A stretch of DNA of 64,000 nt from contig AP026173.1 of NCBI GenBank assembly GCA_030295235.1, positions 62,001 through 126,000 of the forward strand. The letters run 5' to 3'. Below are positions 1 to 64,000 of this stretch, one piece after another. This stretch comes from Fistulifera solaris. Its lineage: Eukaryota > Bacillariophyta > Bacillariophyceae > Naviculales > Stauroneidaceae. The translations under genes and the position numbers were made by a program. Within the stretch, counting starts at the first letter, position 1. Each line of letters begins with the position of its first letter. The notes beneath the pieces were generated by a model, which was not told the DNA's origin, ran no database searches, and was given only the letters and a program-made list of their open reading frames with translations.

Positions 1-1138
1 TATACGGATCATCCGATCACGTGGTGGCGCAAATCGCATCTTTCCTTTGGAGTCTACATGACCGCGATGACGAATCGGACTTTATTGTCATTAATTATGG
101 CTTTCGCAATATGTTTGATTTTTCGGTCGTTACCCCGCAGCAATTGGCTTCTCTTTTGAGAACAACCCAAGCAGAAAAACGCATTTGCACAGATTGTCAG
201 TGAATCCCAATCAGGCGTCGGTTCTTGCCTCGCAGCCCTTCCAGATATATCTGAGGCTAGCGGATTGTGTCTTTCTATCGGAAGATCAAACATTTCTGGA
301 AGTCTTAGAACGTCGAACTTCGCCTTTCGGCAATTTAAGACTGCCTGGTGATAATCCGTTTGCACCGGGCACACAGAGTCGGCTGTTCGAACTGCCAACT
401 CTCGACTTCCTCTCTATTTGTCCAGCTGCCCTCGAAAGCAAAAACATGTTGCTGTCGCCTTTTTCTTCCAAAGTAGACAAACTCAAATTTTGCTTGGACG
501 AAACAGACGATCAATGGCGCCATGTGAAATCGGTCAACATCGTTCCCAAGAAGTGTGTCTTAAAAGTCCAGTGCAAGTGCTACGGCTTTCCATCGGTCTT
601 TTTACAAGCCACGGGCCATCTGTCCGAACTAGGACTGATCTATTCTTGTGTTACTCCCTCAAAGCAAGAACTTGCCGATTTAGCAACGGCCGTCGACACG
701 AATCAAAATCTGCAAGGTCTCGAGATTGGAACTGTGGATCGACACTGGGTATCCTCTTGGCAAAATCTCATGACTGTCCTCGCACGCCATAACAGCCTTC
801 ATACTTTGAAACTGAAAGTTTCCATTGATGCCACCAGGACTCACCGATTCGCCAAGCTTTGCCGCGGTCTTCTTTGGATGCTGACGGAAAATCACAAAAT
901 CGACGTCATTATCGTTTCGCCAAGCAAAGGTGTCAACATTATTTGGAATGAGGCATTGCATGAAAGATTGACACTCAATCGATTCTTGCGTGGCTGCAAG
1001 GCACTCACAAGGGAGGTAGAACTGAATCGCTTGGCACTCTTGGGTTCAGCATTGATGGAATATATGAAACACGATACTCGCCGCACCGCCGCCTTGCTCG
1101 CCGACAATATTGATGCGATTTGTGTATTGTTGCAATAA
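1..1138 (+). CDS. Leucine-rich-repeat-like protein, 5' partial, one frame break
   Basis: The reading frame is open to the left edge, so the N-terminus lies outside the window. The protein is paralogous to the gene transcribed towards it from the right. Shared blocks include FDF near the start, IPEQLA/NPNQAS, PFGxLxL, the xVxSxxIVP(R/K)xxVLK block, CFGFASxFL/CYGFPSVFL, LIELGI/LSELGL and the ending DAICVLLQ. Repeated L..L.L patterns suggest degenerate leucine-rich repeats of the ribonuclease-inhibitor kind, but no full consensus repeat is seen. No signal peptide or catalytic motif is visible. The first ~60 residues (frame 3) and the remainder (frame 2) join only if the A5 run near 175-179 has one more A; the joined protein then aligns with the paralogue throughout. 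Function unknown; an LRR scaffold role is inference. Confidence 0.6.
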
Positions 1139-1270
1139 ATATCATGGTGCGCAGAATGAAGTTTTAGAACTAAGAATTCATGCTTCATGCATGACAGAAT
1201 ACAATCTATGTAGATTTCACAAGTATCACCGTCATCCGCAATGGGTCTCTCTGCAATCGACTTATTTCGT

Positions 1271-2748
1271 TTATTGTCCATATTCAGCTTGAAGTAAAAC
1301 GCATATTACATCCACATGCTCCGACAGAAGCAACGACAAGCTTTTATGATCATCATGCATTACTTTCGTGATAGCTCTACTAAGCAACAAAATTCGATGA
1401 TGTTCGTTTTCACGTGTTATCGATCGACTCCCTTGGCGAAAGCGATTAAATTGAACCAATTTCTCTAGATCATCCATCCACTTCTCTCTTTGTTCGCTGA
1501 CCACGTTAACATCAATTAAAATACAATTCATCTTTACCATGGACAAAAGTGCGTCGATCCGTCTCCAATCGTCAACAACTAGATTGCCACCATCAAATGA
1601 AGAACGAAAATAAAGTTTGAGCCTGGTGAGACTACCATGACATTGAATGGCATCCATAAGATCTTGCCACAACCACAGTGACCAATGCCAATCGACTGGC
1701 CCTGCTTCCAATGTTTCCAAAACGGGATTGCGCTGTACGGCTTCGATTAAATGAAGCTGTGTTTCTTCGGTCATTGCGTACGTTGTCACTATTCCCAATT
1801 CGATCAAGTTGATGCTTGCACGGAGAAAGCAGGAAGCAAAACCGAAACAATCCTTGGTCAGCTTCAAAACAAATCGACGTGGAACGATGGTAATTGAATC
1901 AACTTCTTTCCATTCGTCACCCAATACCACCATTTCATACTCTACTTTTTCAGCATGTGCCGTGAATGGTAGTAAGTTGCTTGTACAAGCGGTCCGCGCG
2001 TATGTCACAATACGCAATACTTCCAATTGCTTCAATTGATACAACGACTGCCAAAACGTCGTTTTCAGACTACTGCATCCATTCAGCGTCAATGTACCGA
2101 AGGGGATCGTTCGCAGTGTTTGCAGGAACGAATTCCCATCATCCGTAAACGCAGAGTCGTACAACATTAGATCCACGGACGATGATTGTGAAGCCAATTG
2201 TGCCGCTAGTTGTTCCGGTATTGACACATGCAGAAAAGCCACCCTCCGGTTCGAATGAAACAATGATGGTAACGTCGAAGCAATAGCATTCCAATCAAAG
2301 TCAAAGCTGTTGGACGGATAATAACTACTGTTGGGTCCGTGCAAAAGAGCGTTTCATTTCCTAGTTCACTGGGTAATGACCCGAGCAGCACAACTAATTG
2401 TGTCACATCTTGATCCGAGCGACCCGTGAGACAAAAGCGGTGATTCCGTATGGATACATACACTCGACTTCTCGTTGGGCGTGCAGCATCCAAACGAAAC
2501 GATTCTTGGGAAATGCCAGACCAGTGCGTGCTATTTTCTGGTTGTTGCGACCATAAGATCGAATGTGTGTGCATATGAAAGAAGAAAATGAGTTCTTGCA
2601 ACGTATTGGGAGGGCGGATCATCAAAAAATGATGATAATGGCGGGGTATAATGGATTGAACTGGTAATTCAAGCCTTGTGGATTGTTCAGAGGAAAGTAG
2701 ATAGGCATCATCCTTGAAAAGAATTCTTTGAAACCAAAAGGCACTCAT
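1271..2748 (-). CDS. Leucine-rich-repeat-like protein, paralogue of the preceding gene, one frame break
   Basis: Translation starts at the ATG at 2748 (MSAFWFQRIL) and, with one base added to the A4/T4 run at 2343-2346, gives 492 residues. Without the added base the frame stops soon after NETLFCTDPT. With it, the sequence continues LFLHGPNSS and aligns with the left-hand paralogue. The middle holds several imperfect leucine-rich stretches (LEVLRIVTY, LIELGIVTT, LETLEAGPVDW, LTRLKLYF) and the C-terminus ends with the family block VDVICVLLQ. No membrane segment or enzyme motif is seen. The two genes converge with ~130 bp between stops, as expected for an inverted local duplication. The product is uncharacterised; a role in protein-protein contacts is inferred only from the repeat character. 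Confidence 0.6.
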
Positions 2749-3219
2749 TGTGGCTTGTATTGATGAAAGAGAGGATACAAGCAAAGGGATCTTCGCTCTC
2801 GATTAACGAAGAGTCGTCAGTCTATAATTGCCGTCAAGAAGGAAACTGGAGCGAAATAATGGGAAAGATAACAAAAGAGGAAACATTGAAGTCTCTCTTC
2901 GATCGATCATTTAAAAGCAAAGCGAATCATCGAATCGGAATCGAACCGAAAGTTTTCCTTCGAAACGATAGCAACAGAAGCGCGCGGCCGTCGCCGAAGA
3001 AAATCCTCATCCGGAGTTCCCATCTTTGTGGAACGTTTCACCGTCACATGAAAGTAGATTATAGTTTCATGGCATGCATAAGCGCTGTTGGGCATAGTAT
3101 TGTTGCCAAAGAGTCTAAAAAAACGTGAAAAATGGTGTGATCGACGAATCAACACAATGTTCAGGTTTCCCCCTCTCTCTAGACTATAATACAGTGTTTA
3201 GTCGACCGTGTTCCAGAAA
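2749..3219. other. Intergenic, upstream of the LRR-like gene
   Basis: No supported gene. The part at about 3062-3150 (GCATAAGCGCTGTTGGGCAT, then a GTGATCG block) matches the dispersed repeat seen again near 7490, 10840 and 12060. A 126-codon open frame here has no protein-like composition. Confidence 0.5.
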
Positions 3220-3400
3220 ATCTGGATAAGTTCCCAGTTAATCTGGAAGGTTCGGGAAAAGAGTACACTCACGTAGGCTCCCCGTAGAAAAATGTACCAA
3301 GGAGAGGTGGGTTCCCGTGTCTCCCTTTTACACGTGGTCCAGAAAATCTGGACCAATTGTATTTTCACGTTCCCAGGAAGATCCGGAATCGTGACTCAAT
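3207..3400. repeat. Palindrome-bearing repeat, about two copies
   Basis: These are short copies of the unit that forms the large array at 6.6-7.26 kb: a 15-bp palindrome of the TCCAGAAAATCTGGA type, then GTTGTATTTTCACGTTCCCAGG and a second half-site AAATCTGG. Non-coding. Confidence 0.7.
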
Positions 3401-3519
3401 CAGTCCTGTTTTGCTTAATTTGGCATTGATTTCGTCATCATAAAACGCCGACCGCGCTCCTTATCAGCGATTTGAAAAGTCTTCACGCAAAACAGGTTCA
3501 ATGATGATAAGCACGGCTT

Positions 3520-4165
3520 GCGCAATTGGGGAAAGTGTCTCGCACTTTCCCCAATTGGGGAAAGCTGCATTGGGGAAAGTGCGAATTGGGAAAGTGTCAC
3601 GCACTTCCCCCCAATTGGGGAAAGTGCAATTGGGGAAAGTGCGTAAAGTGCTTCAACGTTGCGCAAACAAAAAGTCGTCTTTGCGTGCCGGAGGAAAGGA
3701 ATGAATAATAATAACAGCAACAACCTTTTACTTCAATAACATCCATGTAATAATATATTAACCTTGTGGTCTTTTTTATCAGCTGGCTTTTTCTTCACGT
3801 CCACGCCGCCATTCCTTGCCCTGGCTGGCTCCTCTTGATTGGTTAGGGTCGCGCTTCACACCGATTAACGGTGCGGCTTCGGTCGCCGTCGCATCCGTAA
3901 TGTTGCCTACCTCATTTTCCGTGAAAGTCAATGTTGTTGTTGAAGGTATCTGCAATGATAACAATCGTCATGTCGTCTGCAAGGTGTGAACAGCCGCCCG
4001 GAGCATTGTTTTGGCGATTGCGCGAAAAGCGAGACACTTTCCCCAATGGGGGAAAGTGTTGCGCACTTTCCCCCAATTGGGGAAAGTTGCATTGGGGAAA
4101 GTGCAAATTGGGGAAAGTGTCTCGCACTTTCCCCAATTGGGGAAAGTGATGAGAAAGGTGTTTCA
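3520..4165. repeat. GGGGAAAGTG palindromic cluster, two blocks around a ~370-bp core
   Basis: Two blocks (about 3525-3652 and 4030-4150) consist of GGGGAAAGTGC and its reverse complement GCACTTTCCCC, arranged as perfect palindromes such as ACTTTCCCCAATTGGGGAAAGT joined by short AATTGGGG links. The blocks are near-identical to each other and face each other across about 370 bp of unique sequence. That arrangement resembles the inverted termini of a small non-autonomous element, but no target-site duplication could be fixed by eye. Translations of the blocks give repeated 'GKVxxGKV' peptides that are artefacts of the repeat. The core has a 61-codon open frame on the minus strand (3779-3964) that I do not support as a gene. 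Confidence 0.7.
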
Positions 4166-4284
4166 CCACTGGGGAAAGTAGCCGGCCGAGCAATCCTTTT
4201 CTAGAGTTAAGGGTCGGCTTGCGTGTAGTTTTATCGTTGATGCTACTCGTGACTGCGACAACGTGATTTTCAATCACGATTCCG

Positions 4285-4515
4285 GATCTTCCAGGAAAAA
4301 TTTGGGAGAGCGGTTTTACACGTGGTCCAGAAAATCTGGACCAGTTGTAGTTTCAAATACCCAGGAAATCTGTGAGAGTGGTGATTACCGGCAAACGTGG
4401 TCCAGAAAATCTGGATCAGTTGTATTTTCACTTACCCAGGAAATCTGTGAGAGTGGTGATTACCGGCAAACGTGGTCCAGAAAATCTGGACCAGTAGTAT
4501 TTTCACGTTGTGTCG
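4285..4515. repeat. Three tandem ~67-bp palindrome units
   Basis: Units read ACGTGGTCCAGAAAATCTGG, ACCAGTTGTA, then CCCAGGAAATCTGTGAGAGTGG and TGATTACCGGCAA. They are the same family as the array at 6.6-7.26 kb but more uniform, so this copy probably expanded recently. Confidence 0.75.
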
Positions 4516-4559
4516 AATTCTCTTAGTTTGTTCTATTGCGCCTCACCATCGTTAATCGT

Positions 4560-5495
4560 CCGCAATGATGAGAAAGGCGCTGGTATATGACTATATCCCC
4601 ATAGTGTTTGTTAATGGACATCCCCGTCTCAAAACAATTGCTACTTGAATCCAATGCATGGCTGCCTTTTGGGCGTGCATTGACGAAAAGAAGTTGAATA
4701 ATGCTTGCCATCTTAGAGAAAACACCATAAGCATTTTATTTAGGCGGTCCATGTATCTTTTGGCATCGAAAAGCACTTCCGATCTATCCCTGTAGAAAAC
4801 ACTATAACCCCAAAGTGTATGTTCCATTTTCCCTGATTGGATTAGTCACGAGTCATGGCCTCCTATTTTCACTATGTCGCTGATTTTGCTGCAACAATTG
4901 ATGAAATAAAACTTGGTTAAACAATTGCTTTCTTCGAAGGAATAGATTTGTACCAACGTAACAAATTAAGTTGTGTGTGGGGCACCGTAAAACGTTTCGG
5001 ATCTAACCGTGTCGATATCACTATACACCCAAAGTGTTGGTTGACGGACACCCTCAGTGCCAGTGAGACTAAGAGAAGGAAACGTGGTCCAGAATAAAAA
5101 AATTTTTTCAAAAGGTGGCGACAAATACGGAGCAGATCGCCGCTCGCATTCTATCCGTTTGACCTTTTGCCTCATCGTTCATCGTCAGCCATGAGAAAGG
5201 CGGTCGGTATAGAACTATAACCCCCATGTGTTGGTTCAACTTTCCCTGATTGGATTAGTCACGAGTCATGTCCTTCCATTTTCACTATGTCGCTGATTTT
5301 GCTGCAACAATTGACGAAATAAAACTTAATAAACAATTGCTTTCTTCGAAGGAATAGACTTGTACCAAGGTAACAAGTAACAAAACGCTTCGAATTTAAC
5401 CGCTAGAAAAAATACGGTTTTCTAGCTAACCGTGTCGAAATCACTATACTCCCAAAGTGTTGGTTTACCGACATCCTCAGTGCCAGTAAGACTAA
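4560..5495. repeat. Imperfect direct duplication of ~290 bp
   Basis: Two diverged copies, about 4790-5072 and 5205-5494, share the blocks CCCTGATTGGATTAGTCACG, CACTATGTCGCTGATTTTGC, CAATTGCTTTCTTCGAAGGA and TGTCGA(T/A)ATCACTATA followed by CCCAAAGTGTTGG and CTCAGTGCCAGT. A shorter related piece with GAGAAAGGCGCTGGTATA and CCCCATAGTGTTTG starts at about 4571. No gene is seen in the duplication or between the copies. Confidence 0.65.
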
Positions 5496-5896
5496 AACAA
5501 GTTACCTCGTAGGATTTGTCGTGGCTTCGTGCTTCAACGTCATCCCTGACGCGTTGATGACGTTTTCCAGCCAACGAAATAGACACGACCACTATACTGG
5601 GGTTTAAAAAGTCAGGGAATGTGCGAATTCTGACACCCTTGGTTCGATGGTGTTCTGTGGTGCTGACGTGAGCACAATGCTACTCTTAAAGCTATACAAT
5701 GGTCCCCGCAAAGAACAAACCAAAAAAACAAGATCGTATCTTTTCCATCGATCCAAATGCCCGCGACGAGACGAAGAAAGAAATATCTGCATTGTTGTAA
5801 TCTTTCAAAAAGCATTGCTATCGCAATCATCCTTGTCTTTCTTCCAACGTTGTAAGAGAGCCATTTGAACTTGTTTTTTTAAACGACGTCTTCAAA

Positions 5897-6302
5897 ATGA
5901 ACAAACAACGCCTCTCCTTCTTTGCCCTCTTCTTCTCTTCTTCGGCATTTGCCTTTCATCCTCAAGCACATCCGTCTCGACCGCATAATATTCCTCACAA
6001 CATGGTGTACGGTACGTGCTGTTCGCTTTTGGCTAAATGCACTGTAAATATTATTTGATTTCGTCTCATCATCGTACTTTTATTGCACAGACCCGGAAGC
6101 CTTGTATCAAGTCGCGACTCACGCCGGTGATGCGGTCCGCTTGGTGTTTTTGGAGTGCAATGGCGTCGAATGTCATATCGTAGACGGTTGCAAGGAAGGT
6201 GATTACTGGAATTTTGAAGGTCGTCCCGCCACCTTTCCCGATACGGCCGGACAACATCATCGTTTGGAAGTTCTCATGGCGGAAATGGATACGACCGAGT
6301 AA
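5897..6302 (+). CDS. Small plastid-targeted protein, two exons
   Basis: Exon 1 (5897-6011) and exon 2 (6091-6302) flank a 79-bp intron with a GTACGT donor and a TTGCACAG acceptor. Splicing keeps the frame (…NMVY-DPEALY…) and yields 108 residues. The N-terminus MNKQRLSFFALFFSSSAFAF is a signal peptide ending in an ASAF-like site (A before F), followed by HPQAHPSRPHN, which is basic and Ser/Pro-rich. That is the bipartite presequence diatoms use to cross the four plastid membranes. The mature part (about 75 residues: YQVATHAGDAVRLVFLECNG, then HIVDGCKEGDYWNFEG) is acidic, with four Cys in the whole chain, and matches no family I know. Location is a motif-based inference; function unknown. It is the only gene here with an intron clearly visible by eye. 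Confidence 0.7.
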
Positions 6303-6604
6303 ACTAAAAGAGTGATTGAATTAAAGAAGGAATATCGATGAAGGATCTTTGCATGCATACAAACGAAAACAGACGACAAACTTACAATTACAACAATTTA
6401 AGGTTTTCATTTTTTTAGACGTTTAGACAACGTTTTCTAATTGCTTAAAGCAGAATTTGAATCAGACAAAAAAAATTGTGTGACATGTCTTGGCTTGAGC
6501 AGAAAGTCTTCAAGCCGATGATACTTGTACCAGGTATTTTTCATGCGTTTACGTATGGATGTCAAAAAAATGATTGTTGCCTACCAAAATATCAATGCCA
6601 GAGA
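6303..6604. other. Intergenic, nothing seen
   Basis: A/T-rich sequence downstream of the small spliced gene. I see no gene or repeat until the array begins at about 6605. Confidence 0.5.
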
Positions 6605-7260
6605 AGACGTTCCTAGGAAATCTGGGCGAGCGCTGTTTACACGTGGTCCAGAATATCTGGACCAATTGTATTTTCACGCTCTCAGGAAATCTTGTAACGC
6701 GGTGTTTACACGTAATCCACAATGTCTGGACCAGTTGTATTAGTCCAGAATTTCTGGACCAGTGTATTTGCACAATCCCAGAAAATCTGGATGGTCGGTG
6801 TTTACACGCGGTCCAGAATTTCTGGAGCAGTATATTGCCGTACCCAGGAAATCTGGGAGAGAGGTGTTTACACGTGGTCCAGAAAATCTGGACCAGTTGT
6901 ATTTTCACGTACCCAGGAAATCTGGCTTGTTGTGTTTAGACGTGGTCCAGAATTTCTGGACAAGTTGTATTTTACGTTCCCAGGAAATCTGGCTGGTGGT
7001 GTTTAGACGTGGTCCACAAAATCTGGACCAGTTGCATTTTTACGTTCCCAGGAATCTGGGCGAGCGGTGTTTACACGAGGTCCAGAATTTCTGGACTAGT
7101 TGTATTTTCACTTTCTCAGGAAATCTGGTTTTGCGGTGTTTACACGTGGTCCAGAAAATCTGGACCATTTGTGTTTTCACTCTCCCAGGAAATCTGGTAT
7201 AGTGGTATTTGCACGTGGTCCAGAAAGTCTGGATAAGTTGTATTTTCACATTCCATTGCG
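6605..7260. repeat. Tandem array of ~68-bp palindrome-containing units, nine to ten copies
   Basis: The landmark ACACGTGGTCCAG recurs near 6639, 6708, 6804, 6869, 6938, 7005, 7073, 7142 and 7211, giving a spacing of 66-72 bp with one larger step. Each unit holds a 15-bp palindrome (TCCAGAAAATCTGGA or TCCAGAATTTCTGGA), CAGTTGTATTTTCACG and a second half-site CCCAGGAAATCTGG. Sequence between palindromes varies more than the palindromes themselves. Several frames stay open across the array and encode 'YTWSRKSGPVV'-like peptides; the unit length is not a multiple of three, so I do not regard these as proteins. Confidence 0.8.
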
Positions 7261-7489
7261 ATCGAAAACACCATACTCCCAGGTCTCTCTCACAATGAGC
7301 AAGATTTCCTCTTGCAATGAGTACAAATAATGTATCTACTATGGTCGAAAGTGTTTCATGAACTCATCCAAGACTGCGGTCAGTCATGAAAACTTACTCT
7401 TTTGAGCGTCACTGTTGCCTAGCATTCGTGCGTTCACACGTAACTTTTGAGCACCCGTTCATCTTGCTGCAATGAAATAGTTTTATTAT

Positions 7490-7630
7490 AACAGCGTTTG
7501 CATAAGAAGTTGAAAATGGGTGTGATCGTCATTAAGCCATATCCGGGTGCCCCCTCTGTCGATAAATTTCCCTACGAGAGCTACGTGACAAGGACGTAGA
7601 CTTTCGAAGCGTTGCATCTTTCGTTCTTTT
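7490..7630. repeat. Dispersed repeat copy (ATATCCGGGT family)
   Basis: Carries GCATAAGAAG, GGGTGTGATCG, ATATCCGGGTGCCCCCTCTG, TTTCCCTACGAGAGCTACGT and GTAGACTTTCGAAGCGTTGC in that order. The same order occurs near 10490 and 10705, and partly near 3070, 10840 and 12070. It lies upstream of the NTH1-like gene; no coding content. Confidence 0.7.
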
Positions 7631-7971
7631 TACGTATTCAAACCAATTTATCGTTTATTGGCAAGTAGTATTCATGTCGGGGAAAGCAATATTTGTCATA
7701 CCTGATAGAGATAAAGCATTTGACTGCCACAACACCGTTAAATCTTTTCCGGCTGACCTGAGACGTTAGCTTTTATCTCCTCTGTTGTTACACCTTAGGG
7801 ATGAAGTTCACGTAAAAATCGCCAACCACACCCGCGCCGATGATGCACTTCGTCCCAACGCAGAAGCAAATACTGTAAGAGAGAGGCAACGAAGCATTGT
7901 CAAGAGAAGGAGAAAGGGATTTTGTTCATTTTCTTAGTTCTCTTTCTCTCTCTTTGATAAGCAACGCCTAC

Positions 7972-9255
7972 ATGTTCTTGTGGCGAAGAACAGTCGTGTA
8001 TTTCGTTGTATCGTCGTCTTTTCCTTCTATCGCGTCGTCGACTCGCTGTCTCGCCTTCTTTCATTCTCTACTCGGCCACGGGAGAATGCCTCCCTTGTCA
8101 TCGTCTGCCGTTGTGCGCATCACGCGCTCGCAAACAGTCAAAGGTTTGGTGGAGAAGAACAAGCAAGTCATTTCATTAACCTCTCGAAAGCGGAATAGTA
8201 AAAGTCAAGACAACGAAGAAGAAGCATTGCATGCTATTTCCGTCACCCCTTCCGCGGAAACAACTATTAGAGAAACTGCCATTCTCACAACAGCGGTGGT
8301 GACACCTTCACCAAAGAAGAAGCCCAAGAACGCTACTCCATCACCGAAACAAACAAAAGCCAAGCAGATTTCGCCCCTGTCGCCACCCTCATTTGAGACG
8401 GAGGAGACACCTCCACGCACGCCACCGAAAGACTTTGAAGCCATTTACAGTCTTGTGACCGAGTTACGTCAAGATCGGACAGCGCCTTGTGATAGTATGG
8501 GTGCGGAAGCTCTGGCCATGGCCTACAACAACACGCCATGCTCATCAAAAGCCGAACAAGACCAGTTGTATCGACTGATTGTGTTGATTTCACTCATGTT
8601 GAGCAGTCAAACCAAAGATGCCGTCGTCGCGTCGGCGGTGCAACAATTGCATCAAGCCACTTTATTGTCGTGGACGAAATTGGCCGACGCACAATACACG
8701 GACCAAATTCATCATTGCATTCGATCGGTCGGGTTTCACAACAACAAGATCAAGTACATCCAACAATCGGCGCAAATATTGTTAACGCAATTTGATAGTG
8801 ACATTCCCCCGACGGCAGCCGAGATGATCGAATTTTTACCGGGTGTGGGACCCAAAATGGCGTATTTGTGTGAAGCATTGGCGTGGCCCGAAAAGGAACC
8901 CTCGGGCATCGGCGTCGATACGCACATGCATCGCTTATTTCAACAGATCAATTGGATGCGGACGAAAACACCGGAGCAGACACGTTTGGAACTGCAATCG
9001 TGGCTGCCCCGGGAGTATTGGCGCGATATTAATCTTTTGTGGGTAGGATTTGGACAAGAAGTGCAACAACAGGCACCGAAAGTCTTGTACAAGGCGGTGT
9101 ATCAATGCAGTCGTCCGAAAGAAGCATTGCGATTGTTGCAGCGGTGTGGGATGAACGCCAAACATGTTGCTAAGCAACTTCTACAAAAGGAAGACAATGA
9201 TAAGAACCGTGACTTGATGGAACGTGTCGAACAACTTCTGTCGCGAAACAAATAA
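7972..9255 (+). CDS. NTH1: Endonuclease III-like DNA glycosylase/AP lyase (NTH1 family)
   Basis: From the ATG at 7972 the protein has 427 residues; a second ATG at 8086 would give 389. The family is bifunctional: it removes oxidised pyrimidines and nicks the abasic site in base excision repair. The C-terminal half carries the HhH-GPD fold. The helix-hairpin-helix is LPGVGPKMAYL with catalytic Lys at about residue 295, and the GVDTHMHR block gives catalytic Asp at about 316. ISLMLSSQTKD is the first helix of the fold. The C-terminal Cys-x6-Cys-x2-Cys-x5-Cys cluster that ligates 4Fe-4S in most homologues is absent; only isolated Cys remain (YQCSRP, QRCG). The N-terminus (MFLWRRTVVYFVVSSSFPS) is hydrophobic and basic and could be a mitochondrial or plastid signal; a disordered S/T/P/K-rich linker follows. 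Its stop faces that of the methyltransferase gene 68 bp away. Confidence 0.85.
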   Translation: MFLWRRTVVYFVVSSSFPSIASSTRCLAFFHSLLGHGRMPPLSSSAVVRITRSQTVKGLVEKNKQVISLTSRKRNSKSQDNEEEALHAISVTPSAETTIRETAILTTAVVTPSPKKKPKNATPSPKQTKAKQISPLSPPSFETEETPPRTPPKDFEAIYSLVTELRQDRTAPCDSMGAEALAMAYNNTPCSSKAEQDQLYRLIVLISLMLSSQTKDAVVASAVQQLHQATLLSWTKLADAQYTDQIHHCIRSVGFHNNKIKYIQQSAQILLTQFDSDIPPTAAEMIEFLPGVGPKMAYLCEALAWPEKEPSGIGVDTHMHRLFQQINWMRTKTPEQTRLELQSWLPREYWRDINLLWVGFGQEVQQQAPKVLYKAVYQCSRPKEALRLLQRCGMNAKHVAKQLLQKEDNDKNRDLMERVEQLLSRNK

Positions 9256-9322
9256 ACATGAAGATTTGGCTGCTGGGTCAAAAATAAGTAAGTTATAAGA
9301 TACTGACTGACGTTCTTTCTTC

Positions 9323-10426
9323 TTAGCTCTTAGCTCGCTTTAACCGCAATACATGCACCAGTCCCTGTTGTGCCCCCATGCCGCGTTTGGGCGGCGTCAA
9401 TTGTTGTGATGGTAACTTCTCCACGTGAAAATTGTATTCCTGTTCCGCCATGGGCACAATATTCCAAACACTATCATGATCCGTGTTGCCGTGCAAAGCA
9501 AACGTCAACAATGCCACACCCTGATCGGGATCGAGTAATTTTTGGATGGAAGATAGTAACTGCTGATGCAACCAAGGCATGTAACAGCAATCCGCAGCGA
9601 CAATGACTCGAAAATGATTTTGCTCATTATTTTGGTGTTGTTCAAGCAACGAATCCACGGGATCACCCCACCCGTACGGTAATACTTGTCCTTGTAACGT
9701 CTGATCGGAACAATGTTGTTGATTCTTCCGCCGTGTCCGTTCCATTCCTTCCGCCATACACCGAATCCGATCTGGAATGGCTTGGTCCGTACACAACACC
9801 CTCGCGCCGCATTGCAGCGCTACTAATGATGGAATGGCGGCCCCCGCTCCCAACTCTAAAATCGAAACGTTGTGCAGGGGATGTGACGCATCGGTCGGTG
9901 GCAACTGCAACAAATCTCGACACGTATCCGCATGTGCCAACAGATTCGCCAGCCAACGTGACGATGCCCAAACAATATCACCAAAACCACCACCTCGTTC
10001 CGAAACAACATACACGACGGATACTTCGTCATTCAAAGGTTGATTGCTTTCCGTACTTTCAATCAAATCCGTTTCGTTGCTTTCAAAGCCACCGAGTCCA
10101 TCCGGATGGATCCGACTACTCGTCCATGTGTGTACACGCTGAAAGATCTCTTCTTCCTGAGTAAATAAATCAAAAGTTCCTTGCTCTTCCATTTCGGCTT
10201 CTAACGCCAAACGTTCTTCTTCGGCGGTTTGCAACCATTTCCATGTGCTATTGTCTTCCTCGTTGCCAGTAATCCATGATTGCAAATCCGACAGTGGTAA
10301 ATAGTCATCGTCTTTAGCTTCTGATGCTGTTGACATTATAGATGGATGGTAAAGAGATAAAGAAATGAAGGAAAGAAGAGACAAGAACGACGACGAGATG
10401 TTTGCAAATGTTTTTTTTTCTTTCAT
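9323..10426 (-). CDS. Family-16 lysine methyltransferase-like protein (Nnt1/EFM7-like)
   Basis: A seven-beta-strand SAM-dependent methyltransferase of the METTL21/EFM group, which methylates lysines or N-termini of proteins such as elongation factors. Visible motifs are VWASSRWLANLL (the conserved Trp region before motif I), motif I ILELGAGAAIPSL at residues 189-201, acidic motif II VLCTDQAIPD, and a VIVAADCCYMPW post-motif block where many relatives have D/E-x-x-Y. The ATG at 10426 gives 367 residues with a hydrophobic N-terminus. The ATG at 10336 (MSTASEAKDD) gives 337 and looks more like a cytosolic start. The acidic N-terminal region (LEAEMEEQGTFDLFTQEEE) has no known domain. Nnt1/EFM7 is the closest family by memory of motif order; the exact substrate cannot be told. 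Confidence 0.75.
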   Translation of the reverse strand: MKEKKTFANISSSFLSLLSFISLSLYHPSIMSTASEAKDDDYLPLSDLQSWITGNEEDNSTWKWLQTAEEERLALEAEMEEQGTFDLFTQEEEIFQRVHTWTSSRIHPDGLGGFESNETDLIESTESNQPLNDEVSVVYVVSERGGGFGDIVWASSRWLANLLAHADTCRDLLQLPPTDASHPLHNVSILELGAGAAIPSLVALQCGARVLCTDQAIPDRIRCMAEGMERTRRKNQQHCSDQTLQGQVLPYGWGDPVDSLLEQHQNNEQNHFRVIVAADCCYMPWLHQQLLSSIQKLLDPDQGVALLTFALHGNTDHDSVWNIVPMAEQEYNFHVEKLPSQQLTPPKRGMGAQQGLVHVLRLKRAKS

Positions 10427-10479
10427 TATACTCCGTATGCGGCTCCAAACAGTGGGCTGATGGACGTACAGACCAGTCC

Positions 10480-10970
10480 GCGAGATAAAATATCCGGGTT
10501 TCCCCTCTGTCGATACATTTCCCTACGAGAGCTACGTGAAATTACGTAGACATTCGAAGCGTGGCATCATTCGTTCCATCAACGTTTTGTTTTCAAATCG
10601 AAGGCGATTATTGATTTTCGATACGAAGAAAACACGTTGGACAAGGAAACGTTGACATCTGCGCACTGTAAATGTGACGATTGGATGATGGCGAAAAACA
10701 CAATATCCGGGTACCTTTACAGAGACAACTTTCCTACGACGGCTACGTAAATTACGCGTAGACAGTGGAAGCGTTGTATCTTTCTAATGTTTCATGTTTC
10801 ACTGTCAAATCTAAGTCGACGAATGCTTCCTCGCTTGCATAAGCGGTGTTGGGCAAAGTATTGTTGACATCGGTGTCCAAAAGACGCAGAAAAGGGGTGA
10901 TCGAAATTAGCCAATATCCGGGTTTCCCTCTGTCGACAAATAATAATTTCCCTACGAGAGCAACGAAAAT
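10480..10970. repeat. Three tandemly placed copies of the ATATCCGGGT dispersed repeat
   Basis: Copies at about 10488-10580, 10700-10790 and 10830-10965 share TATCCGGGTT, TCTGTCGA, CCCTACGAGAGCTACGT, ATTACGTAGAC and GAAGCGTTG. The third also has the upstream part GCATAAGCGGTGTTGGGCAAAGTATTGTTG. They are 75-90% alike by eye and non-coding. Confidence 0.7.
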
Positions 10971-10972
10971 AA

Positions 10973-12110
10973 GCGCGATTTTTTGTCTTTTTCGCGTTTG
11001 ATTATAGTCGCATTACAATTATATATCTAAAGCTAGGGTCTAGTTATGCTCTCACCTTGGAAATTCGCGCAATTGCGATTTCAGCCGCCCATGCTCTCGA
11101 ATCCTTAGCTTCATGTTTTTACTATCATCCAAACAGTTGGTTGTACCAAATCCACCACTGGATTTCGGTCATGAGACAGCATCAAGCCTTTTGTACATGC
11201 AGCCTGCAGCGCGAATTTTTTCGTCTTCTTCGCGTTTGGTCATAGTTTCATTACAATAACAGCCTTAAAGCTAATTATGCTCTCACCTTGGAATTTCGCG
11301 CAAATGCGAATTCAGTCGGCAGTGCTCTCGAATCCCGACCTTCATGTTTTCACTATGATCCAAACAGTTGGTTGCACCAAAGCCACGACTGGATTTCGGT
11401 CATGAGACTGCATCAAGCCTTTTGTACATGCAGCCTGCAGCGCGAATTTTTTTCGTCTTTTTCGCGTTTGGTCATAGTCTCAATACAAGCTAATTAAGCT
11501 CTCACCTTGGAATTTCGCGCAAATGCGAATTCAGTCGGCAGTGCTCTCGAATCCCGACCTTTAAGTTTTTACTATGACTCAAACAGTTGGTTGTACCAAA
11601 TCCACCACTGGATTTCGGTCATGAGACAGCATCAAGCCTTTTGTACATGCAGCCTGCAGCGCGAATTTTTTCGTCTTTTTCGCGTTTGATTATAGTCTCA
11701 TTACAATAATAGATCTAAAGCTAATTATGCTCTCACCTTGGAATTTTCGCGCAATTGCGATTTCAGCCGGCAATGCTCTCGAAAACCTAGCGTTCCTGTT
11801 TTTACTATGATCGAAACAGTTTATTTTACCAATCCACGACTGGATTTCGGTCATGAGAAAAAATCCTTTTGTACATGCAGCCTGAAGCGCGATTTTTTAG
11901 TCTTTTCACGTTGAATATAGTCTCATTACAATAATTGATCTAGATTAATTATTCTCCCACCTTGGAATTTCGCGCAATTGCGAATTCAGCCGGCAATGCT
12001 CTCGAAATCCTTACCTTCCTGTTTTTACTATCATCCAAACAGTCGGTTGTGCCGAAAATACGCGGAAAATGGTATGATCGAAATCGTACAAGATCCGGGG
12101 TTCCCATTTG
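10973..12110. repeat. ~225-bp tandem repeat, about five copies
   Basis: Units start at about 10973, 11209, 11439, 11658 and 11887 with GCGCGATTTTTTCGTCTTTT. They continue with TCGCGTTTGATTATAGTCTC, GCTCTCACCTTGGAATTTCG, CATGCTCTCGAATCC, CAAACAGTTGGTTGTACCAA, CTGGATTTCGGTCATGAGAC and AGCCTTTTGTACATGCAGCC. Copies two and three are nearly identical; one, four and five are more diverged, and the fifth is truncated and fused to a fragment of the ATATCCGGGT repeat (12057-12110). The three ~60-codon open frames inside are the repeat read through, not genes. Each unit carries the CTGGATTTC(A/G)GTCATGA motif that also occurs singly elsewhere. Confidence 0.85.
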
Positions 12111-12215
12111 TAGGTAGAAGATTGCGATGTTAATTATGACAGCTTTTTTTATTTTTCCCTCGTCGTCGATGATTGACGATGAAGTAATGATGACTACTAT
12201 GTAATCCTAGGCTTG

Positions 12216-14465
12216 ATGATGCGTCCCACTTATCTTAGCCTCCTATCCTTGATTTTTTTGGAAGCAAGAAAGGTCGTTGACTGTTTTGTCGTCTCAAAAA
12301 GCCCTTGGGTGTCCTCATCGTCAACAACAAAAAGGTCGTTGCTGTCTCAACATGTTGCAAATCACATTCCTTCAATACATCCCGCGTCGCTTGTTTCGAC
12401 GGCTGAGAACGACGACACCTATACGTCTTTCGAAGAACGTCTTTTACAGTATTTAGCGCGCAATGAAACAGAAACAGTCCTCATTGTCGAAGGATCCGTT
12501 GTAGCGAAACGTTCTTTAGGAAAGCAGCTCGTCTTTGTTGATTTGCAGTTGACGAATGTTTTCAACGACGACTCATTGTCATTATCCGAAGATGGACTGC
12601 TATGTCATGCTTTGCTGAAGCAAGAAAACTATTTGCTGTACAACAGTATCCAAGATACTACGGCTTCCTGTTACTCCTTTTACGAAGGCTACCGAATCTG
12701 TTTGTTGCCCGGAACACTGGTTCGGGTCACTGGAACAGCAGCACCGACCCGCAATCCCGGAAAAGCGGTCTTGCTGTTGCGATCGATTCAAATACTGCAA
12801 TTGCCGCGACAACTCCAACACATTACGACTCTTTTGCAACAGTGTCATAAAGGGCATTTGCCCTTGGAAGACATCGCGGCGGCTTGTGGGAACTGGTCGG
12901 CTTCCGTATTACAAGAACGTTTTCAGGAAATTATTGCAACCATGACTCAAAGCCAGTATCCTTTGGACCGAGTGGAAATCGCGGCATTGTGGCAACCGCT
13001 TGCTCAAGAAGCCTATGATTTATTGATTACAGAGCCAATGCAGCCTCAACAGAATCATTATTCGAGTAGGAAAAAGTCGTTTGTTCTTCCCGTGGCACCC
13101 AGTGAATGGCGAAAGGCACAATACTTGCTGAAGAAGGAATTGTCACCGATGCTATCGTACACGGGATGGGTGAAGAATCGGCAACGATTTCAAGACAATA
13201 TTACAGTCGTAACACTCTGTAGAGAAGATGATGGTACAACAGAAACCAACGAGGAACGATTGTCGTGTGTGTTACATCCGGATGTATTGCAGAACGATGC
13301 CAGTGTATACAGCAACTTGCTAGCAGTAGGTGCGCACGTGCAAGTTCAAGGCGTGTATATGAATCAAGATAATGAAAGAGCTGCAAATACGTTTGTGGTG
13401 CAGCACATTCGATTGTTGCAATCCTCTCATCGCCCCGAAACCATTCGCTATTTGTTAGAATTAATGGCCCATTTAAACAGCATTGATCTGGAAGAAGCCG
13501 CGCATGCCTTGCAAATGTCGTATTCCGAAGCCATTACCATGATGCAATCGTTGGATGCTACGGAACGGCAGTGGAAAGCCAACCAGTTGTCGATACAATT
13601 GCAACATCAATCAAACGTTTCACGAGCTCCTCGGCTTCATCTAGAGCATAAGTCGTTGCAAATTTTGGAAAGGTATCGTTCCATTGCACAGAAATATCCC
13701 GTTCAGCCAATGGAGAGAAACGACGACCCCATGTCTACCTTTTTACGAATGGGTGTCCCCGGAAGTCGCTGGATGAGTCAAAAGAAACCCCAACTGGAAT
13801 GGATGTGTCAACAAATTCGATCGGTACTGGAATCCCATCCCGAATACGGTCAACGCAAATTACGTATACTGGATATTGGTGGCGGTCAAGGCTTTCTGGC
13901 CAATGCTTTGGGAGGTATTATTGATCCATACATTGAACAAATTCATGTTGTCGACATTTGTGCCCGCGCCGTACGAAATGGTGCCTCCCGAGCGCGTCGT
14001 CTCGGTGCCCCCGTCGTCTTTGAAGTGGCCGATGCGAGTCGTACCCTGGACACCATTTCCGCGGACGTCGTTGTGGCATTGCACGCCTGTGGTCATTTGT
14101 CCGACGTAGCGTTGGCACATGCGGTGCAGCGACAAGCAGGCTTTGTGATTGTGCCGTGTTGTTTCAATTCGAATCCGCACTTGACAATACCCTCTCAGGA
14201 GGAGGAGACGACGGTAGAAGAATGGCTGGGGATTCCAGCCGTGGATTGGTCGGCGTTGAAAAAGCTGGCCGAAGTGCAAAGCGACATTGCTTTGGCCCGT
14301 CAAGCCATGGAACTTATTTGTGCAATACGAGCAGAAGCTGTTCAGAATCATTGGATGAAGAGTCCGAACAAGAACAGTAAAGCTCGTATCGAAGTGGCGA
14401 TACGGCAGTTTCCAATTGAATATTCGACACGTAATACGGTTTTAGTGGGGTCGTTTGTTCGATAA
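12216..14465 (+). CDS. OB-fold/SAM-methyltransferase fusion, METTL25/GSTCD-like catalytic domain
   Basis: 749 residues from the ATG at 12216 (a second follows directly). The N-terminus (MMRPTYLSLLSLIFLEARKV, then VDCFVV) resembles a signal or plastid presequence. Residues ~80-195 and ~300-410 look like two OB folds (VLIVEGSVVAKRSLGKQLVFVDL, and the TGWVKNRQRF block), the nucleic-acid-binding module seen in tRNA-handling proteins. The C-terminal ~220 residues are a methyltransferase: ILDIGGGQGF motif I at ~550, IHVVDICARAV, VVALHACGHLSD at ~620 and the PCC motif (FVIVPCCFN) at ~646. The LHACGxL…PCC signature marks the Methyltransf_32 group. An RNA substrate is inferred from the OB folds; the real target is unknown. 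The frame is uninterrupted. Confidence 0.7.
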   Translation: MMRPTYLSLLSLIFLEARKVVDCFVVSKSPWVSSSSTTKRSLLSQHVANHIPSIHPASLVSTAENDDTYTSFEERLLQYLARNETETVLIVEGSVVAKRSLGKQLVFVDLQLTNVFNDDSLSLSEDGLLCHALLKQENYLLYNSIQDTTASCYSFYEGYRICLLPGTLVRVTGTAAPTRNPGKAVLLLRSIQILQLPRQLQHITTLLQQCHKGHLPLEDIAAACGNWSASVLQERFQEIIATMTQSQYPLDRVEIAALWQPLAQEAYDLLITEPMQPQQNHYSSRKKSFVLPVAPSEWRKAQYLLKKELSPMLSYTGWVKNRQRFQDNITVVTLCREDDGTTETNEERLSCVLHPDVLQNDASVYSNLLAVGAHVQVQGVYMNQDNERAANTFVVQHIRLLQSSHRPETIRYLLELMAHLNSIDLEEAAHALQMSYSEAITMMQSLDATERQWKANQLSIQLQHQSNVSRAPRLHLEHKSLQILERYRSIAQKYPVQPMERNDDPMSTFLRMGVPGSRWMSQKKPQLEWMCQQIRSVLESHPEYGQRKLRILDIGGGQGFLANALGGIIDPYIEQIHVVDICARAVRNGASRARRLGAPVVFEVADASRTLDTISADVVVALHACGHLSDVALAHAVQRQAGFVIVPCCFNSNPHLTIPSQEEETTVEEWLGIPAVDWSALKKLAEVQSDIALARQAMELICAIRAEAVQNHWMKSPNKNSKARIEVAIRQFPIEYSTRNTVLVGSFVR

Positions 14466-14943
14466 GTTGGTCGTTAGGGTCAATTTTTTATTGTGGGATC
14501 TGGGAGGATATTACCGGAACTCATGAAGCATGGAGTCGAACAGGCATCAAGCCTTTGCTTTCAAGACACTTCGAATTAGTTACTCCGTATTAAACGACGT
14601 TCAGTATTAAATACCTGGTACGGGAGGGGCTTGTCGACAAGATTGAATCATCAACACCTGCATTGAAAACAGTGCTGAGAGTGATACTTTATAATCATAA
14701 CTTGTGGCTGGTTAGTAACCAGTGTCGAGGAAAGCAATAATTTTGGACGCGCGACAGTATTGACTCATGACTCAATGCAGTCGTAGCGAAATACGTTTAC
14801 ACTTTGGATCTATAGTAGATACGGACGCATCATTGCGACGAAAAATAGGGGAAAATATTCACTTTGACATCGCCGACAATGCAATAGCGCTTCAGAGCGT
14901 TGTTTCATATAATAATGGCAATTGTGGCTGATTGTTTGAAAAA
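14466..14943. other. Intergenic between methyltransferase and AAA+ genes
   Basis: No gene seen. Holds TACTCCGTA at 14581-14589 and one copy of the dispersed ~45-bp motif (TTGACTCATGACTCAATGCA then GTCG) at about 14745-14787. Confidence 0.5.
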
Positions 14944-17183
14944 ATGATGCTGAAGTCTCCGCTGGGTGTTACCGCGGTCGAAGAAACGGAAGAACGAAGG
15001 ATTCGTTTGCGCACAAACCCACCGCATCCCTGGACGTCATTTCTTCTCGAACATGTGTCGATGCGCGACGGTATTGTTGCGGTTCCTTCTATTTTAATGT
15101 ATTTTTTAAATTGTGCCTCTCGTCGTATCGCGGTACAGTCGGAAGTTACAAAAGATGAATCTCTCATTATTTCGGAAGGCATGACATCAAGATGTCATCT
15201 AGTCGAAGAGAATTCTTTTATAGAGAATACAGAGAGTTTTTCGTCAGAATGGTACAAAGATTCAGTTCCAGTAATCTCCTTTCCTTTGGATGATTCGACG
15301 ATTCTTAAGATACGTGTACAAGTTTTGATTCAGGAAAGAGACGATGACGCTGTAGAGACGGGGGACGAAGTAAAAGAGGATGTTGTAGAGGATGATGCAA
15401 TCATGTTGCACGAAGCCTTTCGAGGGCGTTTTATAATGACTCAATCAATCTGCTTGCTGCAAGCTCCATCCTGTTCCATGATTGTGATGATTCTTGAGGT
15501 CAGTTTGGTCGGTGCATCATCCATCTGCCCATCCGATGCCGTTTATCATTTGAACAAAGAGGGGAAGAATTACCAAATTGAACGCATTCCTTCGCCTTGG
15601 GAGAGAACAGATCCTCGTATTTTATCACCTTTGACTCACGCAGCAATCAACACGATCTACGACGCTCCCGGATACGAAAGTACGTTGCAACACATGCGGG
15701 CTCTCCTCCACTCTCCTGCCGTGGCACGACCTACGGGCATTGTCGTGACCGGATGTGCTGGAGTCGGGAAAAGCAGAGTGATACAAGCGGCTTTAGCGAA
15801 TTCCTTCATTTATCATTGGGTATCGATCACGGATCTGTTGCAACACGCGGCGTGGCAATCTGAAGAAGAAGTCTTTCGTTTTCTTCAACCACCACAACCA
15901 AGTGTGAATGTTATAGTATGGGATGATTTACAAGACATTTATACCAACAATGACGACGATCCGGAGTCGATGGAAATTCGGTTGGTGAAGAATTGTTTGC
16001 TTCAGTTTATGGATCGATCTCGTTCTGTACAACATCCATTCGTCATTATTGGACTATGTCGTGAACATCAAGTGCCTGTTGAATTTACAAAGACGGGTCG
16101 TTTGGAGGTTGTAGTACAGATACCTCCCCCTACGCAATCACAACGGGAAAAAATTTTAATGAATTGGTTGCAGTCTTTTGCGGAGGGCGATGATCAGATA
16201 ATACAAGAGTGGGCGACACGTTTGGCTGAGGTGACACCGGGCTGTGTCGCTCAGGACTTGTTTCGAATGTGTTCGGATGCCCGGATGCGGGCGCGGGCCG
16301 ATGGCAAGCCAGTGGACTGGAACTATTTACGGGATGTTGCCGAGGCGTGTATCCCGTCGCAACTTGCCATGTTGGATGTTACGAAGCCACGCTTATCGGA
16401 AATGCTAGTAGATCCCCTTGATCGTCATACGGAGAGCTGGAAGGCACTAGCAGGTTACAAGTCGGTAAAAAAACGTGTATTTCGTACGGTGGTACTTCCG
16501 TGGAAACGCTTCATGAAGTCTCCCGACTCTTGTTCGTCGTTTCCACCACCCCGTGGTGTCTTGTTTCATGGTCCCTCGGGTTGCGGGAAGACTTTGGCAG
16601 CCCAGTGCTTGGGCGAATCGTTAGGTCTCCCTATGATTCGCGTGCACGCAGCAGACATTTTGGACAAGTATGTTGGTGGCTCGAAGCCTCACTCCGTTCG
16701 TTGTTCGCTCGAGCCCGATCCGCTTCGCCGTGTATCTTGTTTATGGATGAAATTGATGCTATCGCTTCAAACCGGGCAAAAGATGGTGACGAAGTCAATG
16801 TCATGTCACGTTTGCTATCGACGTTATTGAACGAACTGGATGGCGTTTCGTCGCAGTCGGGACAAATGTTGATTGTTGCATGTACGAATCGCCTCGATTC
16901 ATTAGATGCTGCACTGCTCCGTCCGGGGCGATTGGAAGAGCATATACTTCTGGATCACCCTAGTTCCTCCGACATTAATGCCATTTTGCAGACATCGTTG
17001 TTGCGCATTCCCTGCGACGACGAAGTGAACACGCAGCAACTCGCGGAACAGTTGCAAGGATGGACGAGTGCACGTGTTGCGGGTGTTGCTAGAGACGCCA
17101 TTTTGAGTTGGATTCGGCAAACACAAGGCAAGGAGCGTCTGCTGAAATCTCACTTTCCAGCTGAAGTGCTCGATGTTTGGTGA
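14944..17183 (+). CDS. Tandem AAA+ ATPase of the Cdc48/AFG2/PEX1-6 type, one frame break
   Basis: Two AAA+ modules follow a ~240-residue N-terminal region with no clear domain. Module 1 has Walker A GCAGVGKS (~269) and a degenerate Walker B VIVWDD (~325), so it may bind but not hydrolyse ATP. Module 2 has Walker A GPSGCGKT (~543), pore-loop region DKYVGGSEAS, an intact Walker B CILFMDEIDAI, the second-region motif ACTNRLDSLDAALLRPGRLE and a C-terminal helical lid. Family members unfold or extract proteins as hexamers. The frame breaks at about 16683, inside VGGS-EAS: one missing G (TCGAAG for TCGGAAG) restores the conserved motif and gives 746 residues. PEX1, PEX6, AFG2/SPATA5 and SPATA5L1 share this architecture, and I cannot choose among them by eye. 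Start is the first ATG (14944) in frame. Confidence 0.75.
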
Positions 17184-19084
17184 CCCTCTAAATTGAATGA
17201 CATACTGGCGGTGGGCTTGACAAGCGATGGAATGTCCGTTTAGATGGAGTACTTGGCGGTGAAGGCTTTTAATTTGCGATGAAAGAACCCATTGAGCCTT
17301 TGCCTTTTCTAAAGCGTGACACTCCGTAATTTGAATGCATCTACACGGTTTTTGTCGTCCCTAGCTTGCAGGATATCAATTCTCAACACCGAATGCTCTG
17401 TCGATCAACATTATTTGTTGGTTACCTGTTGATCGACGGTTCTCGCTTTACGTAGACGAGAGCAGAAAAAGTATTGCGATTAACGCCTCTGACTATTTAC
17501 ACCACTATTATTTAATTTTTTCATAATCACTAGTCTTGGGAACTAGAAAAGGGTCTGAAAATGTGCAGCATTCCGGCGTTTCGTCGGGATATAATAGCGA
17601 TGCGAATAGTGAACCAAGTCAAAGTTACGGGACTGCAAACTCGTGATCGGGGAAGCCGAGCCTTTACATTTACTCCGTATTATTTTGAGTGATACTCGGA
17701 GTAGTAAATAAGACTGGCGCAATAGAAACGCACACCCTCCCTGTACGTCTACCGTCAAAATCGACAAAACTTGCTTTGGAGAAACTCGACTTCAAAAATT
17801 TTCGTGCATCAACATCATGAAGCAAAAACCGACAACAATCAACCGAAAACAATGAATTGAATGCATTAATTAAAAACAATAACTTATTTTGGTTTAAACT
17901 TTTACTGTAGCATTCATCTGTTGTGCTTCGGCAATTGTAATGAGTCATTTCTGTTCATTTTCCCCCTTGTTTCGCCTTGCGTCGGACTGGTCGTTGAAGA
18001 GTCTTATCCCGACATCAGACACTACCGAATCACCGAATAGCACCACAAATCTCTTCTTGATGATTATATAGTCTTTGGGTGAGAAGATGCTGTGTTTGGG
18101 TAACTATTATCTCTGTTCTTGACAAGAAAGATGTCATTCGAGTGATTTTTCCGCGACATGATGAGCGCGTAGAGAACGTGTAAAAAAATGTACCAGGCAA
18201 GAGTTTTTTCGTGCGAAAAATTTAGCAAATTTTTTCAGCCGGCATTTCAAAAGCAATCTAAACCGAATTACTTTTCACAAAATATATCATTGAAATCCTC
18301 GTTAAATAAATTTTTCAACTATATATTAAACCATTTTTGCGATTTTAGATAATTTCTGACGACGTACAGACCCGGAGCGTGCGTTTCTATTGCGCCAGTC
18401 TTAAATTGAAAACACGACAAATTTTTGACGAAGAAAAACATCGAGGAGCGTGTTGCATTCCATTTGTGAATAATGAAGCTTTCAGAACTTTACAAACACA
18501 ATGCTATCCCAGAAACCAATATGGATCAACAAAATACGTACTGAATAAACAAAGACTGATGTTAGTTTTCCACTCGAGGAAAAGGGAGTCAAGTTCGACG
18601 AGCGCTGTCCTTTTCCGCTTTCGATCGCATTTTTAATAACTCGGAGTCTCTCTCGACTCGACGATCATTCATTTGATCCGTCGATTTCGATCGACCATGT
18701 CGTCAGAAGAAAGTACAAAAGGAGTTGCACGTAGCGCTGTCGTTCGAAAAACGAATTATATTTCTATTTACTCCCACTAGCCTCTTTTAATTTGTCACGA
18801 TAGATTACAAAAACGTTTAGTCGGAGAGGATCATGAGATGTAAAGGATTTGAAAGACTCATCCCCTTCTTAATCGCCTCACAATTTTAAATAATATTCGA
18901 ACGCAATCGTAAAGGTACGTGTGCACTCGATGCATCTACGCAAGGCAATCAATATTAGAGACCGTGTTTCGTTTGATGGACCGTCTCTCACATACTTTTT
19001 CTACTTTCGTTGGTATCGTTGTAACACGAAAACAGAAGATTCCCCCGCTTTATTATCTCTCAAACTTACTAAGCTACATCCATC
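17184..19084. other. Long A/T-rich intergenic region, no supported gene
   Basis: Several 60-95 codon open frames occur on both strands but none has domain-like composition. The region contains ACTCCGTAA (17331), TACTCCGTA (17671-17679) and the palindrome TACTCGGAGTA (17693-17703). The distal part includes the promoter of the first Cys-rich secreted gene. Confidence 0.5.
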
Positions 19085-19782
19085 ATGATGCTGACTACTG
19101 CCATTCGTACTTTGTGCATTGGAGCGACCCTCGTGGCGGCGCAACGAGGACGAGACCGCGATGATAAATGCTGGACCTGTGAACAATCGTCGGGATGTTT
19201 TGAGTGTCTCGGTATCAGCGACAACGGAGATGGAACCGCGATGATTGAAGTGGACTTCTCGGATTGTAAGGACGCCGATACGATTGGATGGGCTTGTTGC
19301 ATTGGCTCGATGGGCCCCGATGATGAGTTCAATTCGGGTGCTTGTGAAGTGCCTCCGTCCGGATGTTTCGGTAAAAACAATCGCTCTCGTGATCCCGATG
19401 ATGGAAGTGTCAAGTGCGAAGGTGTCAGTACCATGTTCCTTCTTGTGCCTTCGGATGCGACCTCGGTAGTCATCAATACGCATGATGGTCGTACCGGAAA
19501 TGATGCTTCTCCGGCGGTGGGAGCGGATCCCATTTGTGCGGGTCGAGAATATCAGGGCGGTCGTTGCGCAGCACGAGACAATAGTATTACCACACATTGC
19601 TTGGAGACGATTGATTTGTCGACGTGTCCTACTGTGGACTCGTTGCCCATGACGGCGGTCCCTACGCCCAGTCCATCGATGCCTTCGGAATTCCCTTCGG
19701 ACGTCCCTTCGAGTGTGATGTCGGAGAGTCGGATCTTCCGTCGCTGGTTCCCGTCCCGGATGAGGAGTCGGAAGAGGATTAG
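19085..19782 (+). CDS. Secreted Cys-rich protein, family member 1, frame break near C-terminus
   Basis: Starts MMLTTAIRTLCIGATLVAAQ, a signal peptide. It is followed at once by the family's ~155-residue Cys-rich domain: CWTCEQSSGCFECL, VDFSDCK, GWACCIGSMGPD, GCFGKNN, KCEGVSTMFLLVPSDA, INTHDGRTGN, GADPICAG, YQGGRCAARD and HCLETIDLSTCP. A short P/T/S-rich tail follows. The simple frame runs on to 19906 with an unlikely Arg-rich end. Adding one base near 19727 gives SSDLPSLVPVPDEESEED and a stop at 19780-19782, matching the acidic end of the third paralogue, so I end the gene there (232 residues). Many paired Cys suggest disulphides and an extracellular or cell-wall place. Function unknown. Confidence 0.7.
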
Positions 19783-21051
19783 AGCGATAATGGAGGGGAG
19801 AGCTGTCGTGACGATTGAGGGGTCAATAATCCTTTCTTGCGGGATAGAGCATGATATGTCATTATGCCTTGTCAGACGGTTCACCAGGATTCGTTTAATA
19901 CATTAAAAATAATCATTAGACCAAGATGATGGTTAAAAAAAACAATCACGGCATTGTTTCGTGATCATGGTGGCTCCTTAGATTTATCGTGTTGGTCGCT
20001 CGCTTGTGCACATTTTTTTTGCGTTGTTAACACAATATGATGCGATAATTCATCCTTCCCTTACCGTAATCTCAGACGGCAAACTATTAATGTCGATAAA
20101 AATAGATGACGAAGCACTAGCGTTTGCGATCAGCGCACGACTTGAATTAATGGTGAAAATGTGATGACGACATCAAACCAGCGTCATCACGCAATCCAAA
20201 ACTTCACAGGACACTTCCGAATTTTTGTGAAATACTACGTAGCTATTGCCTCCTTTTTATATAAAAAATGTACACTCCAGAAGGAGTTTGTTGCTTATGA
20301 ATGAAGCGCGGATACGTAGCAGTAGCAGGCAATAGCCGATAGGCGCGGCGCGGGACCAGACCATCCTCTCCGACTCCGACACAATTGTTTATTGTTTTGC
20401 ACCACTGCACGCAACCTTTCACCCTCAAAATGTCTGGCTGGAATCTTTGCAATCGCGACCATCCGAAATCTTTGTCTGAACCATAATCGCAACGAACTGG
20501 AATAGAATGTCCGCAGACAAAAGTTCGAGCAATGCTTGTCACTGGTAAGAAAGCTAAATTGGAAGTGTACTGAAGAGGGCAGAGTGTAGTGGGGAATTGG
20601 CAGCAACTTGTCCAGTGAAAGAGTAGCGCATATTTCACATTGTCCTTCAGAAGAAAAAGGGCTTAATCCTTGAACCCACCTTCTGCACTGGTCTTATAGC
20701 TTTTAAAAGACAAACATAAGTAATTTAAATTGCTTGAAGCAAAAGGAATTCATAATGCACAGCGAAGGTTGATTGTCAAGTCACGGGTCGGAGTAAAACA
20801 TTGCTCGGGATCAGAAAAATTGATGCCACAAAAAGACGATGCGCAAAATCACAGCGCCTCGCACCTCTCATAATCTGCAGTTTTGCTCATTTGTAAAGGT
20901 AAGAACGTTCAAACGCAATCTCTCATTCGACCTGTAAGATGCTAAATGTTGCGTCTTTCCTTTGACTTGTACCTCACATCAATGCAGCTTTGCGTTCCAT
21001 CTTCGTTCTTTTGTCAACAGACTTTCTCCGTCGCTTCACGATCAATCGATC
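19783..21051. other. Intergenic, no supported gene
   Basis: Holds the 3' side of member 1 and the promoter of member 2. A 131-codon minus-strand frame (20243-20638) has an ATG and eight Cys but no recognisable domain or signal peptide, so it is not called. Confidence 0.45.
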
Positions 21052-22752
21052 ATGTTCGTTTCTTCGCTTTTCCGTGCGTTGTGGGTGGGAGCAATCCTCT
21101 GGACTGTCTCCGGTCAACGTCCTAGTCAAGGCAGTAGAGCCGTGTGCTGGACGTGTGACCAGTCTCCTGGCTGTTTCGAGTGCGCTTCGAAGGTCAACAA
21201 CGGCAACGGGACGTCCACGGTCGAGCTCGACTTCTCGGGGTGCAAGGGTGACGACATCAGCTGGGCCTGTTGCACTGGCTCAACCGGTCCCGACGAAGAG
21301 TTCAACGCCGGTGAATGCGACGTGCCCGACTTGGGTTGCTTCGGCAAGGATGACGTCGCATCTGATCCCGACGGTCCGAAATGCGAAACGGTCAGCACGA
21401 TGTTCGTTCTTGTTCCCTCCGACGCCGTCTCCGTGACGATCAACACGCATGATGGAGCCGCCCGTAACAATGCCGTCCCGCCTATTGGTGCTGATCCTGT
21501 CTGTGCCCGTGAACCGTATCAAGGAGGACAGTGCACTACTCGTGACAACCTTGTTACGGCACACTGCTTGGAAACGATCAATTTGGCCACCTGCCCTTCC
21601 GACCCTCCCTCGTTCTCTCCTTCGGGGGCGCCCTCAAAGACCCCAACAAAGTCACCCACTATCAAGCCTTCGGATGCACCGACGACACCTCCAAGTGCAC
21701 AGCCGACGCCGGTTCCGACCAAGTCGCCCACTATCAAGCCTTCTAGTGCTCCAAGTGTGGAGCCGACGACGATCCCCACAAAATCTCCTACTGTCTCGCC
21801 CTCGAATATCCCAAGTGCAGAACCGACGTTGATCCCTACCAAGTCTCCCACCGTCTCGCCTTCGAATATCCCAAGTGCAGAGCCGACGACGATCCCCACA
21901 AAGTCGCCCACTGTCAAGCCTTCGAGTGTTCCAAGTGCAGAACCGACGTTGATCCCGACAAAATCTCCTACCGTCTTGCCTTCCAATATCCCAAGTGCAG
22001 AGCCGACACTGAACCCGACAAAGCCTCCCACCGTCTCGCCTTCGGCTGTTCCAAGTACGGATCCTACTGTCTCGCCTTCGCATATTCCGAGTACGGATCC
22101 TACTATCCCACCCTCGAACCTTCCAAGTGAGGAGCCGACACTGAACCCGACAGAGCCTCCCACCGTCTCGCCTTCGGCTGTTCCAAGTACGGAACCGACG
22201 CTAACGCCCACGCAAAACCCAACCCGGCTTCCATCGAGCGCGCCTACCGACACACCCACGACGTCCCCTACCGCTTCCCCAACGGGTATCTGCTTCAACA
22301 GCCCCGGTGACGTATGCCGCGAGCGCGTTGACGCCTGCGATATCGAGGAACGCTGCATTGAAGGAGATGATTCTTGTCCTGACTGTGATGACAAGTTCAC
22401 GGGAGGCTTTGCGTTGAAATGTGGCAGCAACGCGTTCCTGTGTGGTATCCCTGATCTCGCATCTCTCGGATGTAACATTGGTGGATCGGGAGTCTCCACT
22501 GTGGTGAATTTGGCCTATCCAGACTGCCTAGAGGATGGAACGATCGAAATTGATTCCGATTGTGAGCGTTTCGACGATGGAACGGCATCAGGTGGATTGG
22601 GCCTCAGCGGCTATGCCGTGGCAATTTGCACGGACGTCGGCGGGTCGCAATTTTGGACCTGCACCGAGACGGATACGCCGGGTGACAATGCTTCGGTGAC
22701 CTTGATTGTCGAAACGAATCCCGACGCATGCGATGATGAATCTGGATTCTAA
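21052..22752 (+). CDS. Secreted Cys-rich protein with PT-repeat linker, family member 2
   Basis: 566 residues from the ATG at 21052, chosen because it begins a clean signal peptide (MFVSSLFRALWVGAILWTVS). Domain order: Cys-rich family domain at ~30-180 (CWTCDQSPGCFECA … WACCTGSTGPDEEF … VSTMFVLVPSDA … GADPVCA … HCLETINLATCP). Next comes a ~225-residue linker of near-perfect repeats of about 13-14 residues (PTKSPTVSPSNIPSAEPT variants). Last is a separate C-terminal domain (~412-566) with CFNSPGDVC, DSCPDCDDKF and 14 Cys. P/T/S linkers of this kind are typical of diatom cell-wall and secreted proteins and are probably O-glycosylated. The nucleotide repeats are conserved enough to suggest recent unit gain. 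G+C in the repeat is clearly higher than in flanking DNA. Function unknown; a wall-associated or adhesive role is inference. Confidence 0.8.
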   Translation: MFVSSLFRALWVGAILWTVSGQRPSQGSRAVCWTCDQSPGCFECASKVNNGNGTSTVELDFSGCKGDDISWACCTGSTGPDEEFNAGECDVPDLGCFGKDDVASDPDGPKCETVSTMFVLVPSDAVSVTINTHDGAARNNAVPPIGADPVCAREPYQGGQCTTRDNLVTAHCLETINLATCPSDPPSFSPSGAPSKTPTKSPTIKPSDAPTTPPSAQPTPVPTKSPTIKPSSAPSVEPTTIPTKSPTVSPSNIPSAEPTLIPTKSPTVSPSNIPSAEPTTIPTKSPTVKPSSVPSAEPTLIPTKSPTVLPSNIPSAEPTLNPTKPPTVSPSAVPSTDPTVSPSHIPSTDPTIPPSNLPSEEPTLNPTEPPTVSPSAVPSTEPTLTPTQNPTRLPSSAPTDTPTTSPTASPTGICFNSPGDVCRERVDACDIEERCIEGDDSCPDCDDKFTGGFALKCGSNAFLCGIPDLASLGCNIGGSGVSTVVNLAYPDCLEDGTIEIDSDCERFDDGTASGGLGLSGYAVAICTDVGGSQFWTCTETDTPGDNASVTLIVETNPDACDDESGF

Positions 22753-23178
22753 ACATGCATTGTTGTTTGCCGACGAATATGTACTGAGTGTCGGCAAACA
22801 ACGTCGGAGAGTTTCTATCATGCGGTGATCTTCGTTGCGATGATGAATTATTCGGTATCGGTTTGCTTCCTTAGTATTCGTACGGTTTACTAGATACCTT
22901 TGCATGACCTATTTACTCAGTATGATTAAAAATGATAGCAATAGCAACGAATGTTCAATCAGATGGCGCTTTTGTAGAAAAACAAAAGACGCGCCGCGAC
23001 AAGACAACAGATCATGACTGAAATCCAGTCGAAAAGAACTACACTCACACCGATACTGTACTACTGTATGCAAAATGCTTAGAAATGGGAGAATGCGATC
23101 GGCGATTTACATTTCCGTGCTGATGTTGTTGCTTCGCAATAATAATCCATTTGAAATACTCGCGATAAATCTGAAAAA
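22753..23178. other. Intergenic with one dispersed ~45-bp motif
   Basis: The copy at about 22988-23036 reads GACGCGCCGCGACAAG … CATGACTGAAATCCAGTCG. A perfect inverted repeat GTTGTTTGCCGACxxxxGTCGGCAAACAAC-like stem (about 22760-22802) lies just after the stop of member 2 and may act in 3'-end formation; this is a guess from structure only. Confidence 0.5.
22760..22802. terminator. Inverted repeat 3' of member 2
   Basis: TTGTTTGCCGAC at 22763-22774 pairs with GTCGGCAAACAA at 22790-22801 across a 15-base loop, a 12-bp perfect stem 11 bases after the stop codon. In a eukaryote this is not a bacterial terminator; it could stabilise or process the 3' end of the mRNA. Confidence 0.4.
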
Positions 23179-24231
23179 ATGGCAATACGGTCGCGACTCG
23201 TTTTATGGTCGAGTTTGCCGGTCCTTTTAGCCGTGTTTCCTGTCACACGGTGGTTTCTGCTGCAATGGTTCTGTCCTCTTACGTTGCGAATTCATTACCA
23301 GGCTTCCATTTGGGAGGAATGGTCTCCTTCTGCAAAAGATAAAACCTCGGAAGCGATGCGTCTCGATATTCCGACGGTAAATGTGCAAGAATTTTCTAGT
23401 TCACACGCATTGTTGGAGCATTTGAACGAGATGTACGGCCCTTCTTGGCGACATAAGCCTCTATTATTGAAACATATGTGGACAAAAGATCAGTTACAAC
23501 AATCAAATCGCAATTTATCGTTACAAGGCTTATTGCAAATGAATGATTTCAAAATCCCTTACTTTAGCGATGCATCCCAAAAACTCTGGACCCCTGATGC
23601 GTACGGAACGGTCCAACAAATTGTGACGAACATGACGTTCGGTGAACCCCACAAAATCGGTTCGCAACTGTTGGTAGAGCAGCATCCGTCATGGATAGCA
23701 CAAATAGCCCCCAATGAGCTCGTCACCACCTTGTTTGGAAACTATTTTACACCGGAAGCTGTCCAGAAACGATGGTGGAGACCGGCATTAACGACGGTCC
23801 CCGTCTTTGTCGCACACACGCAAACATCGTCGTTTACAGCCTTGCATTGTGAGCCCATCAGGAATGTTGCCGTTCAATTGCACGGACAAAAGCAGTGGAC
23901 GCTCGTCGAACCTCGCTATTGGAAGCAGTTGCAACCCACCGTGGCCCCCGATGGTCGAGCCTATGTCGCTAGTATGGCCAACGCCATCGACGCACCCCAT
24001 TACAACGTCGTGACGCAAGCGGGAGATGCGTTGTGGGTCCCCACGTGGACATGGCATCGTGTCGATTACACGACAACTGCTACAACGGATGATGAAAGTG
24101 AAGATGGTATTGCCATTGCCGGATCCTTGTTTCATTTTCGATTTTACGATTTTGTGACGCAGAACCCACTGTTTGCTGTTGTGCTCTTTCCGGCCATGCT
24201 ACTCGAGTTGATTGGATACAATACGCAATAA
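23179..24231 (+). CDS. Membrane-anchored cupin/JmjC-like (cupin_8) protein
   Basis: 350 residues from the ATG at 23179. One hydrophobic segment at ~8-32 (LVLWSSLPVLLAVF, then RWFLLQWFC) suggests a type II membrane anchor. The rest resembles cupin_8/FIH-like 2-oxoglutarate-dependent oxygenases: KPLLLKHMW, TTVPVFVAH, the metal-site strand LHCEPIRNVAVQLHGQKQWT, GDALWVPTWTWHRVDY and the FHFRFYDF end. If that is the fold, the metal triad would be His-x-Glu…His (H and E of LHCEP, H of WTWH), where most relatives have His-x-Asp…His. Hydroxylation of a protein or small molecule is the family role; the substrate is unknown. A decayed copy lies directly downstream. Confidence 0.65.
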   Translation: MAIRSRLVLWSSLPVLLAVFPVTRWFLLQWFCPLTLRIHYQASIWEEWSPSAKDKTSEAMRLDIPTVNVQEFSSSHALLEHLNEMYGPSWRHKPLLLKHMWTKDQLQQSNRNLSLQGLLQMNDFKIPYFSDASQKLWTPDAYGTVQQIVTNMTFGEPHKIGSQLLVEQHPSWIAQIAPNELVTTLFGNYFTPEAVQKRWWRPALTTVPVFVAHTQTSSFTALHCEPIRNVAVQLHGQKQWTLVEPRYWKQLQPTVAPDGRAYVASMANAIDAPHYNVVTQAGDALWVPTWTWHRVDYTTTATTDDESEDGIAIAGSLFHFRFYDFVTQNPLFAVVLFPAMLLELIGYNTQ

Positions 24232-24299
24232 GGGAAAGCTAATGGCGGAAAGAAAAAGTGTCTGATATGGCGTTACGTTTTATATTCATGCCGTACTAA

Positions 24300-25146
24300 A
24301 AGTGACAGAGAAACGTCAAGGCGTTGTTAAAGTATCTCAACGAGAAGTACGGACCTTCTTGGCGAAGAAGCCATTACTGCTGAAACAAATGTTTACCACC
24401 GATGAATTGCAGCAACCAATCGCATCTTTACGTTGCACGGCTTAATGCGATTGAAGGATTTTAAACTCCCGTATCTCGCAATGTCTCTTTGACACCGTGG
24501 AATTCCGATGCCTACGGAACGGTCGAAGAAATTGTGATGAACATGTCACTTGGTCAACCCCACAAAATCGGCTATCATATGTTCGGGGAACGCGATCCAT
24601 CTTGGATTGAGGAAATTGTACTACAGAACTGGTAACAACATTATTCGGAGATTTATTCACCGCGGAAGCCGTCTAGAAGCGATATGGGGGCCAGCAATGA
24701 CCACAGTCCCGATCTTTGTCGCGCACAGTCGTTTGGCTTCGCACATGCCTCTTCATTGTGAACCAATAAACAACGTGGCGGTTCAGTTGACCGCATACAA
24801 GCAGTGGACTCTGGTCGAACCAAAATATTGGAAACAGTTGCAGCCGACAGTGTCACCCAACGGTCGGGCCTATCTAGCGAGTATGTCGGAGGCTGTCAAT
24901 GTACCGCACTATACTGTCGTGACACACGCGGGGGATGCCCTTTGGATACCGGCGTGGACTTGGCATCGTGTGGATTATGCGTCTCTCGCTTTTTCTGTCA
25001 GCGATGGTGTTGCGGATGAGATAACCATCTCGGGATCCTTGTTTCATTTTCGATTGCACGATTTTGCAACAACGAATCCATTGCTAGCTTTCATGCTTTT
25101 TCCAGCCATGGTACGCGAACTGTTTAGATATGTCAAACTGTATTAG
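24300..25146 (+). pseudogene. Decayed copy of the cupin_8 gene
   Basis: The left part (about 24325-24690) matches codons of the upstream gene (AAGTACGGACCTTCTTGG, CGATCCATCTTGGATTGAG) but has several frame changes and stops, including GCCGTCTAG where the parent reads GCTGTCCAG. There is no start codon or membrane segment. The right part from about 24695 stays open and protein-like to the stop at 25144: VPIFVAHSRLASHMPLHCEP, KQWTLVEPKYW, GDALWIPAWTWHRVDY, GSLFHFRLHDF. Unlike the frame breaks elsewhere in the window, these lesions are multiple, include substitutions to stop and are not confined to homopolymers. Truncated expression from the intact 3' half cannot be excluded. Confidence 0.75.
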
Positions 25147-26009
25147 ATCGTGGAATAAAAAGAATGGAGAAGGCCAACGAACCCGTTGGTAATGTCTTCC
25201 TTTATCACGTCAGAATGCATTCAAGGACTGTCGACGCGCCCAATTGAAGGGTTTCCTTTGTTGCCAACAGAGTTAGAGCAGATGATAGAATAGGCGTCTC
25301 CGAACAACTCTAACGTTGCTTGTAACCTTAAATCCTCCGCTTAAGATTTTGTGATTCCTTTCCCCGTCCATTTTTTCTGTGAAACGACTATAACTGCTGA
25401 TTGTCAAAACTAGTTTCAGACTCTGCGATAAGGAGGCGCTACTCCGCACTTGCTTCGACGGCATGGTACGTATCCATGATCTAATCCTCTAAACGGAGTA
25501 TTACAATAATGATTTAGTTACGTTTGCAGAGACACTGATTGCAACTGTACGAAAAGCTTCTGCGAGTTTCGAATCTCAAACGTAGATTCATTTTATTGCT
25601 CGGAGAAAACAAGTCGAACCACAAAATGATGTATGTGTATTGGCTTTTCGATTTCGAAAGCCCATCAATGCCGGCTCTTTCTACAGGAATAGACGTATTT
25701 CAAGTCACTCCCACTTGTTGGTTGACGATTTGAAAGGATGATGATGTGCGTCATGGCTGACAAATGAATCTCGCCTTTAGGAATCAAATTGTGAAATGGA
25801 CAAAACCTTGGTGTCATAAACTGGAAAATCCCAAAGCAAAGATACGTTCTATCTACCGGTGAGTGAACATGCCCGTAATGGTTGATTGTTAGCCCATTAT
25901 TTGTGTCGACGATTACTCACAAACCCATTTGTTGCGGGACGTCGGTATTCCAATCGCCCTTTACCTTCTTTTCTCATCTCTCACTCCCAAGATATCAGTA
26001 ACTCCTACC
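25147..26009. other. Intergenic, no supported gene
   Basis: Only short open frames. Carries ACGGAGTA at 25493-25500. The right end is the promoter of Cys-rich member 3. Confidence 0.5.
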
Positions 26010-27149
26010 ATGAAGCTTTCTTCTTTGATTCGCATTCTCTTTGTTGGAACCACTCTGTTGAGTGTTTCGGGACAAGGTCGAGGCCGGGACCGCCAAGTCG
26101 ATGCCGGACAAGGAGGAGATGGTCGAAACCGTGATCGTGAAGAAAATGGAGGGGGACAGGGCCGTAACCGCGAAGAAGGTGAAGAACAGGGTCGAGGCCG
26201 CGACCGAGAAGAAGGCGAAGGACGAGGACAGGGTCGAGACCGAGACCGCGACCAAGATGAAGGGCGAGGACAGGGCCGTGATCGCGACCAAGAAGAAGGT
26301 GAAGAAAACGAAGGACAGGGCCAAGACGGCGAAGAAGACGACGAAGGACTCGAAGTCGACGACAAGTGCTGGCCCTGTGAACAGTCATCCGGATGTTTCG
26401 AATGTCTTTCGAAAAGCGACAATGCCGACGGAACCATGACGGTCGAAATCGATTTCTCTGGATGCAAAAACGAGGCGAACATTGGATGGGCCTGTTGTAC
26501 CGGATCGAACGGACCCGATGGTGTCTTTCAGGAAGGCGATTGCGACGTATCGGTATGCTTTGGAACAAACAACCGCGACCGCAACCCGGACGGTCCCAAA
26601 TGCGAAAATGTCAGCACCATGTTTGTTGTCGTCCCCTCCGATGCAGCTGCGGTGGTCATTAACACGCACGATGGTCTCACGGGAAATGATGCCGTTCCGG
26701 CGGTCGGAGCCGATCGTATGTGTGCCGGCCAAGAATTTCAAGGCGGCCGTTGTGCCAAACGAAACAGCGGCCTAACATCCCACTGTTTGGAAACCATCGA
26801 CCTTTCTCGTTGTCCTGCTTCTTTGCCGCTTCCTTCCCCGGTTCCGACTCCCACTCCCTCGGTCGTCGTTTCTACGGCCGCTCCTACGGCGGTTGTGACC
26901 GAGACCAATGAATTGACGCCCATGCCGACTACTGTCATCCCTACGGGCACGCCCGTCGCTACGACTCTTTCTCCCACGACACGTTCTCCCACATCCACTC
27001 CAAGTTCTGCCACCGATTCTCCGACGGAAGCATCCGATATTCCGTCGCTTGTTCCCGGATCGGACGCTCCTTCGGATGTTCCTACCTCCTTTCCTACGGC
27101 GACCAACAATGAAACTCTTGGCGAAGATGAGGAAGATGAAGATGAGTAG
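26010..27149 (+). CDS. Secreted Cys-rich protein with charged Arg/Asp/Glu/Gly repeat, family member 3
   Basis: 379 residues from the ATG at 26010, which starts the signal peptide MKLSSLIRILFVGTTLLSVS. Residues ~22-112 are a highly charged low-complexity tract built of GRDRDREEGEG- and GQGRDRDQ-like units, then EENEGQGQDGEEDDEG. The family Cys-rich domain follows (CWPCEQSSGCFECLSK … GWACCTGSNGPDGVF … VSTMFVVVPSDAA … INTHDGLTGN … GADRMCAG … HCLETIDLSRCP). It ends in a ~95-residue P/T/S tail and an acidic terminus (ETLGEDEEDEDE). Member 1 has only QRGRDRDD at the place of the charged tract, so the tract probably grew from that short seed. Charge pattern suggests binding to anionic or ionic wall material, but that is inference. 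Confidence 0.75.
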   Translation: MKLSSLIRILFVGTTLLSVSGQGRGRDRQVDAGQGGDGRNRDREENGGGQGRNREEGEEQGRGRDREEGEGRGQGRDRDRDQDEGRGQGRDRDQEEGEENEGQGQDGEEDDEGLEVDDKCWPCEQSSGCFECLSKSDNADGTMTVEIDFSGCKNEANIGWACCTGSNGPDGVFQEGDCDVSVCFGTNNRDRNPDGPKCENVSTMFVVVPSDAAAVVINTHDGLTGNDAVPAVGADRMCAGQEFQGGRCAKRNSGLTSHCLETIDLSRCPASLPLPSPVPTPTPSVVVSTAAPTAVVTETNELTPMPTTVIPTGTPVATTLSPTTRSPTSTPSSATDSPTEASDIPSLVPGSDAPSDVPTSFPTATNNETLGEDEEDEDE

Positions 27150-27590
27150 AGTGAGGTGGTAATCAGGGACCCACGGACTCAATCTTTCCGAAAAAGGGTT
27201 GAGAAACAAACCCCAAGAATCTTTTCTGCATGTCTTTAGATAATACTCCGTAATAGATAGAAAGAGAACCACCAGAACACCGCGTCCGTACATTCGATTC
27301 ATTCGTTATCGCGTCACTGTTGGAATGGATGCTTTCTCTACAAGGTTCGTTGAATATCATCGAACAGATCATCCTACTGGTTATTATTGTTGCTTCACGC
27401 TGCACTCGCGGATACATGATAAACTTAGCGAGATCGCATGATTGTTTTGCGTTCATAGCATGAACGTCTTCAATTGTATAACCGACTTTTTGTTTGTATT
27501 ATAAATAACAGTGATAAGTTTCTGATTTGCCCGCGCATCGCGGCGTTTTATGTTTCCTGGTCGAGTGAAAATAATATTACTGGTACTAAA
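27150..27590. other. Intergenic, no gene seen
   Basis: Contains TACTCCGTA at 27244-27252. Small minus-strand open frames here overlap the Cys-rich gene and are shadows. Confidence 0.45.
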
Positions 27591-27860
27591 CAGCCACATT
27601 TTCTGGTGAGGTGAAAAAAAACACATCACATTATTTTCCGGAGAAGCGACACTCCCGCATTTTCTGGGTACCTGGTACGTTAAAACATCACACTCCCACA
27701 TTTTCTGGGTAAGTAAAAAAATCATCCGCCCACATTTTCTCAGTACGTGAAAACATCACCCGCCCACATTTTCTGGGTAATAAGTGAAAACATAACACTC
27801 CCACAATTTCTGGGTAAGTGAAAACAATAACACACACCCAGATTTTTTAGGCATGAAAAA
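27590..27860. repeat. Array of ~30-bp CACATTTTCTGGGTAAGTGAAAA units
   Basis: Seven to eight units of CCCACATTTTCTGGGTA(A/C)GTGAAAACATCAC(T/C)C with variable spacing. It is the reverse complement of the array at the right end of the window (63.8-63.98 kb). The TTTTCTGG half-site relates it to the palindromic family. Confidence 0.75.
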
Positions 27861-27954
27861 CAAAAGAACCGTGTTTTTCTTGCAACGCGATCGATTGACC
27901 CACAGCAACAATGACCGCTCCGTGCATTCTCGGAAAGAAGCTGCAGCGGGACGA

Positions 27955-28625
27955 TGAAAATAAAACGGGTCCAGAAATTCTGGACCAATCGCACAGAATT
28001 GCTGTAAGAGTATTACTAGGACGATTCCAGAATTTCTGGAGTCGCCTTAAAATGTCTGTAAGATGAAATAAAACTGGTCAAGACACATTAAATTGCTGTT
28101 AAATTGCTGCATAAAGATGATTAAATCATCCCAGTAATTCTGGAACGTCCTTAGGATTCCCGAAAGATGATAATAAAATGGGTCCAGAAATTCTGGACCT
28201 ATCACACAGAATTACTGTAACAGGATGACAACAACAATTTCAGAATTTCTGGGATCGCCTTAATATTTCTGTAAGATGAAATATAGCGGGTCCAGACTCC
28301 AGACACATTGAATCGCTGTGAGATTGCTCTGTGAAGATAATTGAATGTAAAACGGGTCCAACAATTCTGAACCAGTCACTGAGAATTAGAAATTCCAGAA
28401 TTTCTGGAACCGCCTTAATATTTCTGTATGATGAAAGTTTACGGGTCCGGACACATTTCATTGCTGTAATATTGTAGTCTGAAGTTGATTAAATGATTCT
28501 AGTCTTTTTGGAATGTCTTTAGATTTTCTGTAAGATGAAAATAAAACAGGTCCAGAAATTCTGGACCAGACACACAGAATTGCTGTAAGGTGATGACTAC
28601 ATTAATTCCAGAATTCCTGGAAAGT
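27955..28625. repeat. Interspersed CCAGAAATTCTGG palindromes in ~200-bp units
   Basis: GGGTCCAGAAATTCTGGACC or close variants occur at about 27968, 28178, 28355 (degenerate) and 28550. They alternate with TTCCAGAATTTCTGGA-type palindromes and the spacers ACAGAATTGCTGTAAG and CGCCTTAATATTTCTGTAAG. No gene is seen. Confidence 0.7.
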
Positions 28626-28639
28626 CGTGCCAACACCAC

Positions 28640-28835
28640 TGCCCAGCTTTTCTGGAAATGTCGAAATGCAACGTGCCTACATTTTCTGGACACAACAAAA
28701 TACAAATCACTCATATTTTCTGGTAGTTCGAATATCCCACTCCCCCACATTTTCTAGATACGTGAAAACCACTCTCCCACATTTTCTGGGAAGGCGAAAT
28801 AGCTACTCGCCCTTATTTTCTGGATACGTGATTTT
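28640..28835. repeat. CCACATTTTCTGG array, second block
   Basis: About five diverged copies of the CTCCCACATTTTCTGGATAC and GTGAAAA unit precede the copine-like gene. Confidence 0.65.
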
Positions 28836-28991
28836 TTTGGGATAAAGAGGTTCCGAGTTCCGATGCGAGGAGTTCCGAATGCAAAACGGTACGCGGGCAC
28901 ATTGTGGTGTAAACACAAAAGTAAAAGGTATCCATTTTCATTTCAACTGATCCTATTCAAATACTATTTCGTGAACGTTTCCCTTCCCGAT

Positions 28992-29816
28992 ATGCCCCGT
29001 TATCAATTACTCGTGCGCTGTGAAAATGTACCGGTCGTGACACGCTTCTGGCAATCGTCGTACGGCACTTATGTGACTCTCACGGACAAGACGACGCAAA
29101 CGACGTTGGGTCAAACGGAAATTGTTAGCAATACACAACATCCCGAATATGTCACAACCTTCTTTCTCGAAACCGACTCCAGTGTGTATCATCCGCTACA
29201 ATTGGTGGTGTATCAAGATGCCGGAATCGGACGCGATGCGACCGCGATCTGGCAGGCCCAAATCGAAGCAACCGAAGTCGTACAATCTCCCGGACACGAA
29301 CAAATCCTCGAACTATCAAAAACTGGAAAAATCATTGTACGGATGATTGAAATGACGTCGGCTACAACGAATTGGCACTTCCATTTGCGAGCCCTCGATG
29401 TGCAAAATGTCGAACCGGGATGGTTCGGTTTGGGACGTTCGGATCCGTTCTTCGAAATGGCACAAAAATCCGTCGATCCAGCCGTCGGATGGGTGCGATG
29501 GCATTTGTTGTATCGTTCCGAAATCATTTACAATCATTTGAATCCGTACTGGGAACCCTTTCTGTTGCAGCATGTGACGGCCGATCCGATTCATACCATT
29601 GTGCGCATTCGTGTCTACGATGACAATGGCAAACACCATGCTCCCAAATTGATTGGAGAATGTGAAACCACTCTGGATCAGCTCAAACAACAACTCTCGC
29701 AACGGGGAAATGCGGATCGAGAAAAGGCCATGCCTTTGTATCGTGACGGGAAAACGGAAAAAGACACGGGGGTGGTTGGTGGTGTTGCAAGCGAATCAAG
29801 TCAAGTAGTTGCATAG
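28992..29816 (+). CDS. Copine-like protein with two C2 domains, no A domain
   Basis: 274 residues from the ATG at 28992 (MPRYQLLVRCENVPVV). Upstream sequence in frame is open but unlike protein. C2A covers ~5-110 (YGTYVTLTDKTTQTTLGQTE, then NTQHPEYVTTFFLE). C2B covers ~125-255 (HLRALDVQNVEPGWFGLGRS, then DPFFEM, LLYRSEIIYNHLNPYWEPF, VRIRVYDDNGKHHAPKLIGE). Tandem C2 domains of this order are the N-terminal half of copines, calcium-dependent phospholipid-binding proteins; the usual C-terminal von Willebrand A domain is missing. Some calcium-site Asp are present (GRSDPF, YDDNG). Membrane recruitment is the likely role. The stop is 72 bp from that of the DCP1-like gene, which converges on it. Confidence 0.75.
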   Translation: MPRYQLLVRCENVPVVTRFWQSSYGTYVTLTDKTTQTTLGQTEIVSNTQHPEYVTTFFLETDSSVYHPLQLVVYQDAGIGRDATAIWQAQIEATEVVQSPGHEQILELSKTGKIIVRMIEMTSATTNWHFHLRALDVQNVEPGWFGLGRSDPFFEMAQKSVDPAVGWVRWHLLYRSEIIYNHLNPYWEPFLLQHVTADPIHTIVRIRVYDDNGKHHAPKLIGECETTLDQLKQQLSQRGNADREKAMPLYRDGKTEKDTGVVGGVASESSQVVA

Positions 29817-29888
29817 TTATAGCTCAATGAAATAATTAGCCAGTGGCTGAGTAGATGTTAATTGAAACAAATAACTACTCTTATTTGT

Positions 29889-30566
29889 TTATTTTTCCGA
29901 CGCCGACGGTGACGATGACGACGCCGCCTTGGTGCGTATCACTTTTAAATATTGTTGATGCAACAGGGTCAAGAAACGATCATCTTGCATCAACGACAAC
30001 AGTGCCAGTTGCAGGGCTTTCTTATCCAAGGCTACTCCCGGGAGAGTGGGTGTTGTCGATACTGGGGGCGCTGCTGCTGGTGTCGATACCGTAGTGGTGG
30101 CAACGGTCGTAGTCGTTTGAGTCGTCACTGTCGTATTCATCGTTGTCGGATTCATTCTCAATTGCTGCACAACACGCTGCAAACCTTGAAATACAGCTTG
30201 TTGTTCTTCAGGAAGCGGAAAATAGATTCCCCAAACCCGATCTTCGTGTTTAAACATTAAGTAAGGTGCATCTTGTTGCACTTGAAATTGAGGTGTGAGC
30301 GGATGCACTTCAAAATTTTCCGTCGAATGACGATTCAATAAAATCAACGATGCTGTATTGCTGTCTTCTTCCTTTACGACAAAGAGTGTTCCTTCTTGCG
30401 TCGTCTTGTGCCAACTGGAACGATATTCGTACAAAACAACGTGTGTGGCCGATACAAGAATATCGGTGATGGTCGGACGACACGTGCGTTGCAAAAGCTT
30501 TAAATTGGCTTGTTTCCGATGTGCCTGCAGGGCGGCATTGTCGTTTGACGGTAGTTCGGAAGTCAT
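29889..30566 (-). CDS. DCP1: mRNA-decapping enzyme subunit 1 (DCP1)
   Basis: 225 residues. The N-terminal ~125 form the DCP1 EVH1-like domain: RTCRPTITDILVSATHVVLY, YRSSWHKTTQEGTLFVVKEE, LILLNRHSTENFEVHPLTPQ, YLMFKHEDRVWGIYFP. DCP1 binds and activates the DCP2 decapping enzyme in cytoplasmic mRNA decay. The T/V/A-rich linker (~145-180) is disordered and the C-terminal LDKKALQLALLSLMQDDRFL helix resembles the trimerisation motif of DCP1. The ATG at 30566 is the only sensible start and the frame is intact. Confidence 0.88.
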   Translation of the reverse strand: MTSELPSNDNAALQAHRKQANLKLLQRTCRPTITDILVSATHVVLYEYRSSWHKTTQEGTLFVVKEEDSNTASLILLNRHSTENFEVHPLTPQFQVQQDAPYLMFKHEDRVWGIYFPLPEEQQAVFQGLQRVVQQLRMNPTTMNTTVTTQTTTTVATTTVSTPAAAPPVSTTPTLPGVALDKKALQLALLSLMQDDRFLTLLHQQYLKVIRTKAASSSSPSASEK

Positions 30567-31290
30567 ATTGGAATACTTGAGGAGGCAGGAAAAGATTAAA
30601 CAATAAATAATGGTGTTTCCTCTGCTTTGCGTTTTTGTTTTTTATTGCTGCAATAAAAACAAAATAAGGGCATCGTTTCTTCACTATGGGCCATTTTAGT
30701 TTATCGCATGTCGTAACGTGTCTTGGGTATTGGATTTCCAGTAAATCGATGATTCATCGCACTGGCTTTGGAAGGCAATAACACTAACACTCGACACTTC
30801 TTCATTCCAGTCTTGGCAAAGTTGAGGTTACACTTTGGTAAAATGGTGAGCCTAAACATGGATCGCTTCGAAACGCTTTTCAACGCCAAAGAAGGATTTG
30901 CGTTCCAAGTTTATCGAATCGACTGATACGCAGAAAAGAAACAACTATTATGAATGTATTACGTCAAAGACAGCATTGCATGCTGATTCGAATAGCGATA
31001 ATCGTGACTGAAAAGTCCAGACCTAGATTGTCTAGTGATGGATTGCGTTACGGTTCTGTCATAGGGAAAGGATAAAAGTACGCTAAACTCTCAATATTTT
31101 ATTTTATTATCTGGAGTCGATACTACACTTGATGCTAAAGAGACGCCTGAACTACTATCCTAAATAATTATTCCTGGTTTCCTTAAGTCCGAATGTAAAT
31201 TTGACGTTCGACTTATTTTTTTTCATGGTTTTCCCTCTTTTGTCAAAAATATTCCGATTTCGATCTGGCACTTTGCCGAGCAAGAAGTTT
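30567..31290. other. Intergenic with one possible short gene
   Basis: Nothing firm. A minus-strand frame from ATG 30859 to 30701 would give a basic 52-residue peptide (MFRLTILPKCNLNF, then RFTGNPIPKTRYDMR). Its composition resembles small organellar ribosomal proteins but I cannot match it to one, and an upstream exon could exist. Confidence 0.35.
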
Positions 31291-31600
31291 GGAAACCGCG
31301 ATCTCATAATACAGAAATTCTGTTTTATTCCAGAAAATTCTGGACCAGGTGTTTTCATCTCACAGAAATTATGTGGAGCTTCAATAACCGATTGACCTCG
31401 TTGTTATAGATCATACAGAACTGCCGTGCTGGTTCCTGCAAATCTGGAACGGTGTTTCTCACCAAACATCGTTTCCGAGTGTATTCCAGAAATTCTGGAA
31501 TACCGGGATATCATAATACAGAAATTCTGTTTTATTCCAGAAATTCTGGACCAGGTGTTTTCATCTCACAGAAATTATGTGGAGCTTCAATATTATTCGT
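31290..31600. repeat. ~205-bp repeat, pair 1
   Basis: Two units contain the palindrome TTCCAGAAATTCTGGAATACC (or GGACC), CGATATCATAATACAGAAAT, TCTGTTTTATTCCAGAAATT, CAGGTGTTTTCATCTCACAG and AAATTATGTGGAGCTTCAAT. They are near-identical to the pair at 32.2-32.5 kb. Confidence 0.75.
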
Positions 31601-31904
31601 ACCTTCCTTCGGCTCCGCCCCTCTAAATGAACCAGATTGGAACAAGAGCTGTTTTTACCATTATTCGTGCGCTTTGGTTACGTCAAAACAGTATTCTCCA
31701 TGAAATCGACGCGGCAGGCAGGAAAAGGCCGAGGTCGCAACGTTAGGCGACGAATTACGTACCCAATATCTCCTCGGCCCAAACGGCCTCTTACCGGAGG
31801 ACCGCCCGTTGCTCGACGTTTCTCTCAAAGCAGCTCTCTCTCTCTCTCTCTACCGGATCAACGTGCTCTGTTGATTCTCAATTGAGGCATTTTCGTCTCC
31901 CAAC

Positions 31905-32010
31905 TCCCAACTCTCCCAACGAAGACTTCGTCTCCTAAACGGGAGACTTCGTCTCCTAAACGGGCAACTTCGTCTTCCTATGGGAGACTTCGTCTCCTTT
32001 TAATGGGAGA
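31905..32010. repeat. Tandem GGAGACTTCGTCTCC hairpins
   Basis: Three to four consecutive copies of a ~21-bp unit GGAGACTTCGTCTCCTAAAC. Each unit can fold on itself (GGAGAC pairs with GTCTCC around TTC). The last copies vary in the spacer. Confidence 0.7.
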
Positions 32011-32194
32011 CATTTTTTCGATACAAGACAGTACAGGCTGAGTCGTGGAAAACGCATGGGGCATATATTTTAAAACGTTTAAGTAAGTGGAGTCACTGGA
32101 CAACCGAAGTATAATGCCCGATAGTAAAAATACTAGTTAAGTACACTATAAGTGCCTGTCAAGTACCGTCACGTTGAGTACTATGGAGATATAT

Positions 32195-32515
32195 TTAACT
32201 TCGTCCCAGAAATTCTGGAATACCGCGATATCATAATACAGAAATTCTGATTTGGTCCCAAAATTTTGGACCAGGTGTTTATTTCACACAGAAGTTATGT
32301 GAACCTTTAATAACCGATTGACCTCGTTGTTATTGATCCTACAGAATTTCCGTGCTGGTTCCAACAAACTAGGAAGCGGTGTTTCTCAACAAACATCGTC
32401 TCCGATTGAATTCCAGAAATTCTGGAATACCGCGATATCATGATACAGAAATTCTGTTTCGGTCCAGAAATTCTGGACCATGTGTTTTCATGTCATATAG
32501 AAATTACCAGGTATG
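32195..32515. repeat. ~205-bp repeat, pair 2
   Basis: Same unit as pair 1, including CGATTGACCTCGTTGTTAT, TCCGTGCTGGTTCC, GCGGTGTTTCTCA and CAGAAATTCTGGAATACCGC. The second unit ends close to the start of the SET gene, so an in-frame run of repeat codons precedes its ATG. Confidence 0.75.
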
Positions 32516-32583
32516 TGGACGCTGAACCCATTTTCATGACAATTAACATCCATTTTTCGAGCAATGATCAGCAAATTATAATA

Positions 32584-34077
32584 ATGAATCGAGCTTACTT
32601 ACAAGCATCGTTATCTAACGAGGCAAACGAGGCTGACGATGAGGAAGATCCCTTTGCCGTATTTGGTGATGAAGATGACGACAACGAAATCGAAAACGAC
32701 AACGAAAACGAAATATCAACAACCACAGAGCCATTGATGGCGCCTCGATCTTTGATGACAAACCAACACCACCATGACGAGAAATCTTCCATCGAGTTTG
32801 TTCCACAACGGATTCTGTTACACGACGCCGAATTACTTTCCTCGATTCCTTCGTGGCCCGATCCGTTGTATCAAAGTGGTTGTTGGGAAATTGTTACGAC
32901 GCCGCAATACGGACGAGCCGTGCGTGCCACACAAGCGATCCCAGCGGGGACGCTTTTGTTGATTGAAAAGCCATTGTGGGATCTTTCGACGACTTCGACG
33001 AAGGATGAAACTAGTAGGACGCCATCTCCGGCGGATGTATTGTATCAAGGCGTGCAGTGGCTGTTGGAGCAAAAGCACAACAATTCTAAAGTCGTACAAT
33101 ACGTCGAACACTTGCATCCGACGTTAGAGCAGGTCGAACGAGTCTTAAAAAGCGACACGGTAACACCAACGGAACGAGACCAAATTGTCGATCCTTTGGA
33201 ACAATTGCAACACGATCCCAGATTGCAACAAATGATGGCTGGGGAAGACACCATTACCGTCCGACGCTACTATTTGTTGTTGCAATACAATTTGTTGCGG
33301 ACGGGACTGTACTTATACGTCGCTCTGTGGAATCATCAACACCAAACACCCAATTGTATCAAGTTGGGGAATCAAATATGGACGTGTCGTTCCGTGGAAC
33401 CTCACGAAATGCTGACCATCGATTATGTTCCCGAAATTTCGTCCCGACGGGCCGCCATTGTGTGGGAGCATCACAAATTTCGGGTACCTGCGACTACAGG
33501 ACCCGCGTGGATTCCGCGGTATGAAGCGATTTTGCAAGAATTTCAAGAACAGTATCAATTGCTTCTCGCCGACGAAACATCGCATCCAACGACACAACAT
33601 TTGGAATGGGCCATGGCACTGGAACAGGCCATGTTGGAATTGCTGACCGACCATACGAAATCCTCCGTGGATGATGATACAAATGCGTTCTTGTGGATAC
33701 CGTGTCGTCTGTTGTACTTACAAGTGGGACAATATTTACTTTCATCGTCCACAACGACATCCACTGCATCGTCATCATTATTTCATCTCACCAACCAAGG
33801 CCGCATTGCTTTACTGGAACGATTGTTACAACAAACACAACTGTTATTGAAACAACAACAGCAGTATTATGGACCCGATCATTTGCATTTGGCCACGACG
33901 TACGATGAATTGGCGCAGTTGTGTCACTATTTGGTTCAACAAGATCCTTCCACGTATTATGCCCAAGTATCGGCCCTGGAAAGCCTGTACCGGAAACAAC
34001 ATGAACGAATCCGGCGGCTGTATCCCGAAATCAATGACGACAACCTTACGGAACGTGTCGCATCAACAAACGAGTAG
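32584..34077 (+). CDS. SET-domain protein with C-terminal helical region (SMYD-like)
   Basis: 497 residues from the ATG at 32584. The longer frame upstream is translated repeat, and an ATG at 32536 is the only other choice. The N-terminus is acidic and disordered. The SET domain is split: GRAVRATQAIPAGTLLLIEKPL at ~107-130 is the first part, then a long helical insert, then the catalytic part at ~250-285 (HQTPNCIKLGNQIWTCRSVE, then PHEMLTIDYVPE). This equals the xxPNC…GEEL-x-I-x-Y pattern of SMYD-like lysine methyltransferases, with PHEM in place of GEEL. No MYND zinc finger is seen between the halves. The last ~200 residues are helical and resemble the TPR-like domain of SMYD proteins. Substrate unknown. 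Confidence 0.7.
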   Translation: MNRAYLQASLSNEANEADDEEDPFAVFGDEDDDNEIENDNENEISTTTEPLMAPRSLMTNQHHHDEKSSIEFVPQRILLHDAELLSSIPSWPDPLYQSGCWEIVTTPQYGRAVRATQAIPAGTLLLIEKPLWDLSTTSTKDETSRTPSPADVLYQGVQWLLEQKHNNSKVVQYVEHLHPTLEQVERVLKSDTVTPTERDQIVDPLEQLQHDPRLQQMMAGEDTITVRRYYLLLQYNLLRTGLYLYVALWNHQHQTPNCIKLGNQIWTCRSVEPHEMLTIDYVPEISSRRAAIVWEHHKFRVPATTGPAWIPRYEAILQEFQEQYQLLLADETSHPTTQHLEWAMALEQAMLELLTDHTKSSVDDDTNAFLWIPCRLLYLQVGQYLLSSSTTTSTASSSLFHLTNQGRIALLERLLQQTQLLLKQQQQYYGPDHLHLATTYDELAQLCHYLVQQDPSTYYAQVSALESLYRKQHERIRRLYPEINDDNLTERVASTNE

Positions 34078-34129
34078 CAATGTTTCCATAATATTATGCA
34101 ACATGTATCTATAATCTTGCTCTTTGATT

Positions 34130-35286
34130 CTATTTTTCATCCGTGGGCATACTATCGACACCAAATTGAAAGACCGGTCCCGTTTGATTGGATGATGGCG
34201 CACACGTAAAATCCAATTCATCCAAAGCATCCCAATTGTGATCCGCCCACGACAAGAATTTGGAAACTTGATTCTTGTGCAAGATTTGCATAAATTGTTC
34301 GGCCATTTCCGCGACACCATTGTTCCACAACCAATGATTGTCTCGCATGGCCTGCAAGGATTCCAGTACCGTTTGCAAGGCTTGATATTCTTCATGCCAT
34401 CCGGCCGCTTGGGCTTGGAGTGCTTCTTTTTGTTCATTCGACAATTGCAACAATTGTGACAATTCTTGCCATTCCTCATTGGTTTGAGTGGTCGCCACTT
34501 GATACAGAATATACTGTTCTTGCATCATTTCTTGTAACAATGATAAAAACTCCACTTGTTGTTGAACAATTTCGAGGGCCGCTTGGTGTCGTTGTGTTCC
34601 TGTGAGTTCGAGTTGTCCCCGTTCCATCGACAAGGCTTCCAAGAGCGCCACATCACTGTCGGGATGTCCCCACACGTGGGTTTGGAGTTTTTGTAAAATG
34701 CGTTCGAGTCCTTTGACTTCGGCTTCGTACGCATCCACTAAATTCTTTTGCGCAAACGCCGCAAGCGTGCCGAAGCGCGATTCCGAGCGAGTCGTTTTTG
34801 GCGTTTGATTTCTTCGTCGTGCGTGGGTGGCGCGTGTTCCGCCGCTGAAGGATAGAGTTCCGTCACGGACAAACTCCGTGGGGGAGGCATGCTAGTAGTC
34901 GACGTTGTGACCAGGGGCGTTGCGGTGGGATAAAGAGGAACGACGGAAGAGGATTGTGTCGCGAATTCTGGGCAGGAAGTCGCTGTGTTAATAGTCTGTT
35001 GCTGCTGTTGTTGCTGTGCTAATGCCGCCGCGGCTTCGGCGCCTCGCAAATAGGCTTCTTGTAAGGCTTTGACGTAATCTTCCGTCGAAGAAGGTAACAT
35101 TTGTGTTGTTTGTTGTTGTGTCGTTGTTGTAGTTGGTTCGGTTGTTGTATTTATTTCGGTAGTACTCATCATGGTATTACTATTATTCGTAGGAAAGACT
35201 GGCAACGGCGGTGTTCGCCATTGCCCGGCGAATGCGGCACGTTTTGCGACACTATTTTCCTTTTCCGTATTTTGTTGGGGTTCCAT
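34130..35286 (-). CDS. bZIP transcription factor with C-terminal helical domain, one frame break
   Basis: Starts at the ATG at 35286 (MEPQQNTEKENSV) and, with one more A in the A4/T4 run at 34746-34749, gives 385 residues. The basic region EEIKRQKRLARNRASARLRR, then LRKKN, has the bZIP signature N-x7-R (NRASARLRR). It runs straight into a leucine-type coiled coil (LVDAYEAEVKGLERILQKL) only when the frame is repaired, which supports the repair. The N-terminal part is T/Q/S-rich with a poly-Gln run. The C-terminal ~150 residues are helical, ending QVSKFLSWADHNWDALDELD, a block I associate with a group of stramenopile bZIP proteins. A nuclear regulator binding ACGT-type sites is expected; targets are unknown. 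It is divergent from the histone variant gene across ~460 bp. Confidence 0.8.
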
Positions 35287-35742
35287 TGCAAAGTATAATT
35301 GGGAGAGGAATCGAATAGCTAAAAATGATATGGTATTAGAGAGGATAGAATCTACGAAATGCGAAGAATGGAAACGACGCCGCATCGAAAGCGACGAAAC
35401 GGAATTGTTTTTTGTCGACGGAGTGCCAAAACGGACCAAAAGTCACCCCACACCCCACCAGGCTACCAGACTACTTTAGGCTTCACTGTATAAGTACCGG
35501 TTGTTGGAGCGGTATAAGAATTGCTATTTAAAATATAAGCAATTGACTGTTGAATCGCGATGTTGGAATCTGCATAATAAATAATGTTACAACGGAAATG
35601 TCTCTCCGTTGACGTGCCCGCGACGCCGCTTCTTTGCGCAAAGCGTGCGCAAAACGGACAAAAAAAAAGATCGGCATCAAATTTTCATGCTCGACTTATC
35701 CACAGAAAGAAATCTACTTCTTCCCATCATCCTTTTATTATC
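35287..35742. promoter_or_regulatory. Shared upstream region of bZIP and histone variant genes
   Basis: This divergent intergenic segment must hold both promoters. No conserved box could be fixed by eye. Confidence 0.4.
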
Positions 35743-36165
35743 ATGGCTCGCATGAAAGTCACTCGTCGGAAAAGCACTCTTCGTAAGAAGTTGTCTCACA
35801 AACAAGTCGCACCGAAAGTCGCCACAAAAATCGTAGAGAAATCGCGCCCCGCCGCCGTTCCGCAACGCCGTCGTTACCGACCCGGATCGGTCGCGTTGCG
35901 AGAAATTCGTCGCTATCAGAAATCGACGAACCTTTTGTTGCCCAAAGTCCCCTTTCAACGTCTCGTCAAACACGTTGCCACGAACGTGTGTCAATTGGAT
36001 GTGCGGTTTCAAGGTTCCGCCGTACTCGCGTTGCAAGAAGCGTCAGAAGCGTATTTGGTGGGTCTGTTGGAAGATACGCACTTGTGTGCGCTGCACGCGA
36101 AGCGTGTCACCATCATGCCGCAAGATATGCACTTGGCGCGGCGGATTCGTGGGGAGCGCAATTAA
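35743..36165 (+). CDS. Histone H3 variant, candidate centromeric H3 (CENH3)
   Basis: 140 residues from the ATG at 35743 ([12 protein letters not shown]). The histone fold is clearly H3: [59 protein letters not shown] and a RRIRGERN end. It differs from canonical H3 in three ways. The N-terminal tail is rewritten (only the RKST block around K9-S10 survives, K4 and K27 contexts are lost). STELLIRKL becomes STNLLLPKV. Loop 1 between helices 1 and 2 ([12 protein letters not shown]) is one residue longer than AQDFKTDLRFQ and loses the conserved QDFK residues. A longer loop 1 and a divergent tail are the usual marks of CENH3, which replaces H3 at centromeres. It could instead be another lineage-specific H3 variant. 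Confidence 0.8.
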
Positions 36166-36319
36166 AAAGAAGCCGTGTAGATGGATGCAACACTTCGTTG
36201 ACATGACAGCACCTTATTTAATTCACGTTCATCACTATTTATTCTTCTCTTCATTTGATATGTTATTAAATTATAGTACATTTACGATTATTATCATGTT
36301 CGTCAGCTAATCGTCATCT

Positions 36320-37999
36320 TCAAGAGGGTGGAGCGCAGGTATAACACTGAACTCCCGCCGTTCCGTCGACACCTTTCGGAAAGGACGCTCCGCGATAACC
36401 ATCCCAATCGGCTTTGAAGAAACCGGGAGGACAAAAGCCGCCCGTATTGTCCAATGTATCCATATTATCAAAATGAAGACGACATTGATTCCACGATGTA
36501 ATCGAATAACCCACCGCCAGGGCATGATTTTCCGCCGCCGCTTGACAACTGGCCTTGTTCAGGCTGGCGAAACAAAAATCGTATCCCTGCGGGGTCGCCG
36601 CGCCATCGACGCAATAGCCTTCCCGTGTCGTGACACGCGTACCGCAACTGCGCGGTTCCAAGGGTGGGATCAATCCGCTGCACGAATAACAAAACAGGTC
36701 GCCACCACTCGCTGGATCGATGCCTTTGGGTGGCCCCGTCGCGGTGCTGTCACTTTTGCCGGGAAAGAGACCCGGGGGACAAATCGAATTGACCGCCGTG
36801 CCACTGTCTTTGTTATCAAAGTAGATTTCGCAATAAGAACCGAGGGCACTGTATCCCCAACCGATCGGAATGGATGGAAGGCCCCGAACTTTGTAAGTGG
36901 TTTGTGCCGCCTTTAAACAATCCGCACGCTTCCAGTTGTTTCCGAAACAAAAGTCGTACTTTTGACCATCCGGACTGTCCAAACAAACTCCACTTTTTAA
37001 CGAAAGTCGGAATCGACAGTCCCCCGCCGGAGGAGTGGTGCGGGGTGTGCCACACGTGTTGCAGACCACATCATTGTTCTCTTTGCCTTGCAAGGCACCC
37101 GGATACCCCGTCCCTTTGTTGGTGCCCGTACAACCGCAACTCGTGAAACCTTTCGGACAAAAACTAGCGAGTTTGGTTCCGACGACCGTGCTATCAAAGT
37201 AGATTTCACAATATCCCCATGGTGTGTACGAATAACCGACCGCCTTGTCGGTTTCTTCCGCTCCCAAACGACAATATTCTTCACTGGGGACGTCACCGCG
37301 ACTGCAAAACGGATAATTGATGCCCTTGGCATCCAAACAAAATCCGGTCCAGTCGGGAAAAGTTGGTTTGTCACAATCCTGTACCGATGGCTGTCGACAC
37401 GAATAACACGGAATCTCGTTGCTGCCATCCTGGAGGGCGGGGTATCCGGTCCCTGCATGGCCACTGCTACCGGCTTTCATGCCCGGAGGACAAATCGCGG
37501 CAACGTTTGTTTTCGAATTGGTGTTGTCAAAATACACTTCACAGTATCCCCACGGTGTCAACGAAAATCCCATGGCCAGCTTGGTGGATTCGGCAAAATT
37601 CCGACACACGTCCATGTTGGTATTTTCGTAAAAACAAAAGTCGTATTTGTTTTCACTGGCATCCAAGCAATATCCAAACGAATCTTCTGACAGTGGATCG
37701 TCCAAACAATTTTGTAAAACGGGCAAGGGAGGCGGATTGGTCGTAGGAGGATCCGTGGGCGGTGAAATGCCTCCACCTCCTCCATTGGCGGGTGGTGTGG
37801 CACCCGAAAGGCTCAAGACAACTTGCGTGTGACGAGCAAACAGACCTTCTTTACTAGTAGAGGAGTCTTCGGTGTTATGAATTCGGATATTGTTGTTGAT
37901 TGTGTTGTCGCCTTGACTTTTCTGTAGGAGAAACCAACCTGAGAAATACAAAAGAATCTCGTTGTTGTGAGTGCTCATCTTTTCAAAACTACGAGCCAT
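36320..37999 (-). CDS. Protein with four tandem Cys-rich ~110-residue repeats
   Basis: 559 residues (552 from the second ATG at 37978). After a weakly hydrophobic N-terminus (ILLYFSGWFLLQKSQG) and a Gly/Pro/Thr linker come four repeats at about 95-200, 205-320, 325-445 and 450-557. Each has the order GxCLDxxxxxYDFCF, a CRxxAExTxxAVGYSxTPW block, GYCEIYFDN, a FCPPGF element, GTGYP and CYSC. The eight or so Cys per repeat are conserved, as are Trp, the aromatic YFD and the PPG turn, so the unit is a disulphide-bonded domain. I do not recognise the domain. Repeated extracellular Cys-rich modules suggest wall, adhesion or carbohydrate-binding roles. A signal peptide is probable but not clear-cut. 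The frame is intact. Confidence 0.7.
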   Translation of the reverse strand: MARSFEKMSTHNNEILLYFSGWFLLQKSQGDNTINNNIRIHNTEDSSTSKEGLFARHTQVVLSLSGATPPANGGGGGISPPTDPPTTNPPPLPVLQNCLDDPLSEDSFGYCLDASENKYDFCFYENTNMDVCRNFAESTKLAMGFSLTPWGYCEVYFDNTNSKTNVAAICPPGMKAGSSGHAGTGYPALQDGSNEIPCYSCRQPSVQDCDKPTFPDWTGFCLDAKGINYPFCSRGDVPSEEYCRLGAEETDKAVGYSYTPWGYCEIYFDSTVVGTKLASFCPKGFTSCGCTGTNKGTGYPGALQGKENNDVVCNTCGTPRTTPPAGDCRFRLSLKSGVCLDSPDGQKYDFCFGNNWKRADCLKAAQTTYKVRGLPSIPIGWGYSALGSYCEIYFDNKDSGTAVNSICPPGLFPGKSDSTATGPPKGIDPASGGDLFCYSCSGLIPPLEPRSCGTRVTTREGYCVDGAATPQGYDFCFASLNKASCQAAAENHALAVGYSITSWNQCRLHFDNMDTLDNTGGFCPPGFFKADWDGYRGASFPKGVDGTAGVQCYTCAPPS

Positions 38000-38714
38000 C
38001 GATGAACGAACGTACTGGATATTATGAATAGAATGAGGTGTCGTGGCATCGTCTTAGCAGTTTGATGAGCTTATAAACAAAGATAGAATCACGGAAAGAT
38101 CAACAGATTAATGATTATTGATTGTTTATTTTGTTTTGTTTGTTGGGTTGCTGTGTGTTTTGCGTTTTGTCGAACGTCGTGTCCGTTGAGGTGGAGAGTG
38201 GAGAGAGCGTCGAAAAGTCACTTCGTCCGGTTTGTGAAAAGTGATATACAACAGATGAGTACGAAAATAGGCCCTATTGTTGCGCAAGCACATTCACTGT
38301 AAACCTTTTGTACATAAAGTGTTTTTCCGTCGTCATTCGTATTCGTGTTCGGTCATTCCTTAGTAATACTTACTCCATACATTCAGTATAAGGTCATTTC
38401 TTAAACTCCGTTTCGGATTTCCGGAGAATAAAAAAGCAATCCATTCTCCATTCCATCGCCACTCCTCACTTTTGCCGTCACCATGACCATGATGGCAGGA
38501 TGTTTCATTCGTCGCCTTCTAAGGACAGTGGACGGAGCTTACCCACAGAGCTGGCGATGTTGGTCGAACGCAAAACAATTGGTTTTGAATTGAGTCAAGG
38601 TGATGAAAAATAATAAGGATGTTCTGCGTTCGACCAACGACGCAAGAAAGGAAGAATCATTACATAACAAAAACTTTTACATTAAGAAAAAACAATTTTT
38701 ATACAAAGAACATT
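38000..38714. other. Intergenic between convergent-free ends, nothing seen
   Basis: Holds the promoter of the Cys-repeat gene on the left and the 3' end of the first family-C gene on the right. No repeat family or gene is recognised. Confidence 0.45.
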
Positions 38715-40493
38715 TTACTGCACAACATCAGACATGGTAACCGAAGACGGTGATCGGATTTGTGATATATACTGAGAGGGGTCGTCCTCTATGTTTCGCT
38801 TTACAAACATGCCCAGTAAATTGGCGTCGTTTTCTTTCATCTTTTTCTGGCGCATTTGCTTCTTTTCGATCAAAGATGGACCACATCTTAGTAAATCGGT
38901 AATGTTTTCGCTCAAAGAGTCGATGACGGCCCATTTCTGGAGAATCCTTTTGGCTTTTCTGTGTGTTTTCGGTTTAGGAATCAATGGAGGAGTCGTTCCG
39001 GCGAGTATTTCGTCACTCTGTTCAATAGGCACAAATTGACGTGTCGATTGCGTCGGTAAAGGCGTGTCTTCCACACTATTATCTGCCGGATAAGAGTCCA
39101 GGACTATTGTGTTTGCCTCGTTGTTGTCGCGGACCCCTTTCAAGGTCTGCTCCAAGTTGAGATGTGAATCCCAACAATTAAAGAGTTGAGCAAGTCCGTT
39201 GGGCGAATCAGATGGAGGCGATGAGACCACAACGTCAGCATCTTCCTCAAAGATCATTTCAATTTCTTGATCATTTGGGTCGTAAAATTCAACATTAGTA
39301 TCGTCATCCGAAATGATTACTAGATCCGGATCGGGTGCGTCCTCCTCAATTAACATGGGCTTGGGCAGCAGCAAAGTGTTTCGGTACATCAGGTATTCCG
39401 ACTCGCTCGTCGGCGAGTAGCATAACGTATCATCTTCTTCCACAAGTGTTGGAATAATTGTAACTGGCGCTGCAACAACTGAGTCTGACTTTGGTGTCGC
39501 GCTTTGAGAGCCCTTGGCACCGTCACGATCTACGGTATTCATGACGTCAATAATACCGAAAGGATCCCATGGAGACAACGGGCGAATTGTTGGAAAGGAC
39601 TCTTTCATAGACGTCAATCCCTTGGTTGCTGCTGTATATTCCACTGCCTGGTCATTTGATATAACGGCCGTTTCATGATCGCCGCCATCTCGTTTCGTAT
39701 CATCATTCCCGCGATGATATCCATCATGAAGAATCATTTGTGATTGCAGGGCCAATCTTCGCCACCATGATCGTTTCTGATAGAGATGTCTGTTTTTCTT
39801 GTCGCGTCGTTCTCGCCAACTTTTCAGAAATTGGATTCGACCGAACCGTACTTTGGCAGACTGACCATCCTTTTGTGTTTTTCGTATGGCGGCATGCGCA
39901 TCAACAATTTCCTTTTGTGTCGGAGAAAGGTTCGTGGACAAGGAAAGTGGCCGAGACACTTCATTCAATGTAGGACGAGAGAACTCCTCGCAAGCGATTT
40001 CTACACGGAGCATGGCGCCTCCCTTCCTGTCGATCGAGAAGGTGGGCTGGTCGTGTCGAGATGTTCGAACGGGGCTCAACGCAAGATCCATTGTTTTCTT
40101 GGTGACAGACGGGCTCCATCGGCAGCTTCCCATCCATTCGGGTTGCCTGATCGGATCATAACCTTCTATCAGAAAGACATGCAGTTCGATGACACCACAA
40201 ACATTGGCGTCTACGAAACAGCTATTATCCTGGGATTCCGGCCAAACGGCAACATGCCTACGCCGTGCTCGACCGTTTCTACCCCATCGTTTCTCAGAAG
40301 CAGCTAGTTTCAAAGGGTTTGATGGCGATGAGATCCACTGTAACTCAACATTCTGTTTGCAGCTGATACATAGGTAAACGCGGACGTCGTCTCCCTTGCT
40401 TTTCGTCGTATCCACTAGCAGTCCAGCAATCGCCTTTACTGTTAATTGAATACGTTTGTCGTTTGCTGGAAGATGCCGACGCCGAAACATCAT
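38715..40493 (-). CDS. C2-like/disordered-tail family, member 1
   Basis: 592 residues, frame intact. The N-terminal ~165 residues carry the family domain: IQLTVKAIAGLLVDTTKSKG, VRVYLCI, SSPSNPLKLAASEKR, RRRHVAVWPE, IELHVFLIEGYDP, MGSCRW, and SIDRKGGAMLRVEIA. Predicted alternation of hydrophobic beta-strands and the strand order suggest a C2-like sandwich. A long acidic, Ser/Pro-rich tail follows, with QMILHDGYHRGN and DDDTNVEFYDPNDQEIEMIF stretches and no fold. Near the C-terminus GPSLIEKKQMRQKKMKEND matches a basic helix conserved in members 2 and 3. It is the only member on the minus strand and diverges from member 2 across ~580 bp. No signal peptide or membrane segment. Function unknown. 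Confidence 0.7.
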   Translation of the reverse strand: MMFRRRHLPANDKRIQLTVKAIAGLLVDTTKSKGDDVRVYLCISCKQNVELQWISSPSNPLKLAASEKRWGRNGRARRRHVAVWPESQDNSCFVDANVCGVIELHVFLIEGYDPIRQPEWMGSCRWSPSVTKKTMDLALSPVRTSRHDQPTFSIDRKGGAMLRVEIACEEFSRPTLNEVSRPLSLSTNLSPTQKEIVDAHAAIRKTQKDGQSAKVRFGRIQFLKSWRERRDKKNRHLYQKRSWWRRLALQSQMILHDGYHRGNDDTKRDGGDHETAVISNDQAVEYTAATKGLTSMKESFPTIRPLSPWDPFGIIDVMNTVDRDGAKGSQSATPKSDSVVAAPVTIIPTLVEEDDTLCYSPTSESEYLMYRNTLLLPKPMLIEEDAPDPDLVIISDDDTNVEFYDPNDQEIEMIFEEDADVVVSSPPSDSPNGLAQLFNCWDSHLNLEQTLKGVRDNNEANTIVLDSYPADNSVEDTPLPTQSTRQFVPIEQSDEILAGTTPPLIPKPKTHRKAKRILQKWAVIDSLSENITDLLRCGPSLIEKKQMRQKKMKENDANLLGMFVKRNIEDDPSQYISQIRSPSSVTMSDVVQ

Positions 40494-41071
40494 GATCGAA
40501 AGTGTGTGGCTCGGTGAATTCTTTGTCGGACGAAGGAGTTTGAATTTTTTAGTTTCTTTTCAATAACGCCCACCGCCATCGACTCCGCTGACGATGACAC
40601 ACTCACAATAAGGCCCTAACGTGCCTCAAGCTACATAAACAACCATAGTCGGGATAACGATGCCGGATGAAGGACGGAACGAGCTCAAACTTCAAGCTCA
40701 ATGCATGACGTGTCAAGGTGGAGACACTTTAAATCTGAAGGTAGCTTGCTAAATAACCATGTTCATACCATTAAGTACACTTGCCAGACGAGCATTTGTG
40801 TAGCAGCAACGAAACACAAAATTTCCGTTGTACGCAGGCCGACACTTTTGAAAATCAAATTTTGGCATAAAATCGTCCAGTGGCCGACTCGACGCGTTCA
40901 ACGGAGAAGTAAATAGAGACATCACAATATTCATTGGCTCTGCTGGATCTCCCGCCACAAGGAAGCGTTGCTTGCCTTACACAAAAGAGAAGGATCCACC
41001 AAAGCGTGCATCTTTATGGGTCTTTGGTGTCACGACAAAGACACAAAGCTTTTCAACAAAGAACAATCCGT
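40494..41071. promoter_or_regulatory. Divergent upstream region of C2-like members 1 and 2
   Basis: No gene is seen. Two homologous genes fire outward from here, so paired regulation is possible. An ATGACGTG site (about 40704) resembles a bZIP/CRE half-site; this is only a pattern match. Confidence 0.4.
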
Positions 41072-43669
41072 ATGCCTTCGACCATGAGGCCACGACTTCT
41101 GACACTGAATGTGCAGGCCGTTGCGGGCATCTTGGTAGATACTTCCCGTGCCGATGAGGACACTGCTGCTCGAGTGTTTGTGCGAGTAATCCATCCGAGC
41201 GGTAACATTTGCGCCGCTTCGTCCCTATCGAATCCTTTGAAAATAAGCCCCACAGAAAAGGGATCTACCGTTTTTCAAAGACACGTAGCTATCTGGCCCA
41301 ATTGCGAAGACCCGTGTGTTTTTGAAGCGAATGGTGGAGAAAGATTTCAGTTCCAAGTGTGCCTCAACATTCCGGACAGAGGAAACTTTCCAATCGGGTC
41401 AGGGAATTGGGAAGTATCTAGAAGAGGTGACTATGACGTTTCTGTGAGATGCTTCCTTGCGGCAGACAAGAGAAGGTCAATAGCCTATTGTATCGACTCG
41501 TCAGGGGGCGCAATGCTTCGTGTCATGGCTACCTGGGAAGGAGATGACATAGTTGAGGATAACATTCCGAGCGAAATATACACAAAGCCGAGGATTGCAC
41601 CCAAGTCTTTTGCGTTAAACGCTCTTAAATTCCAACATCGATCCCATTATGCCTCTGTCGATGACGAAGGCGCTTTTGCGTCTGATTTTATCACAAATCC
41701 GAAAGAAATTCGCGGTGAGAGCAACTCTAGACCAAAATCACGTCTTCGCCGGTTATTTCAAAGATCCAATGCATCAGATAACAAAGCTAGAGTTGGTGAT
41801 GGCGTGCAAATTGAAGCTGCCAGTGCCAGGGTCCCGTTCTGGTCATCTCCAAAGCCTGTCAAACGTACTGATCCTCCGCGGAGGTCATCGCCGCCCAAGG
41901 CATCTGCTCGACATAGCCCTCAGCCATCCCCGAATGACGTACGCTTCCAATTTGTTATGCGCGACAATGTTGGTGAGAGTCCGCTTGGTTCCAATGGGGT
42001 GCGTAGCGTCAACCATGAAAGTCCGACGCACGAAATCAAAGATGTCGCCAGGGACCTTTTCCATCGGAAAGTGGCTCGTTCGATTTACAAGGCCGGTCTT
42101 TTCATGAAGAAAATGACCTACAGCCAACATTGCTTCATCCGGGAAAAGGCACTATCATCCCACGACAATTCAGCGAAGATTCATCTTTCTCGGACGTATA
42201 CGAAAGGCCTCTTGTTAAAATGCAACTACATCCACGTTCTAACTCGCCGCGAGTGACAACTATATCTCCCACGCAGGGGAGGTTTCACCATTCGGAAAAA
42301 GCTTTATCTTATCGCAGACAATCGCCAACCGCCGTCTGGGACTCTTTATCAAGTAGGACGCCTTCTCCAGTGGAGACATCTACCTCACAAGCAACAGAAT
42401 TCAGCATCGTCAACCCGCTTCAATCGATTCCTCGTTCTTCAACACAATCCAGATATACGGAACTACAGCACCGGGTAATACCCATAAGCTCGCTGGGCAA
42501 AATGAAACACAGTTTGCATCGACATCGTCAGGAAGTGAACTCCATACAAAGCTTTGACTGCGGCAAAACAAGTATCGCTCAAAGTCGATTCGGTGATCAC
42601 ATTGAACAATCAGTTTCAAACCAAACATATTCGAGTGACACTCAACAATGGAGATTGGAGGAATTCAAGGACGGAAGGAGACTCCACCGTGAAATGAGCG
42701 TGCCGACGGCTCATTCAATTGCAGCGAATGGAATTTCGACTTTGGAAACAAGAAATAGGAGCACCCGGTCCCACTGTCGTGAGGACAGAGTTCCTTTCAC
42801 GTTCTCGAAAGGTCACGAAAGTGTGAGCACGACGGACAACAGGACCCGAAGCACGTCGGACACTGATGTTTCTGGAGCAAACGAACATGCCGCATCCGAG
42901 CCACCGCCGGACTTTTTTACTCTGCCAAGGCGATGGCTCGTATTTTTGCAAGCTGGATGAAGATGCGGTACTACGACGACGGCGTCAATGGAGAGAGAAG
43001 ATGGGTGCTGTCGCACAAAACGGCCCCCATGACATTGGCAAAAGGCCTGACCTGAATTTTCCGTCGTACGATGAGGCGAAACTCTTTGCCAGTGAGCCTC
43101 TCAAGAATTCAAGGTTGAGACACAATGACATTAATTGTCAATCGACTTTCCAGCATCTTCGTTCCATTAAAGAAGATGCTCCGATGCAACTTTGCTCTGT
43201 AGAAATAGACGAGCACGTAAGGAGTGGTTCTGCAAGGGATAACGAAAAGAAAATGGGGCTTCCGATATCGTCAACTTTGGAAGGCTGGTCACCAAAGAAT
43301 CTACTCGGAGAAAACACCAAGACCCTTGGTCAGAGTATCGTGGCCTTGGTGGAGCCTTTTGCATCTTGTGCCACTGTGAGACCACCCGACCATCCTGTAG
43401 CCGTAGCTTCAAAAGTTCCCAGCACCATTAACGGAGAGGAAGCGAGTGTTGGCGAACTGACTGCCACTACTTACGAGCGTCATATTGATCGATTACGGCG
43501 CCAATCCACTATGAACCTGCAAGAAGCGTTACGCTCGGGGCAACAGAATGCTTTGAAGTTCTTTGGCTTTCATGACGATGTCCCAGATAATCGAGACAGT
43601 TTAGGCCGAACGTGTTCCGTGAGCACAAAAAAAGAGGACTACTTTTCTGAGTACAAGGGATTGAAATGA
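41072..43669 (+). CDS. C2-like/disordered-tail family, member 2, two frame breaks
   Basis: Starts MPSTMRPRLLTLNVQAVAGI and has the family domain: LVDTSRA, ARVFVRVI, AASSLSNPLKISPTEKGS, QRHVAIWPN, FQVCLNI, GSGNWEVS, IDSSGGAMLRV. Three successive frames carry one protein. They join by adding one A to the A4 run at 42109-42112 (giving MKKNDLQPTLLHPGKG) and by removing one T from the T6 run at 42913-42918 (giving DFLLCQGDGSYFCKLDED). The joined product has 865 residues. The tail is Ser/Arg/Pro-rich and disordered. The conserved basic helix VLRRRRQWREKMGAVAQNG lies in the third frame, evidence that all three belong together. Function unknown. Confidence 0.65.
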
Positions 43670-44506
43670 CTATGCACTTATACTCCGAATGGGCAATGCT
43701 GTCACCTTCGCGAAGCCAGGAGTTTGAACTAGTCTTGCATCTTTCATAACATTCAACCGAAACTAGCAAGTATTTCTCCTGTCCGTGTTCACAATGTTGT
43801 TTTACAGATGTACGTCATCTATCAAAGTGTCTCGACTCCTTAAAAGCTCTATAAAAGTCCCATTGTACGATAGAATCTATATGTTGTAGTCACGATAGAA
43901 AGCCTTTGCTCAAGACACCTCGACCTAGTGATATGAAATAATCTCGACTTTGGTACTTTCTTGTGGGTGAAGAAGCATTTCGTCGACCTAAGACTCGAGT
44001 TCTTTTCAAAGTTAAAGGATAATGAAATTTAGTTTCAGAGCCAATTTTCATTTCATTTCGATCAGTAAGGGCTTACAAACCATCTTCGTTTCCCGTGGGA
44101 ACATTACTTAGTGTTCGTAGCCTAACTTTTGCCCCGACTGAATTGCAGTCACGAGTGCATTTTGATTAACTGAATTATATTCACTGATTTCTGAGCTAGC
44201 GTTGACTACGAGATACTCCGTATAAGATAAGAGTATATATGCGATAATAATGGATGTTTGTAGAGTACTAGAGCTTTGTGCTTTACGCCGAAACGCTGCT
44301 CGAAAAATGGGTCAGGAGTCGACTATAGTCTCGTAGTGTAGGTGACTTTTGCCCCGACTGAACTTCAGTCACCAGTGCGTCACTTTTCCAAAACGGAAAA
44401 AAAAGACGAAAAACAGTTCATTGCCATGCATCCATCATGACAAAATAATGTTTCCATCTTTATCAATAGCGGTTCACTTACTCTTGAAAAGCCAACGACC
44501 AACAAG
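43670..44506. other. Intergenic with a direct repeat
   Basis: CTTTTGCCCCGACTGAA(T/C)T, then (G/T)CAGTCACxAGTGC occurs twice, at about 44127-44160 and 44346-44380. The first is near TACTCCGTA (44214-44222). Both contain the GACTGAAxxxCAGTC inverted repeat of the dispersed motif. The stretch just after member 2 has TACTCCGAA at 43681. No gene. Confidence 0.5.
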
Positions 44507-45367
44507 ATGCCCACGATTATAGGAAAGTCGCATCGCGTCGTCGACGTGGAAGGTGTTCTTTCGATTGACGAATATGTGGGAAATGTCGCCAGTCAATCGG
44601 ATGATATTTCCATTGCCGTCGTCCAAGTCCAACAACCATCCTCCGAGCCGTGGTTGACTTTGCAATACGATGAATGGATGGTAGTACTGAAAGAGCATTT
44701 GGAAATTCGTTATGAAGGGGTCGACAATGAAATCCAAATCCTGACCGTCCGGCAGGGCGAAACTGTCTTTATTCCAATAGGCGAGCGCTTTCGGCCCGTC
44801 TTTCCTCAAGCAGGAGCCACATACGTACCGGTCTGTATTCCGGCCTTTCGACCCGATCGTTGTTTTCGAGAAGAAGAGGGTGCATCCGATATTGCCACAA
44901 AGCTAGCGGAACTTCATGCGCAGACAGAATGCACAGTTTCGTCGACCAGCCCAACGACAGTGTATCACATGTGTCCAAAGGCTTTATGGGATAAAGCAGT
45001 ATCTTCTGGAAAGGCCTACTTTCCACCAACCTTTGCAGAGGATGGGTATTTTACGCACGCAACGGCCCTTCCCGAACGACTTTTACCAACGGCGAATCAT
45101 TTTTACACCGCGACGGAAGGAGAATGGATTTGTTTGGAATTATCTACGACAGCGCTCTTGGATGCCGGTATTGTGACAAAGATGGAAGAACCTAAACCGG
45201 TAGGAGCGCAGTCGGTGAGTGAGAATTGGGAGACAAATGAATGGGCCTGCCCTCACATTTATGGTGGCATCCCAACTAGAGCAACTGGTGTTGTTCTTCA
45301 GACCTACACAATGGAGCGAGACGAAAAAGGTACCTTTCTATCCATTTCGGGGCTCACAGATAGATAG
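44507..45367 (+). CDS. Cupin-DUF952 two-domain protein
   Basis: 286 residues from the ATG at 44507 (MPTIIGKSHRVVDVEGV). Residues ~38-118 look like a small cupin: PWLTLQYDEWMVVLKEHLEI, ILTVRQGETVFIPIGERFRP, as in EutQ-like barrels. The usual cupin His ligands are not obvious. Residues ~150-275 match DUF952: VYHMCPKALWDKAVSSGKAY, EDGYFTHATALPERLLPTAN, WICLELSTTALLDAGI, CPHIYGGIP. DUF952 proteins are small and uncharacterised in bacteria and eukaryotes; the His of FTHA and of CPHIYG are family residues. The fusion hints that both act on one small metabolite. It sits between C2-like members 2 and 3 without being related to them. Confidence 0.75.
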   Translation: MPTIIGKSHRVVDVEGVLSIDEYVGNVASQSDDISIAVVQVQQPSSEPWLTLQYDEWMVVLKEHLEIRYEGVDNEIQILTVRQGETVFIPIGERFRPVFPQAGATYVPVCIPAFRPDRCFREEEGASDIATKLAELHAQTECTVSSTSPTTVYHMCPKALWDKAVSSGKAYFPPTFAEDGYFTHATALPERLLPTANHFYTATEGEWICLELSTTALLDAGIVTKMEEPKPVGAQSVSENWETNEWACPHIYGGIPTRATGVVLQTYTMERDEKGTFLSISGLTDR

Positions 45368-45744
45368 AAGCAAATGAGACTTCATTCTAAAAGAGCAATA
45401 GCCAGCATAGTTTTCGCTCTGGTTTTCGTCTGCTCGTCGTCATGCGTGCATCTGTACTCTTTCACTATCAAAATCTGTTTCATTTCCGTTTACCTATTTC
45501 TTAGAACGGTCGCCAAAAACGTTGAAAAAGTACTTACTGCATTATACCCTAATTGGAAAATTCCGCGACTGCATGACTAAGGCGACTTTGCGCGCGAGGC
45601 GTCGCAACGCCAATGAGAAAAGCGCGCAATTTTTGAAAATAAGACACACCATCGAAAGTGCCGATCCGACCTCTCTCAAGGACGTCGACAACCTTGTTTC
45701 TCTTGTCAATCGAAAGAAAGGCAGATTATAACAATATTAATAGA

Positions 45745-48051
45745 ATGAAATCCACGGATATTAATGTTTCTTTAAAAGGCCTGGCTGGAATAACAGTCGA
45801 CTCGACCAAGGCCAATAACAGTCATTTGACGAAAGCGTTTGTTCGAATCGTTCGTGACGGCAAAGTTTGCGCTACTTCCTCGCTGTCACGGCCCCTCCAG
45901 ACGAGTCCCACCGAAACAAACAAAGCCAAAATCAAGCGGCATGTGGCGCTTTGGGATGATAACGTGTTTTCCGTGCCGCGCGATGCGGAACTGCAAATAT
46001 GGCTGCGATTGCCGAGCGGAAAAGATCAGCAAATTGGTGTCGGCAATCTAAAAATGCAGGATGGTGCCACGGATGTGAAACTTCGCGAAGTTCGACAAAA
46101 ACATGGTTCGCCTTATCGTCTCGATGCGAGCGGAGATGCAAAATTGCGTATGCATGTTCTAGCGGCCTCATCGTCGAGCGTTGCGCTCCATCATTCGGGT
46201 TTTGAAATTAGCCCAAAGGAGACTTTACAAACGATATCGAATTGCGAGTTGAGTGTGGACACAATCAACGGGTCGAAAGTATCGCTAACGCGGCCTGATC
46301 CACCGAGTATTGAGGCGGATTCGTTCGAGCCGTCAGTCGAGCAAGTGTTCGTCCCCAAAACCCCGGACCATTCTAAAGATGTAAATGCCAATTCCGAACA
46401 AAAAAGCAAGAACGTGAAAAGAAGTCACCATTCGCCAAATTGATGGGTTGGGGGCGGTCGAAGAAAGCGTATGATAGTTTGCCTCCGGTTCAATCAGGCC
46501 AAAAGACCAAGGAAGCAACAAAGACTGCCTCTCCGGTTCCAGCGAAGCAGGTGAAAGATACGTCCCCGAAAAAGAATTTTTCGGCAGGGACCGTAACGAC
46601 ACCGAAAAAGACTGTACCGGAAGCCAAATCGCCGAAACAAGAGAAGTTAGCTACACCGAAACGAAATGTTTCGATGGTTAAAGTGGAAAATGATCGCTTA
46701 ATTACAACACCCAACAAAATTCCATCAGAAACCCAACTTCAAAAGAATGAGGCAACGACACCACAACAAACAACTTCGCCGGTCCAGGTCCAAAAGAGGA
46801 ATTCTATACACCGAGAAAAGTTGAAGCGGTGGCCCGAATTCAAAGAGACGAAGAGGCGACACCGAAAAGGACGGGCGGAGTCGCCCACGCGAAGAATGAT
46901 TTTGAAACAACCTCTCCAGAGATGGATCCTATAGCGCAGACAAAGAAAGAGTTGTTCCCACCAAAGCCGACAGACACACCGGAAAAGACAGAAAAAGTTG
47001 GAACAAAGAATAATAGTCCGCGAATGGATCCGCCCGATTCTGCTCCGGAGTGGCCGTCATCAACCCTTGAACTAGCGAAGAAAGAGGTCGTTGCCGGTGC
47101 TGAGCGATCGAGTTCTCTCATGACGACGAAAATGACTAACTCCGCTCCACCTGCCCGGCCTTCAGAACCCATCTCATCGCCAGAGTCTCCCCAGCTCTTC
47201 ATGTTCAGTACGCCCAAGGCAGATTTTCGATTGCGCTCCAAATCGAACGAAAACGATGGATTTGAGCAACTGGACTTTTCCTTTCCGACTCCTGATTTTT
47301 CGCGGCATACGACACCTCGCATGGGATCCAAGCAATTCCGCTCGCCACCCACTGTAGAGGACAGACCAGCAACTAACGATCCGAAGCCACTGATTTCACA
47401 GCGGGAAGACAAAGTAGTTTCCGTATCATCCGATCTTCCCCCCGAACTCCCGCGCAACGAACCGGAAAGCAGTCACGACAGAAATCAACAATCCCCACCC
47501 GTCACGAGAACGCCGACTCGGGACATGGACGATTATTCGTTGTTCAGTGAAGAAGACTCAACCTTTATGGCCAAGCCGAAACAAATATTTGGTTTGATCA
47601 AGTGCTGTATCATGGGCGATGAGGATAGTATCTATGGCTTTGACGAGACGTTGACTTTTGACGAAACGTTGGGAGAAGACACCGTGAACTCGTACGATGA
47701 CACAATATCTACGGAGCTTCCGATGAACGATTGGTGGTGTCAAGGTGGTTTGGGGGTAGGTCGCAGACTCCCTCGGTTTTGCGCCGGCGGCAAATATGGA
47801 AGGAGCGAATGCAGCAAATCGCCGAACAGAACGGAGATGTAAAAGAACTGTTTGAAAACGAGTCAGAAGCTAATAGCACACGCGCTGGTGATGATGAAGA
47901 CACTGCTACAAACAATGAACAGCAAGAGGAACCGGGATTAAAAGCAGTAAATGCTAAAGAAAAACCCGAGAACAGCGCAATGAACGCCGCCAACAGCGAA
48001 GTGTTGGGACCAATGGAACCTCCTTCAATGAGCGTCAAGATCACTCCTTGA
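45745..48051 (+). CDS. C2-like/disordered-tail family, member 3, three frame breaks
   Basis: Starts MKSTDINVSLKGLAGITVDS. Family landmarks: KAFVRIVRDGKVCATSSLSR, TSPTETNKAK, KRHVALWDD, LQIWLRLPSG, IGVGNLKM, YRLDASGDAKLRM. Four frames in a row join by one added base each: the A6 run at 46400-46405 (SEQKKQEREKKSPFAKLMGW), the A4 run at 46792-46795 (VQKEEFYTPRKVEAV) and near 47744-47756 in a G/T run (leading into GGRSQTPSVLRRRQIWKERM). The result is 769 residues. The tail has Lys/Thr/Pro-rich TPKR-like units, then acidic blocks (SIYGFDETLTFDETLGEDTV) before the conserved basic helix. Function unknown. Confidence 0.65.
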
Positions 48052-48419
48052 AGGAACTTGCTACTTGGGCTATCAAAATGTCCTACGGTGTATCTTTAGT
48101 GATGACTAGCTGTGCTAGATTCATAAAACCTGGTTAAGATTAAACGTTTTCTAGCTAGGCTATAGTGCTATGTAGCTATATAGAGACGTGATGTCGTCTG
48201 GCAGGTGTGCGTTTTCATTTATTTTTTTGTTAAAAAATTTGAATTTTTGCGGAAGAAATACCGGGGTACTTTGTTGGCCATAGCCAAATTGTTCCCTACA
48301 TTTTAGCTTATAGCAACTTTTGTGGGAGACATTTTCGAGGTTTTGTGGGGAAGCCTTCTGGCGTATCGCATCAATCAAGCAAAAGAGATGACATTCATAA
48401 TAATAACAATGGCATCGTA
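48052..48419. other. Intergenic between members 3 and 4
   Basis: Nothing beyond A/T-rich sequence and the presumed promoter of member 4. Confidence 0.45.
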
Positions 48420-50432
48420 ATGAGTTTGACAACAACAGCAACTTCCAACACTATTCAATTAGTTATCAAAGGACTAGCCGGTGTTTTGGTTGACTCATCC
48501 GCCGCTGGTGACGACAAAGTACGCGTCTACGTGCGCGTTTTCGGTGGAGGAGTTTTGCAAGGCGTATCGCCGTGCTCTCATCGCCTCCGACCAACCGGCA
48601 ATGTTGTATATTCTCTGCAGCGGTACGTCGCATCATGGTCACAACGTCATGCGAAATCGATCCGTCTGGATACGTCGAAAGGTCGAGTAGTGCAACTACA
48701 AATATGGTTACAATTTCCGGACGAAGAGACTTGCATGATCGGGAGAGGAGAATGGGTCTGCGCAAACCATAAGAATGAAGATGTATCAGATGTCGAGATA
48801 GCTTGCTGCTTATCCGATGATATGAAGGATTCATTTCCGTATCGGATTGATCCAAGAGGTGATGCGGTGCTGCGTGTAGCAATGATTTCGATGGATGCAA
48901 AGAATGAATTGCTGTCACCTGTGCAACGAGATCCGCCGGGGTTGGAAAGCACATTAGGGCCATTGGAGCTATCCACAGAACAAATACTACATTCACCTGC
49001 CAAGGCACTATCTGAAACGTCGGCAGTTCCTGCGACGATGGAAGCCGAAACTCCTTCTCCAAAAAAGAAAGTCTCATTCTCTCCGACCAAGCTTGAAACT
49101 CGAATCATCATCCCATCAGCCAACAAAAAGTCCATGCCATTCTTTTCGGCGCTCTTTGGCGGTAACAAAGATAGGAAGGGATTTTCGAACAAAAACATTC
49201 GTGGAAAAAATAGTGTCGCTTCAAAGTCGAGAATCCGAGCTAGAGCCACGACCATTTCGGTGGCTCCCGTCATTCCCCAACAGAAATTCTCTCCTATAGC
49301 TGGAAAAGAAATAGATGAAATGAGTTCTGTGACGAGCCATGCAGACGAAACTTCTTTTGTCTGGAACGGCTCACCATTGCGCAGAAATACGGTTTTTGAA
49401 GCGGTTGAGAAGCCACACACACCCATCCAACCATTGACTCAACGCACGGTGGTAGTCTCGCCGGATCCTCCCGAAAGGTCGGTCCATTTGTCAATGAACA
49501 CCGACATCGAGGCTTTGTCAAATAGTGCGACGGAGGAGGAAGAAACCGAATTGGTCGATTTGTTATTGGACGCATCCGAAGCGAGTGCGACAATAGAGAC
49601 GAATGCGGTTCGATCGACCAGCCCCGTCGAGCTAAAGAGGGAAAGTTCTTTGTCTGCTGTTGAAGCCCCCGTTCCTCTACATCAAGGAATGCAGGAATCC
49701 GACATTCGTGTCTCAGCTAAAACAATATCAGGAATGGGGCCGTATTCAGAAATAGGTCTCGACGACACACCAGACGAGTTCATCCACTCACAATTATCAG
49801 ACCACAGTGATCACAACGAACTTACAATTCAAGAGAGCTCATTGTCAAATCCTACGCAATATCCAGAGACCTTGTCAACCAGTTCGACGGAGGCCAGTGA
49901 AAGGATCATGATTCTGAATGGAAATCGATCGCATGTTTCGAGCGAAACATTTGAAAGAAATGATGGTCGAACAGCTTCTCATCGAGAAGAAGTCACCTCT
50001 GAGGCGAAAAATACAGCTTTAAAAACATTGAGCACTACAACAGTTGTCCCCGATAGTCCAAAGCATGATCTCGCGCAGTCAAACTGGCGAACGATGACAA
50101 TCGATCACACCACAGACTTAACTTTCCAACAAGAGAGTTGCCTGCAGACGAATAAAAAAGAAAACACAAATCTTGACCGCTTTTCTTCCCGGCACCTTCC
50201 GTCGCCGGAGCAAATGAGCCTGATATGGGATGGCAAGTTTCTAGGAAGCTCACCGGAAGCATACGACGTTTCTGAGGTAACGGTCGAGTCTCTCACGACA
50301 ACCGACAACGAATCGAATTTCCTATTCTCTTTCGATCGAAAAGATAGTAGTGAAGAAAGCAATCACCAATCATGGCGTTCTGCTAGAGACGATGAATCAT
50401 TTTATACAGCTGGATGTATCAGTGGATGTTGA
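48420..50432 (+). CDS. C2-like/disordered-tail family, member 4
   Basis: 670 residues from the ATG at 48420 (MSLTTTATSNTIQLVIKGLA); sequence upstream in frame lacks an ATG. The frame is intact. Family landmarks: GVLVDSSAAGD, VRVYVRVFGGG, YVASWSQRHAKS, LQIWLQFPDEE, IGRGEWV, YRIDPRGDAVLRVAM. The SPTE element is replaced by LRPTGN. The tail is Ser/Thr/Glu-rich with basic clusters (RKGFSNKNIRGKNSVASKSR) and many SP/TP dipeptides that could be proline-directed phosphorylation sites. The basic C-terminal helix of members 1-3 is not found. Function unknown. Confidence 0.7.
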   Translation: MSLTTTATSNTIQLVIKGLAGVLVDSSAAGDDKVRVYVRVFGGGVLQGVSPCSHRLRPTGNVVYSLQRYVASWSQRHAKSIRLDTSKGRVVQLQIWLQFPDEETCMIGRGEWVCANHKNEDVSDVEIACCLSDDMKDSFPYRIDPRGDAVLRVAMISMDAKNELLSPVQRDPPGLESTLGPLELSTEQILHSPAKALSETSAVPATMEAETPSPKKKVSFSPTKLETRIIIPSANKKSMPFFSALFGGNKDRKGFSNKNIRGKNSVASKSRIRARATTISVAPVIPQQKFSPIAGKEIDEMSSVTSHADETSFVWNGSPLRRNTVFEAVEKPHTPIQPLTQRTVVVSPDPPERSVHLSMNTDIEALSNSATEEEETELVDLLLDASEASATIETNAVRSTSPVELKRESSLSAVEAPVPLHQGMQESDIRVSAKTISGMGPYSEIGLDDTPDEFIHSQLSDHSDHNELTIQESSLSNPTQYPETLSTSSTEASERIMILNGNRSHVSSETFERNDGRTASHREEVTSEAKNTALKTLSTTTVVPDSPKHDLAQSNWRTMTIDHTTDLTFQQESCLQTNKKENTNLDRFSSRHLPSPEQMSLIWDGKFLGSSPEAYDVSEVTVESLTTTDNESNFLFSFDRKDSSEESNHQSWRSARDDESFYTAGCISGC

Positions 50433-50872
50433 TAAGGAAATAGAGACATGAACAAAATGGCGTTTTTATTGATCCTCGAGTGCGGCTCGTAATGTATCCG
50501 TAATGATTGAGAAATGGACTAATAACTACAAGTTGGATTCTAGGCTCTAGTGTGTCACGTGTTGGGAGATCAAAATGGACACCACTTTTATCGCATTTAT
50601 TTCGGAGTTTGTTTTGTCTTCATTTCGATTTTATTGGGACGAGCCAAAAAGTGAGCCGTTTGGGTGCATTTTTCGACAGCGAAGCTGAATACCGGATGAA
50701 ATCACATGTTCTCTTTTGCCTTAGTTTGCCATAGTCGACTGTCTTTCCGGTAACTACGGTACTACTTTCAAGTAGGCGAGTCTTGTGAAACACTTTTCGA
50801 CAGAACAAAAACAAAAAAAATCATCGGCTTTCCGTTCCCCATCACTCTTTCATTGTTATTCAACCCACCAAC
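50433..50872. other. Intergenic between members 4 and 5, nothing seen
   Basis: A/T-rich; presumed promoter of member 5. Open frames here have no protein-like composition. Confidence 0.45.
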
Positions 50873-51989
50873 ATGAACTCCAACAAGGAAAAGACGAAAT
50901 ACGAGTCTGTTCGCCTAGTGTTTCAAGGACTGGTGGGCCTTGTGATTGATCCTACGCAAATTGATCCAGCTCATTTGCGGATATTTGTGACGGTTACTCC
51001 CAGCGATCAAACGTGTCGAAAATCTCGCTGTTCGCATCCGATCAAACTATCACAGACAAATCAATCTTTTTCCTCTCATGAACGGCGATACGTAGCCATA
51101 TGGCAGGGGAGACGACAACGGCATCTTGTTGAACGTGAAACCGAAAGAGATTCTACTCCTTCAAATTTGTGTCCAGTTTGCTTCGGGTAGTAATTTGGCG
51201 TTGGGTTACTGCAAATGGCGATCTGCACGAAAAGGAAATGTAGATCTCATTATTAAACACTACAAGCAAGAAGGCGCTGCCATTCAGATAGATGCAAAAG
51301 GAGACGCGATGTTGCGATTTACCTCGGCCGTTGAAGTGGACGCATCGTACTCGAGTTCATTATCGGTAGGCCAAAAACCAGTTCTTTTGCCATCTTTCAA
51401 AGATAAATCAAGTTCAATGCGAGATTCTAGAAGGAATGCAAATAGAACACCGCTCGATCATGACGACGAAGATGATAGTACTTCTACTTTGTGTGATACA
51501 ACTGTTACAGGGAACCTTCAAACACGTCCCCGACTGCACAGCGACAGCAGCAGTATAACGATTCGACACAAGAATACATCGCGTTTTAGCGAAACAAATA
51601 GGAAAGAGGATTCATCGTCCTTTACTGGAGATCACTGTGAGTGGAATTCCTTTGATACACCCGAGTGCTTCCGAGATCCACAACATAGTCAATCGTGGTT
51701 CCGAATGACCCAGAAGAGCAAGTTCCGAGGTATTGACAACGACCAGGATGAAAAGATACATTTAGCGCCGAGGTCGCCGCGGAATAGTGGTAGTAAAGGA
51801 TCCATAGTTGTGTTCGATTTTCCGAGTCACTCCGAGATAGATGTACTAGGAACGCCAAGATGCGAAGATCTTGACAGCACCAGCGTGTCGAGTGACAGCG
51901 ATGAGGGCAAAGAGGCTGACCACTTGAAACGAGACGCCTGGAACAATAATGCACGCGGAGTTTACGGCAATCTGTTGATCGGTAAATGA
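50873..51989 (+). CDS. C2-like/disordered-tail family, member 5 (short), one frame break
   Basis: The shortest member, 371 residues when one G is removed from the G4 run at 51106-51109, which restores YVAIWQGDDNGILLNVKPKE. Family landmarks: VRLVFQGLVGLVIDPTQIDP, LRIFVTVTPSDQTCRKSRCS, KLSQTNQ, RRYVAIW, LLQICVQFASGS, LGYCKWRSA, IQIDAKGDAMLRF. The tail is ~190 residues with DHDDEDDSTSTL and several Ser-rich blocks and lacks the basic C-terminal helix. Start MNSNKEKTKYESVRLVFQ is the first ATG. Function unknown. Confidence 0.65.
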
Positions 51990-52920
51990 AATTTTTGGAC
52001 TATTTAAGGACATGATTGTGCAAAAAGCATAAGGTCACTATAATCAAATAATTCCAGACAACATAGATTTTTTACCTTAATGTAACCGAGATAGTTCTAG
52101 CACATTGAGTGTGCAGAACGAATGGAATTTAGGAACGTTGGCAAAAACGCGGCACGGTCGACAAATTGACTCGTGACCCAGATCCAGTCGTGATGTCCTT
52201 GAACCAACACTATACGTCTATAGTAATTTAGCGAAGACAACCATACGCGTGACTTTTCGTCAATTTCAAATGCTTCAACAACTTCCAAAGCTGTTGCTTA
52301 ATATAATCATGAATTGAACAATTGATATTGCACAAACTTGCAGAAGGAACGGATTTTATGTGGAAGTTAGGCTCGGACGACAAATGACTCATGACTGAAA
52401 TCCAGTCGTGGTGTCTTTCCGTTTATAGTAATCAGTAGAGTGTCGTACCGTAAGGACTCCTTACTCATTTATCTAAGCATAAAATTAGAATCAAGAAAGC
52501 ACGGGTCGTTCCCTCCAAAATCCTTTCCGGTGCTCAACAGTTCAGTCCCGGTTTATTTCTGTGTCTCTAAGTAGTATTTCTCTGACAGTAAAGCATTAAG
52601 TAATAATTCCAGCTCCTAATACAGAATAGTCTTAGTCAGAAGGTGTTCGACTTTGTCCATACTCCTTGCTCGCCCGCGAATGTTGTATAGTCCATTATGT
52701 AGACTTGGCTTCCGTTGGATTTGGATTTTTGGAATTTCGCCGATACGTTTGTGTACTCGAAGACGGATGTTTGCGATCGAGCGTCCGCAGGTCCAGATTC
52801 TCCCTCCCTTTCTGTTGTTGTTTGATTGCATTCGTCGTCGTAGATGATGATACTATCTTGGAGGTATTCATGCGGTCTTTGTAACTCATTCTTTCGTTTT
52901 TAACGTACGCTTCGTCGATC
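51990..52920. other. Intergenic with two dispersed motif copies
   Basis: Copies of the ~45-bp motif at about 52150-52196 (TTGACTCGTGACCCAGATCC, AGTCGTGATG) and 52370-52416 (CATGACTGAAATCCAGTCGT, GGTG). They lie in the same orientation ~220 bp apart, the same spacing as the unit length of the tandem repeat at 11-12 kb, which contains the reverse complement. No gene is seen. Confidence 0.5.
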
Positions 52921-55900
52921 ATGAAAACGAAAGGCGCCAGCATTACGTTTCAATTTCAAGGACTGGCTGGATTGCTCGTCGATTCATCGCGGACGGAAGC
53001 CCGCAAAATCCGTGCGTTGATCCGCATTTTCGATAAGAATGATTTGTTGGCAGTCTCTTCTTGTTCGACTTTTTTACAAAAATCTCCGACCGAAGATGCT
53101 TCTAGCAATTTAGTGCGACACGTGGCTGTTTGGGAAGAGAATTCTGTCACTGTTAGCAGCACGCGTCACTTGTTGCGATTGCACATTCTGTTGAAATTTC
53201 CTTCCGGAAGTACTTTGTCGGTCGGACAATGTGACTGGACTCCTTCCTCGCAGGAAAATTTGCAAGTTCGCGCCTTTCGTTGGGAAGAAGCGGCCGTCAA
53301 AATGGATACAGAAGGAGATGCGGTGTTGCGGGTGCGTGTCACGCACAATTTAACGACAAAGAATACCACGCCCCTCCACGACAGTTTGGGTTCACTCGAT
53401 TATTCCTTTTCGCAAAGTGAAACCATGCTGGATACTACCGATTTAGTAGGATTTGCCGTCGAAGGTGACAAGCCGAAAAGTCCCACAGTGCGGAAACCGA
53501 AGGATCGTCTAATAAAAACAAATACGGATCGCTTTGTCTCTACCAACATGTCACCGGCCATGGCCATGGATCCATTGGCGATACGGCGCTTATTTCGAGC
53601 GCGACCCGAACCGGTCGTGGTGAATGAGCCGAAGAATGAAGAGTCTTCCGTCCAGTCCACGGATAGCGGTTTGATTATTATTGTGGAACAGGAGAAAGAG
53701 TCGCCGCCTCCGCTCAAGTCGGCGTCAGTGACTGTGTCTCCCGAGCATTTGGACTATTTGGCGAAAAATAAAACCCAAGTCTTAGGACCTTCCTCTTCCC
53801 AGTCCAGTCACGATCATGAAGGTCCTCCCGTTCGAGCGGTCACACCGACCCCCGAATTGCCTCCGGTGGAGTCCATCGAGTTTATTGAGAAACAAGAAAC
53901 GGCGAAAATAGTCCCTGCGGTAACTCCCGAAAAAGCGGTTCCAAGTCCAGCACCCACCAAAAAGAAGAAGTCGTCGAAGCGTCTGTTTCATTCCAAAAAG
54001 AAGAAAAAGAATGACAAACGACAAAAGTCGTTGCTGGCTCTGGAAGACCGAGATGAAATCAAACCGCAGGACGTTTCGCCCGTTCCGAAACGGTTTGCGA
54101 AAATCAAGTCGTTTTTCAAACGACCGTGGACGAGCGAGAAACTGTACTGTGAAGAGGGTCATGCTGCCCCAGTATCGAAGGGAAAAGAAGTCAAAGTAGA
54201 TGCTACGGAAATGAATTATGCTCTACTCAGTGCCTCAAGTTGCAAGCCTCCTCCCGAAGACGAATCGACCGATCTGAGTCGCAGCGGGGAGGCACGGAGT
54301 GAGTCTCTCCTGCAAGTGAGAGACCAAAACGTTACACCGGTGGATGAGTTTTACAGCTCCGCTTTGATGGAAAATTATTTTTCGGGCAAGCCCTGTGTCG
54401 ACGGTGCTGCCCACATCACTCCCGAGACGGTCACTACTGTGGCTACGACTCCCGAGCGGGCGGTGAAAGCGCTGTTGCACCAACCCTTTCTCGGAGAAGA
54501 GACACCCGATGCTCCGAATGTTCCAAACTCAGAGGACATTAATGTAGGAACACACTCTCTTGCCTGTACCGATTGCTCGCTAGTACAGATAGGAGACGAT
54601 GGTGAGGGTGATAACCTTTCCGCGATTCCGGAAAAGAGTAGCCCGACGAGCTCGTCCAGCAACAACTGGTCGAATGGTACACCCGTTCATGTAGCCCCCG
54701 TTAGGAAGGATGAAGATCCTGCCATTACAGCTAATCGTCGCACGATAGGTGCATCCACATCGTTCGACGCCGAAATCCACGGTACACCTGTCTCCAACGA
54801 TCTTGCGTCACAAGAAAATCAGCAAGACAACGGGACTTCACCGCTGTGCAAAGAAAACAACAATTGGGAAGCATTTAATGGAAGTTTCGCAGCTGAACAA
54901 CCGTGGGTTGCTTCCGCCTTTAACAGTTCCGAATCAGCGTTCAGTGAAATTTCTCTGCATTGGCGGCAGAAACAAGACAACAGCGAGCCTCAAGAGCCAA
55001 TGTGGGAAAGCCTCTTGATACCTCCAGTGGAAGATACTATGAATGGACACGTACACGGAAAGAGGATACAGATTCAACTGAAGTCATCCCCGCAAGACAC
55101 GTCTCAATCTTATGATTCACAACTTACATCGACCCAGCCTGTTGGTCCGTGTTCAATAGAATCCATCATTAGCGACAAAATGAATTTGCAAACAGCGAGC
55201 GACGAAAGTAATGCGTTGTTTTTCTTACGTGCTGGCGATGAAGCAATCAAAAACAAGCAATCAGAAGACGGAGATCAATGGATTGTTTTTGACGACAAAG
55301 CGAGACTGGGAGGAGCATGTGCTTCTCATGTAGTGAATGAGGATGATGATGAAGAAGTCGTCCTTTTCATAAAGATACCGATGTTCATGGAATAGGCTCA
55401 CTGGTCGACTGGAATGTTGGGGAAGTCTTCGATCCAACAGATGCGTTCGAAGATGCTGTTCAGGATCTGGACACGGTCTCGGACAAGGGAGATGACGTGA
55501 TCGTCACAACTACGCAAATGAATCTGGATTATTCGATATTGAGTGAAGAGCTCATGATGGACTTGCTGCCATCTAGGAATGCGACGCCCGAGCGTACCGT
55601 CGACGCGTCACCTGGACGCATGGCCTTTTGCTTTCCAAATCGCCCAAGACGCCATTCCCTCTTGCGACTCGTCCGGCAGAATCTATCGACACTGATAAGG
55701 AAATGACAAAAGTGAAGTCATGGCAAAAACCAAAACACAGACTAAGACATTTGCTCGTCGACTAAAAGACGGCCTTTTCGGGATACTGGTTTGCGGATCA
55801 CACGTCAAAGTGTTGTCGACAGACGACGATGATGATGAGCATGAAAGCGATGATGACAGTCACTCTTATGCAGACTCGTATCCTATTTGGTCACAGTCTC

Positions 55901-56166
55901 GTAATCGGAATAGTGCGAAAATAGTGGCAAGGAAGAAGGGAATGCACGCCTCGAAAAAACGACGAGTTGTGCAAAACAGACCTAGCAACAACAAGAAGGA
56001 ATCGATACCACCTTCTCATCTAGGCAAGCAACGAGATTACCGAATGCACAAGACGTTCAGTGACGGTGGCTCTCCTCCAATCCATGACCGAGTTCTATCC
56101 CCCGCTTTGTCGGATGCAGAAGATCTCGCTTGGGCGAAAGCGAGCGCATCCCGACACTGGGTTTAA
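52921..56166 (+). CDS. C2-like/disordered-tail family, member 6 (long), three frame breaks
   Basis: The longest member, 1082 residues after adding one base to each of three runs: T4 at 55364-55367 (VLFHKDTDVHGIGSLVDWNV), T4 at 55626-55629 (GRMAFLLSKSPKTPFPLATR) and A4 at 55732-55735 (KVKSWQKPKTQTKTFARRLK). Family domain: ITFQFQGLAGLLVDSSRTEA, IRALIRIFDKNDLLAVSSCS, KSPTEDAS, VRHVAVWEEN, LRLHILLKFPSGSTLSVGQC, and MDTEGDAVLRVRV. The tail has a Lys-rich patch (KKKKSSKRLFHSKKKKKNDK), many SP/TP sites and acidic stretches (LSTDDDDDEHESDDDS). The first 824 residues are one open frame. Sequence composition alone does not show localisation; the Lys-rich patch could be a nuclear signal. Function unknown. 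Confidence 0.65.
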
Positions 56167-56429
56167 CCATCGCACTCGTTCTAACCTCGACGACCCTATG
56201 CTGCTGTAGACCTAAAATTCCGCATCTATTAATGTAACACTTGTTCTTTACTCTTTCTCTAGACTAGGTGTTTGCCGAAACGTTTCCCACCTCGCTTTGG
56301 CTTTTTCATTTCCTCACCTTCTCTGGAGTGACGACCGCACGACAGACAGCCCATAGTTTTTTAACACGCCTTTTTTTTTTAACGCGGAAAATTTTGTTGT
56401 TGATCTTTCGCAAAAGAAGATAAATATAA

Positions 56430-57263
56430 ATGCATAGCAATAGATTGCTAGAAACTACCACACATCGTTCTTTTCCTTGTTATTATAGCGATTTTCTTAT
56501 GATGTCACACGATATTCTCTTATCGGAATGTCAAGATCCCAGCTGCCAGGCGGCTGCGATTTATCAATGTCCTCGATGTCAATTCCGTTCATGTTCGTTA
56601 CGTTGCTGTCAAGCACACAAGCAAAGAATAAAGTGTAACGGCAAACGAGATCGTACGCAGTTTCTACCGATGAATCAAATGAGTGATGCGACGTTGACGA
56701 GCGACTATTTCTTTTTAGAAGATGTCATGCGACAAGTCAAAAAGCCGCGTCTGTCGCCCGCAATAATTCAAAATAATACAACCGAGACGCATCCTTTACT
56801 ACAACCAGTCGATAAAATGGATCGGTTTCAACGACCGCCGCAACATTACCCTCCAAAAGTCCGGAAGTTAGTACAGGCGGCAGCATCACGAGGGACTCGT
56901 ATTATGATTCAACCCTCCGGCCTTTCGAGGCATCAAGAGAATCGATCGTACGTGAACAAAGAAGGGATTATTTATTGGAATGTGGAGATTATAACCATTA
57001 TGGAGGGGTCTGGTAAAGAGAGGGAACGGGTTTTAACAGGTCCTGTTGCAGAAACGTCTCCCGTCCGCGATGTTGTGCCGATTGCCATACCCACTGGCTT
57101 TGCATATTATCTTCGTCGCTTTCCTTCCGTCGCCCACCAGCCTGTAAATATCGATTGCACGTGGAAAGAAGTTCTTCAAGATATGACCATTATTGAGTTT
57201 CCGACCCTGTATATTGGTCCCAAATCGAAATTTTCTCAAGCAATTGCAGAAATGGAATCGTGA
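56430..57263 (+). CDS. BCD1: Box C/D snoRNA assembly protein BCD1 (ZNHIT6-like)
   Basis: 277 residues, or 253 from the ATG at 56502 (MMSHDILLSE). A HIT-type zinc finger lies at ~34-69: ECQDPSCQAAAIYQCPRCQF, then RSCSLRCCQAHKQRIKCNG, with the expected CxxxxC, CxxC, C, C, H, C ligands. RTQFLPMNQMSDATLTSDYF, FLEDVMR after the finger is a hallmark of BCD1, which helps assemble box C/D snoRNPs with NOP58 and R2TP. The C-terminal half (LVQAAASRGTRIMIQPSGLS, IIYWNVEIITI, VNIDCTWKEVLQDMTIIEFP) also fits the family, down to the TLYIGP end. The frame is intact. Confidence 0.85.
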   Translation: MHSNRLLETTTHRSFPCYYSDFLMMSHDILLSECQDPSCQAAAIYQCPRCQFRSCSLRCCQAHKQRIKCNGKRDRTQFLPMNQMSDATLTSDYFFLEDVMRQVKKPRLSPAIIQNNTTETHPLLQPVDKMDRFQRPPQHYPPKVRKLVQAAASRGTRIMIQPSGLSRHQENRSYVNKEGIIYWNVEIITIMEGSGKERERVLTGPVAETSPVRDVVPIAIPTGFAYYLRRFPSVAHQPVNIDCTWKEVLQDMTIIEFPTLYIGPKSKFSQAIAEMES

Positions 57264-57365
57264 ATGTGTTGAGGCGCTTTTCCTAGTCGTGTTCGAATGC
57301 TACAACCAAACTAAGAAAATGAAGATTTGAGATTAAATTTACAACTGTTGCCTTGTACCTCTAGC

Positions 57366-59083
57366 CTATTGTATCGGTATTGTGAAAATATCCGTATGCA
57401 CTATTGAATCCAGAGAAGGAAAGAACTGTCTCCCTCTCTGCCCTAATTGTGCTTGCAGCACAGGGAAATTCACCCACGATGCTGGTGTGTGCCCTTGTAT
57501 TTGAACTGGTTGGGCAGTCACAAAATCGATTTGGCCACCCGTGGTGTCGGCTTCTTGGCAACCGACCGTCGCAATCGATTGACCCATCGATCGAGCCATG
57601 GCTACCGCAGCCGCCACTACGGTGCAGCAGTTGTTGGTACTATAAACAGCATTAACTTCCTCTTCCACCAATATGTTGAAAAGCTCTTCGACGGGAGAAT
57701 CTTCGGCACAAGATACTCCGATGATGGGCCGAATGGAATCTTCGCCCAGCTCGGAGTAGTAGGCAACGCAACGCTCTCCAATAAACTCCAAATCCGTGCG
57801 GCCATTGAAGCATAGAGGCTTGGCTTCCTTGCCATCCAGCGCGTCCTTTGTAAACTTGGCAGCCATAACTCCAAAGTCGGCGTCGTTGGTCACGCCCACG
57901 TAGGGAATCAGTAGTTCACCAGATACGAGTGCCTCCGCCACAATATTGTTGTAGCCAGCATTAAATACACCGATGGATGGCAAAGCTGGATCCTTCGTTA
58001 TAAAGCGAATTTCGTTGATCAGCTGCTGCTCGCTGGTCGGATCGCTCACCATCATAGCGACAACATTTTGAAAACTACTCGCCAATACGGTGACGTCGGT
58101 AAGGATGTCCGACGGTGAACGGGCACTCGGTTCGTATCCTGTCATGACAAAGCACGCGTCACTTTGTTCGCTGGTTGTTGCAATCTGCTTGTAAATTGCA
58201 TCCCAGAAAGGTTCTAAACCGCTGCTGGTATCATTGCTTGGAAGAGCATGAGTCACATAGATTCCAAGAGGCCCCTCATAATTGCAACACGAAGGTGGAT
58301 TCACAGTGATAACTTCAGGGACAATGTCGAGTATCGCGGTTGCTACGGCACTTCGACAGCCAGGCTCAGGAATGACTTCATCATCGTTTACGATATCATC
58401 ATCCTCCAAAATATCGTCATCGTCCCGGTTGCCTCCGCCTCCTCCGCCACCGTCATTTCCCTTGCCTTTTCCTTTGCCCTTTCCGTCACTCGAACTGCTG
58501 CTTTTGCTTCTCTTAGAAAGTTTCTCCATCTGCTTCTTGCTTTGCTTTGTTCGATGTTTCTTTCTCGCAGAATGATTGTTTTTGGAGGATGACTTTTTCT
58601 TATCTTTGGAACCATCTCCGCTATTTTCTCGCTTTGCTGAGTTGTTACTTTGGGGTCGCTTGCTCCCTTTTGGTTCGACAGGGGTGCTTGGACTACCAGA
58701 ATCTTTGTTGGATTTGTTAGCAGGAGTACCCGGGCTACCTGAGTCATTGTTAGGCTTACTAGCAGGAGCACTTCCAGACTTATCAGCAGGAGAGCTCGGC
58801 CGCCCGTTACTTTTGCTCTGTTCCTTTACCGAGATTTTTTTGCTAGTGTCTGATCCTTTTGACGTTTGCTATCTATCTCCCTCTCTCTCTTCTTGTCTCT
58901 TTCACCTCTGTCAGTATCTCTGTCTACTTTCTCGCTGTCTCTCTTCCCCGAGAATCCACGAAATCTCCACCTAAGTTCTCTTTGATGATCTAATTCCCTA
59001 TATCCCCGCTGCGCGTCTACGCTATTCTCGACTGCCACCACGGCCACTAAGAGGACAATAAACAGCTTCCTCATGTCTTTCAT
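57366..59083 (-). CDS. Secreted periplasmic-binding-protein-like protein, member 1, one frame break
   Basis: The signal peptide MKDMRKLFIVLLVAVVAVEN (ATG at 59083, second at 59074) is followed by a charged region (SEKVDRDTDRGERDKKRERE). The frame then needs one more A in the A7 run (T7 at 58835-58841) to continue as ISVKEQSKSNGRPSSPADKS, through a long Ser/Lys/Gly linker with a (GK)n(G)n stretch, into a ~320-residue globular domain. Total 572 residues. The domain has the type-1 periplasmic-binding fold: CCNYEGPLGIYVTHALPSND, FWDAIYKQI, GVFNAGYNN, GVTNDADFGVMAAK, LCFNGRTDLEFIGERC, VYSTNNCCTVVAAAVA, PVQIQGHTP. Bacterial members bind sugars or autoinducers (Peripla_BP_4 group). Cys are extra, as fits an extracellular eukaryotic version. 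Ligand unknown. Confidence 0.65.
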
Positions 59084-59500
59084 GACCTTTCTCTCTGAGG
59101 TGCAAATTGCTGTGTTGTTTTGGTTTGTTTGACGGCAACTGAGAGGCACGATGGTCTTCGCGACTTGGCAATTCATCAAATGAAATTGTGGCGAGGTGCG
59201 CCGGAAAAATTTGCGTTTGTCGGGAAAGTTCAAAAACTCGTGCATTTAGTACAATAGTGATGTCGCAGACACAAAGTCACTATGGGCCCAATGTCCGTTG
59301 AAGAATTCAGAGCGCAAAAATTCTAGTACTAAACGAAATTGTGGAACAGATGGGCGATGGACGGAATACGGAATACCGAATACCTCTACGATGTTGAAAA
59401 TACAACTAGGTAAGCCATCGGCACTCAGCAGCATGATGGGGCAAAAGCTAACATCAAAACCACCTATAGAGTAATGATACATTGGAACAAGTAATTGCTT

Positions 59501-60808
59501 TTACAGCAAGGTAACAAGCACGTCTGTACGCACCACTGACTTTGGCGATGGAAAGAATGCTTCGATCATGTCGTAATCCTCACGAACGAGAGCTTGTAGC
59601 GGAAGATTTATTTGACTCATAACGTGAAATGCCTGTAATGCCAAAGAGGGTCCGATCATGAATGCAGCATCACCAATCCTCTCATCCATGCATCCGACTG
59701 TTACAGGCCATTCGGTCATTTGTCTTGCAGCTTTCACCGCCAGGGAACAGCACTCGCCGTGCGCGTACACTGCTGTGATCCGGTTGACTTCGTACAGCTC
59801 CGCTAGCCTCAACGAACTGGACTTGCTAGAGCATTCCAATCCAGTCGGCGGCCACAATGGAGCTTTTTTGCCGAACCCATCGTAATACATCTTACAACGC
59901 TCTCCAACAAATGGTAGATCCGTTCGTGCATTCAAACATAGTGCAACTACATCATTTTCCTCCATTCCTTGTTTGACAAGTTGCAGCGTCGTTTCGGCTG
60001 CCCGCGCGCCGTAAACATCCTCAGTGGTGCTGCCAATGTATGGCAAGGGGGACTGACCTGACACAAGTGCCTCCGCCAAAACCGTCTCGTAGCCTCGATT
60101 GAAAATAGCCACCAACGGACCAAATGTGAGATTATCAATCTTTCTTAAGGTTTCAATCAACGTCAGATCGTTTTTTCTGTCATTCGGATTTGTCGTAAAA
60201 AGAATAGGAACCTGATCATTGGTCGCAGCAACCGTATTTACATCGACTAGAATCGTTGTAACTGATCGTGAGGTCTGGTCCACATCAATCCCCGTCATGA
60301 TAAAGCACACATTCTTGGCGGCTGCCTTATGCAGCTGTCGATAAAATTCTTCCCAGTACGATTCCATCTTGCCATCCTCGTATAAGCCATGTGTCACAAT
60401 GACTGCTGTGGGTCCGAAATAGGAGCAGCAACGACGTGGAGTATATGTCACGACATCTGGCACACGTCGCTTAATTTGATCGGCAATCAGACTGCTGCAA
60501 CTGTTGGCTGGGTTGTCGTCTTCATTTTCTTCTTCGTCATCTCTATCTCTATCATTGTTGTTATTTTCTTGTCTGCCTTTGCCACTCTTTCTACTGCCAT
60601 CGTACGATTCACTGTGCGATCTGTCATACGAATACGCCTTGTATTTCTTTAAACTCCGATGCACCGTTGTATTCGATGGCACTTGACCATGTGATAGTGT
60701 TGCTGCAACAAGAAACAGAAGCAACAAGAGCTGTTGTGACGGCATTTTTCTCATGGTGAACTTTAAAATGGGGCCGAGAGCGAGGGACTTTATTTCGATT
60801 GCCATCAT
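59501..60808 (-). CDS. Secreted periplasmic-binding-protein-like protein, member 2
   Basis: Frame intact, 435 residues; the ATG at 60754 gives 417 and a better signal peptide (MRKMPSQQLLLLLFLVAATL). A charged disordered segment (YDRSHSESYDGSRKSGKGRQ, NNNNDRDRDDEEENEDD) leads into a ~320-residue domain homologous to that of member 1: CCSYFGPTAVIVTHGLYEDG, YWEEFYRQL, AIFNRGYETVLAEALVSGQS, YIGSTTEDVYGARAAE, LCLNARTDLPFVGERCKMYY, VYAHGECCSLAVKAARQM, and a VVRTDVLVTLL end matching IVHTDIFTIPI. Same strand and ~420 bp from member 1, so a tandem duplication. Type-1 periplasmic-binding fold is assigned by pattern; ligand and role are unknown. Confidence 0.7.
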   Translation of the reverse strand: MMAIEIKSLALGPILKFTMRKMPSQQLLLLLFLVAATLSHGQVPSNTTVHRSLKKYKAYSYDRSHSESYDGSRKSGKGRQENNNNDRDRDDEEENEDDNPANSCSSLIADQIKRRVPDVVTYTPRRCCSYFGPTAVIVTHGLYEDGKMESYWEEFYRQLHKAAAKNVCFIMTGIDVDQTSRSVTTILVDVNTVAATNDQVPILFTTNPNDRKNDLTLIETLRKIDNLTFGPLVAIFNRGYETVLAEALVSGQSPLPYIGSTTEDVYGARAAETTLQLVKQGMEENDVVALCLNARTDLPFVGERCKMYYDGFGKKAPLWPPTGLECSSKSSSLRLAELYEVNRITAVYAHGECCSLAVKAARQMTEWPVTVGCMDERIGDAAFMIGPSLALQAFHVMSQINLPLQALVREDYDMIEAFFPSPKSVVRTDVLVTLL

Positions 60809-61479
60809 CTTTTTCGATTTTGTGAGAGGAAGGCCTCCGTCATGTTTTCGGTGAGAAGACTCAAAATTGTCGTCTCAAGCGGTATCCGTTGCTGATTGCT
60901 GGTGTACACTTTTAACTTTTGACGTTATATTTTATATTTTGTCGTTTTTCGTCGTTGTCGAAGTCAAACGGTTTCTCAACCCTGATGATTAACAACAGTG
61001 CGACGCTTTCTAAATTTATGTTTATGCGCTTCACAGTGACGGATAATTCACGACTAAAGATAAAGACTTAACATCCATCTGTCATCGTTCGTCGTGCTAT
61101 GCCATACGTCTAAATAGAAAACACCAAGTTCAAAATTCAACATTTACTTATCGATTAGCGTTCGCAGTTGACGTTTCGAAAGATGAAATGACGAAACAGA
61201 ACAAATTCCTTGACTTTTCGATGCTTCATCAATTATTCTGTCACTACATTTTGTATCACTGATTTCTGTTTTGTTTACTCAGATTTTCCGATATACAGTC
61301 AGTAGTCAGTAGGAGTTGGCGATTATAGCGAGTCAGTGTTTCTATCGTGTATACAAAAAGTGCTTGTTTCTTCCCACGACCCATCGTTGGCGATTTTGAT
61401 TTTGGGAACTTATCGAGAAATAAGACCTGCACTATCTCGGGCATTTTCCATTTTCTTTCCTTTCTTTTATTTTTTAAAA
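60809..61479. other. Intergenic, divergent promoters, nothing seen
   Basis: Separates the binding-protein-like gene from the haloperoxidase-like gene. No repeat or gene is recognised. Confidence 0.45.
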
Positions 61480-62955
61480 ATGAGCGTCAAGAAAGGGCTG
61501 GTACGTCTTGTCTTTTTTGTCATGGGGCGTTTCGTTTTGTCTCTCCGAAAGTGCGCTGTCTTCCGATCAAGCTCCACCGAGGATCTTGCGAAACCACAAC
61601 CGAGGAGACGAATCGACCGAAGATCCTTCGCATCGCGCCCACCGTTCGAAACCAAGAAATCATGAAGCGAAACCCAACACGCGATCGGGTCGCAACACGT
61701 CCCGTGGTCATTCCGCCACGAGACCTTCGACGCCAAGAACGAATTCACGTCGATCCGACCGACCAGCCGAGAATCGTCCCGTTAATGATGACGATGATGA
61801 TTCCAAGCCATCCAAAGCAGGTGGACATCATTCTGGATCTCGAAAGACCTCCAGACCAACGCCAAGTCCGGAAACAAATCCGCCGACCGCGTCCCCCGTT
61901 GAGGAAGGTGATTTGAACGTTCGATTCAACAAAATCACTTACCCCGACGGCGAACCGGCCGCATTGCAACTCCCTTTGACCATGGAAGACTATCCCATCA
62001 CTGCCGAAACGGGTGCCATACTGCGGACCCAATCGCTGGCGGACGCGGTTGTGCTTGAAGATGACTTTGACATGCGGGGCAAGGATCCCTCCCGCTACGT
62101 CAATGCGCTGGGTGGGCCGCCGACCTTTCCCAACGAAGATCCCAATCATCCCTTTTGGGATGATTTGGAAGAAGTGGTTGATTATCAAATCATTCGACGA
62201 GAAAACGGTACCACTCCGTTCACACTTCCCATGATCTGGGATGGCTACGATATTAACGATGTTGCCGATGCCGTTCACAACAAATATCCAGGAGGTCACC
62301 AAGCGACACTTTTGGGATGGCTGTACAAGGATGGTTTGGAAGTAGACTATGATGTGATGCCGTTCCGTTCCAACCGCGACATTGTCAGCTTGCAATTCCG
62401 TTTTGCCTACTTGAACACGTGGGCCATCGAATGCGTGGGAGCGGTCAATTTCTGCATCAAATGGGCTTACGGACGACCCCGTCCCGAAGAAGTGGCGTAC
62501 CAGATTGCCACGGGACAAATTACGCAAGGTGTCTCGGAGGAATTGCAAGGCAAGATTGCGTCGATGAATTTGGAAAACGCCACGAGTTTCACCGCGTACC
62601 CCGAAGGTTCGCCGTCGCATCCCGCCTGGCCGGCCATGCACTCGGCCGCCAGTGCGGCTTCTTTTGGATTTCGGTCGTTGCCAATTTAACGCCCGAACAG
62701 TACTGTGAAGCACTGCGGGTGGATTACGCGGTGGCGTATGCCCGAACGGTCGCCGGTGTCCATTACCCGACCGACAACATTATGGGCTTGAATTTAGGTC
62801 AAATGATCTTGGCCGATCGTATGCCCGATCACTTTGCCGAAAGTTTCGGTACGGATAGAGCCAAAATACAAGCGAAGATTGATCGCATGCGATTTGATTG
62901 GAATGATTTCAATGTCGATGATTGTTCGATTGCCGGAGTTCCCATTGTGGCGTAG
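61480..62955 (+). CDS. Secreted vanadium-haloperoxidase/PAP2-superfamily enzyme, two frame breaks
   Basis: Starts MSVKKGLVRLVF, and removing one T from the T6 run at 61513-61518 continues LSWGVSFCLSESALSS, a good signal peptide. Adding one T to the T4 run at 62662-62665 joins the catalytic halves. Total 491 residues. A basic Ser/Arg/Pro/His-rich segment precedes the enzyme domain. Superfamily motifs are all present: KWAYGRPRPEE (Lys and Arg of the first phosphate/vanadate motif), PSHPAWPAMHSAASAAS (SxxH motif as MHSA) and ARTVAGVHYPTDN (RxxxxxH motif with the catalytic His). The AGVHYPTDN block is closest to vanadium haloperoxidases; acid phosphatases share the core. It would oxidise halide with H2O2 outside the cell, or hydrolyse phosphate esters. 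The frame repair falls inside AASAASF-WISV and restores the expected helix. Confidence 0.75.
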
Positions 62956-63073
62956 AACGATGGATGGAACCGTACCATCTTTTGAGACGTCGTAAGACGT
63001 TTTGAACAGGATATAATTCTTAAAAGGAGATTATATTATATAACTACTATTCAAGCGCTGCTTCTTGTCGCTT

Positions 63074-63711
63074 TTATTCCCTGGTAATCGAACTCTTTTG
63101 GTAGTCATCATTAAATTCATTGCGTTTTTTCATATGCTCGACCGTCAATTGACTGAATGCTTTGAATTGAGGATGATCGGCTGTTTGCATCAACATGAAG
63201 GCCGCCGATTGTGCCGTCGTGAGAAAGGCCCCGGCCTGTTGCATTCTTTGCAAAGCAATTTCTCGATCGTACGGTTGTTGCGACGAAATGCCATCGGCCA
63301 CCAAATGGACCTCTTTTGGAGGGCCAATAAGTCCAAACAAGTTTGTTGCACACAAACGTGGGCTTCGATTCCTACCAACACAAAGGTATCACGCTCCGGA
63401 TACTGTTGCAATTGCTGTAACAAAGGCGGTGTCAACATACTGAATTGTTTCTTTTCAAAGACGTGCGCTGTCGAAGGAATTGTGTTCTCTGCAAAGCATT
63501 CGGCAATGGTAGGACCAAAAGCTTTCTTGTATTGTTCCGTCACGACGACGGGAATGTCCAAGAGCGCCGCTAGACGTGTCATGTATTGTGTCGTTCGCAC
63601 GACCGTCTCGCAACGCCAAATCAAGGAACGAAAGCGTTCTTGGACATCGCACACCAACAATACGGTCTTGCCGGGATGCAGTTTGTTTCCAAGAATGCGC
63701 GGGGCGGACAT
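63074..63711 (-). CDS. Isochorismatase-family hydrolase (ISOC1/2-like), one frame break
   Basis: 212 residues from the ATG at 63711 (MSAPRILGNKLHPGKTVLLV) after adding one A to the A4 run (T4 at 63314-63317), which gives LALQKEVHLVADGISSQQPY. Family motifs: VLLVCDVQERF with the catalytic Asp, VVVTEQYKKAFGPT, KKQFSM with the catalytic Lys, and VLVGIEAHVCVQQTCLDLLA with the catalytic Cys in HVCV. Asp-Lys-Cys is the usual triad. The C-terminal helix (EIALQRMQQAGAFLTTAQSA) is typical of the eukaryotic ISOC1/ISOC2 proteins. Substrate unknown; family members are cytosolic, peroxisomal or mitochondrial. Confidence 0.8.
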
Positions 63712-63779
63712 TTGTTGTTGTTGTGTAAGCAATGATGGAATAGAAGGAGAAGGAAGAATTAAAAAGGAATGAACGATCA

Positions 63780-64000
63780 CGTTGAAAGGAAAACGCGGGT
63801 TTTGTTTTCACGTGTCCAGAAAAAAATGGGAGAGAGCTGTTTTCACTTGTCCAGAAAATGTGGGAGTGTGCTGTTTTTACGTGTCCAGAAAATGTGGGAG
63901 AGTGATGCTTTCACGTACCCAGAAAATGTGGGAGTGTGACGTTTACACGTACCCAGAAAATGTGGGGGAGTGTGTGTGTCAACCTGGCTCCAACGGGCGA
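63780..64000. repeat. CCAGAAAATGTGGGAG array at window edge
   Basis: At least five units of ACGT(G/A)(T/C)CCAGAAAATGTGGG, AGTGTGCTGTTTTC with 31-37 bp spacing, continuing to about 63980. It is the reverse complement of the array at 27.6-27.85 kb and begins just upstream of the isochorismatase-family gene. Confidence 0.75.

Follow-up and report, generated by a model that had tools for sequence, protein, structure and literature searches.

A probable locus-confined family of adaptor proteins with a predicted N-terminal C2 domain and long, probably disordered tails in the diatom Fistulifera solaris

Introduction

Six neighbouring genes of the diatom Fistulifera solaris encode proteins with one shared N-terminal domain and six long, dissimilar tails, and the locus raises the question of which family the domain belongs to, what kind of selection has acted on the tails, and what such a set of proteins might do in the cell. 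An earlier note, made from the sequence of this locus, had described a tandem array of an unnamed C2-type sandwich with long disordered tails, and had proposed a scaffold or substrate family under diversification. We followed up that proposal in the 64,000-nucleotide stretch of contig C27 from position 62001 to 126000, called here the window, and in the 51.7 Mb genome to which it belongs. This genome is that of F. solaris, or of a form indistinguishable from it at one site: a guide-RNA target published for the two apt homoeologs of the species (PMC13276009), in which knock-out by Cas9 RNP is reported, is present exactly twice, on C38 and C39, in each case with the neighbouring bases given for one homoeolog, and the reversed pattern used as a control is absent. 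F. solaris is described in one account as an allopolyploid with 42 homoeologous chromosome pairs (PMC5935921), and we made use of the second copy of the locus that such a genome provides. No description of this gene family was found in searches of the literature on diatom or F. solaris C2 domains.

Layout of the Locus and Its Homoeologous Copy

The six genes, named m1 to m6, are found where the earlier note had placed them (Table 1). The members are indeed neighbours, but they do not form a simple tandem row, given that m1 is read from the minus strand and stands head to head with m2, that m2 to m6 all lie on the plus strand, and that an unrelated DUF952 gene stands between m2 and m3. A second copy of the array is present on contig C29, where window positions 32,956–60,808 are matched by blastn in collinear blocks of 79–83% identity; the m1 domain is 72% identical to its homoeolog there. 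About 6 kb of extra DNA between m3 and m4 (L016 5635 to L017 1590), present only on C29, is possibly a transposable element, and one of the five open frames scanned in it gave a match to Ulp1 peptidase that is marginal and falls short of the family's cut-off.

Table 1. Array members and the interrupting gene, in window coordinates (aa, amino acids).
Feature	Position	Strand	C2-like domain	Tail	Remarks
m1	38715..40493	-	39984-40490	~422 aa	Single open frame; domain aligns with the other members
m2	41084..43669	+	41084-41539	~710 aa	Two frame changes
DUF952 gene	44441..45367	+			Unrelated, interrupts the array; Pfam PF06108, E 3.7e-6
m3	45745..48051	+	45745-46164	~626 aa	Three frame changes
m4	48420..50432	+	48420-48896	~511 aa	Intact 670-aa protein
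m5	50873..51989	+	50873-51326	~219 aa	One frame change inside the domain
m6	52921..56166	+	52921-53346	~933 aa	Possible ~70-nt intron 55671-55740

Three genes near the array are recorded here as separate observations. The gene of a BCD1/zf-HIT protein follows directly after the array (56430-57263, plus strand; PF25790, 2e-15). A gene for a 577-residue protein (36320-38053, minus strand) has about four cysteine-rich repeats by eye, no Pfam match, and a homoeolog omega of 0.14. A histone H3 variant (35581-36165, plus strand; Pfam Histone 3.2e-36) is a candidate centromeric H3: its N-terminal tail is divergent, and its loop 1 is, by eye, longer by one residue.

Eight frame changes interrupt the window copies of m2, m3, m5, and m6, and further ones occur in the C29 copies. 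The members with an open frame are m1 and m4 in the window, and m2 and m4 on C29. In six of the eight, the window copy differs in length from its C29 homoeolog by one or two bases, and these comprise two homopolymer-length differences, three changes beside short runs, and one two-base change in m2 that is neither. Both m2 changes are of this small kind, the m2 homoeolog on C29 being read in one 936-aa open frame, and the m5 domain is also open in its C29 homoeolog (L017:4091-4543). The m3 change near 46407 is common to the C29 homoeolog, where the other two m3 changes are not, and several GT-AG pairs could bridge this shared break. The shared m6 change would be explained in both homoeologs by a GT-AG intron of 70/71 nt (71 nt on C29), and an alternative intron of 76/77 nt also fits.

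The Shared Domain and Its Conserved Residues

The six N-terminal domains are homologous beyond chance, as had been proposed: the m6 domain used as a query matches m1 (E 8.3e-6), m2 (8.7e-11), m3 (1.7e-15), m4 (1.2e-12), and, in two pieces, m5 (1.1e-6 and 4.9e-5). The motifs named in the earlier note fall in one register of our domain alignment of 11 rows, one of them partial (alignment A1), in which S46, S49, R66, V68, A69, W71, G102, D129, L136, and R137 are invariant. The family's own conserved patterns in this alignment are R-[HYQ]-V-A-x-W and, mostly, G-[DG]-A-x-L-R. NT-C2 domains use a basic patch ahead of strand 1 in phosphoinositide binding; in A1, a basic N-terminus (FRRR) is seen by eye in m1 only.

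Domain queries from m6, m3, m4, m1, and the C29 copy of m5 gave accepted matches only in the two arrays when the genome was searched, the counts of this search being lower bounds. Two weak matches of the m3 query, at C29:392378 and C27:412845 (E 0.035 and 0.49), fall in multi-pass membrane proteins of 970 residues that by eye resemble CSC1, and were judged to be chance. No relative was confirmed in viral contigs (m3 and m6 queries) or in genome contigs (m2 query), and this result carries little weight since those collections are viral and prokaryotic.

Fold and Family Assignment

The guess of a C2-type sandwich is supported by two predicted models, those of m6 (domain pLDDT 89.6) and m4, which were compared separately with solved structures; each is an antiparallel beta sandwich that matches solved C2 domains over nearly its whole length, so that, in the two of the six members modelled, the lack of a common fold that would have spoken against the guess was not seen. 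On these models, the domain belongs to the C2 fold superfamily, and we infer from its strand order a type II permutation. The Foldseek TM-scores over the query are moderate (0.28–0.54 in the best 50 of 1,503 rows), and 10 of the 1,503 matches reach an E of 0.001 or better. Rows 1 to 3 of that ranking are the CEP120 C2A domain and row 6 is anillin, but in VIA-align CEP120 is tied with many other C2 domains, including membrane-binding ones.

At the profile level, the statement that no named family fits was correct: neither Pfam nor NCBIfam gave a convincing match, and no PDB sequence matched significantly. With matches listed up to an E of 10, neither the C2 profile PF00168 nor the NT-C2 profile PF10358 appears for any of the members, a limit to be read with the fact that the HMMER filters drop most matches above 0.1. 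A genome scan found 59 PF00168 places, none of them in either array. The PF10358 scan of the same genome was empty, which is weak evidence, as the control genomes likewise gave none. By profile, then, and as far as such scans can tell, the domain is neither PF00168 nor PF10358.

Compared with the C2 superfamily, as represented by CEP120 C2A and by the C2 domains of Itch/NEDD4, CAPS, and PI3K, the array domain has the same predicted beta sandwich and a structural match over nearly the full domain, but it differs in having no PF00168 match in the members scanned, a hydrophobic residue at the first calcium-ligand position of loop 3, and conserved residues of its own. The NT-C2 proteins (EHBP1 and EEIG1/FAM102) resemble the array members in having an N-terminal C2-like domain followed by long further regions, whereas the array members show no PF10358 match, and the scanned pieces of their tails contain no Pfam domain.

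At a distance of about 9 kb from the array, and on C29 too, there is a protein that is copine-like by eye (29013-29702, plus strand), with two canonical C2 stretches (PF00168 9.1e-13). It shares with the array the possession of C2 domains and the neighbourhood, but, unlike the array members, it has a canonical PF00168 match. In single profile comparisons, the array domain showed no significant similarity either to the copine-like C2 aligned with three similar C2 domains (alignment A4; E 0.18, 22 columns) or to 16 of the 30 C2 loci fetched from the same genome (alignment A2; E 0.063, 26 columns).

The Calcium-Binding Positions

Calcium-binding C2 domains are recognised by aspartate ligands in loops 1 and 3, and the array domains in A1 do not present this set. 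D21 in loop 1 is kept, by eye, but the first loop-3 aspartate of the C2 profiles falls on L91 in the comparisons with both A2 and A4, alignments that are weak and nevertheless agree; in these, the position is occupied by L in 10 of the 11 rows and by V in one. No D-x-D occurs between L91 and G102 in any of the 11 rows. Given the agreement of the two weak profile alignments, we infer that the array domain is probably calcium-independent. The structure matches leave this question undecided, because calcium-bound C2 domains (T. vaginalis, dysferlin, and plant Syt1) are listed together with calcium-independent ones.

The Tails

The tails, of about 219 to 933 residues, agree with the range of roughly 200 to 900 given before, and the disorder ascribed to them agrees with the prediction for the one tail that was modelled, that of m4 (residues 166-670), where almost no residue exceeds a pLDDT of 50. 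Other tail features proposed as common to the family turned out to belong to some members only. The density of SP/TP sites is enriched over shuffles in four of the six tails (m1, m3, m4, and m6, whose counts were reached by 12, 0, 1, and 0 of 500 shuffles, respectively) but not in m2 or m5 (105 and 91). Acidic runs of at least five D/E occur in the tails of m5 (one) and m6 (two), but in no other tail.

The C-terminal basic helix claimed for m1, m2, and m3 is recognisable only between m2 and m3, and there as no more than a suggestive likeness: their VLRRRRQWREKM-like match has an ungapped score of 53, the highest of the 15 paralog pairs, against a mean of 41.9 and a maximum of 58 in 40 shuffles. 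However, the basic stretch of m2 stands inside its tail, at position 476 of 710 residues, and the best matches of the m1 tail to m2 and m3 lie elsewhere and score at or below the shuffle means. The m4–m5 tail match is marginal (46 against a shuffle maximum of 45). No Pfam domain was found in the tail pieces scanned (pieces 2 and 4 of m3 and pieces 2 and 3 of m6 were left out), and no segment of the array proteins stands out by hydropathy as a transmembrane or signal helix.

Selection and Age

Omega was estimated between the window genes and their C29 homoeologs, using only window codons in the true frame and leaving aside any codon that had no aligned partner or contained a stop. Both parts of the proteins are under purifying selection, with a pooled omega of 0.24 [0.19-0.29] over 907 codons for the domains and 0.36 [0.33-0.41] over 3,324 codons for the tails; single genes range from 0.14 to 0.54 and from 0.28 to 0.54, respectively. 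The m1 domain is less constrained, having the highest value among the domains (0.54 [0.32-0.96]). Four neighbouring genes, the histone gene left out, gave 0.11–0.31, the highest being BCD1 (0.31 [0.21-0.45]). Only m4 has an 80-codon tail window above 1, with a peak of 2.25 at 49,776-50,013; when the codon order was shuffled, 7 of 1,000 trials came up to this value, a count not corrected for the scanning of six genes.

In the domain tree, each of the five homoeolog pairs that could be tested forms a group (support 96-100 / 99-100%), and the branches between paralogs are long. The duplications therefore long predate the separation of the two subgenomes, and the domains show no sign of recent gene conversion. 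A candidate common promoter motif, AACGGAA, found in 10 of 12 upstream regions, was rejected: it occurs in four of the five separate window regions, and the best shuffled 7-mer reached at least four in 82 of 200 trials.

Discussion

We lean, with fair but far from full confidence, towards an ancient family confined to this locus, whose six members are paralogous intracellular proteins that begin with a C2 domain, continue in a long and probably disordered tail, and work as a set of adaptors. The domain would no longer bind calcium, and would instead dock constitutively on an anionic membrane or on a protein partner, while the tails, with their proline-directed phosphorylation sites and short motifs, would each bring in different partners; the six proteins would thus be membrane- or partner-anchored adaptors with one common docking module and differing cargo. 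A model for how the family may work, by analogy, is given by the NT-C2 domain of EHBP-1, described as docking on PI(4,5)P2 membranes via basic patches (PMC4894640), and by calcium-independent C2 domains, which in reported simulations bind PIP2 membranes more strongly than others (PMC8507603). The scaffold part of the earlier reading is plausible, and the six proteins have the look of a family of membrane or protein adaptors that is ordinary in kind, though undescribed.

Several other readings have to be weighed against this one. The C2-like domains of CEP120 C2A and anillin are protein–protein modules, and SP/TP enrichment is typical of cell-cycle kinase substrates, so that the leading places of these two proteins in the Foldseek ranking, together with the enrichment in four of the six tails, would suit a purely protein-binding domain with no membrane role, in cytoskeletal or centrosomal scaffolds. 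A ranking among C2 domains at low identity says nothing on function, however, and the VIA-align tie extends to membrane-binding domains; we regard this alternative as rather unlikely, and yet as the strongest of those considered here. The diversifying substrate family of the earlier note, with its tails under positive selection, is extremely unlikely. It draws on how little the paralog tails share in the 15 pairwise comparisons, and on the single m4 stretch of high omega, which is the one exception; but dissimilar tails need no fast evolution when the paralogs are old, every whole tail lies well below 1, the pooled tail value is near that of BCD1, the lineages predate the subgenomes, and diversification is thus contradicted on average.

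That the array is a decaying gene cluster, its frame changes marking pseudogenes, is suggested by the number of such changes in both copies, and by the fact that, among the six not shared with C29, no more than two are plain homopolymer-length differences. Against decay, each of these six alters the length by one or two bases and has no counterpart in the other homoeolog, a further three stand beside short runs, some members are open in each copy, and coding constraint holds along the genes. Because of this constraint, sequencing error and introns seem likelier than decay, which we consider very unlikely.

A bolder version of the adaptor reading, which we put forward as decidedly speculative, would see a diatom-specific C2 subfamily and distinct lineage, in a syntenic block far older than the hybrid, whose one calcium-independent docking domain and six unrelated disordered effector tails would serve as dedicated adaptors in some membrane process of diatoms, such as one at a cell-wall vesicle or at the oil-body surface.

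Conclusions

With this array, the C2 superfamily gains a branch that is divergent in sequence and was undescribed, and that fold prediction recognises where profile libraries miss it. The homoeolog pairs of one allodiploid genome offer a ready means of testing how the evolution of disordered tails proceeds next to a fixed domain, and the answer here is mainly a weakening of constraint rather than diversification. Conservation of the block in other diatoms would point to an adaptor system specific to the lineage.
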